Shown one piece after another: positions 1-41,712 of a stretch of DNA of 41,712 bases. The DNA is from Acidimicrobiaceae bacterium. Its GTDB lineage: Bacteria > Actinomycetota > Acidimicrobiia > Acidimicrobiales > RAAP-2. The position numbers were made by a program, and so were the translations under genes. The DNA is taken from contig PLRX01000145.1 of the NCBI GenBank assembly GCA_003164095.1, positions 1 to 41,712 on the forward strand. The letters run 5' to 3'. The notes below the pieces were generated by a model. That model saw nothing but the letters and a program-made list of their open reading frames with translations, was not told where the DNA came from and made no database searches. The first letter of the stretch is position 1. Each line of letters begins with the position of its first letter.

Positions 1-1
1 C

Positions 2-166
2 ACACCGCCTGGTGAATGGTTACGCAAGAACCGCATGCGGGTGGCCGTCACCAACGCAGCCATCGAGGAAGGCCTGTCGGTCGCCGAGATCGCCGAGGTC
101 TTCACCATCCCGCACGACGTCGTGGCGTCGATCTCCGCCGAGCATCCTCGAGCGGACGTCGCCTGA
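2..166 (+). CDS. Partial small helical protein, C-terminal end only
   Basis: The reading frame is open from the left edge and stops at TGA 164-166, giving 54 residues of an unknown N-terminally cut protein. The visible part contains LRKNRMRVAVTNAAIEEG followed by GLSVAEIAEVF and IPHDVVASIS, which looks like a helix-turn-helix or small three-helix segment. The same pattern recurs at the C-terminus of the next gene (290-643): VxxxxAAxxxG[LM][ST]xxE[IL]AE, then D and VA at the same spacing. The two are therefore probably tandem paralogues. No function can be assigned. It could be a small DNA-binding protein, or simply a helical protein. Confidence 0.6.
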   Translation, partial: TPPGEWLRKNRMRVAVTNAAIEEGLSVAEIAEVFTIPHDVVASISAEHPRADVA

Positions 167-289
167 GCCGAGTAGTTCCGGGGTTTCCGACCCGGCGGCT
201 CGCCCGCCGGACCGGGTGGGGCACTGGACCTGTCCGACCGTTCAAGCCACCCATCCGGTGGTGATGTTGCACAGTGCCATGATGTCCCG

Positions 290-643
290 ATGTCTGCGCA
301 GCTGAGTGACCTGACGAACGCGATCGCCAACTTGATCAATGCCAACGAGCGGATGCGGGTGAACCTCGACGCCAATGCCGTCGTACTCAAGCAGGCACTG
401 CTGCGCCTCAAGGACGGCACCGAGTTCCGGGACGCACTGCACCTCCTGCCGTCGGTCGATCAGCGGGCGATGGCCATGCAGACACTGGCGGTGCTGGTCG
501 ACGCCCGCCAGGAGCTCAGTGTCACGCTCGTGTCCGCCGCCCTGGGTTCCGGCATGACGCTGGACGAGCTGGCAGAGCGCCTGGAGCTGACCGCCGACGA
601 GGTCGCGGCGACCGCCGGGATCGTACGTCCTGACGCAGGCTGA
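290..643 (+). CDS. Small conserved helical protein of unknown function
   Basis: 117 residues, no signal peptide, no membrane segment, predicted almost entirely helical. Residues 1-60 are Asn/Leu-rich amphipathic helix (NAIANLINANERMRVNLDAN). The C-terminal 35 residues (SGMTLDELAERLELTADEVAATAG) resemble a helix-turn-helix of the kind found in small regulators. This C-terminus matches the end of the truncated upstream protein, so the pair looks like a local duplication. There is no clear ribosome-binding site at ATG 290, and an earlier in-frame start is not obvious. I do not recognise the family. Confidence 0.6.
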   Translation: MSAQLSDLTNAIANLINANERMRVNLDANAVVLKQALLRLKDGTEFRDALHLLPSVDQRAMAMQTLAVLVDARQELSVTLVSAALGSGMTLDELAERLELTADEVAATAGIVRPDAG

Positions 644-751
644 ACCCGTGGCGGTTCATCCTCAACCGACCTCCTAGCTCCGGCTCCGGTCGGTGGCACC
701 CGCGCCCCTGGCGGGGTCCGCCGCCCGCCCCTCCCCGGACCGTCGAACGTA

Positions 752-867
752 CACCTGGAGACGAGCTGAGGGGACACGCCCCCATGTTCCGGCAGGCGGT
801 CCTTGTCCTCAGCTGTAGCGAAGCCGATTGCGTTTTGCGTCCTTCAGGCGCACAGTGTCACCAGGTG
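752..867. ncRNA. Candidate structured RNA (nested stems), unknown class
   Basis: An outer stem CACCTGG (752-758) pairs with CCAGGTG (861-867). It encloses a perfect 8-bp stem AGCTGAGG (764-771) / CCTCAGCT (807-814). Between 815 and 860 lies a less GC-rich stretch with a GCG-T4-GCG core. Nesting of two perfect stems in a gene-free region suggests a folded transcript, but the strand is unknown and no promoter was identified. It matches no RNA family I can recognise (checked by eye for SRP, RNase P, 6S, tmRNA and c-di-GMP riboswitch landmarks). Confidence 0.25.
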
Positions 868-1022
868 GCGGACCCGAGGGGACTGCCGGCGTTGACGGGG
901 GGCGGCGCCGGCAAGACCCGTCGTCTCAACACCCCTCTAGCCGATGGTGACCAAGTACTAGGTTGGGACTCGTCGATCCGTCGAGCGGGCACCGCCGCCC
1001 AGCCTCCGGAACGATGCAGTAC

Positions 1023-1052
1023 CGCCCGTCTCCTCCCGCCAGGAGACGGGCG
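1023..1052. terminator. Perfect 12-bp hairpin, terminator-like
   Basis: CGCCCGTCTCCT (1023-1034) pairs perfectly with AGGAGACGGGCG (1041-1052) around a 6-base loop. There is no T tract on either side. It lies between two convergent genes, so a bidirectional terminator of the U-less type common in actinobacteria is the simplest reading. Confidence 0.45.
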
Positions 1053-1093
1053 CGCCCGGACGCTGAGTGGAGCCGTTCGAAGCGACCCCCGGA

Positions 1094-1124
1094 CCACCGG
1101 ACCGGGGCGGAATCGGTCCGGTGG
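1094..1124. terminator. Perfect 10-bp hairpin, terminator-like
   Basis: CCACCGGACC (1094-1103) pairs with GGTCCGGTGG (1115-1124) around an 11-base loop. It is the second strong hairpin within 75 bases, again without a T tract, and lies nearer the end of the leftward hydrolase gene that stops at 1301. Confidence 0.4.
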
Positions 1125-1300
1125 GCGGGCGGTCAACGGGCCACGTCGTGGTCGGACGACGTCGCCGCCGGAGATCCTGCCCGCCGCCCGCCCCGTCAAA
1201 CGTCCGGCGTGCTCCGGTGCCCGTGATGATGGGCACGTCGACTCCGGCGCCGATCCGTCATCCGGGCGTCGCCGGCGCGGCTGGTCCGGTCGGCGGTCGC

Positions 1301-2971
1301 TCAGTCAGTCGGCCCGGCAACGGCGGGTGGTCCGGTCACCGAGCCGAGCCATGTGCGCACCTCGTCGACGAGGGTGCCCCGGCGCCACGTCCGGTGCATC
1401 GGATGGTCGATGTCGGGCACGACCCGGCACGTGACCGCACCCCGGCGCAGAGCGTTCGACCATGTGCGCCCGATCCGGTCCTCGAGGAACTCGAGCCCGT
1501 CGTCGCCCTCGGCGAAGAGCGCCAGCACCGGGGTGCCGGAGGCGTCGATGTCGCGCACCCAGTCGGCGGCCGGGTGGCGGACCCCGATGACGTCGAGCGC
1601 CGACCACACGCCGAGTCGCCGGCCGCGCTTGAAGCGTCGGATCTCCCCGGTGCGACGCACCCGCGTCTCGGTACCGATGTCGGCCTCCACGGGATCGCCG
1701 GGCTGCCAGTAGAGCTGGGGGTTGATGGCGATCACCCCGTCGAGACGGTGGGTCACCGCGGACCTGAGCGCTACCCACGCCCCAGCGCACAGGCCGGCCA
1801 CCAGCACCCGCTCGTGACCCTGTTCCCGAAGGTCGTCCACCACCGAGGCGATCTCGTCGACGCAGTGCGCGTCATACGGCCGGCCGGGGGCATGGCCGAG
1901 GTCCGGGCTCTCGCCCCAGCCCGAGAAGTCCAGCCGGACGGACGTGTAGCCGCTCGGCGCCAGAGCCCGGGCGTAGTCGACCCATGCCCTGCCCGGCCCG
2001 ACGTGGGGCTCCGAACCGGAGTTGCACCACACGACCGTCGCCCGACTCGTCCCTTCGGCGTCGGTCTGGATGCCGACGAGGCGCTCGCGTCCCAGCCGGA
2101 CGACCCGTTCGGTCACCCCATCGATCCGAGCCGTCCCGGCATCGTCCGACGCCTGCTCGACGGTGGTCCGTGCCGGCGTGGACCGGCCCACCCAGTCGCT
2201 GACCGCCTGCACCACCGCGTCAGGCACATCGGAGTACTCCGTCGGCCGGTCGAGAGCGACGTCGGAGCCGGGTGGGGTTCCATGGTCGGTCGCGGCCCCG
2301 AGGGACCGCAGTCGCGCCAGCAGCGCGTCGCTGGCCTGGCGGTCGTCGCGGTCGACGACCAGCACCTGGGGTGCGGGGCGTTCCTCGAGCTTCGTGACGT
2401 CGACGGTCCGCAGCCGTTCGAGGGTATCGGGGCCCAGGACACTGCCGGCGTGTGCGATGCCGCCCCCGACCACGTCGATGTCGTCGGGGACCGGCTGCGA
2501 GAGGAGCTTCAGCTCGCGGACATAGGCCCGCCCGCGCTCCACCGGCGCCCACGCCACGATCCGGTCAGCTCCCACCGAGGCGCCCTCGAGTAGCGCGAGC
2601 GTCGCACCGAAGCGGACACCGGCGACGACCAACGACGACGAGCCGTTGCTGCGCAGGAGCGTCACCGCCTCCCCCACCGACCGCCGCCACGCACCGAGCC
2701 GGTCCGGGTCGGCGGACCCGCCAGAGGAGTCACCGGTCCCCTCGAGGTCGAAGCGGAGCACACTGCACCCCTGCGCCGCCAGGCGCTCGGCCAACGTCCG
2801 CAGGGCGCGGTGCGTCGTCCAGTACTCGTAGCCGAGCGGGGGCACCACGACGACGCCTGTCTCCCCCGGCCCGGACGCCGGCTGGGTCAGCCACCCGAGG
2901 AGCGGACGGTCGGCCGGACCGAACCAGACCGCGCGCTGACGGAGCGAGCGCACCGCAACCGGTGTTGCCAT
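1301..2971 (-). CDS. Tandem two-domain alpha/beta hydrolase with atypical nucleophile elbows
   Basis: 556 residues containing two alpha/beta-hydrolase folds. Domain 1 (about 30-265) has strand-turn features VVVPPLGYEY and LRFDLEGTGDSSG, but its elbow reads GVRFG (118-122), with Arg at the nucleophile site. Domain 2 (about 300-545) has LDFSGWGES, an elbow GLCAG (393-397) with Cys395 where Ser is usual, and a late His in DIDHPMH (about 523). The layout resembles the serine-aminopeptidase-like hydrolases found beside exosortase/exopolysaccharide loci. If domain 2 is active it would use a Cys nucleophile, as dienelactone hydrolases do; domain 1 looks non-catalytic. The ATG at 2971 was chosen because homology starts there; the open frame extends further upstream without family similarity. 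The substrate is unknown. Confidence 0.8.
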   Translation of the reverse strand: MATPVAVRSLRQRAVWFGPADRPLLGWLTQPASGPGETGVVVVPPLGYEYWTTHRALRTLAERLAAQGCSVLRFDLEGTGDSSGGSADPDRLGAWRRSVGEAVTLLRSNGSSSLVVAGVRFGATLALLEGASVGADRIVAWAPVERGRAYVRELKLLSQPVPDDIDVVGGGIAHAGSVLGPDTLERLRTVDVTKLEERPAPQVLVVDRDDRQASDALLARLRSLGAATDHGTPPGSDVALDRPTEYSDVPDAVVQAVSDWVGRSTPARTTVEQASDDAGTARIDGVTERVVRLGRERLVGIQTDAEGTSRATVVWCNSGSEPHVGPGRAWVDYARALAPSGYTSVRLDFSGWGESPDLGHAPGRPYDAHCVDEIASVVDDLREQGHERVLVAGLCAGAWVALRSAVTHRLDGVIAINPQLYWQPGDPVEADIGTETRVRRTGEIRRFKRGRRLGVWSALDVIGVRHPAADWVRDIDASGTPVLALFAEGDDGLEFLEDRIGRTWSNALRRGAVTCRVVPDIDHPMHRTWRRGTLVDEVRTWLGSVTGPPAVAGPTD

Positions 2972-3085
2972 GGGCTCGTGATCAACCGCACCGGAAAGCC
3001 GATCAGGAAGTGTCGTGATACCCCGTTCTACCTGTTGGGAGCCGGAATTGTCGATCGCGACCACTCCCCGTGGGAGACTCGTCCG

Positions 3086-3931
3086 ATGCCGGACGGCGAC
3101 GCCACCGCATCGTTGGACGAGACGAACCGCCCGTTGTGGGCGGGGGTGACTGCCGAGTACGCCGTCGAGGGCTGGGGCGACCCCGGCGAGCCGTGTGCCC
3201 TGATCCTGGCGGCGGACCGGGCGCGGGGCCGGCCGGTGCTCGATCTGGGGGTGGGAGCCGGTCGGACGACGGCGCTGCTGCGACTGGTCTCGTCGGACTA
3301 CATCGGCGTCGATTACACCCCTGAACTGGTCGAACTGTGTAAGCAGCGGCATCCGGACGCCGACATCCGGCTCGGCGACGCTCGTGATCTGACGGGTCTC
3401 GACGACGGCTCGGTTGGCCTGGTCGTGTTCAGCAACAACGGGATCGACGCCGTCGACCACGACGGGCGAGAGCGCGTCCTGTCCGAGGCGCACCGGGTGC
3501 TGGGTCCCGACGGCATCCTTTGCTACTCGACCCTCAACAAGGGCGGGCCGCTGTTCGGCGCCCATCCCGGCAATGCGCCCGCCATCACCTGGGAGATCGG
3601 CTCGCTCCTCCCAGCCGCCCCGGTCTCAGGAGCAGATGACGGTACCACCGGCGCGGAGTCGCTGGCCGACGACGTCGGCATGCGCGCCGTCAGGAACTGG
3701 CGGCGCTTGCGGGGCCGGACCCGCGACGAGGGCGAGTGGGGCCTCGCACCGTTCGCCGCCCATCAGTTCGGACTGCTCACCCACTTCATCACCCTCGCCG
3801 GTGCCGAGCGCGAGTTGGACCGCCACGGCTTCGACCTCGAGGCCGTCGTGCCGTGCGACCGCCCCATCGCACTCGCCCCCGGCGAAGGCACCGACGCGAT
3901 GTACTTCCACCTGGTGGCCCGCCGCCGCTGA
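3086..3931 (+). CDS. Class I SAM-dependent methyltransferase
   Basis: 281 residues, cytosolic. Motif I is VLDLGVGAGRT (51-61) and motif II is the acidic turn in YIGVDYTPELV (about 72-82). GDARDL (97-102) and the post-motif region GSVGLVVFSNNGIDAVDH (about 108-125) complete the Rossmann methyltransferase core; the methyl acceptor is not predictable. GGGAGA-type purines at 3072-3077 sit about 8 bases before ATG 3086 and support this start over the longer frame. It is divergent from the hydrolase gene across a 114-bp gap that should hold both promoters. Confidence 0.85.
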   Translation: MPDGDATASLDETNRPLWAGVTAEYAVEGWGDPGEPCALILAADRARGRPVLDLGVGAGRTTALLRLVSSDYIGVDYTPELVELCKQRHPDADIRLGDARDLTGLDDGSVGLVVFSNNGIDAVDHDGRERVLSEAHRVLGPDGILCYSTLNKGGPLFGAHPGNAPAITWEIGSLLPAAPVSGADDGTTGAESLADDVGMRAVRNWRRLRGRTRDEGEWGLAPFAAHQFGLLTHFITLAGAERELDRHGFDLEAVVPCDRPIALAPGEGTDAMYFHLVARRR

Positions 3932-4003
3932 CCGCGCTTCCGGCCCGCAGACGTGCTCACCTCGGCACGTACGTCGGTGAGTGGGTCGTGGGAGGATCTG
4001 GGC

Positions 4004-4708
4004 ATGGACACCCCGGAACCGGCTGACGGCCTGGCCGTCACGGACCGCACCCGACTGCGGCGCCACGACCGGGAGGGCTCCCACGAGCGGGCCGACCTGT
4101 ACGAGGTCCTCGATGCCGGGTTCGTCTGCCACCTGGGCCTCCAGACCCCCGACGGGCCTATGGTCCTGCCCACCAGCTACGGCCGCCACGGCGACCGTCT
4201 CTACCTGCACGGCTCGGTGGCCAGCCGCAGCCTCCGGGCGGCGCTCGACCGGGTGCCGATGTGTGTGACCGTCACCCACGTCGACGGGGTCGTCGTGGCC
4301 CGGTCGGTGTTCGAGCACGCCCTCAACTACCGGTCCGCCATCATCTATGGCACGCCGGGCGTACTCACCGAACCGGAGGACAAGCGGGCCGGCATGCACG
4401 CCATCGCCGAGCAGATCGCACCGGGCCAGTGGGGCTACGCCCGTGAGCCCTCGGACGAGGAGCTGGCCGTCACCACCGTGCTCGTCCTCCCGCTCGAGGA
4501 GGCATCGGTGAAGGTGCGCACCGGACCCCCGCTCGACGGCGGCGGGCCCGACGCCGACCGCCCGGTGTGGGCGGGCGAGATCCCCCTGCGCACCGTGCGG
4601 CTCGAACCCCGCCCGGACCCCTCCCTCCGGGGCCAGGTGCCGCTGCCGCCGCACCTGGCCGGCCCCGGCGTGGCCGGTGGCGCCCCGCCGTGGACTCCCA
4701 CCGGCTGA
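4004..4708 (+). CDS. Pyridoxamine 5'-phosphate oxidase-fold flavoprotein (NimA-like)
   Basis: 234 residues. The N-terminal half (about 15-165) reads as a split-barrel flavin-nucleotide-binding protein: RHDREGSHERADLYEVLDAGF, then HLGLQTPDGPMVLPTSYGRHGDRLYLHGS and a middle segment with RSVFEHALNYRSAIIYG. This matches the PNPOx-like/5-nitroimidazole reductase-related family, which binds FMN or F420-type cofactors. The C-terminal 60 residues are Pro/Gly-rich and probably not part of the fold. GGGAGGA at 3990-3996 lies 7 bases before ATG 4004, fixing the start. The physiological substrate is unknown. Confidence 0.8.
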   Translation: MDTPEPADGLAVTDRTRLRRHDREGSHERADLYEVLDAGFVCHLGLQTPDGPMVLPTSYGRHGDRLYLHGSVASRSLRAALDRVPMCVTVTHVDGVVVARSVFEHALNYRSAIIYGTPGVLTEPEDKRAGMHAIAEQIAPGQWGYAREPSDEELAVTTVLVLPLEEASVKVRTGPPLDGGGPDADRPVWAGEIPLRTVRLEPRPDPSLRGQVPLPPHLAGPGVAGGAPPWTPTG

Positions 4709-4733
4709 ATTCCTCCCGTCCGACCGACCTCGG

Positions 4734-5027
4734 TCAGGCGAGCCGTTCCTCCACCGCCCGGACCTTCGCCTGCATCCGGTCGTCCGGGACCCCGGGTCGG
4801 TAGTCGATCTTGACCACCACCGAGGCCCTGCCGGCCTCCCGACCGACGAGCTCCGTACATGCCCGCAGGACGGGCATCACCTCGTCCCACTCCCCCTCGA
4901 TGTTGGTGAACATCGAGTTCGTCTCGTTGGGGAGGCCGCTGGCCCGGACGATGCGGACGCACTCGGCCACCAGGTCGGCGACGGAGTCGCCGGTCCCGAG
5001 TGGGGTGATGGAGAACGCGACGAGCAT
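4734..5027 (-). CDS. Thiamine-binding protein, MTH1187/YkoF family
   Basis: 97 residues matching the small ferredoxin-like MTH1187/YkoF domain: LVAFSITPLGTGDSVADLV at the N-terminus, SGLPNETNSMFTNIEGEWDEV in the middle, and a conserved Arg/Asp-rich end (KIDYRPGVPDDRMQAKV). Family members bind thiamine or related pyrimidines in the cytosol and are usually very close to this length. The ATG at 5027 follows a GGGAAG purine run about 8 bases upstream; the longer frame upstream is Arg-rich and unlike the family. It is convergent with the PNPOx gene. Confidence 0.85.
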   Translation of the reverse strand: MLVAFSITPLGTGDSVADLVAECVRIVRASGLPNETNSMFTNIEGEWDEVMPVLRACTELVGREAGRASVVVKIDYRPGVPDDRMQAKVRAVEERLA

Positions 5028-5101
5028 GTGCCCAGCTTCCCACCTGGGCATGATGCTGGCTGTTCGGTAACGATCCGTCCGAATCGGTCGTTGTCCCGAG
5101 T

Positions 5102-5857
5102 ATGGATGTGATGTCCGCGGACGCAATCCCTCACCCAGGAGGCGAAGCGAAGCGGCCCGGCGCCTCCGTTGCCGCAGTTCCACGCCGGCGTGGCGCCGGT
5201 CGCCCCGGCGGTACCGGTCGGCCCAGCACGGTCGGTGCCGGCGGCAGGTCGGTGCGGTTGGGCAGGCGACCGGCCGTGGTGCCAGCCGACCGGACCATCC
5301 TGGCAGCCGCCCAGGGCCACTATCGCGGGCTCCGGCTCCCGGGGTCCGCCTGGTCGAGGTCCCGGTGGCACCCCCGCCTCGACGTGCTCGTCACCGCCGG
5401 TCAGTTATGGGTGACCGGCAATGGTGAGACCCGCCGCTATGCGGTGGCCGACATGGTCCTCGCCTCCTTCGCCACCAGCCCCCAGGGGGCGATGCGGGTC
5501 GACTTCCTCGACGGCGGGTCCCTGTGGATCACCCTCGACGACAACGGCACCGTGCTCGAGACCCTGCGCCACGAGATCTGGGAGTACGAGAAGGGCCTGC
5601 TCTTCGACCGCACCGACCTCGACTGGGCGCTCGACGTGTCCCCCGCGCAACTGGCCGAGTCCGAGGCACTGCTGACCGCGGCCCTCGACGTCCCGGGCGA
5701 CCACGCCGGCCCCGGCTTCAGCCGCCTCAAACGTCAGGACATGATGCGCCGGTCGGCCGGGCTGCGGCGTGCCGCCCGGGTCGACGCCCTGCGACGGAGG
5801 CGGCGCCGGATGCTCGGACAGGCCGACCCGGGCGGGCCGGGCACGTCCGGCGCCTGA
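5102..5857 (+). CDS. Conserved hypothetical protein with beta-rich core
   Basis: 251 residues. The first 60 are low-complexity Gly/Arg/Pro and may not be translated; the true start could be a downstream GTG. Residues about 65-160 form a beta-rich core (RLDVLVTAGQLWVTGNGETRR, VDFLDGGSLWITLDDNG) that could be a PH-like or DUF2550-like membrane-proximal domain. This is followed by acidic helices and a very basic tail (RRRRRRMLG). There is no clear transmembrane segment. It is divergent from the thiamine-binding protein gene. No function is assigned. Confidence 0.6.
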   Translation: MDVMSADAIPHPGGEAKRPGASVAAVPRRRGAGRPGGTGRPSTVGAGGRSVRLGRRPAVVPADRTILAAAQGHYRGLRLPGSAWSRSRWHPRLDVLVTAGQLWVTGNGETRRYAVADMVLASFATSPQGAMRVDFLDGGSLWITLDDNGTVLETLRHEIWEYEKGLLFDRTDLDWALDVSPAQLAESEALLTAALDVPGDHAGPGFSRLKRQDMMRRSAGLRRAARVDALRRRRRRMLGQADPGGPGTSGA

Positions 5858-5878
5858 CCGACGTGTCCGGCGCCGGGC

Positions 5879-6415
5879 TCACTGGTTCGTCTTGACCGCG
5901 GCCCGCAGTTGGGAAGGCGCGGCGATCTTGGTGGAGATGGTCACCACCGTCGATGCGGTGACGGTGGCCGGCTCGACCTGGAGGTAGAGGAGCCCGCTGA
6001 CCGCCATCGCCGTCGTGCTGGTGATGGTGGTGGTGGAGTTCTTCGACAGGGTTCCCCCCACCTGGGTGCCGGCGCCACCGGAGCACTTGGTCGACACCCA
6101 GGCCACGGCACACTGGAACGCCTTGAAGGTGGGAGTGCCGGCCGGGTTGGAGACGGTCACCGAGTAGGACTCGGCGACCAGTGCGACCGTCCCGTTGTTG
6201 GTGACGTTCGACGTCTGGTCGGTGTTCGTGGTGAACGTCATCGTGGTCACCGAGGCCGTCACCCCCCAGGACGCGGAGGTGACCGACTCGTTGCCCACGG
6301 CCGTCCCCCTGAGGCCGGCGGCGCCGGCGAGCGGGGGGACGATCGCCACACCGAGCAGCAGGACGGCCGCCGAGGCGACCGTCCTGCATGCTGTGCGGTG
6401 TGTGAGGTCCTTCAT
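5879..6415 (-). CDS. Secreted TasA/CalY-like protein 2
   Basis: 178 residues: an N-terminal signal (ASAAVLLLGVAIVPPLAGAAG, about 14-34) followed by a Ser/Thr/Val-rich beta domain that starts VGNESVTSASWGVTAS. This is the same pattern, 'xGxESVTSx', that follows the signal of the neighbouring 222-residue protein. Two Cys (in FQCAVAW and TKCSGG) may form a disulfide. It lies 14 bases downstream of the first TasA-like gene and in the same operon as the SipW-like peptidase, which would process both. Likely role: extracellular matrix or fibre subunit. The family assignment rests on signal type and context more than on core identity. Confidence 0.7.
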   Translation of the reverse strand: MKDLTHRTACRTVASAAVLLLGVAIVPPLAGAAGLRGTAVGNESVTSASWGVTASVTTMTFTTNTDQTSNVTNNGTVALVAESYSVTVSNPAGTPTFKAFQCAVAWVSTKCSGGAGTQVGGTLSKNSTTTITSTTAMAVSGLLYLQVEPATVTASTVVTISTKIAAPSQLRAAVKTNQ

Positions 6416-6429
6416 CTACCGGTCAGCGA

Positions 6430-7098
6430 CTACTGGTTGGTGACGACGCCGGTGCGCTGCTGCTCGGTGAAGGTGAAGGTCAGTGCCGCGGTCAGGCCCT
6501 GGATCGTCGAACCGGGGGCGACACCGTTGGTCGAGGTCTCGGTGGCGACCAGGCCCAGGCTGAACTGCACATGAGCCAGTTGTCCGGTCGCCGCCACGAG
6601 TGCGGGGACGTTCGACAACGCGGTCGCCGTGGACAGCGCGCTCAGTTGCGTGTTGGCCAGGATCGAGGTCGTCGTGCCCGAGCAGACGCCGGTGGCGACG
6701 GTCCACGTGACAGAGCACTGGGTGGCCGTCAGCGTCAGACCCTCACCGGCAACGCTCCCGTTGGTCAGTGCGTTGAGCGGCGAGCCGGCCACGGCCAGCG
6801 TCATGCCGGCGGCCGAGGCCAGTGTGCCGGTGTTGTTGATGTTGACGTACACGTTGTCGCTGTCGCCCGGGGCCATCTTCGGGGTGAAGGTGCTGAACCC
6901 GCTGGAGGTCCCGTCGGCGGTGAGCGTCATGTTGAGTGTGCCGGAGGTCACGCTCTCGGACCCGGTGGCGGTGGCGGACAGCCCGGCGTAGACGCCGGCC
7001 GTGGCCAGGAGGCCGACCGAGGTGGCGAGGAGGCCGGCGACGGCGATCTTGCCGTAGCCTGCGCCCCCCTTGCTGACGGCGTGATGGTGCTTGGACAC
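6430..7098 (-). CDS. Secreted TasA/CalY (camelysin)-like protein 1
   Basis: 222 residues. The N-terminus KIAVAGLLATSVGLLATAGVYAG with SATATGSESVTSGTLNM just after is the typical SipW-dependent signal layout. The mature part is a Thr/Ser/Ala-rich beta sandwich with MAPGDSDNVYVNINNTG, the conserved 'mxPGd' turn of TasA/CalY proteins. Cys in ATQCSVTW and TGVCSG could pair. The GTG start at 7098 has AAGGAG 6 bases upstream. Known TasA proteins assemble into biofilm matrix fibres after SipW processing; that role is inferred here from the gene order sipW-tasA-tasA. Confidence 0.8.
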   Translation of the reverse strand: MSKHHHAVSKGGAGYGKIAVAGLLATSVGLLATAGVYAGLSATATGSESVTSGTLNMTLTADGTSSGFSTFTPKMAPGDSDNVYVNINNTGTLASAAGMTLAVAGSPLNALTNGSVAGEGLTLTATQCSVTWTVATGVCSGTTTSILANTQLSALSTATALSNVPALVAATGQLAHVQFSLGLVATETSTNGVAPGSTIQGLTAALTFTFTEQQRTGVVTNQ

Positions 7099-7169
7099 TG
7101 CATTCTCCTTGGTGGTCTTCTACATCTATGAATGGGATGGGTACTGCGGGGATGCTGTACTGCTCGCGG

Positions 7170-7784
7170 TCAGGACCTCCCGCCGGCGAATCGACGCCGG
7201 GGGGTGGCCCGTCCGGTCAGGCGGTGCCTGCCGTGGTCCGGCGGTCCGGGGACCGCTGGGGCTGAGGCCCACTTCATGCATGCCCAGGCGGCCAGCAGGC
7301 CGCCCACCAGAGCGAGCACGATCTGCCCGGAGCCCCGGAGGAAGACCAGGACCCGTCCGAGCGCCGGGACGGAGCCGATGACCCGGTTGACGGTGGGGGT
7401 GACGAGCTTGGCGTGCCACGGGTCGCCGACCTTGTTGGCGTCGCCCTTGGTGGTGATGACCGGCGCGTCCTCCAGGCCGGTGACCGAGGTGATCCGGTGT
7501 GCGAACTGGACGTGCTGACCCGGGGGGACGAACAGCACGATCATCCCGGGCCGGATGGAATTGGTCGGGACACGCTCGGTGAGGAGGATGGCGCCGGGGC
7601 CGTAGTCGGGGCGCATACTGCCGGTCAGGACCGCCCGCACGCCGAGGTGCACGGTGATGACGGACACGGCCGCCACGGTGCTGAGGGCCAGGACCACGAC
7701 CGCCGCACCCAGCTTGACGAGGTACCCGGTGCGACGGCGCCGCTCCTGACGGCGCCGCTCACGGCGGGGCTGGTGCCCTCGCAT
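7170..7784 (-). CDS. SipW-like (ER-type) signal peptidase I
   Basis: 204 residues. There is a basic N-terminus (RRERRRQERRRR), then a membrane anchor (about 20-46) and the catalytic GSMRP motif (LTGSMRPDYGPG), whose Ser is the nucleophile. VQFAHRITSV follows: a His in place of the Lys of bacterial type I enzymes marks the ER/SipW class. TKGDANKVGDPW is the conserved substrate-cleft strand. A second membrane segment is near the C-terminus (IVLALVGGLLAAWACM). The ATG at 7784 is preferred because the upstream extension (to GTG 7880) is unlike the family, but spacing to GTGAGG is very tight, so the start is uncertain. First gene of the operon with two TasA-like substrates. Confidence 0.85.
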   Translation of the reverse strand: MRGHQPRRERRRQERRRRTGYLVKLGAAVVVLALSTVAAVSVITVHLGVRAVLTGSMRPDYGPGAILLTERVPTNSIRPGMIVLFVPPGQHVQFAHRITSVTGLEDAPVITTKGDANKVGDPWHAKLVTPTVNRVIGSVPALGRVLVFLRGSGQIVLALVGGLLAAWACMKWASAPAVPGPPDHGRHRLTGRATPRRRFAGGRS

Positions 7785-7835
7785 CCTCACGGGTCGGCTC
7801 GTCTGCACCACGGGTTGCACCTGGAATGTGTCGGT

Positions 7836-7845
7836 CGTTGCAACC
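7836..7845. promoter_or_regulatory. CGTTGCAACC palindromic operator candidate (SipW unit)
   Basis: The core GTTGCAAC is a perfect 8-base palindrome. The identical 10-mer in the same orientation recurs at 21824-21833, in front of the initiating sugar transferase. Here it lies about 50 bases upstream of the preferred sipW start. A variant half site (GGGTTGCAC, 7812-7820) and a related palindrome (7940-7949) are close by. Confidence 0.4.
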
Positions 7846-7939
7846 AAGTGCTTGAGCGAATTGGCACAGAATCTTGCCACTCAGCCACTTTTCACGGATT
7901 CCCAGGTCAGTGGCTTGCACCCCCCATTGCCCACCATAT

Positions 7940-7949
7940 GTTGCGCAAC
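7940..7949. promoter_or_regulatory. GTTGCGCAAC palindrome upstream of sipW-like gene
   Basis: A perfect 10-base palindrome in the locally AT-richer 279-bp gap between the SipW unit and the 2-hydroxyacid dehydrogenase gene. It differs from the GTTGCAAC core by a central GC insertion. No good sigma-A hexamer pair could be fixed in this gap. Confidence 0.3.
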
Positions 7950-8063
7950 CCGGGTTGAGGGCGCCACCGGATGTGAGCCAACACCCCAGGTGAGACCGGG
8001 GATTGCACGTTGAGCGGACCGGCCGATCGAGTCGGCCAGGAGGTCCGCCCCCCGGCCTGGGCG

Positions 8064-9059
8064 TCAGGAGCCGGGTGGTCGGAGGCGCTGCTCCAGGACC
8101 TCGGGGTTGACGACATTCGTCGGCGTGCCCGCCGCGTAGGCGACGATCTGGTCGAAGACGTCGGCGAACTGGAGCTCCCACTCGTCCCGGGTGACGTAGC
8201 CGATGTGGGGCGTGCACACCACGTTGTCGAGCTGCAGCAACGGGTCGGCCACGTCCCGGAGGGGCTCCTCGTCGAACACGTCGACGGCGGCCATGGCCGG
8301 CCGCCCGGCGACCAGTGCCGCCGCCAGTGCGCCGGGCTCGACCAGGCCGGCGCGGCTCGTGTTGACGAAGAGCGAGGTCAGCCCCATCCGGGCGAGGTCA
8401 CCCGCCGTCACGATGCCCCGGGTGGCGGGTGCCAACCGGAGGTGTACCGACAGGACGTCGCTCCGCTCGAAGAGCGACTCCTTCGTCTCCGCCACCTCGT
8501 GGCCGTCGTCGGCGGCACGACGACGTGACTCCTCGCGTGCCCACACCAGGACCGGCATGTCGAAGGCCCGCGCGTACCCGGCCACCACCCTGGAGATTCG
8601 TCCGTAGCCGAACAGGCCGAGGGTCCGACCCCCGAGGGAGTAGCCGACACTCTCCTGCCACCGGCCGGCCCGGAGCGACGCCATCTGCTGGGGGATCCGG
8701 CGCATGGCGGCGATGACGAGCCCCCAGGTCAGTTCCGCGGTGGCGAACGACGGCGACCCCTGGTGGAGATCCGACGAGACGACGATGCCCAGCCGTGTGC
8801 AGGCCTCGATGTCGATGTGTGGATGGACACTGCGCTGGCTGATGAGCCGGAGGTCGGGCAGGCGCTCCAGCAGTTCGGCGTCGATCGTGGTGCGCTCACG
8901 GATCAGCACCAGGACCTCGCTCCCGGCCAATCGCTCGGCCAGTAGGTCGACGTCCTGGACGTGGTCGTTCCAGACCGTCACGTCGTGCCCCGCCAGCCGG
9001 GCGAAGCAGTCGAGCGTCCGCAGGGTGTCGAAGTAGTCGTCGAGGATCGATACACGCAT
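8064..9059 (-). CDS. D-isomer-specific 2-hydroxyacid dehydrogenase (NAD-dependent)
   Basis: 331 residues with the full family layout: N-terminal catalytic half-domain, nucleotide-binding Rossmann turn [10 protein letters not shown] (147-156), catalytic Arg236 in NTSRAGLVE, Glu265 in DVFDEEP and His285 in CTPHIGY. It reduces a 2-keto acid or oxidises a 2-hydroxyacid in the cytosol; substrate specificity cannot be read. AGGAGG lies about 9 bases before ATG 9059, fixing the start. It is divergent from the enoyl-CoA hydratase-like gene across 129 bp. Confidence 0.9.
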
Positions 9060-9188
9060 GGCCGGCCACCTCCTGCGGACGGGGCCGGGACGACCCCGGT
9101 CCATTCGCCCGGTGGCCAAGGTAGCGGCACACCCGCGGCCGCGCCCATGTACTCTGCGCCGGTCCGCCCAACCCGACCGGAGAGCCCC

Positions 9189-9866
9189 ATGCCCACCCTG
9201 CAGCGCACTGATGACGTGTTCGTCCTGAACCTCGGTGACGACGAGAACCGGTTCAGCCGCGAGTGGATGACGTCGGTGACCGACGCCCTCGACGAGGTGG
9301 ACGCGGCAGACGGTGCCCGCTCGCTCCTGACGGTGGCCAGCGGCAAGTTCTGGTCGAACGGGCTCGACCTCGACTGGCTCACCGCCAACGTCGACCAGGC
9401 CGGGCCGTACGTCGACCAGGTCCAGGGCCTCTTCGCCCGGTACCTCGAACTGACGGTGCCCGCTGTGGCCGTCCTGCAGGGCCACACGTTCGCGGCCGGC
9501 GCCCTCCTGGCCCTGGCCAACGACATCCGCCTCATGCGGTCCGACCGGGGGTTCTTCTGCCTCCCCGAGGTCGACATCTCGATCCCCTTCGCCCCGGGCA
9601 TGTCGGCGCTCATCCAGTCCAAACTGTCCCCCGACACGGCTCAGGAGGCGATGCTGACCGGTCGCCGCTACGGCGGGGGCGACGCCCTGGCCGCCGGCAT
9701 CGTGTCCGACGCGCTCCCCGACGAGGACCTGCTCCCGGCGGCCACCGAGTGGGCCCGGTCCCAGTCCGGCAAGGCGGGCCCGACGCTGCGGACGATCCGC
9801 ACGACCATGTACAGCCACGTCATCGACCAGCTCGGCCCGGGCACCGTGCTCCAGCTGCCGACCTGA
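9189..9866 (+). CDS. Enoyl-CoA hydratase/isomerase family protein
   Basis: 225 residues, shorter than typical crotonases (about 260). It has the oxyanion-hole pair [14 protein letters not shown] and [19 protein letters not shown], and the substrate-pocket strand [13 protein letters not shown]. The general layout is closest to peroxisomal-type delta3,delta2-enoyl-CoA isomerases. The Glu in LPEVDI is a candidate acid/base. A role in acyl-CoA metabolism is inferred from family only. Purines GGAGAG (about 9179-9184) precede ATG 9189. Confidence 0.85.
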
Positions 9867-9874
9867 CCGGACCG

Positions 9875-9890
9875 CGCCCCACCGGGGGCG
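9875..9890 (+). terminator. Short GC hairpin after enoyl-CoA hydratase-like gene
   Basis: CGCCCC (9875-9880) pairs with GGGGCG (9885-9890) over a 4-base loop, starting 8 bases after the stop codon. There is no T tract, so termination strength is doubtful. Confidence 0.3.
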
Positions 9891-9997
9891 ACTGTCCGAA
9901 TTCCTGCAGCGGTTCGCATCTCCCACGCGTGTAGATGGGTGAGATGTAGGTGCAGGCTCCTCCTGGTGCCTGACCGCGGGGTGGAGAGGAACGGCGT

Positions 9998-10507
9998 ATG
10001 GACCGACGGGACGAGGTGGCGTTCGACGCGTTCTATTCGGCTTCCTGGGGACGGCTCTTCAGCCAGGCGTACGTCCTCACGGGTGACCGTGAGACGGCCC
10101 AGGACCTGACCCAGGAGGCGCTGCTGCGGGCCTGGCGACGCTGGGACCGGATCACCGGGTACGAGGACCCCGAAGGGTGGACGCGTCGGGTACTGCACAA
10201 CCTCTGCATCGAGTCGTGGCGAAGGAGCCGCACCAGGAGCGCCCACCGGGCGGTCGAGGCTCCGACCACGCCGGACATTCCCGTCCACCACCACCAGCTG
10301 GCGCAGGCCATGCGGGACCTCCCGGGCGAGCAGGCGCGGGCACTGCTGCTCCACGACGGGCTCGGCATGACCGTGCGCGAGACGGCGGACGAGCTCGCTG
10401 TGCCCGAGGGCACCGTGCGGTCGTGGTTGAGCAGGTCCCGCAAGGTGGTCGCCGCCCGCATCACCCAGTCCGAGCAGTCCGAGCAGCCACCGGTCCGGAG
10501 GTCCTGA
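9998..10507 (+). CDS. SigE-family ECF RNA polymerase sigma factor
   Basis: 169 residues. Sigma region 2 spans about 8-75: [17 protein letters not shown], then [20 protein letters not shown] and [18 protein letters not shown]. Region 4 spans about 100-155: [20 protein letters not shown], then the helix-turn-helix [25 protein letters not shown]. This is the short two-domain architecture of the actinobacterial SigE-family ECF group. GGAGAGGA precedes ATG 9998. It is followed after 2 bases by a single-pass membrane protein, the position where anti-sigma factors usually sit. No matching ECF promoter upstream was convincing. Confidence 0.92.
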
Positions 10508-10509
10508 CC

Positions 10510-11355
10510 ATGCCCGAGCCCACCGAGGAAGAGATCGTCCGCACCGCCCTCCAGGAGATGTTGGGCGACGTCGCGACCACCCGGCCGTCCGAGTCGGCCG
10601 CCGAGCTCCGTGCGCGCCCCGGACGGCGACGTGTGCGGCCACCCGACACGAAGTTGGTCGTCGCCCTCGCCGCCGCACTCATCCTGGCGGTCGCGTTGTT
10701 CACTGCCGGGGCACTCCATCGCTCGTCGCGCCAGCCCACCCCCGTCCATCGCATCGGTGGCGACGCGTTCTCGATGCGTCCGCTGCTCTGCTTCGCCGCC
10801 CGCTACCAGGGGTCGGCGACGGACGGCACGACGGCGCAGGTGCTGCCGGGCTGCTCGTCGGCGTCGTCGCTCACAGCGGCGGCCATCGGCATCGACATCA
10901 GCGGTTCCTCCGGGGCCGGCTACTCCTCGAACCTCGCCGGGATCCCGGCTGACGACTCCTTCGCCGCCTTCCCGTCGACCCCGGCGTCACTGGTCCTCCC
11001 CACCAGCACGGTCCTCCTGAACGGCACTGCCGGCTCGGGCCCCGACCGCTACGTCCTCGGGCCGGCCGGCCTGACAGGCGGCGACGTCGCATCGGCGAGC
11101 GCCCGACAGGTCGATGGTCAATGGTCGGTGTACCTCGTTCTCACGCCGGAAGGCGCGACCAGGTGGGACTTCCTGGCGAGTCAACAGTTCCACGCCCTCA
11201 TCGGCGTCGTACTGAACGACCGGGTGGTGTCGGCGCCGATCACCCAGCCCACACAGTCCAGCTTCACGTCGTTCGACGGCCGGCTCGAGATCAGTGGCAG
11301 CTTCAGCCACGCGCAGGCGACGGCCGCTGCATCCGCCATCGTCGGCTCCAAGTAG
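10510..11355 (+). CDS. Single-pass membrane protein with SecD P1-head-like domain; possible anti-sigma partner
   Basis: 281 residues. The cytosolic N-terminus (1-53; EEEIVRTALQEMLGDV) is followed by one membrane segment (about 54-75, VALAAALILAVALFTAGA) and an extracytoplasmic region. The C-terminal ~95 residues match the SecD/SecDF P1 head subdomain: DVASASARQVDGQWSVYL, then LTPEGATRWDF, IGVVLNDRVVSAPIT, and GRLEISGSFSHAQATAAA. It lacks all SecD transmembrane helices. It begins 2 bases after the sigma gene and is surely co-translated, so a regulatory role toward the sigma factor is the best guess. No classical ZAS or anti-sigma motif is seen. Confidence 0.75.
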   Translation: MPEPTEEEIVRTALQEMLGDVATTRPSESAAELRARPGRRRVRPPDTKLVVALAAALILAVALFTAGALHRSSRQPTPVHRIGGDAFSMRPLLCFAARYQGSATDGTTAQVLPGCSSASSLTAAAIGIDISGSSGAGYSSNLAGIPADDSFAAFPSTPASLVLPTSTVLLNGTAGSGPDRYVLGPAGLTGGDVASASARQVDGQWSVYLVLTPEGATRWDFLASQQFHALIGVVLNDRVVSAPITQPTQSSFTSFDGRLEISGSFSHAQATAAASAIVGSK

Positions 11356-11529
11356 TCCCCTGGGTCGCGGTCCGTCCCGTACCGGCCCGAGCGATCCGGT
11401 ACCGTGACGCCCACCCGTCGGTCGGGACCGCCGCAAGAGCGAACCTGAACGACCGACGAGCCGACCGACCGGGGGACCCGTGACCACAGCCAACCACCGC
11501 ACCACGCCGCACGACCGGAGGGCGTGACC

Positions 11530-12465
11530 GTGCGCGGCGTCAAGATGACCACCGACGGAATCCAGCTGGCCGGCCCCACCCGTGACCCGTCACCGGGCGA
11601 CGTGCGAGTGACCGTGTCGAGCTCAGGCATCTGCGGGTCCGATCTCCACCTGGTCGCACTGGGCCCGTCGTGGGCCGTCCTCGGCCACGAGTTCTCGGGT
11701 CGCCTCGACGACGGCACCCCCGTGGCCGTGCTGCCGGTCGTGCACTGCGGGACCTGCGACCGGTGCCTGGCCGGGGAGGACGCCCAGTGCCGCAACGCGC
11801 TCGGCGCCATGTACGGCGTCAGCCTGGACGGGGGCCTGGCCGACGAGGCGTGGGTCCACCCGTCGTGCGCCACGCCGCTGCCCGACGGCGTGCCACTGGA
11901 GCACGCCAACCTGGTCGAGCCCCTCGGCGTCGCCCTGCACGGGCTCCACCGGTCGGGCGTGGTCGACGGCATGCGCATCCTCGTCCTCGGAGCCGGGCCC
12001 GTCGGGCTCTGCACGGTGGCAGCCGCCCACCACCTCGGTGCCGAGGTGGACGTCGAGGCCCACCGCCCGAAGCGCACGGCAGCGGCCGAGCGACTGGGGG
12101 CGACACTCGTGGCAGGCACCGGCTACGACGTGGTGCTCGACGCGGCGGGCACACAGTCCTCCCTCGACCGGGCGACCGAGCTCGTTCGGCCCGGCGGGAC
12201 GGTCGGCGTGCTCGGCACGTTCTGGGACCCGGTGGCACTCGGCATGGCCTTCCAGATGAAGGAGGTCACCCTCGTGCCGGCCTTCACCTACGGGCACCAC
12301 CACGGGGTCGGCGAGTTCGCCGAGGCGACCCGGATCCTCGACGGCACGCCGGACCTGGCCGACACCCTGGTCACCCACAGGTTCGGCCTCGACGACGCCG
12401 CCGAGGCGTTCCGCGTGGCCGGTGACCGCGACGAGGACCCGATCAAGGTGGTCGTCCACCCCTGA
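11530..12465 (+). CDS. Zinc-dependent medium-chain alcohol dehydrogenase
   Basis: 311 residues. Catalytic zinc ligands are Cys35 (SGICGSDLH) and His53 (GHE); structural zinc Cys are 73, 76, 79 and 87 (CGTCDRCLAGEDAQC). The nucleotide-binding turn is LVLGAGPVGLC. It is shorter than the usual 340-350 residues: the coenzyme domain is compact and the core ends soon after LGTFWDPVALG. GGAGG at 11517-11521 gives an 8-base spacer to GTG 11530; GTG 11524 is too close. The substrate is a primary/secondary alcohol or polyol, not resolvable. It precedes a TetR-like regulator on the same strand. Confidence 0.88.
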   Translation: MRGVKMTTDGIQLAGPTRDPSPGDVRVTVSSSGICGSDLHLVALGPSWAVLGHEFSGRLDDGTPVAVLPVVHCGTCDRCLAGEDAQCRNALGAMYGVSLDGGLADEAWVHPSCATPLPDGVPLEHANLVEPLGVALHGLHRSGVVDGMRILVLGAGPVGLCTVAAAHHLGAEVDVEAHRPKRTAAAERLGATLVAGTGYDVVLDAAGTQSSLDRATELVRPGGTVGVLGTFWDPVALGMAFQMKEVTLVPAFTYGHHHGVGEFAEATRILDGTPDLADTLVTHRFGLDDAAEAFRVAGDRDEDPIKVVVHP

Positions 12466-12589
12466 CACCGCTCGACACGGCCCTCCGGGCGGTCGGTACC
12501 GGCATCCCCGGTTGTCGCCCGACGGTTGCCGTCCCGAGGTGACCGACGGCCCTAGTGGGACGCGCGTGGGCGCCCGTAGCGTCGGATAC

Positions 12590-13282
12590 ATGAGGGCAGG
12601 CGGAGCCTATGGGCACCCACGTGGCGTGCCGCGTCGGCGGAGCGGTGACGGAGCGGCGGCGAGCGCGTACCCCGCGCCGGACCGTGGCCTCCGGGGGACC
12701 GTCGCCGGCACCCACGACGCCCGGCTGGCCAAGGGTGCCCGCACCCGTATCGCCCTACTCGAGGCGCTGGTAGCCCTCATCGACGAGCGGAATTCCCATC
12801 CGACGATCCCCGACGTCGCCGACCGGGCCGGCGTGTCCGTGCGGATCGTCTACCACCACTTCGGTGGGATCCGGGAGCTACTGGTTGCCGCCGTGGGGCT
12901 GCAGGCCGACCGCCATCGCGACCTGCTGTTCACCATCCCGCCGAGGGGGTCGACCCACCTGCGCATCACCGCCCTGTGCCGCCAGCGACGGCTCTACTTC
13001 GAGCAGGTCACCCCGGTCTTCCTGGTGGCCCTGGCCCGAGCCCGCGGCGAGGCCGGTCTCGACGTCCTGCTGGGCGACGACCGGGCCGCCCTGCGCGAGC
13101 AGCTGGCCCGCACGCTGGCGCCCGAGCTGGCGTCACGGAAGGAGGGTGCACCTGAGCTGCTCGACGCCCTGGAGCTCGCCACCGGGTGGGACGCCTGGCG
13201 GGCGCTCCGTGGCGCCGGGGCCCGCACCGCACCCTCCGCCGAGCGGGTCATGGCCCTCACGGCCACCAGCCTGTTGGCCTGA
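12590..13282 (+). CDS. TetR-family transcriptional regulator
   Basis: 230 residues. The first 40 are low-complexity and may be untranslated. The helix-turn-helix is at about 72-96 (TIPDVADRAGVSVRIVYHHFGG), with the typical Tyr-His-His-Phe recognition-helix end. The C-terminal ligand domain is short and Leu/Ala/Arg-rich. ATG 12590 has no Shine-Dalgarno, but a -10-like TAGCGT ends 7 bases upstream, which would fit a leaderless mRNA; no good -35 is seen. The neighbouring alcohol dehydrogenase (12465) is a candidate target. It is convergent with the histidine phosphatase gene (13-base gap). Confidence 0.82.
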   Translation: MRAGGAYGHPRGVPRRRSGDGAAASAYPAPDRGLRGTVAGTHDARLAKGARTRIALLEALVALIDERNSHPTIPDVADRAGVSVRIVYHHFGGIRELLVAAVGLQADRHRDLLFTIPPRGSTHLRITALCRQRRLYFEQVTPVFLVALARARGEAGLDVLLGDDRAALREQLARTLAPELASRKEGAPELLDALELATGWDAWRALRGAGARTAPSAERVMALTATSLLA

Positions 13283-13295
13283 CGGTGCCGCTGAC

Positions 13296-13892
13296 TCAGC
13301 GGCCGGCCGACCATGGCGTGTGGTTGAAGCCGGCGAGCACCGGGCCGGTCGCTCCCCACGTGATCCGGGTGGCCGAGGCGTTCGCCAGGTAGAGGCGCCA
13401 CGCCCCCTCGTCACCCATGCCGAGCGACCAGCAGGCCGCTGCCTTGATCGGTGACACGTGACTGACCACGACGACGATCCCGTCGCCGCGGGCCGCACCG
13501 TCGGGGGCGGCGAACAGCTCCTCGCACGCCTCCCGCACCCGCATCCCGGCCGACGCAAGGCTCTCGCCACCCGGTGGCACGAAGCCGGGGTCCGAGCGCC
13601 ACTGCTTCCACACCTCGGAGGGGATGTCCGCCAGCTTCTGGCCGTCCAACTCGCCGTAGTCGACCTCGACCCACCGGTCGTCGACCTCGATCGGCAGTCC
13701 GGTGCCCAGTGCCTCGGCGGTGTGACGCGCCCGGGTCAGTGGACTGGAGATGAGTCGGGTGGCCCCCGCCACCGTGTCGGCCAACGAGCGGGCCTGCTCG
13801 AGCCCCCGGATCGTCAGGGGCGAGTCGATGCGGCCGAGCAGCAGGCCGTCGGCGTTGCCGGTCGACTCGCCATGGCGGACGAGGATCAGCAC
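13296..13892 (-). CDS. Histidine phosphatase (phosphoglycerate mutase-like)
   Basis: 198 residues. The catalytic RHG motif is LVRHGES (5-10; phospho-accepting His7), followed by SSPLTRARHTAEAL, EVDYGELDGQ and the second catalytic His in VVVSHVSPIKA. This is the compact single-domain layout of alpha-ribazole-phosphatase or bifunctional RNase H/phosphatase C-terminal domains. In many actinobacteria a C4 zinc-ribbon protein precedes such a phosphatase, exactly as here. GTG start at 13892. Last gene of the leftward whiB-nudix-zinc-ribbon-phosphatase group. Substrate unknown. Confidence 0.85.
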   Translation of the reverse strand: MLILVRHGESTGNADGLLLGRIDSPLTIRGLEQARSLADTVAGATRLISSPLTRARHTAEALGTGLPIEVDDRWVEVDYGELDGQKLADIPSEVWKQWRSDPGFVPPGGESLASAGMRVREACEELFAAPDGAARGDGIVVVVSHVSPIKAAACWSLGMGDEGAWRLYLANASATRITWGATGPVLAGFNHTPWSAGR

Positions 13893-13941
13893 GACGGGTG
13901 CCGACCGGGCATGCGTGGACCTGCCACCGGTGGACGGACCA

Positions 13942-14658
13942 TCAATGGACGAGGATCCGGTCGCACTGCGGACACGTGACGAACGTGTCCTCCGGCAGGT
14001 TGTGCAGGCGCTCCAGCTCCATGGACGGCAGGGTGAGGTGGCACCCCTCGCACCGGTCCCCCACCAGACGCGCCGCTCCGATCCCGCCCAGGTGGGAGCG
14101 CAGGCGCTCGTAGCGCTCGGCCAGCTCAGCGGGCAGCCCGGTCGCCAGTTCGGCCCGGTCCGCCTCCTCGGACTCGATGGCGGCTCGGAGCTCGACCTCG
14201 GAGTCGGCCACCGCTGCGGTCAGCCGGGCCGACTCAGCCTCCAGGTCGGCGGCCATGGCGCGGTGGAGCGTCAGCTCGGCGTCGAGCGGCTCCTGTTCCT
14301 CCATCAGGACGAGCTCCTCGTCCTCGAGGCCCCGCTGGCGCTCGGCGAGCTGGCCGACCTCGTGGTCCATGGCCTGGAGGTCCTTCGACGCCGTCACCGC
14401 ACCCGAGCGCATGCGCTCCTCCAGCACGTGCCGACGACCGGCCGACACGGCGATGCGCTCCTCGAGCTCGGCCTGCCGCCCGGCCAGGTCGTCGACCCGG
14501 GCCTGCACCTCGGCCATGGCGGCGGCAACGGCCGTCCGGCGCTCGCGGACGTGGGCCAGGGCGATGCGCTCGGGCATGGCCTCGATGCGGTGGTGCAGCT
14601 GGTCGAGGGCGGTGTCGTGCTCCTGGACCTGCAGCAGGGTGTCGTACGGCTCAGCCAT
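13942..14658 (-). CDS. Coiled-coil C4 zinc-ribbon protein (CT398/DUF164-like)
   Basis: 238 residues: a long antiparallel coiled coil (about 5-175, heptads rich in Glu/Ala/Arg/Leu) ending in a C4 zinc ribbon with CEGC (about 204-207) and CPQC (about 229-232). The family is widespread in actinobacteria next to Nif3-like and RNase H/phosphatase genes; a role in nucleic-acid or ribosome-related processes is suspected but unproven. The start ATG 14658 overlaps the upstream nudix stop by 8 bases (ATGGCTGA), showing translational coupling. Confidence 0.88.
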   Translation of the reverse strand: MAEPYDTLLQVQEHDTALDQLHHRIEAMPERIALAHVRERRTAVAAAMAEVQARVDDLAGRQAELEERIAVSAGRRHVLEERMRSGAVTASKDLQAMDHEVGQLAERQRGLEDEELVLMEEQEPLDAELTLHRAMAADLEAESARLTAAVADSEVELRAAIESEEADRAELATGLPAELAERYERLRSHLGGIGAARLVGDRCEGCHLTLPSMELERLHNLPEDTFVTCPQCDRILVH

Positions 14659-15244
14659 CGCTCTCCTCGGGCGTCACACCGGTCCCCGTCGGGAGCCCGG
14701 TCGCGCTCAGCCTACGGGCTGTCCGGAGTGCTCCGGCGAGTGCGTCGTCAGCGAGCTCGGCTGCGTCCTCCCACGGGAACCAGGCCACCTCCTGGCTCTC
14801 CCCCGGCGGAGGTGCCGGATCGGCGTCGGGCCCGAGCAGCAGGTAGCGGATGTCGAGGTGGACGTGATCGTCGGCCGCCGTGTGCACGTCGACGTGGACG
14901 AGCACGGGTCCGCCGGCGGGGTGGACGGCACCGAGCCCGGTCTCCTCCGCCGTCTCGCGCACGGCCGCGACGTCCGGGGACTCGCCCGGGTCCACGTGTC
15001 CGCCGGGCTGCAACCACCGGTGGAGGCGCCGGTGCCGGTGCAGCAGGACACCGCGCCGGCCGACCACGACCGCCGAGCCGGTGACGTGGGTCAAGTCGGC
15101 GTGGCGGTCGAACGGCCGTGGTAACCGCGCCAAGGCGTCGAGGACGGCAGCGCGGGCCAGTGCCTCCCGGTTGTCACCCGGGACGTGGTCGGTGATGGCG
15201 TGCACCAATGACGCGACCCTCGGGTCGACCGATGACGTGGTCAC
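14651..15244 (-). CDS. NUDIX hydrolase
   Basis: 197 residues. The Nudix box is complete: GGHVDPGESPDVAAV then RETAEETGLG, fitting G-x5-E-x7-R-E-x2-E-E-x-G. N-terminal helices precede it (HAITDHVPGDNREALARAAV), a long N-terminal extension common in actinobacterial Nudix proteins of unknown substrate. GTG 15244 is the first start compatible with the domain and lacks a strong ribosome-binding site, so the start is moderately sure. It follows whiB by 58 bases and overlaps the next gene. Confidence 0.88.
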   Translation of the reverse strand: MTTSSVDPRVASLVHAITDHVPGDNREALARAAVLDALARLPRPFDRHADLTHVTGSAVVVGRRGVLLHRHRRLHRWLQPGGHVDPGESPDVAAVRETAEETGLGAVHPAGGPVLVHVDVHTAADDHVHLDIRYLLLGPDADPAPPPGESQEVAWFPWEDAAELADDALAGALRTARRLSATGLPTGTGVTPEESDG

Positions 15245-15302
15245 GACGGGTACGAACGAGCGGGCCGGCGGTCGCCGGCCGGACGTCGGGTGCGGGCCCC
15301 GG

Positions 15303-15533
15303 TCAGGCGGACTTGCGGCGCTGCCGGTGGATACGCCGGCGCTCGCGCTCGGTGGTCCCGCCCCAGATGCCCTCGCGCTCCCGATTGGCCAGTGCGTGCT
15401 CCAGGCAGGCCTCACGGACGACGCACTGGTCGCAGATGCCCTTCGCCTCGTCGGCCTCCTCGTCGGAGACCGGGTAGAACACATCTGGATCGATGCCCCG
15501 GCAGGCTGCGTGCTTGCGCCAGGTGGCACTCAT
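15303..15533 (-). CDS. WhiB-family iron-sulfur transcription factor
   Basis: 76 residues with the four cluster-binding Cys11, Cys34, Cys37 and Cys43 (C-x22-C-x2-C-x5-C), the GIWGG turn (55-59) and a basic C-terminal tail (RERRRIHRQRRK). WhiB proteins bind a 4Fe-4S cluster and act with the primary sigma factor. The short N-terminus and ALANREREGIWGG are closest to the WhiB2/WhmD or WhiB1 type by eye. AAGGA sits about 8 bases before ATG 15533, and a good promoter lies about 100 bases upstream. First gene of an apparent four-gene leftward operon. Confidence 0.95.
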   Translation of the reverse strand: MSATWRKHAACRGIDPDVFYPVSDEEADEAKGICDQCVVREACLEHALANREREGIWGGTTERERRRIHRQRRKSA

Positions 15534-15637
15534 GGGAACATTCCTTGCTACGGTTGGGATCACTGGACGACCCGCCAGACCAATGCATCGGTGACCTGGG
15601 AGAATGTGGCCTCCCGACGGAAACTGGCGGAAGGAAC

Positions 15638-15667
15638 AGTATGGCCCACGGCACACCGTGGTGTCCA
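15638..15667 (-). promoter_or_regulatory. Sigma-A-like promoter of whiB
   Basis: On the minus strand, TGGACA (15667-15662) and CATACT (15643-15638) are separated by 18 bases. Transcription would start near 15631, giving an untranslated leader of about 98 bases before whiB. The long leader is typical of actinobacterial whiB genes. Confidence 0.5.
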
Positions 15668-15817
15668 CCACACTTCGTGACTGGGCGCGGTCCTACCACC
15701 ACATCTTGTGCCTGAGGGGGCTCCGAACCGCTCCTGGGCATCGTATTGCACCCGTGGGGCCGAGCCGGTAGGCATCGGAACGGACGCTGCTGCAGGCCAA
15801 TGCGCGCATACTGGGGC

Positions 15818-16486
15818 ATGCCCGTCGACGTCGTCCTCTTCGACCTGGACGGCACCCTCATCGACTCCGGCGCCGGAATCGCCCGAGCCGCCGCTCGGGC
15901 GTTGGCCGAATTCGGGCGGCCCCCGCTCACCGATGGCCAGCTCCGTGCCTTCGTCGGCCCACCGTTGCCGGACTCGTTCCTCGGCATCGGCATCCCCGCC
16001 GACGAGCTCGGCGCCGTGGTCGCCGCCTACCGCCGCCACTATCTCGACGACGGGATCTTCGACTTCCAGGTCTATCCCGGGGTGACGGCACTGCTCGACG
16101 CGCTCGGCGCCCGTGGGCTCCGGCTCGGGGTGGCGACGTCGAAGCGCACCAGCTCGGCAGTCCGGGTGCTCGACCATGCTGGCCTCGACGCACACTTCGC
16201 GGTCGTCGCGGGCTCGGAGCCCGACGGCTCCCGGCCCACCAAGGCGGACGTGATGTGGGGTGCGCTGGCCGGCCTCGGCGTCACCGACACGAGCCGCGTG
16301 CTGATGGTCGGCGACCGCGAGCACGACGTTCAGGGCGCACGCGCCCTGTCCACCGACTTCATCGGGGTGGCGTGGGGATTCGGTGGCGGCGGCGAGCTGT
16401 CCGGCGCCGGTGCCACCAGGATCGCCGCGACGCCCGCCGTGCTGGCCGACCTCATACTGGAGACGGCGGTGGAACCGTCCACCTAG
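15818..16486 (+). CDS. HAD-superfamily phosphatase (phosphoglycolate phosphatase-like)
   Basis: 222 residues. Motif I is FDLDGTLIDSG (nucleophile Asp9, acid Asp11), motif II is in GVATSKR, and motif IV is VLMVGDREHDVQGA. The cap domain lies between about 20 and 85. It matches Gph/PpaX-like HAD phosphatases; the actual phosphoester substrate is unknown. ATG 15818 directly precedes the domain, and a CATACT -10-like hexamer ends 5 bases upstream, so the mRNA may be leaderless. It is divergent from whiB. Confidence 0.88.
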   Translation: MPVDVVLFDLDGTLIDSGAGIARAAARALAEFGRPPLTDGQLRAFVGPPLPDSFLGIGIPADELGAVVAAYRRHYLDDGIFDFQVYPGVTALLDALGARGLRLGVATSKRTSSAVRVLDHAGLDAHFAVVAGSEPDGSRPTKADVMWGALAGLGVTDTSRVLMVGDREHDVQGARALSTDFIGVAWGFGGGGELSGAGATRIAATPAVLADLILETAVEPST

Positions 16487-16561
16487 GATCTCCGCTACCT
16501 GACCGCAGCAACCGACACGACCCCACCGCGGGCTCCGGCCCCGACCTCGAGGAGCACACCC

Positions 16562-17485
16562 ATGGCCCCAGTCGAACTCGACGGCAGCACCATCGTCATC
16601 ACCGGGGCCACTGGCCAGGTGGCCGAGCCGGTGGCCATCGCCCTGGCCGCCACCAACGAGGTGGTGGCCGGTGCCCGGTTCCGTGACTCGGCAGCCCGCG
16701 AGCGCCTCGAGGCGGCCGGGGTGCGCTGCGTCCCCATCGACCTGCTGACCGGCGACGTGTCGGGACTGCCGGCCGACGCCGACTACGTCGTCAACTTCGC
16801 CGTGGCCAAGTCCAACGAGTGGGAGAAGGACCTCCGGGCCAACAGCGGCGGCCTGGCCTACCTGATGGAGCACCATCAGGACGCACGGGCGTTCCTCCAC
16901 TGCTCCACCACCGGGATCTACCGGCCGATGGGCCACCACGTCTTCGCCGAGGGCGACCCCCTGGGCGACAACCACGGCGTCTGGCCGTTCCTGCGGACGT
17001 ACAGCATCTGCAAGATCGCTGCCGAGGCGACCGCCCTGTGGGCGGCCGACCGCTTCGAACTGCCGACCACCATCGCCCGGCTGTCGGTCCCCTACGGCGA
17101 CCGGGGCGGCTGGCCGGCCATCCACCTCGAGATGATGCTCAACGGGTCACCCGTGCCGGTGCACGTCGACGCCCCGAGCACCTACCACCCCATCCACGAG
17201 GACGACATCATCGCCATGGTGCCCGGACTGCTCGGGGCGGCGGATACGCCCGCCACCGTCGTCAACTGGGGCGGGAGCCAGGCAGCCAGCATCGAGGAGT
17301 GGTGCGGCTACCTGGGCGAGCTCACCGGACTGGCCCCGACGTTCGCACCCACCACCGAGACCATCGACAGCGTGGAGATCGACCTCACCAGGATGCACGA
17401 GCTGGTCGGCCCCACCTCCGTCGCCTGGAAGGATGGCATGCGCCGCATGGTGGAGTCCCGGCACCCGGAGCTGCTGCAGGGCTGA
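16562..17485 (+). CDS. NAD-dependent epimerase/dehydratase (extended SDR)
   Basis: 307 residues. The nucleotide-binding turn is TGATGQVAEP (14-23). The catalytic Tyr147 and Lys151 are in TYSICKIAAE, with the upstream Ser/Thr in HCSTTGIY. Substrate-loop sequences PYGDRGGWP and YHPIHEDDI are typical of the sugar-nucleotide epimerase/dehydratase group, though NAD-binding GATGQV rather than GGxGFIG is a small deviation. GAGGAG lies about 7 bases before ATG 16562. It may act on a sugar or an unrelated carbonyl; the polysaccharide locus begins only 1.5 kb away but the link is not proven. Confidence 0.85.
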   Translation: MAPVELDGSTIVITGATGQVAEPVAIALAATNEVVAGARFRDSAARERLEAAGVRCVPIDLLTGDVSGLPADADYVVNFAVAKSNEWEKDLRANSGGLAYLMEHHQDARAFLHCSTTGIYRPMGHHVFAEGDPLGDNHGVWPFLRTYSICKIAAEATALWAADRFELPTTIARLSVPYGDRGGWPAIHLEMMLNGSPVPVHVDAPSTYHPIHEDDIIAMVPGLLGAADTPATVVNWGGSQAASIEEWCGYLGELTGLAPTFAPTTETIDSVEIDLTRMHELVGPTSVAWKDGMRRMVESRHPELLQG

Positions 17486-17494
17486 CCGGCAGGC

Positions 17495-17911
17495 TCAGCC
17501 GTCCACGGGTCGCGCCGCGTCCGCCGGTCCGACGACCCAGGCGAGGCGTACCGCCGGACCCGGCACGACCAGCCGCTGTCCCTGCATGAGCACCAGGACC
17601 AGCTCGCCGCCCGGCGAGGCGTGGAGCCAGCGGGCCGTGCCCGGGTAGACGGCCAGGAGCGGCCCGAGCGTGTCGGGCCGCTTCGGGTCGAGGTGATACC
17701 CGACCCCGTCGACCTCGAGGTCGAACGGGTCCGCCAGCACCACGTCGGTCGCACCGAAGCGCAGGGTCACCCGGTCCTGAATGACGATGCCCGTCAACAC
17801 CGGGTCGTCCAGGAGGAACTCGATTCCCCCGTCGGGCAGCTCGCGGGGGTGGAAGCCACCCGGCTCTGGCACGTCGGCGGACCCGCGGGTCCCGGTCGGT
17901 GCGCCACTCAC
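17495..17911 (-). CDS. Conserved hypothetical protein
   Basis: 138 residues, no signal or membrane segment. The middle (about 28-125) is beta-rich: GIEFLLDDPVLTGIVIQDRV, then TDVVLADPFDLEVDG and LAVYPGTARWLHASPGGELVLVLM, ending with GPAVRLAWVVGP. This could be a small barrel. I do not recognise the family. GTG start at 17911 follows GGGAA about 10 bases upstream. It is convergent with the SDR gene (9-base gap). Confidence 0.6.
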   Translation of the reverse strand: MSGAPTGTRGSADVPEPGGFHPRELPDGGIEFLLDDPVLTGIVIQDRVTLRFGATDVVLADPFDLEVDGVGYHLDPKRPDTLGPLLAVYPGTARWLHASPGGELVLVLMQGQRLVVPGPAVRLAWVVGPADAARPVDG

Positions 17912-17987
17912 CAGGCCATGTTCCCATCCGGGACCGCCCCCGGTCGATGATGCCGCAGCAACGGTGCCGCCTCTCGAACGCGGTCGG

Positions 17988-18533
17988 TCAGTAGCTGGGC
18001 CAGAGCAGGGCGGCCAGACGCCCCGTCAGATCGTCGAGCTCGTCGGCGGTCGCCTCGTAGCCGGCGTAGGGCCCGCCGAACGGGTCGGCCACGTCATCCC
18101 CGGGCGACACGTGCGCCAGCGCGGTGCGTTCGCGGTCACCCTGGGCGGCACGGATCCACGCCGCGGCGTCCTGGCCCGGCAGCCGGGGCCCGATGAACTC
18201 CCCCCGCCTCACGATCTCTTTCAGCCGGAACGTGCGCTCCCACGCCACGGGTTCGAGCAGGACGGCCTCCTGCACGTGTCGCAGGCTCATCCCGATGACG
18301 AGGTCGGCGGCCGCCACCATGGGTGCCGTCAGCGTCGTGCTTCGATGGGAGGTCAGGTCCACGCCGCGTCGGAGCATGACCTCCACCACCTCGTCGGGCG
18401 CCGGGATGCCGGCGTCGCCGAGGCCGGCGGACGCGACCCCGGGTCGTCCCGCGCGAGCGGCCGCCTGCCCGGAGAAGAGCGAGGCGGCCATCGGGGACCG
18501 GCAGATGTTGGCTGTACAGACGAAGAGGACCAG
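17988..18533 (-). CDS. Low-molecular-weight protein-tyrosine phosphatase, non-ATG start
   Basis: 181 residues if translation begins at the rare CTG 18533. The catalytic loop VCTANICRSPM (5-15) has Cys6 and Arg12-Ser13; the general-acid Asp is probably in VADPFGGP. These enzymes dephosphorylate tyrosine kinases, often the Wzc-type BY-kinase of exopolysaccharide loci, and such a protein lies at 35784-37415. In-frame TAG occurs 5 codons upstream of the CTG, and no ATG/GTG/TTG precedes the catalytic loop. The only nearby ATG (18544) is one frame off, so either CTG is used or one base has been lost. Starting at the in-frame ATG 18491 would remove the catalytic Cys. Confidence 0.8.
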   Translation of the reverse strand: MVLFVCTANICRSPMAASLFSGQAAARAGRPGVASAGLGDAGIPAPDEVVEVMLRRGVDLTSHRSTTLTAPMVAAADLVIGMSLRHVQEAVLLEPVAWERTFRLKEIVRRGEFIGPRLPGQDAAAWIRAAQGDRERTALAHVSPGDDVADPFGGPYAGYEATADELDDLTGRLAALLWPSY

Positions 18534-18568
18534 AACAGGCGCATCCTACCGTTGGTGCCGTTCGCGAC

Positions 18569-18588
18569 CCCCCGACTAGCCTCGGGGG
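18569..18588. other. Palindrome with TAGCCT core in divergent promoter region
   Basis: CCCCCGA (18569-18575) pairs with TCGGGGG (18582-18588), loop CTAGCC. It lies between the divergent phosphatase and SnoaL-like genes. The loop contains TAGCCT/TAGTCG -10-like hexamers, so it could be an operator overlapping a promoter rather than a terminator. Confidence 0.3.
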
Positions 18589-18660
18589 TTCGGCGGCCGG
18601 GGCGGGACCCGTGAGGGGACTGCAGCCCGTGGTCGGGAGTTCCGGGGCACTGGGGAGATC

Positions 18661-19053
18661 GTGACGTCCAACGCAGACATCGTCCGGAGCGTGACGACGG
18701 CACTCGAGCAGGGCGACGCGTTCGGCGTCATGGCCCATGTCGCCCGGGACGTCGTGTGGACGGTGCACGCCCAGGACACGACGGCTGCCCCGTGGTTCGG
18801 CGTCTACCGGGGCAAGCGGGCGGTCATCGACCTGCTCGCCGCCCTGGCCGACATCGAGTTCACCTCGGCCGACCAGTCCGATCTCATCGCCGACGGCGAC
18901 ACCGTGGTCACCATCGCACGACTGATCTTCGACGGGCCCTCCGGCCACCACGTCGAGACGGACGAGGTCCAAGTGTGGAAGCTCGTCGACGGGAAGATCG
19001 TCACGGTCGACGTGCTGCTCGACACGGCCGCCGTCGCCGCCGGCTTCAGGTGA
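18661..19053 (+). CDS. SnoaL-like/NTF2-like polyketide-cyclase-fold protein
   Basis: 130 residues with the NTF2 cone: VRSVTTALEQGDAFGVMAHVARDVVWTVH, PWFGVYRGKRAVIDLLAAL, and strands TVVTIARLIFDG and VQVWKLVDGKIVTVDVLLD. Family members range from ketosteroid isomerases to noncatalytic small-molecule binders; no catalytic role is assigned. GTG 18661 has GGGGAGA directly upstream. Its stop overlaps the glycosyltransferase start (GTGA), so the two are translationally coupled. Confidence 0.82.
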   Translation: MTSNADIVRSVTTALEQGDAFGVMAHVARDVVWTVHAQDTTAAPWFGVYRGKRAVIDLLAALADIEFTSADQSDLIADGDTVVTIARLIFDGPSGHHVETDEVQVWKLVDGKIVTVDVLLDTAAVAAGFR

Positions 19054-20150
19054 GCCGACCCGACGTCGCCCTGGCCCACGACTACCTGACCCAGCGGGGT
19101 GGGGCCGAACGGGTCGTCCTCACGCTGGCCGGCGGCTACCCCGGGGCCGCCATCCACACCTCGCTGTACGACCCGGACGGGACGTTCCCGGAGTTCCGCG
19201 ACTACACGGTCGTCACCTCGCCCCTCGACCGCATCAGAATCCTGCGCGACCACCACCGCCTGGCTCTCCCCCTGCTCGCTCTGGCCTTCGACCGGCTCCA
19301 CATCGACGCCGAGGTCACCATCTGCTCGTCGAGCGGGTGGGCCCACGGCGCACCGGTGACGGGGGCGAAGATCGTCTACTGCTACAACCCCGCTCGCTGG
19401 CTCTACCAACAGCGCGACCAGTACCTCGTTGGGTCGTCGGCGCTGTCGTCGGCCGCGCTCGCCGCCATGGCCCCGGCCCTGCGGCGCTGGGACCGCAGGG
19501 CGGCGGCCACGGCCGACCGGTACCTCGTCATCTCCCGCGCCGTGCGGGACAGGGTGGCCGACGTCTACGGCATCGACGCCGACATCGTGCCGCCGCCCGT
19601 CCACATCGACGTCGCCGCTCCGGCCCGGGCGCCGGCCGGGGTGGTGCCCGGCTTCCTGCTTTGTGTCTCCCGGCTCCTCGCCTACAAGAACGTGGGGGCG
19701 GTGGTCGAGGCCGTCGCCCGGCGTCCGGACCTGCGCCTGGTGGTCGTGGGCAGCGGGCCCCTCGCCGAGGAACTGGCGGCCACGGCACCGTCGAACGTGA
19801 CGCTCCTCGGGCGGGTCGACGATGACGAGCTGCGCTGGCTGTACGGGGCCTGCCTGGGCCTCGTGGCCGCCTCCTACGAGGACTTCGGGCTCACCCCGCT
19901 CGAGGCCGCCGCCTTCGGGCGCCCCACCGCCGCCCTGCGCTGGGGTGGGTTCCTCGACACGATCGTCGAGGGGGAGACAGGGGTGCTGTTCGACGAGCCC
20001 GAGCCGACCGCGATCGCCGCCGCCATCGACGAACTCCTCACCACCGCATGGTCCGAGGAGGCACTCGTCGCTCACGCCTCCCGGTACTCGCCGGACCGGT
20101 TCCTGGCCTCGGTGGCCGCCGTGGTGGACGAGGTCCGCCCGGGACGCTGA
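19050..20150 (+). CDS. GT4-family glycosyltransferase
   Basis: 366 residues, GT-B fold. N-terminal acceptor domain: ALAHDYLTQRGGAERVVL. C-terminal donor domain: FLLCVSRLLAYKNVGAVVEA, then VVVGSGPL and LGRVDDDELRWLYGAC. The EX7E motif is EDFGLTPLE (Glu277 and Glu285). It transfers a sugar from a nucleotide donor at the cytosolic face, in the style of capsule GT4 enzymes. GTG 19050 overlaps the upstream TGA by GTGA. It is convergent with the initiating transferase gene. Confidence 0.9.
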   Translation: MSRPDVALAHDYLTQRGGAERVVLTLAGGYPGAAIHTSLYDPDGTFPEFRDYTVVTSPLDRIRILRDHHRLALPLLALAFDRLHIDAEVTICSSSGWAHGAPVTGAKIVYCYNPARWLYQQRDQYLVGSSALSSAALAAMAPALRRWDRRAAATADRYLVISRAVRDRVADVYGIDADIVPPPVHIDVAAPARAPAGVVPGFLLCVSRLLAYKNVGAVVEAVARRPDLRLVVVGSGPLAEELAATAPSNVTLLGRVDDDELRWLYGACLGLVAASYEDFGLTPLEAAAFGRPTAALRWGGFLDTIVEGETGVLFDEPEPTAIAAAIDELLTTAWSEEALVAHASRYSPDRFLASVAAVVDEVRPGR

Positions 20151-20210
20151 CACGTGGGTCGGCTGAGGAACAGCTCCGCTGGGGAACGGGTCAGCCGGGA
20201 GGCAGGTCGT

Positions 20211-21722
20211 TCAGGAGGCGCCGCGGCCCTTGAAGATGGTCGCCGGGGTCTGCCAGAGGATCTGCATGTCCCACCAGAACGACCACGACGCGACGTACAG
20301 GTAGTCGAGCCGGCAGAGCTCGAGGTGGGACAGCTCGTTGCGCCCCGATACCTGCCACAGCCCGGTCATGCCCGGCCGGGCCTCGAAGCGCTTGCGCGCC
20401 CAACCCTCGATGCCGGCGGCCTCCTCGACCACGAAGGGGCGCGGGCCGACGAGCGACATGTCGCCCTTCCAGACGTTGATGAGCTGGGGCAGCTCGTCGA
20501 GGCTGGTGCGGCGGAGGAAGTGGCCGACGCGGGTGACCCGGGGGTCGTCGCTCACCTTGAACAGCGGGCCGTCCACCTCGTTGAGGTGCAGGATCTCGGC
20601 CTTGCGCTCCTCGGCGTCCTCGGACATGGTGCGGAACTTGAGCACTGAGAAGGTCCGCTCGTTGCGACCGGTCCTCGCCTGGCGAAAGAAGACCGGGCCC
20701 GGACTGGTGCACGCGATGATGATGGAGACGGCCAGGAAGAAGGGCGAAAGCAGCACCAGGATCACCGACGAGACCACGACGTCGAAGGTGCGCTTGAAGA
20801 AGCGTGAGCTGGCCGACAGCGACGCCGGGGCGATGTCGATCATCGGGAGGCCCGACAGGTCCTCGACGTGGGACCGGCTGGTGATCAGCTCGTAGTAGCG
20901 CGGCACGATGGAGACACCGACCTTGCCCGAGAGCGCCTTGAGCATCTCGGTGGTGCGCTCGGGGTGCGTCCGCGAGAAACAGACGACGACCCGTGCCACG
21001 TCGTGGCGGCGGCACAGCTCGGGCAGGTCCTCGAGCTCGCCCAGGACGTCGCTCCGGCCGAGCGGGCTGTCGTCGACGAAGCCGACGAAGTTGACGCTGG
21101 AGTGCGCCCGCAGGTGGCTGGCCACGGTCTGGGCCAGCTTGCCGGTCCCGACCACGATGACCGGCACCGACCCGGTGGGTGCCCGACCCATGAGGCCGAA
21201 CGAGACGACCCGGGCCAGCGGCACCGCGATGACGGCCACCAGGCACATGGCCAGGATCTTGCCGACGCTCCCGTCCTGGAATTGGTACGCCTGGTGGGCG
21301 ACGTAGCCGACGATGGCGTACAGGAACCCACTGACCAGCAGGGCGTGGACGATATTGCGCAGGTCGCTGAAGACGCTGAGGGAGATCCGGCGGGTCGACC
21401 CCCGGTACAGGCTGTACACGGCGAACACCCCGATGAACACCGGGATCATCGCCAGGTTCAGGAACATGATCGGGCCGAGCCGGTCCGCCGTCGTCTCCGG
21501 GTTGGAGGACACGGCGCTGACGAGCAGCGGGCTCACTACGGCGGCCGTGGCCAGTCCGACGACGTCGGCGATGAGGAGGCGTCGCAGCACGTGACGGCGC
21601 ACGCGGGCGACGGCGCCGGCGTGGTCACCGAGGTCGACGGCCATGCCGTTCCCGGTGGGAACGACGATCGCGTCCAGCCGACGCTCGACGAGCTGCTCCA
21701 CCTCCTCCTCACGAATCGCCAT
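20211..21722 (-). CDS. Initiating polyprenyl-phosphate sugar phosphotransferase (WbaP/CpsE type)
   Basis: 503 residues. Four N-terminal membrane segments (about 46-73, 83-107, 122-143, 155-178) are followed by a Rossmann-like domain (SVPVIVVGTGKLAQTVASHL, 185-204). The C-terminal bacterial sugar transferase domain (310-503) starts KRTFDVVVSSVILVLL. It contains FRQARTGRNERTF, LKFRTM, the catalytic Asp409-Glu410 in TSLDELPQLINVWKGDMSLV, and GMTGLWQVSGRN. It transfers a sugar-1-phosphate to undecaprenyl phosphate and starts repeat-unit assembly. A sigma-A-like promoter with a palindromic site near the predicted start lies upstream. GGAGGAAAGG is unusually far (about 18 bases) from ATG 21722. Confidence 0.93.
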   Translation of the reverse strand: MAIREEEVEQLVERRLDAIVVPTGNGMAVDLGDHAGAVARVRRHVLRRLLIADVVGLATAAVVSPLLVSAVSSNPETTADRLGPIMFLNLAMIPVFIGVFAVYSLYRGSTRRISLSVFSDLRNIVHALLVSGFLYAIVGYVAHQAYQFQDGSVGKILAMCLVAVIAVPLARVVSFGLMGRAPTGSVPVIVVGTGKLAQTVASHLRAHSSVNFVGFVDDSPLGRSDVLGELEDLPELCRRHDVARVVVCFSRTHPERTTEMLKALSGKVGVSIVPRYYELITSRSHVEDLSGLPMIDIAPASLSASSRFFKRTFDVVVSSVILVLLSPFFLAVSIIIACTSPGPVFFRQARTGRNERTFSVLKFRTMSEDAEERKAEILHLNEVDGPLFKVSDDPRVTRVGHFLRRTSLDELPQLINVWKGDMSLVGPRPFVVEEAAGIEGWARKRFEARPGMTGLWQVSGRNELSHLELCRLDYLYVASWSFWWDMQILWQTPATIFKGRGAS

Positions 21723-21823
21723 GCCAGCCGCCCTGCCCTTTCCTCCACCGGACGTGACTCACCTGCGGGTTCTGGGTGCAACACCGGGTGCGCCCTCGTC
21801 CCTCGTACACGGGCCCACCACAC

Positions 21824-21833
21824 CGTTGCAACC
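21824..21833. promoter_or_regulatory. CGTTGCAACC palindromic operator candidate (initiating transferase)
   Basis: Identical 10-mer, in the same orientation, to 7836-7845 in front of the SipW/TasA unit. It lies just downstream of the predicted transcription start, a position typical for repression. A related half site GGGTGCAAC lies about 45 bases closer to the gene. Confidence 0.4.
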
Positions 21834-21841
21834 CTGGGTCA

Positions 21842-21870
21842 ATGCTAGATGCCGACAATCCCCTACACAA
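21842..21870 (-). promoter_or_regulatory. Sigma-A-like promoter of the initiating sugar transferase
   Basis: On the minus strand, TTGTGT (21870-21865), a 17-base spacer, then TAGCAT (21847-21842). Predicted start near 21835, giving a leader of about 113 bases. The surrounding 180-bp gap is visibly richer in A/T than its neighbours. Confidence 0.55.
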
Positions 21871-21902
21871 CCGGCAATTGGGCACCCGCAAGGATTGTTG
21901 CG

Positions 21903-24437
21903 CTACGGCGCCACCGGCGACGTGGCCAGCGAGTTCAGCGCCCGCACCCTGCCGCGTGGCGTCCCCTCGGTTGCCGGCTCCGGACGCAGCACCGTCGAGG
22001 ACGAGCCGCCGGGGGGCAGATGGAACCACGAGTCGTCGGGCGTGAACCCCGGGACGTCGACGTGGACGTACTGGGCGAAGCGTCGCGTCGAAACCGTGAG
22101 GAGCCACACCCCCCCATCGGCCGGTTCGAGCTGCGCCTGAAGCCCCAGGTCAGGATCGAGCCCGCGGGCCGCACCGCCGGGCAGGTACCCGGTGGAGGCG
22201 ACGACGGCACCTGCGGCGTCCCGCAGGTCCACCGTCACCAGCTCGAAGGGCCGGGGACCGAACCGGTAGGCGTACGACAGGTCACGGAAGCCGTCGAACA
22301 GCGCGTCGGCCCGGACGGCCAGTCCGCCCCGCGCCGGCACCGTCACGGGGTGTGCGGCCTCCTCCACCTGGTGGGAGGCGGTGTGGAGGCCGACCACTAC
22401 CGTGCCTTCGACCGGCTCGGCCAGGTCGTTGACGAGGTGCAGGCCGAGCCCGTTGAGCTCCTCGTCGGTGACGAGCACGGCGACAGGGGCGAACCCCCGG
22501 CGGAGGACGAACCACGGCGCCTTGGGCCGGCCCGACGCGTCGACGAGGCCCCAGCCGGCCCCGTGGCGCAGGTCGCGCAGGGCGATGCCCAGCATGCCCG
22601 CGCAGCGCGAGCCGGGGCGCCGCCACTCCGCCACCGCCGCCGACCTGATCTCGGCCACAGCGGCCCGGCCCAGGTCGAGGGCCCGGTCGGGGTCGGTGCG
22701 CCACAGCTCGTCGATGTCTGCCCGGAAGAGGCTCGCCGCGTAGTGGTCCCGGACCGCCTCGAGGTCGTACCAGGACCCGGCATCGCGGTGGACGCCCCGC
22801 TGCCACCCCGACGCGAGGTGCGTGATGAGGTCGCCGCCGAACACCTCGTCCACCGTGGCACGCTCGGGAGGGACCGCGTTGGCCAGCCCTTCGGACACGA
22901 AGCGTGGATCGGACCGCCGCAGGTCCTCCAGCGGCAACCGGCCCATCCCCACGCCGAAGTAGTGGGACACGCCCGAGTCCGCCTGGAAGGGGAAGTCGCC
23001 CCCCGACGGCGACGAGGACAGGTACGGCACGCCCGGGAACCGGTTCGCCACCAGGGCCGGCAGCACGTCATGGATGATCGGCGACCGCCAGCGCTCGCGG
23101 TCGAGGCCGAACATCGCCGGTTGCTCCTCGACCTGCTGGCCACCGCAGACCACGGCCAGGGACGGATGGCGCCCGGCACGGTCCAGCTGGTCGGTGGCCT
23201 CGTCCCGCACGGTGTCGAGGAACTCCTGGTCGTCCGGGGGGTCGACGGGCCCCAGCATGAGGTCCTGCCAGACCAGGATGCCGGTCCGGTCGCAGAGTTC
23301 GAAGAACCGCTCGTCCTCGTAGACCGTCCCGCCGGGTATCCGCAGCATGTTCATGCCGCCCGTCCTGGCGAGGCCGACGGTGTGCTCGAGCTCGGCGTCC
23401 GACGCCTGGTACCCGACCGGGTCGACCGGGTACCAGCACGCCCCCCGGCAGAACACCGGGACACCGTTGACCGACAGCTGGAACCCCTCGTCGGACCGGT
23501 CGACCTCGATCGTCCTGAACCCGACCTCGCCCAGCTCGAGCACGACCCCCTCCACCTCCACGGCGACCGGGTAGAGCGGCTGGTCGCCGTGGGTGTGCGG
23601 CCACCAACGGTCCACGACGTCGAGGAGCAGCTCGCCCGACGCGACGATTCGGCCGTCCTCGCGCCTGACGTCGAGCGGTGCCCGACGGCCGTCGACCACG
23701 AGCTCGGCCGACCGCGGCCCCTCTTCCGACCGGACGCCCGCCCCCGCCAGCTCCACGACGACACGGACGGCGCCGGGCCCGGGGCCGGGGCCGTCAGTGT
23801 GCGAGGGACAGCTCGCCAGCACCTGGCTGGCCACCACCTCGACCGCTCCGGCGGGTCGCAGTGTGAGCGGCCGCCACGGCCCCACCGGGGCCGGCACCTC
23901 CGCCCACCCCGCCTGACGGCCGAGCAGGGTGGTCCTGAACCACCGCAGGTTCTGGCTCGAGAGTCCGGTGTACTTCCAGCGCGGGCGTGGTCGCCTCTGC
24001 TGGAGGACAGGGGTGAGCGCGGCAAACCGGAGCCACAGCTCGTTGTGCCCGCCGACCGCCGCGACCGACACCCGGTGGGTGGCGAACATCGACTCGGACC
24101 GGAGGAGGTGCTCGCCGTTCAGCCAGACGTCGGCCAGGGTGGCGAGGCCACCGGAGCCCAGCACCCATCCGTCCGGAGCCGGGGCCACCGGACCGTCGAA
24201 CCGGCAGCGGAACCACCAGTCCCGGCCGTCGAGGTCGTCGAGGGTGGGCTCGGGCAGCCCGCCGTCGCGCAGTGCCGAGGCGACGGTGCCCGGCACCGTG
24301 GCCGCCGTCCATCCGAGGTCGACCCCGGCCAGGTCGTCGGGCCCGGCCCGCTCGCCCGGCGGTGTGGCGGCGCACTCCCAGGCCGCCCCGGCCAGGAGGT
24401 CGCCGGGCGGCGTCGGTCCGGCGTCGTCACCCGCCAT
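21903..24437 (-). CDS. Glycoside hydrolase family 2-like (beta-mannosidase type), acid/base site altered
   Basis: 844 residues, no signal peptide. It has a sugar-binding N-terminal domain (WWFRCRFDGPV; LATLADVWLNGEHL; HNELWLRFAAL), immunoglobulin-like linker domains, and a TIM barrel (about 325-620) with GMNMLRIPGGTVYEDERFFELCDRTGILVWQDLM. The nucleophile candidate is Glu516 in RFVSEG. Where GH2 beta-mannosidases have a Gly-Asn-Asn-Glu acid/base motif after WCG or VCG, this protein has CGGQQVEEQ (431-439), so the acid/base Glu appears replaced by Gln435. It may be inactive, use Glu437/438, or be a glycan-binding or transglycosylating protein. It overlaps the DUF1839 stop by 11 bases and is the last gene of the leftward operon. 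Confidence 0.82.
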   Translation of the reverse strand: MAGDDAGPTPPGDLLAGAAWECAATPPGERAGPDDLAGVDLGWTAATVPGTVASALRDGGLPEPTLDDLDGRDWWFRCRFDGPVAPAPDGWVLGSGGLATLADVWLNGEHLLRSESMFATHRVSVAAVGGHNELWLRFAALTPVLQQRRPRPRWKYTGLSSQNLRWFRTTLLGRQAGWAEVPAPVGPWRPLTLRPAGAVEVVASQVLASCPSHTDGPGPGPGAVRVVVELAGAGVRSEEGPRSAELVVDGRRAPLDVRREDGRIVASGELLLDVVDRWWPHTHGDQPLYPVAVEVEGVVLELGEVGFRTIEVDRSDEGFQLSVNGVPVFCRGACWYPVDPVGYQASDAELEHTVGLARTGGMNMLRIPGGTVYEDERFFELCDRTGILVWQDLMLGPVDPPDDQEFLDTVRDEATDQLDRAGRHPSLAVVCGGQQVEEQPAMFGLDRERWRSPIIHDVLPALVANRFPGVPYLSSSPSGGDFPFQADSGVSHYFGVGMGRLPLEDLRRSDPRFVSEGLANAVPPERATVDEVFGGDLITHLASGWQRGVHRDAGSWYDLEAVRDHYAASLFRADIDELWRTDPDRALDLGRAAVAEIRSAAVAEWRRPGSRCAGMLGIALRDLRHGAGWGLVDASGRPKAPWFVLRRGFAPVAVLVTDEELNGLGLHLVNDLAEPVEGTVVVGLHTASHQVEEAAHPVTVPARGGLAVRADALFDGFRDLSYAYRFGPRPFELVTVDLRDAAGAVVASTGYLPGGAARGLDPDLGLQAQLEPADGGVWLLTVSTRRFAQYVHVDVPGFTPDDSWFHLPPGGSSSTVLRPEPATEGTPRGRVRALNSLATSPVAP

Positions 24438-25401
24438 ACCGGGCCCCCAGCACGCCCATGGCGTCGTCCCAGTTGGCGGCCATGTCGCCGAGGACGCCGT
24501 CGATGTCGACGGTGCGGCCGCGTGCGACCCGGGCCATGGCGAACTGGAGGCGCTTGGCTCCCTCGGACACCTCGCGCAGGGCGGTGGCGGCCGAGCCGGT
24601 GCCCGGCCCGTCGTGCTCGTTCAACCAGTCGACGAAGGAGGCGGCGAGCTCGGTGCTGGCACCGCACTGGCGGGACAGGCCGAACGAGTAGAGGTGGAAC
24701 ACCTCGAGGTCCTGGGTGGCGAGCCAGGGCAGGTCCTCCCGGAGGCGACCGGCCATCCGGCGCACCGGGTTGTCGGACGGGCGTCGGGCAAGGTGGTCCC
24801 GGGTCAGTGCCAGCACCCGGTCGACCAGGTCGGGGTCGTCGCGCCGGACACGGTCGAGTCGGATCCGCTCCATGTAGGGCGGCAGGGCCGCCGGGTCCTC
24901 GTGGGTGCCCAGACGGAAGAGCCCGTCGAAGTCGTCACCCTCGAGCTCGTAGTAGCCGGCGTTGTGGAAGTAGCCCAGTGCCCGTGCGTCCCGGTCGAGC
25001 CGGCTGGGGACGATGGTGGTCTTGACGTGGTGCGTCCCGTACGAGACCCCTGCGGTGTCCGGCAGGAACAGTGCGTCACCCTCGACGGTGCACAGCCGAC
25101 CCATGGCCAGCTGTTCCTCGACGTGGTCGACGACGGGCCGCCAGACGTTCATCTCGGCGACGTCGATGCCGTAGAGGGACCACAGGTCCTCGGGCGGGAA
25201 CTTGAAGAACGTCCACTGGTCACCCTCGAAGTCACAGCTCAGCGTGAAGGCCGAGGCGGCCACCGGATCGAGGTCCAGGGCGTTGAGCACCTCGATCCAG
25301 ACGTCGACGTAGCAGTTGGTCTCGGTCCAGCTGCGCTCGGAGGCGTGCAGCAGGTGCGGGACGAAGGTCTCCGCCCGCAGCGACAGCGGCGCGACGGTCA
25401 C
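24427..25401 (-). CDS. DUF1839 family protein
   Basis: 324 residues, cytosolic. The N-terminus LSLRAETFVPHLLHASERSW, then ETNCYVDVWIEVLNALDLDP and FEGDQWTFFKFPPEDL, are hallmarks of DUF1839. Further conserved-looking segments are SYGTHHVKTT, GYFHNAGYYELEGDDFDGLF and VFHLYSFGLSRQCGASTEL. The biochemical role is unknown. From memory, DUF1839 genes occur beside amino acid:[carrier protein] ligases in proteobacteria, as here; that should be checked. A role in transferring the carrier-bound aminoacyl group is my inference. GTG start 25401, 49 bases after the ligase gene. Confidence 0.88.
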   Translation of the reverse strand: MTVAPLSLRAETFVPHLLHASERSWTETNCYVDVWIEVLNALDLDPVAASAFTLSCDFEGDQWTFFKFPPEDLWSLYGIDVAEMNVWRPVVDHVEEQLAMGRLCTVEGDALFLPDTAGVSYGTHHVKTTIVPSRLDRDARALGYFHNAGYYELEGDDFDGLFRLGTHEDPAALPPYMERIRLDRVRRDDPDLVDRVLALTRDHLARRPSDNPVRRMAGRLREDLPWLATQDLEVFHLYSFGLSRQCGASTELAASFVDWLNEHDGPGTGSAATALREVSEGAKRLQFAMARVARGRTVDIDGVLGDMAANWDDAMGVLGARYGG

Positions 25402-25450
25402 CGCCGGACCCCGTGCCCGCGCCGCCCCGCCCCGCCCATGACCGTCGGTC

Positions 25451-26386
25451 CTAGGGCCACAGCACGGCCCGCACGTCGGCGGGCCAGCCCTCCGGGTCGG
25501 TGCCGTGGTGGTCGAGCAGAGCGAGGGTGATCCGGTCGACGCCGAAGCCGAAGCAGGCGGTGTGCGCCATCGCCCCGTCCGCCGTGTCGATGCCGAACGG
25601 CCGCGAGAAGTGGTCGAGGTGGCAGTTCGACGACGAGATGGCGGTCGGCCGCCCCTCGGCGAACACCGGCGCCACGATCTCGTACTTCAGCTCCTCGGAG
25701 CGCTGGTTGGCCGCCAGCATCCGGCCGGGCCGGCCGAAGAACGGGTCGTTGGCCACGACCGACTCGACGGTCAGGCCGAGGCCGCCGAGGACCTCGAGGC
25801 CGCGCTCGATCCAGCGGTCGCGGTGGGCCCGGGCCCCTTCGGGCGTACCGAGGTAGACGTAGTCGTGCTGGCGGAACGCCTGCATCCGGAAGGGGTCGGT
25901 GCTCGGCTCGTGCCGGAAGCAGTAGCCGTAGACCTCCACGACCCGGCCGCCCTCGGGCAGCGTGCCCGACTGCGTCGGGTACAGCGGGTGGCACACCGCC
26001 GGGCAGAGCACCATGTCGGTCGACTCGAGCAGCGGAGCGCGGTCCTCGCCCGTCTCGGCGGCGTGCACGAGCTCGGCGTGGCGCCGCTCGTCGCCCCGGA
26101 ACGTGTGGATCGAGCCCATCTGGTCGGGAAACGACTCGAGGTAGCCGTTCTTGACGAAGTTCGACCACGGCATCACCGGTGGGAACCGCACGCTCAGGGC
26201 GTCCTGGTCGGCGCCCACCCGCAGCACCAGCCGGTCGATGGCGTCGGCCACCGACTCGTAGGTGGACGATCGTCCGTAGACGCCGTCGACGTCGGTGGCC
26301 AGCAGCACGCCGTCGTCGAGCAGTGCCGCACGGAAGTCCGCCCACGGCTCGGTGGTGGCGGTCGTGGCATCGAGTACCTCGGCCAT
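25451..26386 (-). CDS. Amino acid:[carrier protein] ligase (class II aaRS-like)
   Basis: 311 residues. It resembles a SerRS-type class II catalytic core without a tRNA-binding arm. Motif 2 is GYCFRHEPSTDPFRMQAFRQ (Arg158, Glu160), and motif 3 is FGFGVDRITLALL (280-292). Cys128/Cys132 (VLCPAVCHPLYP) and Cys255 (SSSNCHLDHF) are candidate ligands of the family's Cys-Glu-Cys zinc site. Characterised Bradyrhizobium homologues activate glycine or alanine with ATP and load it on a phosphopantetheinyl carrier protein. The matching carrier protein and its AcpS lie just upstream. ATG 26386 is preferred; GTG 26395 (overlapping the previous stop as GTGA) is possible. Confidence 0.9.
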   Translation of the reverse strand: MAEVLDATTATTEPWADFRAALLDDGVLLATDVDGVYGRSSTYESVADAIDRLVLRVGADQDALSVRFPPVMPWSNFVKNGYLESFPDQMGSIHTFRGDERRHAELVHAAETGEDRAPLLESTDMVLCPAVCHPLYPTQSGTLPEGGRVVEVYGYCFRHEPSTDPFRMQAFRQHDYVYLGTPEGARAHRDRWIERGLEVLGGLGLTVESVVANDPFFGRPGRMLAANQRSEELKYEIVAPVFAEGRPTAISSSNCHLDHFSRPFGIDTADGAMAHTACFGFGVDRITLALLDHHGTDPEGWPADVRAVLWP

Positions 26387-26391
26387 GGTGC

Positions 26392-27567
26392 TCACTCCCC
26401 CCGCAGGACGAGCAGCATCTGGGCGTTGTTGGCCATGATGCGGTCGTTGTTGACCATGAGGGAGGCGCCCATGGCGTCGCGCAGGTGGCGGCCCAGGCTG
26501 AACGGTGTGTCGAGCCGGTAGGACGCCAGACCGCAGATGAGCATGCACTCGCGGACGATGTCGACGACCAGCGTCGAGGAGGAGACCTTCAGGGCGTTCA
26601 TCCCCACGCCGAAGCCGATGGACGACAGCCGGTCGGCGTCGGTGCCGGCCGCCGCGAAGCGGGCCAGCGACGACTGCACCATGTCGACGAACTGTTGATG
26701 GACCACGGTCACCTCGGCGAGCCGCAAGGCTGCGGGCGGCGTGGTGCCGGGCTTGCGCCGTGCCTCGCGCTGGACGAACCGTCGGGCGAGGTCCACGGCG
26801 TCCGAGGCGATCCCCAGCCACACCGAGGACCACATCAGGTGGGCCATCGGGAGCATGGTGTGCGTCGAGATGTCGGCGTAGGACTCGGGGAACACCTCGT
26901 CGGCGTCGCCGGTGGCCCGCAGGACGAAGCCCGTGCTGCACGTGCCGCGGAACCCCAGGGCGTTCCACTCCCCCACCTGCTCCAGCTCGAGACCGGGCGG
27001 GCGGCACAGGACGATGACCTGATCGCTCTCGGGGCTGTCGGCCGTGCGTCGGGCGGTGACCAGTACGGCGTCGGAGTCGTCGGCGTACGAGATCACGGGT
27101 GCCTGCTTCTCCAGCCGGAAGTGGCCGTCGGTCACCTCGAGGGCGCAGACGCTGGACCGCACATCGCCGCCGGTACCGACCTCGGTGGTGGCCGAGGCCA
27201 GGAGGTACTGGTGCCCGGCGAGCTCCTGGAGGTAGTTCTGCAGTGCCTCGCTGCGGCCGTGGCGGACGAGACAGGCCACCTGGATGTGGTGCATGGCCAC
27301 GACCATTGCGCTCGAGGCGCACCGGCGGCCGAGGGACACCAGGCCCTGCGACACCTCTTCGAGCGAGGCACCGCCCCCGCCGAATTCGACCGGCACCAGT
27401 GCCGCCAGCAGACCCTCGGCCTTCAGCGCCTCGATGGTCTCGGTCGGGAAGCGCGCCCTGTCGTCGACATCGGCGGCGGCCGGACCGGCCACCTCGTCGG
27501 CGATGGCGGTCATGCGGGCGGCCACGTCGCCGGCCCGTGTCATCGGTGCCACGTTGCTCGTGTGCAT
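26392..27567 (-). CDS. Acyl-CoA dehydrogenase-like flavoprotein, probable carrier-protein-linked oxidase
   Basis: 391 residues with the ACAD three-domain plan: N-terminal helices (about 15-120), middle beta domain (LLASATTEVGTGGDV, FRLEKQAPVISYADDSDAVLV, NALGFRGTCSTGF) and C-terminal helices. The region that normally ends in a catalytic YEG-type Glu reads GRHLRDAMGASLMVNND (359-375), so the usual base is missing, as in monooxygenase-type members. It binds FAD by family inference. Position between carrier protein and amino acid:[carrier protein] ligase suggests it acts on the carrier-bound aminoacyl group, analogous in idea to prolyl-carrier-protein dehydrogenases. 7 bases separate it from the carrier-protein gene. 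Confidence 0.85.
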   Translation of the reverse strand: MHTSNVAPMTRAGDVAARMTAIADEVAGPAAADVDDRARFPTETIEALKAEGLLAALVPVEFGGGGASLEEVSQGLVSLGRRCASSAMVVAMHHIQVACLVRHGRSEALQNYLQELAGHQYLLASATTEVGTGGDVRSSVCALEVTDGHFRLEKQAPVISYADDSDAVLVTARRTADSPESDQVIVLCRPPGLELEQVGEWNALGFRGTCSTGFVLRATGDADEVFPESYADISTHTMLPMAHLMWSSVWLGIASDAVDLARRFVQREARRKPGTTPPAALRLAEVTVVHQQFVDMVQSSLARFAAAGTDADRLSSIGFGVGMNALKVSSSTLVVDIVRECMLICGLASYRLDTPFSLGRHLRDAMGASLMVNNDRIMANNAQMLLVLRGE

Positions 27568-27574
27568 CGCTCCG

Positions 27575-27820
27575 TCAACCTCCCGTCAGTTCGAGCACGC
27601 CTGACCGGATGGCCGCGATCGACACGAAGGTGGACTTCTTCAACATCTTCTCGGAGAACTCGAAGTCGAAGGCGTCCTCGAGCGCGAGCATCACGTTGAC
27701 GCTCGCGTGCGACGTCATGCCCGCCCCGAACAGGTCGGTGTCGTCGCTCAGCGAGTCCACCGGCACCGCCAGGCGACCGTGATCCGCCAGCACCTGGCGG
27801 ATCGTCTCGTCTACCGTCAT
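27575..27820 (-). CDS. Free-standing acyl/aminoacyl carrier protein
   Basis: 81 residues, acidic, four-helix carrier fold. DTDLFGAGMTSHASVNVMLA places the phosphopantetheine attachment Ser at residue 37 (M-T-S-H rather than the D-S-L of fatty-acid ACP). The unusual motif fits a dedicated partner of the amino acid:[carrier protein] ligase. ATG 27820 overlaps the AcpS stop (TGATG), so it is translationally coupled to the enzyme that would modify it. Confidence 0.9.
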   Translation of the reverse strand: MTVDETIRQVLADHGRLAVPVDSLSDDTDLFGAGMTSHASVNVMLALEDAFDFEFSEKMLKKSTFVSIAAIRSGVLELTGG

Positions 27821-28254
27821 CAAACTCCCCGTTCTCTCTGTAGGCACCGGCCGACCACGACGGCCCCTGCGACCGTCGACTCGTGCGACAGACTGACCAC
27901 GAGCTCGCCGATACCCGCTTCGGCGGCCAGCTCCGCGGCCTGACCGGACAGGCGGATCTCGCACCATCCTCCTGTCATCCGGTGTATTTCGATACTACGC
28001 CAGTCAGGTTGCAGTTCGACAGGTCGAAGTACCTTGACCACGGCTTCTTTGGCCGCGAAGCGCGCCGCCAGTGACTCGACGGCATACGCGCCACGACCGC
28101 GTGCCGGGCCCTCCGCAGTACGGCACGTCTCGATCTCGTGCGGCGTGAACAGCCGGGTCACGTAGCGGTCGCCGAAGTGGTCGACGGACGCCGCGACCTC
28201 CTCGACGGACACGAGGTCCATCCCGACCCGCAGCGACTCGGTCGGTGCGCTCAC
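27820..28254 (-). CDS. Holo-[acyl-carrier-protein] synthase (AcpS-type phosphopantetheinyl transferase)
   Basis: 144 residues. AcpS motifs: VGMDLVSVEEV (Mg-binding Asp13), FTPHEIETC, SLAARFAAKEAVVKVL (Glu70) and the C-terminal SLSHESTVAGAVVV. It transfers 4'-phosphopantetheine from CoA to the carrier-protein Ser. Its place directly before the carrier-protein gene suggests it is dedicated to that carrier rather than to fatty-acid synthesis; a second housekeeping AcpS should exist elsewhere. GTG 28254 overlaps the upstream glycosyltransferase stop as GTGA. Confidence 0.92.
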   Translation of the reverse strand: MSAPTESLRVGMDLVSVEEVAASVDHFGDRYVTRLFTPHEIETCRTAEGPARGRGAYAVESLAARFAAKEAVVKVLRPVELQPDWRSIEIHRMTGGWCEIRLSGQAAELAAEAGIGELVVSLSHESTVAGAVVVGRCLQRERGV

Positions 28255-29447
28255 GACGCCACCCGCTCGCCGGCAGCCGTCACGCTGCGGTACACGGACC
28301 GGTACGACTCGGCGATGACCGGCCAGGCGAACTCCGCCACCCGGGACCGTCCGGCCGCGGCCACGGACCGGCGGAAGGCGGCGTCGGACAGCAGCCGGCC
28401 GAGTGCGGTCGACATCGCGACCGTGTCGAACGGGTCGACCAGCAGTCCGTCCTCGCCGTCCCGGACGAACTCCGGCGGCCCGCCGTGGTCGGTGGCCAGC
28501 ACGGCGGTGCCGGCACGCCAGCCTTCGAGGACGACGATCCCGAACGGCTCGAGCCGGCTCGGCATGACGAACACGGCGGCGCCCGCCATGGCGGCGGCCA
28601 CCTGTTCGCGCGACAGCCGGCCGACGAAGTGGACGTGGTCGCCGATGCCCGACTCCTCGGCCTGGGCCTCCAGCCGTTCGAGGGCGTTGCCCGTGCCGCC
28701 GATCACCAGGTCGGCGGTGCGGACCCCGGGGTCCATGGCCGCGTAGCCGGCCAGCAGGAGGTCGAATCCCTTCTTGGCGACGACCCGGCCGAGCGCCAGC
28801 ACGTAGGGCACGGCGCCGAGCGGGGCCGGCAGGTCGACGGTCGTGGGATCGGCGCCGGCCGCTGCGTCGTCGTCGGCCGGGGCGACCCCGTTGAAGATCA
28901 CCCGGCCGCCGCATGCCGGCAGCCCGAACCGGGAAACTGCGTCGTCCAGGGTGAACTGCGAGCAGGCCGTGACCGCGGCGGCCGTGCGGAGCCCGGCCCG
29001 CAGAGCGGACCGCAGGACCTGTGAGGTCTCGAAGATGTCGGCGTCGTCCATCAGGGTCTCCCCCTGGAGCGTCACGACGAGGGGGACGCGGCAGAGCCGG
29101 GCGAGTGCGGTGGCATAGGCGCCGTTCGGCCCGAAGCACTGGACGTGCAGGACATCGGGTCGGAAGATGGACACCGCACGACGGAGCGACCGCATCGTGC
29201 GCCAGCCCGTCGTCGTGGCGTGGGAGACGGCCGACAGACTGGTGGCCGGCAGCGGCATGGGGAACCTGCGGACCACGAGGCCGTCCCGCACCTCGACGGT
29301 CTCGGCGGCGCGGTCGTCGGGCAGCCCGGTCCACACCTCGACCTCGTCGCCGGCAGCGACGAGGGCGAGGGCGAGGTGCCGGGTCAGCTCCTCCACGCCA
29401 CCCACCGACGGGGGGTAGGCGCTCGGCAGCAGGGCGATACGCGTCAC
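28251..29447 (-). CDS. GT4-family glycosyltransferase
   Basis: 398 residues, GT-B fold. The N-terminal LPSAYPPSVGGVEELTRHLA is typical of GT4. The donor domain has YVLALGRVVAKKGFDLLL, VIGGTGNALERL and HFVGRLSREQVAAAMAGA, with the EX7E motif EPFGIVVLE. GGAGG about 7 bases before GTG 29447 sets the start. It is translationally coupled (GTGA) to the AcpS-carrier-protein-ligase set, so it probably builds or extends the glycan that this set modifies. Confidence 0.92.
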   Translation of the reverse strand: MTRIALLPSAYPPSVGGVEELTRHLALALVAAGDEVEVWTGLPDDRAAETVEVRDGLVVRRFPMPLPATSLSAVSHATTTGWRTMRSLRRAVSIFRPDVLHVQCFGPNGAYATALARLCRVPLVVTLQGETLMDDADIFETSQVLRSALRAGLRTAAAVTACSQFTLDDAVSRFGLPACGGRVIFNGVAPADDDAAAGADPTTVDLPAPLGAVPYVLALGRVVAKKGFDLLLAGYAAMDPGVRTADLVIGGTGNALERLEAQAEESGIGDHVHFVGRLSREQVAAAMAGAAVFVMPSRLEPFGIVVLEGWRAGTAVLATDHGGPPEFVRDGEDGLLVDPFDTVAMSTALGRLLSDAAFRRSVAAAGRSRVAEFAWPVIAESYRSVYRSVTAAGERVAS

Positions 29448-29482
29448 GACGTCACCTCCGGCCGAGGTCGGCGGGCGCACGA

Positions 29483-29497
29483 CGCGCCCGGGGCGCG
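29483..29497. other. GC hairpin between two genes of the leftward operon
   Basis: CGCGCC (29483-29488) pairs with GGCGCG (29492-29497). It lies in the 117-bp gap between the membrane protein gene ending at 29565 and the GT4 gene starting at 29447. It could attenuate or separate transcription of the carrier-protein module from the upstream polymerase genes. Confidence 0.3.
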
Positions 29498-29564
29498 CCG
29501 TCGTCCGGCGTCGTCGGGCATCGGGTGCCGGCCGGGCAGGGCGGAAGGGGTCAAGGGTCTGATC

Positions 29565-30737
29565 CTACGAAAGACTCGGGTCGAGCCAGGGTTCGAGGGC
29601 GGCGAGGGTGGCACCCGACGGCGGAGGGGCGAGCGTGCTCCAGTCGCCCACGCCGGGGGACCAGTAGTCGGAGAAGGCGGCGGCGTACCAGCCGGACAGG
29701 TAGCCCTGCTCGGCGCAGTCGCACTCGGGGGCCCAGCTGGGCGGGTCGATCCCGAGGATGGCCGACACCTGGGCGTGACCGCCCGCGGGCTCGACGTAGG
29801 CGGCGTCGACCTCGTGGCCGATCTCGAAGGCGGTGATCCCGGCCAGCTGCTGGATCGTCTCACCGGGGTACACGTAGAGGGTCGAGACCCCGCCCTTCTG
29901 GCCCCATGTGAAGTCGGTGTTGCCGTAGAAGCCCGGCGACGGGGCGTCGGAAATGGGGAAGAAGCGGATCGAGTAACCGGGAATCTGCTGCCACGGGTAG
30001 CGGACCAGGGTCAGTGCGGCGGCACCCATGCCCTCCGGCGTGGTCGGCGGCACGGTCGTCGGCGGCACGGTCGTCGGCGGCACGGTCGAGGGCACGGTGG
30101 TCGGGGGGACAGTTGTCTGGGAGACGGTGGCCGGCGTCGCAGTGGCGACGGTGGCGGCAGGAACGGCGGCGGCACTGCGCACGGTCGGCGTCGCGGCAGC
30201 GGCCACACCCGTCAGGCCGCCGAGCGTGTCCGACGGCAGTGCCAGGGTCACGTCGGCGCCGTGCGAAGTGAGCCGCGACTGGGACTGGGACGACACCAGC
30301 AGGACGGCACCGATGACCACCGCCACCACGGCCACCACCACCAGGACGTCGAGTCGGAGGAGCCTCCGCCACGGATCGAAGAAGACCCGGGACAGGGCTG
30401 CCCGCAGGCCGGGCCGGCGACGGTCGATCCCGACGTAGGACTCGGACAGGACCAGCCGCGGGTCGTCGAGGTCGGCCAGCGCGTCGAGCTCGGCCGGAGG
30501 GGCGACGGGCAGGTCGGCGGTCGGCGATACCAGTTGCCCGGCGGCCTGCATCGTCCCGACCCGGTCCTGCAGCTCGCGCCAGGCCTCGAACGGATCGACG
30601 GGCGCGACCGCGATGTCGGCGCCTCCAGTGGTCCGCTTGTCAGTCGTGCCTGAAGCCATACCTGGAGATCGGCAGGTCTGGGCGGCAACTGAAGTTGTCG
30701 GGACGGTCGCGTCCCGTCGCCGCACAACGGTGGACAC
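29565..30737 (-). CDS. Single-pass membrane protein with YVGxDRRR motif and degenerate metallopeptidase-like exodomain
   Basis: 390 residues. The cytosolic part (1-129) carries DPRLVLSESYVGIDRRR (92-108). One membrane segment (130-149) is followed by a Ser/Thr/Pro linker with repeated TTVPP (about 208-233) and an extracytoplasmic domain (about 240-385). The latter has ITAFEIGHEVDAAYVEP (301-317), which resembles an HExxH-type peptidase helix with the first His replaced by Phe304, and CDCAEQGYLSGWYAAAF with two close Cys. It shares the juxtamembrane motif with the protein encoded just upstream (30750-31667). Likely a cell-envelope protein of polysaccharide assembly; function unknown. GTG 30737 chosen: 12 bases after the previous stop, with GGGAG upstream. 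Confidence 0.75.
   Translation of the reverse strand: MSTVVRRRDATVPTTSVAAQTCRSPGMASGTTDKRTTGGADIAVAPVDPFEAWRELQDRVGTMQAAGQLVSPTADLPVAPPAELDALADLDDPRLVLSESYVGIDRRRPGLRAALSRVFFDPWRRLLRLDVLVVVAVVAVVIGAVLLVSSQSQSRLTSHGADVTLALPSDTLGGLTGVAAAATPTVRSAAAVPAATVATATPATVSQTTVPPTTVPSTVPPTTVPPTTVPPTTPEGMGAAALTLVRYPWQQIPGYSIRFFPISDAPSPGFYGNTDFTWGQKGGVSTLYVYPGETIQQLAGITAFEIGHEVDAAYVEPAGGHAQVSAILGIDPPSWAPECDCAEQGYLSGWYAAAFSDYWSPGVGDWSTLAPPPSGATLAALEPWLDPSLS
30046..30090 (-). repeat. 15-bp tandem repeat coding for TTVPP linker
   Basis: Three head-to-tail copies of a 15-base unit (GGCGGCACGGTCGTC on the plus strand; the last copy differs in 2 bases). They encode the TTVPP repeats of the wall-spanning linker. 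In frame, so copy-number change would only alter linker length. Confidence 0.75.
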
Positions 30738-30749
30738 GGTGGCTCCCGC

Positions 30750-31667
30750 TCAGGAGCCGGCGGGAGCGCCGCTGGTGCCCCCGCCCGTGGTGCCCGTCGT
30801 ACTGCTGCCCCCGGTGCCCGACGAACCACCCGACGGGCGGCTCGGCTGGGTGCCGCCGTGGCGTGCCGCCCGGGCCGCAGCGCGTGCTGCCGCCTGTGCG
30901 GCCCGGCGTTGGGCAGCTGCCGCCTGCGCGGCGGCACGTGCCTGTGCAGCCTGGGACTTCGCCTGTGCGCGGGCCTCGGCTGCCGCTGCGGCGACGGACG
31001 CCTGCCGGGCGGCCTGGGTGACGTGGGTGGCCGCTGCTGCTGCTGCCCGGCCCGATACTGCCGCCGGGGAAGGTGCGGCCTGCACGCGGGCCAGGGTCCG
31101 CTCGTACGCGGCGTCGGCCCGGGCGATCTGCCGGGGCGTGGCGCCGAAGGTGTGCTGCGTGCGTTGCCCGCGGTCGGTCGTGGCCGGTGCGGCCTTGGTG
31201 ACTGCCGGCGGCGTGCCCGTCGCGGCCGGAGGGACCGACCGGGAGGCGATGACCGTGAGCGACGCCACGAAGACCACCGTCATGACTGCGATCTGGACGA
31301 CCCGGCGGAGGAACCGGCCCCGGCGACCGCCGGGCGGTGCCAGCTCGTCCCACGTGCGGTCGACGCGGCGGCGGTCGGGTCCGACGTAGCCGTGGGAGAT
31401 GACGAGCGTCGGGTCGTGGAGGTCGACCAGCCAACCCGGGTCGAGGACCACCTCGACGTGGCCGGGGGGCACGACCACCGGGAGCCGGTCGGGCTCCCCG
31501 TCGGGGAGGGCGAGGGTGTCGTCCCGTCCTGCGAGGAGTTCGACCGCGGTCAGGACGGTGCCCGCGGACACCGTCCTGCGGTGTCCCTCCTGTCCACGGG
31601 TGAGGAGCCCCTGCACCCCGGACGACCGATCGAATCCCTGCCCAGTCATCACCTGCAGCATCGGCAC
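30750..31667 (-). CDS. Single-pass membrane protein with YVGxDRRR motif and Ala-rich exoplasmic coiled coil
   Basis: 305 residues. The cytosolic domain (1-120) contains DPTLVISHGYVGPDRRR (85-101), matching the motif of the next gene product in sequence and distance to the membrane. One membrane segment (about 122-141) follows. The exoplasmic part has a long Ala/Arg/Gln-rich helix (about 200-270; repeated AQAAA/RAAAR) and a Gly/Ser/Thr-rich tail. No enzyme motif is seen. It may be a scaffold or linker of the polysaccharide machinery. Start uncertain: GTG 31667, ATG 31661 and ATG 31649 are all in frame and none has a good ribosome-binding site. Confidence 0.7.
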   Translation of the reverse strand: MPMLQVMTGQGFDRSSGVQGLLTRGQEGHRRTVSAGTVLTAVELLAGRDDTLALPDGEPDRLPVVVPPGHVEVVLDPGWLVDLHDPTLVISHGYVGPDRRRVDRTWDELAPPGGRRGRFLRRVVQIAVMTVVFVASLTVIASRSVPPAATGTPPAVTKAAPATTDRGQRTQHTFGATPRQIARADAAYERTLARVQAAPSPAAVSGRAAAAAATHVTQAARQASVAAAAAEARAQAKSQAAQARAAAQAAAAQRRAAQAAARAAARAARHGGTQPSRPSGGSSGTGGSSTTGTTGGGTSGAPAGS

Positions 31668-31751
31668 GATCGAGAGTCAGCTGTAGCCAGCGTCGACCGC
31701 TGCGCGGCCGCTCGGCCGGGCGACCGCCGCCACCCGACGGCGCCGGCTACG

Positions 31752-32801
31752 TCAGACGGGCAGTCCCAGTGTGCGGTAGACCTCGGCCGTCCCGCGGGCG
31801 GTGCGCTCCCACGTCAGGGCGCGGACAGCCACCGCACCGCGTGCGGCCAACTCGGCGCGCCCGGCGTCGTCGGCCAGCAGGTCCCCGAGGGTGGCGGCCA
31901 GTCCCTGCACGTCGCCCGGTGTGAAGGTCGCAGCCCCCTCCCCCACCACCTCGGCGACGACCGGCACCGGGGTCGACACCACCGGCGCCCCGCACGCCAT
32001 AGCCTCGACCGGCGGCAGTCCGAACCCCTCGTAGGTCGACGCGTAGCCGACCAGGGTCGCCGCGCCGTAGAGCGCGGGCAGGTCGCCGCCCGGCACGTGG
32101 CCGATCTCGACCACGGAGTCGGGAGCCGACGCGCCCCACAGCCCGTGGCCTGTCAGGACCAGCGGCACACCGACGATCCGGCACGCCTCGGCCAGGGTGC
32201 CGAGGTCTTTGCGCGGCTCGATGTTGCCCACGTGGAGGACGAAGCGGTCCGGCAGTCGGTAGTGGGCCCGGACCCGGTCGATCTCGGCGGACGACGCCGG
32301 CACGAGGGAGGGCCCGGGTGCCTCGTGGACCACCACGGCGTCCCTGCCGCACAGCTCCCGCACCCGGCCGGCCGTGAAGGCCGACACGGCGATGACGGCA
32401 TCGGCCCGACGCAGGGCGGTCCGCATCAGCAGGCGCTCACCCGCCACCCGGTGACGTGGGAACGCCCACGGGACGTCGAAGATGGCGAGGTCGTGGACCG
32501 TGGTGACCTGCAGCCCGGTCCGCCGCAGCGGAAGGTCCACGTCGAGGCCGTGGACCAGGTCGCAGGGGCCGAACCCCCGTGCTCCGGCCAGGGCGCGGCG
32601 CACGCCGTGGGACTCCGCCAGAACGAGTGGCGTCACCCCGTCGGGCAGCTCGCCACGGCCGGTGGGCCGCACGGCTGCCACCAGATCGGCGTCCACCGCC
32701 GGCACGAGGGCCGCCAGCAGCTCGCGGATGTACGTGCTGACGCCCCCGCCACGGAGGTCGAGGGGGAGGGCGTTGAAGGTGATCCTCGGGCGGGTGCTCA
32801 C
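31752..32801 (-). CDS. GT4-family glycosyltransferase (mannosyltransferase-like)
   Basis: 349 residues. The N-terminal GGGVSTYIRELLAAL glycine loop, TVHDLAIFDVPWAFP and VSAFTAGRVREL are typical of the WbdA/WfcD-like GT4 group. The donor domain has FVLHVGNIEPRKDLGTLAEA, with the EX7E motif EGFGLPPVE. GTG 32801 overlaps the polymerase stop (GTGA), so it is translationally coupled to the Wzy-like gene. It adds one sugar of the repeat unit; donor not predictable. Confidence 0.92.
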   Translation of the reverse strand: MSTRPRITFNALPLDLRGGGVSTYIRELLAALVPAVDADLVAAVRPTGRGELPDGVTPLVLAESHGVRRALAGARGFGPCDLVHGLDVDLPLRRTGLQVTTVHDLAIFDVPWAFPRHRVAGERLLMRTALRRADAVIAVSAFTAGRVRELCGRDAVVVHEAPGPSLVPASSAEIDRVRAHYRLPDRFVLHVGNIEPRKDLGTLAEACRIVGVPLVLTGHGLWGASAPDSVVEIGHVPGGDLPALYGAATLVGYASTYEGFGLPPVEAMACGAPVVSTPVPVVAEVVGEGAATFTPGDVQGLAATLGDLLADDAGRAELAARGAVAVRALTWERTARGTAEVYRTLGLPV

Positions 32802-34255
32802 CCGGGGGCCACGGGGGGCCGCGTGACGCCGACCGCCGGTCGGGCGGACGGTCGCACGTCACGCCCGGTGGACGGTCGGACGGGCGGCCGGGGTGACGGT
32901 CTGCGGGTGGACCGATGGGCCGTCCGGTGGCGCCTGGCCGCCGCCTCGGCCAGCAGGTCGGGCACACGTTCCGAGTCGGGGTCGGCGTCGGCCACGCCGA
33001 GGGAGATCCCGGCGATGACGAACGGTGGGATCGACAGGCCGCCGATCCAGAAGGTGTCGAAGAGGCCGTCCACGTAGTGGCCGAGCAGGATCACCAGTCC
33101 GAGCGTGCCGTAGACGCGGGGCAACCCGTTCATGGACCGCATGGTCACGAACACGAGGAACAGGAACGCCAACGACCCGACTATGCCGGTCGAGGCGAGG
33201 TTGTCGACCAGCGAGTTGGGTGGCGGGGTGACGAAGACGTACTGGGGGAGGTTGTAGAAGCGCATCCCGAGCCCGAGCACCGGACTGGTGTGCCAGACGT
33301 GGATCGCCGCGCCGATCTGGCCGAACCGGATGGCCACCGAGTTGAACTGGGGGTTGTTCTGGATCATGACACTGAGGCTGTAGTAGACGAGCGCCAGCGC
33401 CGGGACCCCGATGAAGATCAGCGTCTTGAAGCGACTCTTGATGTCGGAATTGATCAGCACCGCGGCCACCAGTGCCACCACGAGCAGGATGCCGGCCTGG
33501 CGCGACTGCGAGGCCAGGAGGCCCAGCAGGCACAGGACCTCGATGATCCGCGCCTCCACCTTGGCGATCCCGACCCAGGGCGGGTTCAGCTGGGCCACGA
33601 CGGCGGCGACCCACATGACCGAGCCGATGGCGTTCTTCTGGTACGGACCCCACTGGGCCGGATGGAACCCGCTGGCCGCCGAGTGCTCGATGGCCAGCAG
33701 GGCGAGGGCCGCCGCGCCCCACAGGTAGATTCGGTAGGACTGGCGGGCCCGGCCCCGGTAGCCCACGACCCATCCGACCAGGGCGCTGCCGGCCAGGTAG
33801 GAGAAGCGGTGGAACCACTCGATGATGTCGCCCTTGAACGGGTGGGCCACGACCACGAGCAGCAGCACGGCCTGGTACCAGACGATGCCACGCAGGAACC
33901 GCTTCAGGTGGGTTGCCCGGGACCACTCCACGTGGAAGAGGCAGACGAACGCGGCCACGAAGACCAGGAGATCGGCCACACTGAGGTTGGTGCTGGCGCC
34001 GCCCACGCGCTGGATGAGGATGGAGCCTGGCAGGACGATGACGGCCACGAGGATCGGATCGACCACGAAGAGGCCGAAGGCGAGGACCAGACCGGCGACG
34101 ACGATGCCGGCCAGGGGGTTCGCCGCGGTCGCCACCCCGGCCACCGCGGCAAGAGCGAGCATGGTCAGCCACGCCGCGGCCGGTCCGGCCAGTCGCTCCC
34201 ACGCCCGCGCCAGCTTCCGGGCACGCGTGCCCTCCACAGCGGTGCGGGGGCTCAT
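32798..34255 (-). CDS. O-antigen ligase/Wzy-like polysaccharide polymerase
   Basis: 485 residues with about ten to twelve hydrophobic segments starting at residue ~25 (AAWLTMLALAAVAGVATAA). The Wzy_C-type region carries LLASQSRQAGILLVV and, after the large exoplasmic loop, PPNSLVDNLASTGIVG, where the Wzy/WaaL family has a conserved H/N-x-L...GxxG element. The C-terminal 65 residues are Arg/Pro-rich and cytosolic. It polymerises lipid-linked repeat units on the outer face of the membrane. ATG 34255 lacks a Shine-Dalgarno but no better in-frame start precedes the first helix. First gene of the long leftward operon. Confidence 0.88.
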   Translation of the reverse strand: MSPRTAVEGTRARKLARAWERLAGPAAAWLTMLALAAVAGVATAANPLAGIVVAGLVLAFGLFVVDPILVAVIVLPGSILIQRVGGASTNLSVADLLVFVAAFVCLFHVEWSRATHLKRFLRGIVWYQAVLLLVVVAHPFKGDIIEWFHRFSYLAGSALVGWVVGYRGRARQSYRIYLWGAAALALLAIEHSAASGFHPAQWGPYQKNAIGSVMWVAAVVAQLNPPWVGIAKVEARIIEVLCLLGLLASQSRQAGILLVVALVAAVLINSDIKSRFKTLIFIGVPALALVYYSLSVMIQNNPQFNSVAIRFGQIGAAIHVWHTSPVLGLGMRFYNLPQYVFVTPPPNSLVDNLASTGIVGSLAFLFLVFVTMRSMNGLPRVYGTLGLVILLGHYVDGLFDTFWIGGLSIPPFVIAGISLGVADADPDSERVPDLLAEAAARRHRTAHRSTRRPSPRPPVRPSTGRDVRPSARPAVGVTRPPVAPG

Positions 34256-34546
34256 CGGGACGTCGGGGGAACGGTCATGGGCCTCGGGGCGTGTCGGTCG
34301 GGACTCCGTGGACGCCCGATGAATGGTAGCGGTCGCACCACGGCGGTCCGTGGCTCGGCATCGGGTGGCACCTACCCCCATCGGCACCGAACGGCGGCAT
34401 CTCAAGGTCTCTCGTGTTTCTGACGACGCTACGTGTGACCCGGCATGCAGCCCGGGACGGCAGGCCTGCCCCGATCGGGGCACGGCCGAGGACGAGGACG
34501 ACCACGGGTGCCAAGCGCAGTCGACACAGCGAGGGTGAGGACGACG
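34256..34546. other. 291-bp divergent control region between polymerase and rightward GT genes
   Basis: Contains the start regions of the leftward polymerase operon and the rightward GT4-Wzc-GT set. TACCAT (minus strand, just upstream of the leftward gene) is -10-like but has no good -35. No copy of the GTTGCAAC palindrome was found here. I see no gene in it. Confidence 0.4.
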
Positions 34547-35689
34547 GTGGATGAGGAGACCCCGCGTGCGTCGTCACTGGTCGTCTGCTCGCTCGAGCAG
34601 TGGGGAGCCGTCCGCCGCCGGATCCGCATCCTCGTCGACGAGCTCGTCGAGCACGACCTCGGACTACACGTCCTGTACGTCGACCCCGCCGTCGACATCC
34701 CCTTCGAGCTCCGCCACGGGCGGCGTGCCGCCCTTTCCGGTCCGTCCCTCGAACAGGTCCATCCACGCATCCACGTCCTGCGGCCCCGCAAGTGGCTGCC
34801 GCGGGCCCTCGGGCCCTCGGCCGACCGGTCACTCGGTCGCCAGGTCGACCGGGCCGTCGCCCGACTCGGGCTGGTGGACCCGCTGGTCTGGGTGAACGAC
34901 GCCCTCTACGCCGACTGGGCCCTCGGGACGGGGTGGCCCACCGTCTACGACATCACCGACGACTGGCTGCTGGCCCCGCTCCCCCCTCGCCAGGAGGCGC
35001 GCCTCCGGGCCGACGACGAGCTGCTCCTCGAGCGCAGCGGCGCGGTCGTGGTGTGCTCGCCGGACCTGGCCCGCACCCGTGGTGCCCGACGGTCGGTCGA
35101 CCTCATCCCGAACGGCGTCGACGTCGACCTGTTCCGGACCCCGCAGGCCCGCCCGTCCGAGCTGCCCCCGTCGCCCGTGGCCGTCTACGTGGGCACCCTG
35201 CACGAGGAGCGGGTGGACGTCGCCCTACTCATCGACGTCGCCCGGTCCCGTCCCGATCTCCAGGTGGCCGTGGTCGGACCCGACAGCCTCGGCCAGGCGT
35301 CCCACGACGCCCTGGCCGCCGAGCCGTCCGTCCACCTCCTCGGCCCGGTCCCCTACGACCGGGTGCCCGCCTTCCTCCAGTACGCCGACGTCGTCATCGT
35401 CCCCCACCAGGTGAACCCCTTCACCGAGAGCCTCGACCCGATCAAGGCGTACGAGTGCCTGGCCGCCGGCCGGCCCACCGTGTCCACGCCCGTCGCCGGC
35501 TTCCGCGACCTCGGCGGTCCGGTGGTCGTCGTCGACCGCGACGGCTTTGCCGCAGCGGTGGGCGCGGTGCTCGATGCCGGCCCGGACCCCGCTGCAGCCA
35601 CCGGTGTCGACGTGCCCACCTGGCACCAGCGGGCCGGCGCCATGTCCGACGTCATGCAGCGGGTGCGCAGCACCCAGGTGGCGCCATGA
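34547..35689 (+). CDS. GT4-like glycosyltransferase (TuaH-like)
   Basis: 380 residues. It opens SSLVVCSLEQWGAVRRRIRILVDEL, typical of the TuaH/WbpX-like group. Middle: TVYDITDDWLLAPL, DLIPNGVDVDLF and AVYVGTLHEERVDVALL. The C-terminal TESLDPIKAYECLAAGRPTV replaces the classic EX7E with the K-x-Y-E-x-L-A-x-G form. It transfers a sugar to the lipid-linked repeat unit. GTG 34547 has GAGG 6 bases upstream; GTG 34535 is too close to purines. It is followed by the Wzc-like gene after 94 bases. Confidence 0.88.
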   Translation: MDEETPRASSLVVCSLEQWGAVRRRIRILVDELVEHDLGLHVLYVDPAVDIPFELRHGRRAALSGPSLEQVHPRIHVLRPRKWLPRALGPSADRSLGRQVDRAVARLGLVDPLVWVNDALYADWALGTGWPTVYDITDDWLLAPLPPRQEARLRADDELLLERSGAVVVCSPDLARTRGARRSVDLIPNGVDVDLFRTPQARPSELPPSPVAVYVGTLHEERVDVALLIDVARSRPDLQVAVVGPDSLGQASHDALAAEPSVHLLGPVPYDRVPAFLQYADVVIVPHQVNPFTESLDPIKAYECLAAGRPTVSTPVAGFRDLGGPVVVVDRDGFAAAVGAVLDAGPDPAAATGVDVPTWHQRAGAMSDVMQRVRSTQVAP

Positions 35690-35783
35690 CCCCGTTCCGG
35701 GCCGTCCGACCGGCCCTCGCACTTCCAGGACGCGTGCCCTCGTATCCTGGTTCCTGCCCTAGCCCGCCGAAAGTGAGTGTGCG

Positions 35784-37415
35784 GTGACATTCCAGCAGAT
35801 GCTCAAGACGTTGTGGCACAGGAAGCTGACGATCATCGTCAGCGTCGTGGTCTGCGTCGCAGTGGCGCTCGGCTACGCCAAACTGTCCACGCCCACCTAC
35901 CAGTCGAGCGCGTTGGTGCAGATCAACGCGCCAAGCCAGAGCACCACGTCCGGGTCGGGGTCGGGCTTCACGGTGTCCGACCCGGTCCAGGAGCTGTCGA
36001 GCTCGGCGGTGCAGACCGCCGCGGCAAAGGCGCTGAAGGACCCGGACCCCTCCGGGCTCGCCGGCCAAGTGAGCGGCACCGTCGACCCGACCTCCGGTGC
36101 CCTGACCGTGACCGGCACGGGGTCGTCCCCGGCCGCGGCAGAGGCCGTCGCCACTGCCTTCGCCCAGGCCTTCGTCGGCGACGTGCAGAACAACGCCAAC
36201 GCACAGATCGACAAGTACACGGTGATCCTCCAGGCGACGAGCAACAAGATCGCCACGCTCCAGAGCCAGCTGGAGTCGTCCAGCAACCCCAACGCCACCT
36301 CGGCCAATGCGCTGCTCACCGCCCAGATCAACGCGCTGACACAGACCTACGGCACGCTGCAGACGGCGCAGTCGACCCTCCAGGCCGGCGGACCGTACGC
36401 GCAGATCCAGGTGGCGGCCCAGCCGGGTGGCCCGACGGGGCTGTCGAAGCCCAAGCTGGGCGCCATCGGCCTGCTGACCGGGCTCCTGGTCGGCTGCGGC
36501 ATCGCCTTCGTCCGCGAGCAGTTCGACGACAGCCTCCGGCTCGACCCCGACATCGAGTCGGTGATCGACGGTCCCCTGCTCGGCGAACTGCCCCAGGACC
36601 CGGAGGTCAAGAAGGGTGAGGTCTCGATCGCACTCGTGCAGACACCCCAGTCGTCGCTGTCCGAGGCCGTGCGCGACCTGCGGACCAGCCTGCGGGTCCT
36701 GCTGGTGGAGCAGCAGAGTCCCATCATCGTGGTGACCAGCCCCGAGCCGGGTGACGGCAAGACGTTCGTGACCGCCAACCTGGCCGCCTCCTGGGCCCTG
36801 ACCGGCGCCCGGGTGATCGTGGTGTCGGCCGACTTCCGGCGCCCGAGGCTGGAGGAGGCCTTCGGGCTCGAGGTCGCCGACCGCCCCGGGCTGTCCGACC
36901 TGATCAAGGCCAACTGGAAGCAGGCCGAGCCCAGCGACGGTCAGACCGACGGCCCGGTGGAGCCGATCGAGGGCGCACGGCCCGGCGGCACCGCACCGCG
37001 CCGGTCGCGCCGTCGGGGTGGCCGCTCGGACTTCGAGGAGACCGCCGTCAGCGCACAGCTCGTCGAGACGGGCATCGACGGCCTGCAGCTCCTGCCGGTG
37101 GGCGTGCACCGGGACAACCCGAGCGAGCTGTTCGACAGCCCCGGCATGCAGCCGGTCCTCGACCAGCTCCACCTGCTGGCCGACATCATCCTCCTGGACA
37201 CCCCGCCGGTGCTGTCCACCCCGGACACCGCCATCCTCGGCAGCCTCACCCACGGTGCGATCATCGTGGCCACCGAGGGCAAGACCGACCGGTCCGACCT
37301 CGAGCGGACGGCCCATCGGCTCGAGTCAACCGGGTGCCGTGTCGTCGGCCTGGTCATGAACCACGTGCGGCGCAGCGCGTCCGACGGTTACCAGGCCTAC
37401 AGCTACACCAAGTGA
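35784..37415 (+). CDS. Wzc-like chain-length determinant fused to BY-kinase domain
   Basis: 543 residues. The Wzz-type N-terminus has membrane helix 1 (about 14-31), exoplasmic helical region (40-220; NKIATLQSQLES) and membrane helix 2 (about 224-243). The cytosolic ATPase has Walker A SPEPGDGKT (319-327), Walker A' VSADFRRP (347-354) and Walker B IILLDTPP (468-475). There is a basic insertion (about 378-418, PRRSRRRGGR) between A' and B. Tyr536, Tyr539 and Tyr541 at the extreme C-terminus are candidate autophosphorylation sites. It controls chain length and polymerisation; the tyrosine phosphatase at 17988-18533 is a plausible antagonist. GTG start; the stop overlaps the next ATG (TGATG). 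Confidence 0.93.
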   Translation: MTFQQMLKTLWHRKLTIIVSVVVCVAVALGYAKLSTPTYQSSALVQINAPSQSTTSGSGSGFTVSDPVQELSSSAVQTAAAKALKDPDPSGLAGQVSGTVDPTSGALTVTGTGSSPAAAEAVATAFAQAFVGDVQNNANAQIDKYTVILQATSNKIATLQSQLESSSNPNATSANALLTAQINALTQTYGTLQTAQSTLQAGGPYAQIQVAAQPGGPTGLSKPKLGAIGLLTGLLVGCGIAFVREQFDDSLRLDPDIESVIDGPLLGELPQDPEVKKGEVSIALVQTPQSSLSEAVRDLRTSLRVLLVEQQSPIIVVTSPEPGDGKTFVTANLAASWALTGARVIVVSADFRRPRLEEAFGLEVADRPGLSDLIKANWKQAEPSDGQTDGPVEPIEGARPGGTAPRRSRRRGGRSDFEETAVSAQLVETGIDGLQLLPVGVHRDNPSELFDSPGMQPVLDQLHLLADIILLDTPPVLSTPDTAILGSLTHGAIIVATEGKTDRSDLERTAHRLESTGCRVVGLVMNHVRRSASDGYQAYSYTK

Positions 37416-39325
37416 TGGACCCGTCGGCGGCCCCCCTGGTGGTCGTCGTGGCCTTCCACGCGCCCGACCTCCTGGAGCGGTGCCTGTCCGCCCTCGGCGA
37501 CACGCTGGACGTGGTGGTGGTCGACAATTCCTCCGACCCCGCCGTCGCCGCCGTCGCCGGCGACCACGGCTGCACCTACGTCGACCTCGGGCGCAACCTC
37601 GGGTTTGCCGGCGGGGTCAACATCGGCTGCGCCCGCAGGAACGGCCGCGACGTCCTGCTACTCAACCCCGACGCCACGATCACCCCGGCCGCCGTCCGGG
37701 GCCTGCAGGCGGCCCTCGCCGCCGACTCCCGGCTCGCCGCCGTCGCCCCGGCCCAGGCCGGCCCAGGGGGCGGCACGCCCGACCGCGTCGCCTGGCCCTT
37801 CCCCACGCCCGCCGGCGCCTGGTTGGTGGCCGTCGGCCTCGGGCGGCTGCGGCGCGGGCACGACTTCCTGATCGGCTCGGTCCTGCTCCTCCGGTCCACC
37901 GCCCTCGACGACGTCGGGCCGTTCGACGACCACTTCTTCCTCTACGCCGAGGAGTCCGACTGGCAGCGGCGGGCCGGCGACGAGGGCTGGCGCGTCGCAC
38001 TGTGCCCCTCGGTCACCGCCACCCATGTGGGCGCCGGCACCGGCGGGGACCCCGTCGTCCGCGAGACGCACTTCCAGGCCTCCCACGAGCGCTACGTGCG
38101 CAAGCACCACGGGACGGCGGGCTGGTGGTCCTACCGGACGGCCGCAGTGCTCGGCGCCGCGGCCCGGGCCGTCGTCCTGCCCGGCGACCGGGGCCGGCTG
38201 GCGGCCGCACGCATGTGGCTGTTCCTGACCGGGCCACTGCGGGCCGAGGCGGCGCTGGACCATGGCGGCCTGCGCATCGTGCACGTGGTGGTGACGGACG
38301 CCTTCGCCGGGGTCGAGCGCTACGTCTGCCAGGTGGCCAACGGGTTGACTGCACGGGGCCACCGGGTCGAGGTGGTGGGCGGCGCTCCGGCCCGCATGAC
38401 CGCCGAGCTCGACCGGTCGGTCGTGCACCACCCCGCGTCCTCGCTGGTCGGGGGCGCCCTGGCGCTGGCGGGCAGCCGGGGGGCGGACATCGTCCACGCC
38501 CACATGACTGCCGCCGAGGGCGCCGCCTACCTCGCCCACCCCGTCGACCGGGCACCCGTGGTGGCGACCCGCCACTTCGCGGCCGAACGGGGCTCGTCGC
38601 CGCTCAACCGCACGCTCGCCCGCGTGGCGGTACGGCCCGTGGTGGCCGAGATCGCCATCAGCGAGTTCGTGGCCCGCAGTGTGGCGGCACCGACGACCCT
38701 CATCCCGAACGCCGTGGCCGACCGGCCCCAGGCCGCGCTCGAGGCGCCCCAGGTGGTCATGCTCCAGCGCCTCGACGACGAGAAGGCTCCCGACGTCGGG
38801 CTCCGGGCCTGGGCCCGCAGCGGACTGGCCGAACGGGGCTGGCACCTGGTCGTGGCCGGGACCGGCATCCTCCGGCCCGAGCTCGAGCGCCTGGCCGGCG
38901 AGCTCGGCTGCAGCGGCTCGGTCACCTTCGCCGGCCTGGTGGCCGACACCGACGGGCTGCTGGCCGCGTCGTCGATACTCCTCGCCCCGGCACCGCGCGA
39001 GCCCTTCGGGCTGTCGGTGGCCGAGGCCATGTCGCACGGCCTGGCCGTCGTGGCCGCCGGCGGCGGTGCCCACACCGAGACGGTGGGCGACGCCGGCCTC
39101 CTCTTCCCACCGGGGGACACCACAGTTGCGGCACGGGCGCTGGAGCGACTGGCCGACGACCCCGAGCGTCGCCACTCGGTCGGACGGGCGCTGCGGTCCC
39201 GCCAGCAGGAGCGCTACTCCCTCGCCCTGCACCTGGACCGGCTCGAGGCGCTGTACGCCTCGGTGGCGGCCGACCACCCCGTCCGGCACGCCCGGGGTCA
39301 GACCCCGTCCACCACCCGCTCGTAG
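37415..39325 (+). CDS. Bifunctional glycosyltransferase, GT2-GT4 fusion
   Basis: 636 residues. Residues 1-280 form a GT2 domain (rhamnosyltransferase-like): VVVDNSSDPAVAAV, DLGRNLGFAGGVNIG, the metal-site LLLNPDATI, and FFLYAEESDWQRRAGDEGWRV with the catalytic Asp. Residues 286-625 form a complete GT4 domain starting LRIVHVVVTDAFAGVERYV, with VMLQRLDDEKAPDVGL and EX7E EPFGLSVAE (Glu529, Glu537). There is no frameshift between them. Two successive sugars may be added by one polypeptide. ATG 37415 overlaps the Wzc stop. Its last 28 bases overlap the convergent GT4 gene. Confidence 0.9.
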   Translation: MDPSAAPLVVVVAFHAPDLLERCLSALGDTLDVVVVDNSSDPAVAAVAGDHGCTYVDLGRNLGFAGGVNIGCARRNGRDVLLLNPDATITPAAVRGLQAALAADSRLAAVAPAQAGPGGGTPDRVAWPFPTPAGAWLVAVGLGRLRRGHDFLIGSVLLLRSTALDDVGPFDDHFFLYAEESDWQRRAGDEGWRVALCPSVTATHVGAGTGGDPVVRETHFQASHERYVRKHHGTAGWWSYRTAAVLGAAARAVVLPGDRGRLAAARMWLFLTGPLRAEAALDHGGLRIVHVVVTDAFAGVERYVCQVANGLTARGHRVEVVGGAPARMTAELDRSVVHHPASSLVGGALALAGSRGADIVHAHMTAAEGAAYLAHPVDRAPVVATRHFAAERGSSPLNRTLARVAVRPVVAEIAISEFVARSVAAPTTLIPNAVADRPQAALEAPQVVMLQRLDDEKAPDVGLRAWARSGLAERGWHLVVAGTGILRPELERLAGELGCSGSVTFAGLVADTDGLLAASSILLAPAPREPFGLSVAEAMSHGLAVVAAGGGAHTETVGDAGLLFPPGDTTVAARALERLADDPERRHSVGRALRSRQQERYSLALHLDRLEALYASVAADHPVRHARGQTPSTTRS

Positions 39326-40437
39326 AGCGCCCGCTGCTGGTCGGCGACGCTGGCCCACGAGTAGCGGACCACGTTCGCCAGGCCCGCCTCCCGCAGCCGT
39401 GCCCACAGCCCGGGCTCGTCGAGGAAGCGCCCGAGCGCGGCGGACAGCGCGGCGGCGTCCCCCGGGGGCACGAGCAACCCCGACCCCCCCACCACGTCGG
39501 GCAGGGCGCCACAGTCGCTCGCCACCACCGGCACCCCGGAGGCCTGGCCCTCGACCACCACACGGCCGAACTGCTCGAGGACGTTCGGCACCAGCACCGA
39601 GGGCACGGCGAGCACGTCGAAGGTGGGGAACACCTCGACCAGGGCGGCCTCGTCGATGTGGCCGTGGAACGCCACCCGGGACGCCACGCCGAGCTCGGTG
39701 GCCAAGGACTGCAACGCCGTGTCGTCGGGCCCACCGCCGTAGACGTCGAGGTCGATCCGGTCGTCGTGGGCGACCGCCCGGAGCAGGACGTCGACGCCCT
39801 TGACCGGGAGCAGCCGGCCGACGAACCCGACCCGCAGTCGTGCCCCGGGAGGCGGCCGGTCGGCCGGACGGAACCGCTCGGTGTCGACCCCGAGCGGGAG
39901 CAGCTCCAGCTCCCCCGCCAGGCCCTTCCGGCGCAGGATCTGCCCGGCCTCGACGTTGCACGTGTAGGCACCGGCCGCGGTCCGCAGCGACCAGCGCTCG
40001 AACCACCGGAAGGGTGGCGGGTAGCGCTTGTCCAGGTTCTGGGCCGAGGAGACGAGGAACGGCGTGCGCCGGGCCCGCAGCGCCCGCAGGACCAGGATCT
40101 CGGCCACCGCCAGGCCGAAGGGCTCCTCGTGCAGGTCGATGAGGTCCCACCGCCCGTCGCCGAGCAGGCGCCAGAGCGGCCGTGGGTCGAACAGGAAGAG
40201 GTTCGGGTGGTGCCCGAGCGTCCGGACGGGCACCGCGAACTCGTCGCCGTCCGGGGTGAACGCCACCAGGGCACCCCCTTCGTCCCACCGGGCGGCGGAC
40301 ACCAGTGTCAGGTCGACGCCCTCGGCCCGCAGGAGCCGCTCACGCTGGCGCCAGGCCGTGACGACGGCGCTGTGGGAGATGCGGAGGACCCGCAGACCGG
40401 CTCGGCCCGGAGCCGGTCCCGTGCCTGGTGTCGCCAC
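39298..40437 (-). CDS. GT4-family glycosyltransferase
   Basis: About 379 residues. It opens LRVLRISHSAVVTAWRQRERLL; then WDLIDLHEEPFGLAVAEILV, VGFVGRLLPVKGVDVLLRAV, VYGGGPDDTALQ and EX7E EQFGRVVVE. A GT-B enzyme acting at the cytosolic face on the repeat unit. Start uncertain: GTG 40437 is used because the domain begins soon after, but GTG 40503 is also in frame and neither has a strong ribosome-binding site. It is convergent with, and overlaps by 28 bases, the GT2-GT4 fusion. Confidence 0.88.
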   Translation of the reverse strand: MATPGTGPAPGRAGLRVLRISHSAVVTAWRQRERLLRAEGVDLTLVSAARWDEGGALVAFTPDGDEFAVPVRTLGHHPNLFLFDPRPLWRLLGDGRWDLIDLHEEPFGLAVAEILVLRALRARRTPFLVSSAQNLDKRYPPPFRWFERWSLRTAAGAYTCNVEAGQILRRKGLAGELELLPLGVDTERFRPADRPPPGARLRVGFVGRLLPVKGVDVLLRAVAHDDRIDLDVYGGGPDDTALQSLATELGVASRVAFHGHIDEAALVEVFPTFDVLAVPSVLVPNVLEQFGRVVVEGQASGVPVVASDCGALPDVVGGSGLLVPPGDAAALSAALGRFLDEPGLWARLREAGLANVVRYSWASVADQQRALYERVVDGV

Positions 40438-40531
40438 GGCCCGGAGCGTACCAGGAGGGGCCCTCCGCAGGGCCCAACGTCCCTTTGCACCCCGTTTTCT
40501 CACGGAGCGTGATGATTCGGCCTCTTTGCGC

Positions 40532-40558
40532 TTAAGTTACCAATCGGTCCGCCGATCT
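40532..40558 (+). promoter_or_regulatory. WhiG/FliA-like (sigma-28 type) promoter candidate
   Basis: TTAA (40532-40535), exactly 15 bases, then GCCGATCT (40551-40558), against the consensus TAAA-N15-GCCGATAA (9 of 12 positions match). The ATG at 40566 lies 8 bases after the -10 and has no Shine-Dalgarno, so the mRNA is predicted to be leaderless. No sigma-A pair with proper spacing was found. Confidence 0.4.
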
Positions 40559-40565
40559 GCTCCGT

Positions 40566-41712
40566 ATGAACCGGGCAGGGGATTTCGAGAAGGGCAGTGC
40601 TGAAAGGCGGGGGAAGGCGATCGGGAGCATCGCCCTGGCGACCGCGGTGATCGCAGGAGCGACCGTGCTGGGCACGGCCCACGCCACCGCCTCCCCCCCG
40701 CAGATCGCCGGCAGCCCGGCCGCACCGACAGCCGCCGAGGTGAGCCCGATCTGCACCACCACCACCCCGGCCACGGTGCTCGGCCCGTCGACCACGACGC
40801 TGCCGACCCACCCGGTCTCCACCCTCGTCTCGCCGACCGGCGGCGTCGTCAACTTCTCGGCCACTTCGACCGACCTCTACGTCAACACCGGCACCCAGCT
40901 GGTCACGTACTCGCTGGCCGGTGCCAAGGTTGGCTCGTTCACCCTCCCGTCGGCCTTCAGCGCCGCCAACGAGGTGTCGCAGCCGGTGGTCGACCCCTCC
41001 GGCAACATCTACCTCTCCTCCTACTACGGCACGGTCGTCGACAAGTTCTCGTCGACCGGCACGCTGGAGTGGTCGGTCGACCCCAGCAACGGCAGCCCGA
41101 CGGGTCTCTTCTCGGTCGGCACGGGCACCAGCTTCCAGCTGGTGGTCAGCCTCACCCAGAACTCGAGCGCCAGCCTGATCCTCAACACGTCGACCGGGGC
41201 CTCGACCGGGGCCTCGACCGGGGCCTCGACCGGCACCTTCCCGCTGATCGACCGGATCGGCGACTATGTCACCCAGGAGTCCGGCGGCAACCTGCTCTTC
41301 TCGGGCAACGGCTACGTCGAGACGGTCAGCCCGACCGGGCAGGCCCTGACCACCTTCGGGGCCCCCAACACCGAGGGGAACGGCGTGCGCACCGGCTCGG
41401 GCAGCCAGTTCTACTACCCGGCCCAGGCCGTCCAAGGCCCCGACGGGACCATCTACACCGCCGACCCGCTCCACACGATGGAGGCGACGTCACCGGCCGG
41501 CTACCTCCAGGGTTCGACCACCCTCAACAACGGCCTGAGCTTCGGCGGGTGGGGCTTCGCCATGGTGGGATCCACCTTCTACTTCCAGAGCGGCCTGCCC
41601 TTCAACAATTCGGCCGACGCCATCTCGTCCTTCTCGCTCGCCTCCGTGCAGGCCTACCTCGGCGCCGTCCAGGGCCCGTCCGACACCCTCGGGTGGGGCG
41701 CGGGCATCACCA
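40566..41712 (+). CDS. Secreted repeat protein (beta-propeller-like), partial at right edge
   Basis: The frame is open to the window end, 382 residues seen. N-terminal signal peptide: SIALATAVIAGATVLGTAHATA (about 22-43). A Thr/Pro-rich spacer (CTTTTPATVLGPSTTT) follows, then repeated strands of the kind VVDPSGNIYLSSYYGTVVDKF, VQGPDGTIYTADP and VSPTGQALTTFG, which look like NHL/SMP-30 or PQQ-like propeller blades. Residues about 209-224 are STGA repeats. Probably a large extracellular or cell-surface protein at the end of the polysaccharide locus; whether it binds glycan is unknown. Confidence 0.8.
   Translation, partial: MNRAGDFEKGSAERRGKAIGSIALATAVIAGATVLGTAHATASPPQIAGSPAAPTAAEVSPICTTTTPATVLGPSTTTLPTHPVSTLVSPTGGVVNFSATSTDLYVNTGTQLVTYSLAGAKVGSFTLPSAFSAANEVSQPVVDPSGNIYLSSYYGTVVDKFSSTGTLEWSVDPSNGSPTGLFSVGTGTSFQLVVSLTQNSSASLILNTSTGASTGASTGASTGTFPLIDRIGDYVTQESGGNLLFSGNGYVETVSPTGQALTTFGAPNTEGNGVRTGSGSQFYYPAQAVQGPDGTIYTADPLHTMEATSPAGYLQGSTTLNNGLSFGGWGFAMVGSTFYFQSGLPFNNSADAISSFSLASVQAYLGAVQGPSDTLGWGAGIT
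41190..41237 (+). repeat. 12-bp tandem repeat coding for STGA
   Basis: Three exact copies of TCGACCGGGGCC (41190-41225) and a fourth altered copy (41226-41237), encoding (STGA)3-STGT inside the secreted protein. The unit is a multiple of three, so slippage would change length and not the reading frame. Confidence 0.85.

Follow-up and report, generated by a model that had tools for sequence, protein, structure and literature searches.

DUF1839 as a predicted carrier-protein-dependent aminoacyl amide synthase in a conserved gene cassette, set within an exopolysaccharide locus in Acidimicrobia

What does an amino acid:[carrier protein] ligase of the class II aminoacyl-tRNA synthetase (aaRS) type do inside an exopolysaccharide locus? 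The purpose of carrier-protein-charging aaRS paralogues has been an open question since 2010, and the available text of a 2022 review still calls their role unknown (PMC9437257). One such ligase lies in a 41,712-nucleotide stretch of an Acidimicrobiaceae genome, analysed here at full length and called the window, where an earlier note had described seven leftward genes with overlaps or gaps under 50 bases and had proposed that they attach an amino acid, or an oxidised derivative, to a surface polysaccharide. All seven genes are present on the minus strand at 21903-29447, with correct coordinates and spacings of -11 to 49, and Pfam and NCBIfam profile scores agree with the family named for each. 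Since the same set recurs in other genomes, it is not a chance assembly. By hydropathy, none of the seven proteins has a signal peptide or transmembrane segment.

The run opens with a GT4 glycosyltransferase (28251..29447; PF00534, 122 bits), whose gene is indeed coupled by a GTGA overlap (spacing -4) to that of an AcpS-type phosphopantetheinyl transferase (27820..28254; PF01648, 48.4 bits, cut-off 25; TIGR00556 over cut-off). This AcpS, which accounts for one of the genome's three PF01648 matches, is present in the window as claimed, but the idea that the module has its own AcpS holds for only 31 of the 80 DUF1839 loci described below. A spacing of -1 leads to a stand-alone carrier protein (27575..27820; NF005480, 94.9 bits, cut-off 72), with its phosphopantetheine serine at residue 37 (codon 27712-27710), as predicted; the serine is kept in 73/73 aligned rows and so in 72/72 distinct carrier proteins, because one row (L003) duplicates the window. 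Seven bases further on begins an acyl-CoA dehydrogenase (ACAD)-superfamily flavoprotein (26392..27567; PF02771, 52.1 bits, cut-off 22.9; PF00441 over cut-off), followed at a spacing of -4 by the ligase (25451..26395; NF005479, 408.1 bits, cut-off 357; PDB 4h2w, E 2.5e-71), after 49 bases by DUF1839 (24427..25401; PF08893, 391 bits, cut-off 22.5) and, at a spacing of -11, by a GH2-like protein of the beta-mannosidase type (21903..24437; PF22666, 59.5 bits, cut-off 27). The ligase is 42% identical over 289 residues to chain 4h2w, a Bll0957-type ligase, in support of its assignment as the charging enzyme, and Cys/Glu/Cys, presumably the zinc ligands, are identical at three aligned positions. Judged by sequence, it would charge the carrier protein of the same run.

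Genes for polysaccharide assembly flank this run. At 180 bases downstream lies a gene to be added to the earlier list, encoding PHPT, the undecaprenyl-phosphate sugar-1-phosphate transferase that starts the repeat unit (20211..21722, minus strand; PF02397, 221.6 bits; TIGR03025, 377.9, cut-off 295.55). The module had been placed downstream of a Wzy polymerase, and a Wzy_C-type polymerase or O-antigen ligase is encoded upstream on the same strand (32798..34483, minus; PF04932, 35.7 bits, cut-off 31.7; 82 hydrophobic windows), but another GT4 belonging to this run (31752..32801, minus; PF00534, 74.2 bits) and two ORFs without an assignment intervene, with gaps of up to 111 bases. The locus also encodes a Wzz/tyrosine autokinase chain-length regulator (35784..37415, plus strand; PF02706, 48.2 bits, cut-off 25.5; TIGR01007, 110.3, cut-off 108.05). 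Among the 30 window ORFs scanned with Pfam, none matched an amino-sugar aminotransferase or an MBOAT protein; the first of these negatives weighs against the reading favoured below.

We surveyed the gene neighbourhoods of 80 DUF1839 loci, out of 91 confirmed, from several phyla, leaving out those of the window's own genome (L001-L004); genome-wide tests covered 32 of the 80 and the window's genome, and flank scans 278 non-core genes of 130-900 aa from 28 of the 80 (for NCBIfam, the first 150 genes). A ligase is present at 75 loci, an ACAD-like protein at 74, a GH2-like protein at 72 and a carrier protein at 71, and the divergence of the core genes is correlated across loci (r 0.67-0.91). Carrier protein, ACAD-like protein, ligase, DUF1839 and GH2-like protein are a conserved cassette. 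A sixth cassette gene, missing from the earlier note, encodes a tandem alpha/beta-hydrolase (1301..2971, minus strand, starting with Met at 2971; 426 bits with its own family profile) on the same strand as the PHPT gene and some 17 kb away from it. It occurs at 47/80 loci; the 25 kb read around DUF1839 contains none in either the Rhizobium or the Shinella records. Its second domain has Cys at the nucleophile elbow (GLCAGA), and this Cys and a His are invariant in 30/30 aligned sequences (alignment A2, 30 of the 47).

Neither ligase nor DUF1839 always accompanies the other. Five of the 80 loci have no ligase, one of them (L062) cut off; in the other four genomes (L016, L028, L044, L072) the ligase is found nowhere in the assembly, in a search that recovered it from 8/8 control genomes, chosen because their loci contain it. 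In two of these four, an ANL-type activating enzyme is encoded within 10 kb of DUF1839. The TIGR03098 profile, which matched in 34/34 genomes with 2 over cut-off, is too general for such a scan. Conversely, 385 alphaproteobacterial genomes gave 19 NF005479 matches, 10 over cut-off, and DUF1839 was found in five of these ten genomes and in none of the other five within the stretches read; because one of the five positives (G020) was a search centre found through DUF1839, the count becomes 4/9 when it is set aside. No remote DUF1839 was detected among the ORFs beside the ligases of L105, L107 and L108, the L107 ORF probably being no gene.

The predicted structure of DUF1839 (AF2, pLDDT 96.9) clearly matches only the fold of carrier-protein-dependent condensing enzymes from antibiotic pathways, namely CcbD, CtaG and AziU3/U2, the last presumably of the azinomycin pathway. 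All 19 Foldseek matches in the PDB at E <= 0.001 are chains of AziU3/U2, CtaG or CcbD entries, and VIA-align gave Z 20.3 over 289 residues for CcbD, 19.0 for AziU3/U2 and 17.1 for CtaG, with the next row at 8.1. No link at the sequence level was detected: DUF1839 found no PDB chain at E <= 1 and three unrelated ones at E <= 10. Cys30, His146 and Asp157 are invariant in 70/70 aligned sequences (A1, 69 of the 80 loci plus the window), and the Cys-His spacing, compared by residue numbering, is 116, against 117 in CtaG (from variant names) and 112 in CcbD. The partners expected beside such an enzyme, a carrier protein and a charging enzyme, are both in the window. CcbD, with the same fold, couples an amino acid bound to a carrier protein with an amino sugar, which makes DUF1839 the leading candidate for the transferase, one of the two roles proposed for it earlier and now backed by the model.

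Two other assignments of the cassette's chemistry fit these data less well. DUF1839 has been classed as papain-like, with glycan processing at the cell wall suggested from gene context, in the available text of a 2023 JBC paper (PMC10318531), which gives its catalytic triad as C-(T/S)-H, unlike the Cys-His-Asp seen here. That it is a papain-like hydrolase or a glycan- or peptide-processing protease, rather than an amide synthase, we consider very unlikely: the full-length matches are to condensing enzymes, whereas the papain-like C39-like domain and endoisopeptidase PeiR reach only Z 6.7 and 6.5 over partial lengths, hydropathy predicts no signal peptide, and a carrier protein accompanies DUF1839 at 71/80 loci. 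Equally hard to favour is the tandem hydrolase as acyltransferase, with DUF1839 catalysing another step; its invariant Cys and His, and its presence in the window, would suit such a role, but its limited occurrence, with none in the stretches of the Rhizobium and Shinella records that were read, makes this most improbable.

The active-site positions of the flavoprotein and the GH2-like protein bear on their roles. In the window's ACAD-like protein, Val372 is aligned opposite a Glu of 8i4p, and the family columns at the canonical position (A4, 46 of the 74 plus the window) are not Glu; this Glu near the C terminus of acyl-CoA dehydrogenases is, we assume, the catalytic residue. An ordinary dehydrogenase is therefore disfavoured, because the Glu base is missing. 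The family profile scores 94.9 with short-chain ACAD, 89.7 with butyryl-CoA dehydrogenase, 87.3 with DnmZ and 86.4 and 86.2 with two 'FAD-dependent oxidoreductase' entries that we take to be KijD3, the last three standing for the sugar nitrososynthases and class D flavin monooxygenases. The profile of the GH2-like family matches beta-mannosidase (PDB 5n6u, E 1.4e-117) along almost all of its length; the family's nucleophile Glu is kept in 46/47 sequences (A3, 46 of the 72 plus the window), as Glu516 in the window, and its acid/base position is Glu in 42, Gln in 3, including Gln435 of the window, and Asp in 2. The Acidimicrobia relatives L005 and L011 keep the acid/base Glu, and L007 and L009 keep cassette and PHPT with the GH2-like gene absent. 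With both Glu present in most of the 47 sequences, the earlier suggestion that this protein is a transferase or adaptor is unlikely.

How firmly is the cassette tied to polysaccharide? PHPT lies downstream in 7/10 Acidimicrobia loci (L005-L014); two of the remaining three are cut short, and L013 has none within 10 kb. Another locus of the window's class, L127, lacks both GT4 and PHPT over 20 kb. Outside Acidimicrobia, GT4 occurs within ~10 kb of the cassette in 12/29 genomes against 2.0 expected (observed with a profile of our own, expected from Pfam counts), and PHPT within 15 kb in 4/29 against 0.45 (distances taken by eye from match lists), the genomes in neither case being independent. The exopolysaccharide link thus holds in Acidimicrobia and is enriched elsewhere, but it is not universal: 17/32 tested loci have no GT4 within ~10 kb, and compact plasmid operons of ACP-ACAD-ligase-DUF1839-GH2(-alpha/beta-hydrolase) in Rhizobium, Azospirillum and Phyllobacterium are free of annotated glycosyltransferase and polymer genes over 12 kb. 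The earlier note had said that its hypothesis would be refuted by homologous modules lacking glycan genes in their vicinity; such modules occur in several lineages, and we reject confinement of the cassette to polysaccharide loci. The two Azospirillum records carry annotated glycosidases 6-9 kb upstream of the cassette.

These stand-alone operons show that a polysaccharide product is not obligatory. The same chemistry might yield a soluble small molecule, either an aminoacyl-amine or an aminoacyl-amino sugar, mini-lincosamide- or mycothiol-like, the exopolysaccharide setting being specific to this clade. We regard this as a real possibility, though short of an even chance; it would suit the plasmid operons, the patchy spread (3/198 genomes of the window's class, its own included) and the closest folds, which belong to antibiotic enzymes, but sits less easily with the enrichment of GT4 and PHPT, the position of the cassette between them in this clade, and the relative of exosortase-A polysaccharide hydrolases at 47/80 loci.

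We give an even chance to the cassette being a cytosolic aminoacyl-thioester pathway in which DUF1839 transfers the amino acid to an amine, in this clade an amino sugar. AcpS, going by its family, would convert the carrier protein to the holo form, and the ligase would load the phosphopantetheine with a small amino acid that it first adenylates, glycine or alanine being the probable substrate, as published for homologues. The flavoprotein would then probably oxidise the carrier-bound aminoacyl group, the weakest step. From fold and invariant residues, the acyl group may pass to Cys30 of DUF1839 and on to an amine to form an amide, as in CcbD with an amino sugar; here the acceptor would most likely be an amino sugar in the repeat unit of the exopolysaccharide, either ahead of its attachment to undecaprenyl phosphate or while it is bound there. 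Preparing or proofreading glycoside and thioester might, with low confidence, fall to the GH2-like protein and the tandem hydrolase. More tentatively still, DUF1839 cassettes at large, phylum-crossing and sometimes plasmid-borne, may bring the chemistry of lincosamide synthetases to surface sugars, combining charging by the ligase, on-carrier oxidation by the flavoprotein (e.g. N-oxidation or imine formation) and CcbD-fold amide synthesis on an amino sugar. The fold names an enzyme to assay and a type of acceptor to offer, and the cassette is small enough for in vitro reconstitution; a polysaccharide amino sugar as acceptor would supply genes for a class of surface modification, a soluble amine those for a widespread metabolite as yet unknown.

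The general hypothesis of an aminoacyl group on a surface sugar was published in 2010. In the available text of its note added in proof, Biol Direct 2010;5:48 (PMC2922099) describes a SerRS paralogue/ACP/redox/Atu2574/glycosidase neighbourhood and predicts that a conserved uncharacterised ORF ligates an amino acid to a cell-surface sugar through the sugar's amino group and that the redox enzyme alters the aminoacyl group. All five gene kinds are in the window, the ORF being DUF1839 if Atu2574 belongs there; that text names no ORF fold, alpha/beta-hydrolase, AcpS or stand-alone operons. New here are the assignment of DUF1839 by its structure, a sixth cassette gene, the ligase-less variants and the stand-alone operons, and among the matches listed from the open-access literature no paper links DUF1839 with CcbD, CtaG or lincosamides.

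CcbD/LmbD of lincosamide synthesis resemble DUF1839 in fold (CcbD) and have what is predicted for it, namely an amino acid donor on a carrier protein, a Cys and a His for catalysis and an amino-sugar acceptor, but differ in lacking detectable sequence similarity, in having their donor charged by an adenylation domain where the cassette has an aaRS-like ligase and in making a soluble antibiotic. CtaG of closthioamide synthesis, proposed in the available text to be a peptidyl transferase between carrier proteins (PMC6772006), and AziU3/U2, known here from PDB titles, have the fold with different donors and acceptors. Bll0957 of Bradyrhizobium resembles the window ligase in sequence and aligned zinc-site residues, but its system is not a direct model, because L105, with a ligase 93% identical to Bll0957 and matches to ACAD and carrier protein, has no DUF1839 within ~9 kb (19 kb read). 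Among XrtA/PEP-CTERM exopolysaccharide accessory genes, the XrtA hydrolases TIGR03101 and TIGR03100 are similar to the tandem hydrolase, which looks like the two fused into one chain but scores below the curated cut-offs both in the window (82.6 and 70.7 bits, respectively) and in L043 (119.1 against 202.75 and 135.7 against 168.45); that set has an acyl-CoA ligase where the cassette has an aaRS-like enzyme. DltA is an ANL enzyme, and Dlt transfer uses an MBOAT protein. Dlt D-alanylation, in the descriptions available, likewise supplies a surface polymer with an amino acid charged onto a carrier protein. If the polysaccharide reading is correct, the cassette would provide a route to N-aminoacylated polysaccharide through a soluble thioester, distinct from both the tRNA-dependent and the Dlt routes.

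Seven leftward genes at 21903-29447, packed with overlaps or gaps under 50 bases, had been described in the earlier note, and both their presence and this spacing were confirmed from the sequence. Profile searches upheld the family assigned to each: a family 4 glycosyltransferase (GT4), AcpS, and the cassette core of carrier protein, ACAD-like flavoprotein, aaRS-like amino acid:[carrier protein] ligase, DUF1839 and GH2-like protein. The entire window (contig C105) belongs to a 3.7 Mb genome, of 95.5% completeness, with one DUF1839 copy and three PF01648 matches. Genes for a GT4 and a Wzy_C protein lie 5' of the cassette on the same strand, together with two ORFs without family assignment, an undecaprenyl-phosphate sugar-1-phosphate transferase (PHPT) gene (20211-21722, minus strand) follows the cassette after a gap of 180 bases, and Wzz/tyrosine kinase and additional glycosyltransferase genes are located further right; we interpret this stretch as an exopolysaccharide locus. 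By hydropathy, the seven proteins lack both signal peptides and transmembrane stretches, and hence the cassette chemistry is probably cytosolic. The two unassigned ORFs, at 29565-30737 and 30750-31667, contain strongly hydrophobic stretches, and Acidimicrobia loci L007-L011 have relatives of the former in the vicinity of the cassette. At 8064-9926, a D-2-hydroxyacid dehydrogenase domain (residues 312-607) is preceded by ~300 residues without assignment, and this long N-terminal part may be a start-codon artefact.

The gene-neighbourhood survey proposed in the earlier note was run by scanning one genome per species, with 80 of 91 confirmed DUF1839 loci used. Going by the titles of their records, these span Actinobacteria, Proteobacteria, Myxococcales, Gemmatimonadetes, Verrucomicrobia, Planctomycetes and Acidobacteria. 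Within up to 10 kb on each side of DUF1839, the ligase was found at 75 loci, ACAD at 74, the GH2-like gene at 72, the carrier protein at 71 and AcpS at 31, contig ends accounting for part of the absences. Across the five core proteins, pairwise divergences were correlated (r 0.67-0.91, exceeding 200/200 permutations), to which shared species history contributes. Distribution is patchy, with the cassette in 3/198 genomes of the window's class, its own included. Caballeronia terrestris has three DUF1839 copies (G031, contigs C14, C45 and C8), one of them ~2.5 kb from a PHPT gene, and L007 and L009 keep the cassette and PHPT with no GH2-like gene seen despite nearly 10 kb on that side.

That such a module attaches an amino acid, or an oxidised derivative, to a surface polysaccharide, as the earlier note had it, is in outline already published: a 2010 note added in proof, on the same neighbourhood, predicts that the conserved ORF Atu2574 ligates an amino acid to a cell-surface sugar through the sugar's amino group, and that a redox enzyme alters the aminoacyl group (PMC2922099). 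A 2022 review describes the role of carrier-protein charging as still unknown (PMC9437257). The computations here establish the genes and how they are conserved, which fold DUF1839 is predicted to adopt and which structures come closest to it, and the enrichment of glycan genes with its exceptions.

The polysaccharide setting held in Acidimicrobia and was enriched elsewhere, but is not universal. Among Acidimicrobia loci L005-L014, PHPT follows the cassette in 7/10 (L005-L011); at L012 and L014 less than 4 kb is available downstream, and no PHPT lies within 10 kb at L013. Upstream of the AcpS ORF, the start of a GT4 ORF is no more than 1.3 kb away in 6/7 of L005-L011, the sequence of L006 being cut short. 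Two further loci of the class differ, PHPT and GT4 both being present in the 15 kb examined at L128 and neither in 20 kb at L127. Outside Acidimicrobia, 12/29 genomes have a GT4 gene within ~10 kb where genome-wide counts would give 2.0, and 4/29 have PHPT within 15 kb where 0.45 would be expected (simulated P 0.001); GT4 families came top in Pfam tallies of 278 flanking genes (8/150 and 7/128). Against universality, 17/32 tested loci have no GT4 within ~10 kb, and the operon stands bare on plasmids of Rhizobium, Azospirillum (two species) and Phyllobacterium, where GT4, PHPT and Wzy profiles gave no match, the annotated gene tables there being incomplete. The Azospirillum operons have glycosidases nearby and lack assembly genes, and on a Shinella plasmid genes for O-antigen ligase and GumC precede the cassette by 6-8 kb. 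A single Wzz match on the Phyllobacterium plasmid proved to be repA. For the Acidimicrobia clade, we give about even chances to a polysaccharide amino sugar being the acceptor.

Sequence searches of the PDB found no relative of DUF1839. Its predicted structure (pLDDT 96.9, pTM 0.93) gave 19 Foldseek matches in the PDB at E <= 0.001, all to chains of AziU3/U2, CtaG or CcbD entries. VIA-align ranked CcbD first (Z 20.3, rmsd 3.4 over 289 residues), followed by AziU3/U2 (Z 19.0) and CtaG (Z 17.1), the next best match falling to Z 8.1. CcbD/LmbD, described in a 2015 study as lacking sequence relatives (PMC4351081), are reported to couple a carrier-bound proline-type amino acid to a thiooctose amino group as an amide, by Cys-His-Glu ping-pong chemistry (PMC12945683). 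A 2023 study instead presents DUF1839 as papain-like, assigns it a C-(T/S)-H triad and suggests a role in glycan processing (PMC10318531). Cys30, His146 and Asp157 are invariant in 70/70 sequences, with position 129 occupied by Thr (68) or Ser (2), so that both triads, Cys-His-Asp and C-(T/S)-H, are compatible with the alignment. DUF1839 is likely to transfer the aminoacyl group to an amine.

Over 289 residues, the window ligase shares 42% identity with chain 4h2w, of the Bll0957 type (Bradyrhizobium), and its residues at the zinc site line up with those of that chain. The ACAD-like family is intermediate by profile score between dehydrogenases (94.9 and 89.7 bits) and sugar nitrososynthases (87 bits), with Val372 aligned to the Glu of 8i4p; on balance, we lean towards the flavoprotein oxidising the aminoacyl group. 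Beta-mannosidases are near relatives of the GH2-like family, which retains the acid/base Glu in 42/47 and the nucleophile Glu in 46/47 sequences, the window copy having Gln in the acid/base position. A tandem alpha/beta-hydrolase, which the earlier note had left unconnected with the cassette, occurs at 47/80 DUF1839 loci, most commonly directly after the GH2-like gene; the window copy (1301-2971) is on the cassette strand, ~17 kb past PHPT. It looks like exosortase-A-associated hydrolases 2 and 1 fused into one protein; profiles of these two match 30/30 and 29/30 members, respectively, at E <= 0.001, the one member with scores given falling under both curated cut-offs. Domain 1 has Arg at the usual nucleophile position (28/30 aligned) and domain 2 has Cys (30/30). 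Roles for the GH2-like protein and the tandem hydrolase can be proposed with low confidence.

Four DUF1839 loci (L016, L028, L044, L072) lack the aaRS-like ligase, and none was found elsewhere in their genomes, which are drafts and may be incomplete; the control, 8/8 positive genomes picked for ligase-bearing loci, demonstrates only a working search. L044 has a stand-alone amino-acid adenylation domain ~7 kb off (TIGR01733, 350 bits, cut-off 317.4), L028 an ANL ligase within 10 kb scoring under cut-offs, and L016 and L072 no ANL-type activating enzyme noticed among the nearby genes examined. Separately, two Steroidobacter genomes have ANL ligases resembling the exosortase-A acyl-CoA ligase (TIGR03098, cut-off 592) but scoring below its cut-off: G018:C1:456840-458363 (L050; 470 bits), ~1 kb from DUF1839, and G027:C3:62311-63777 (364 bits), ~3 kb from a second DUF1839 copy in the genome of L069. 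Conversely, among 10 ligases over cut-off in 385 alphaproteobacterial genomes, five accompany DUF1839 (one being the search centre) and five do not. One of the latter, at L105, shares 93% identity with the Bll0957-type chain; L105:7117-10913 comprises ACAD, the ligase and a ~300-residue ORF, GNAT-like by eye, without Pfam/NCBIfam match. Divergent SerRS-like carrier-protein ligases, below the cut-off of the ligase profile NF005479, adjoin MBOAT genes at L110:7544-10312 and L112:7445-10577. Given the ligase-less DUF1839 loci, the ligases without DUF1839 and those beside MBOAT, the charging and transfer steps seem, from few cases, to have been swapped independently. The ligase and MBOAT layout of L110 and L112 is reminiscent of Dlt, but with a different charging enzyme.
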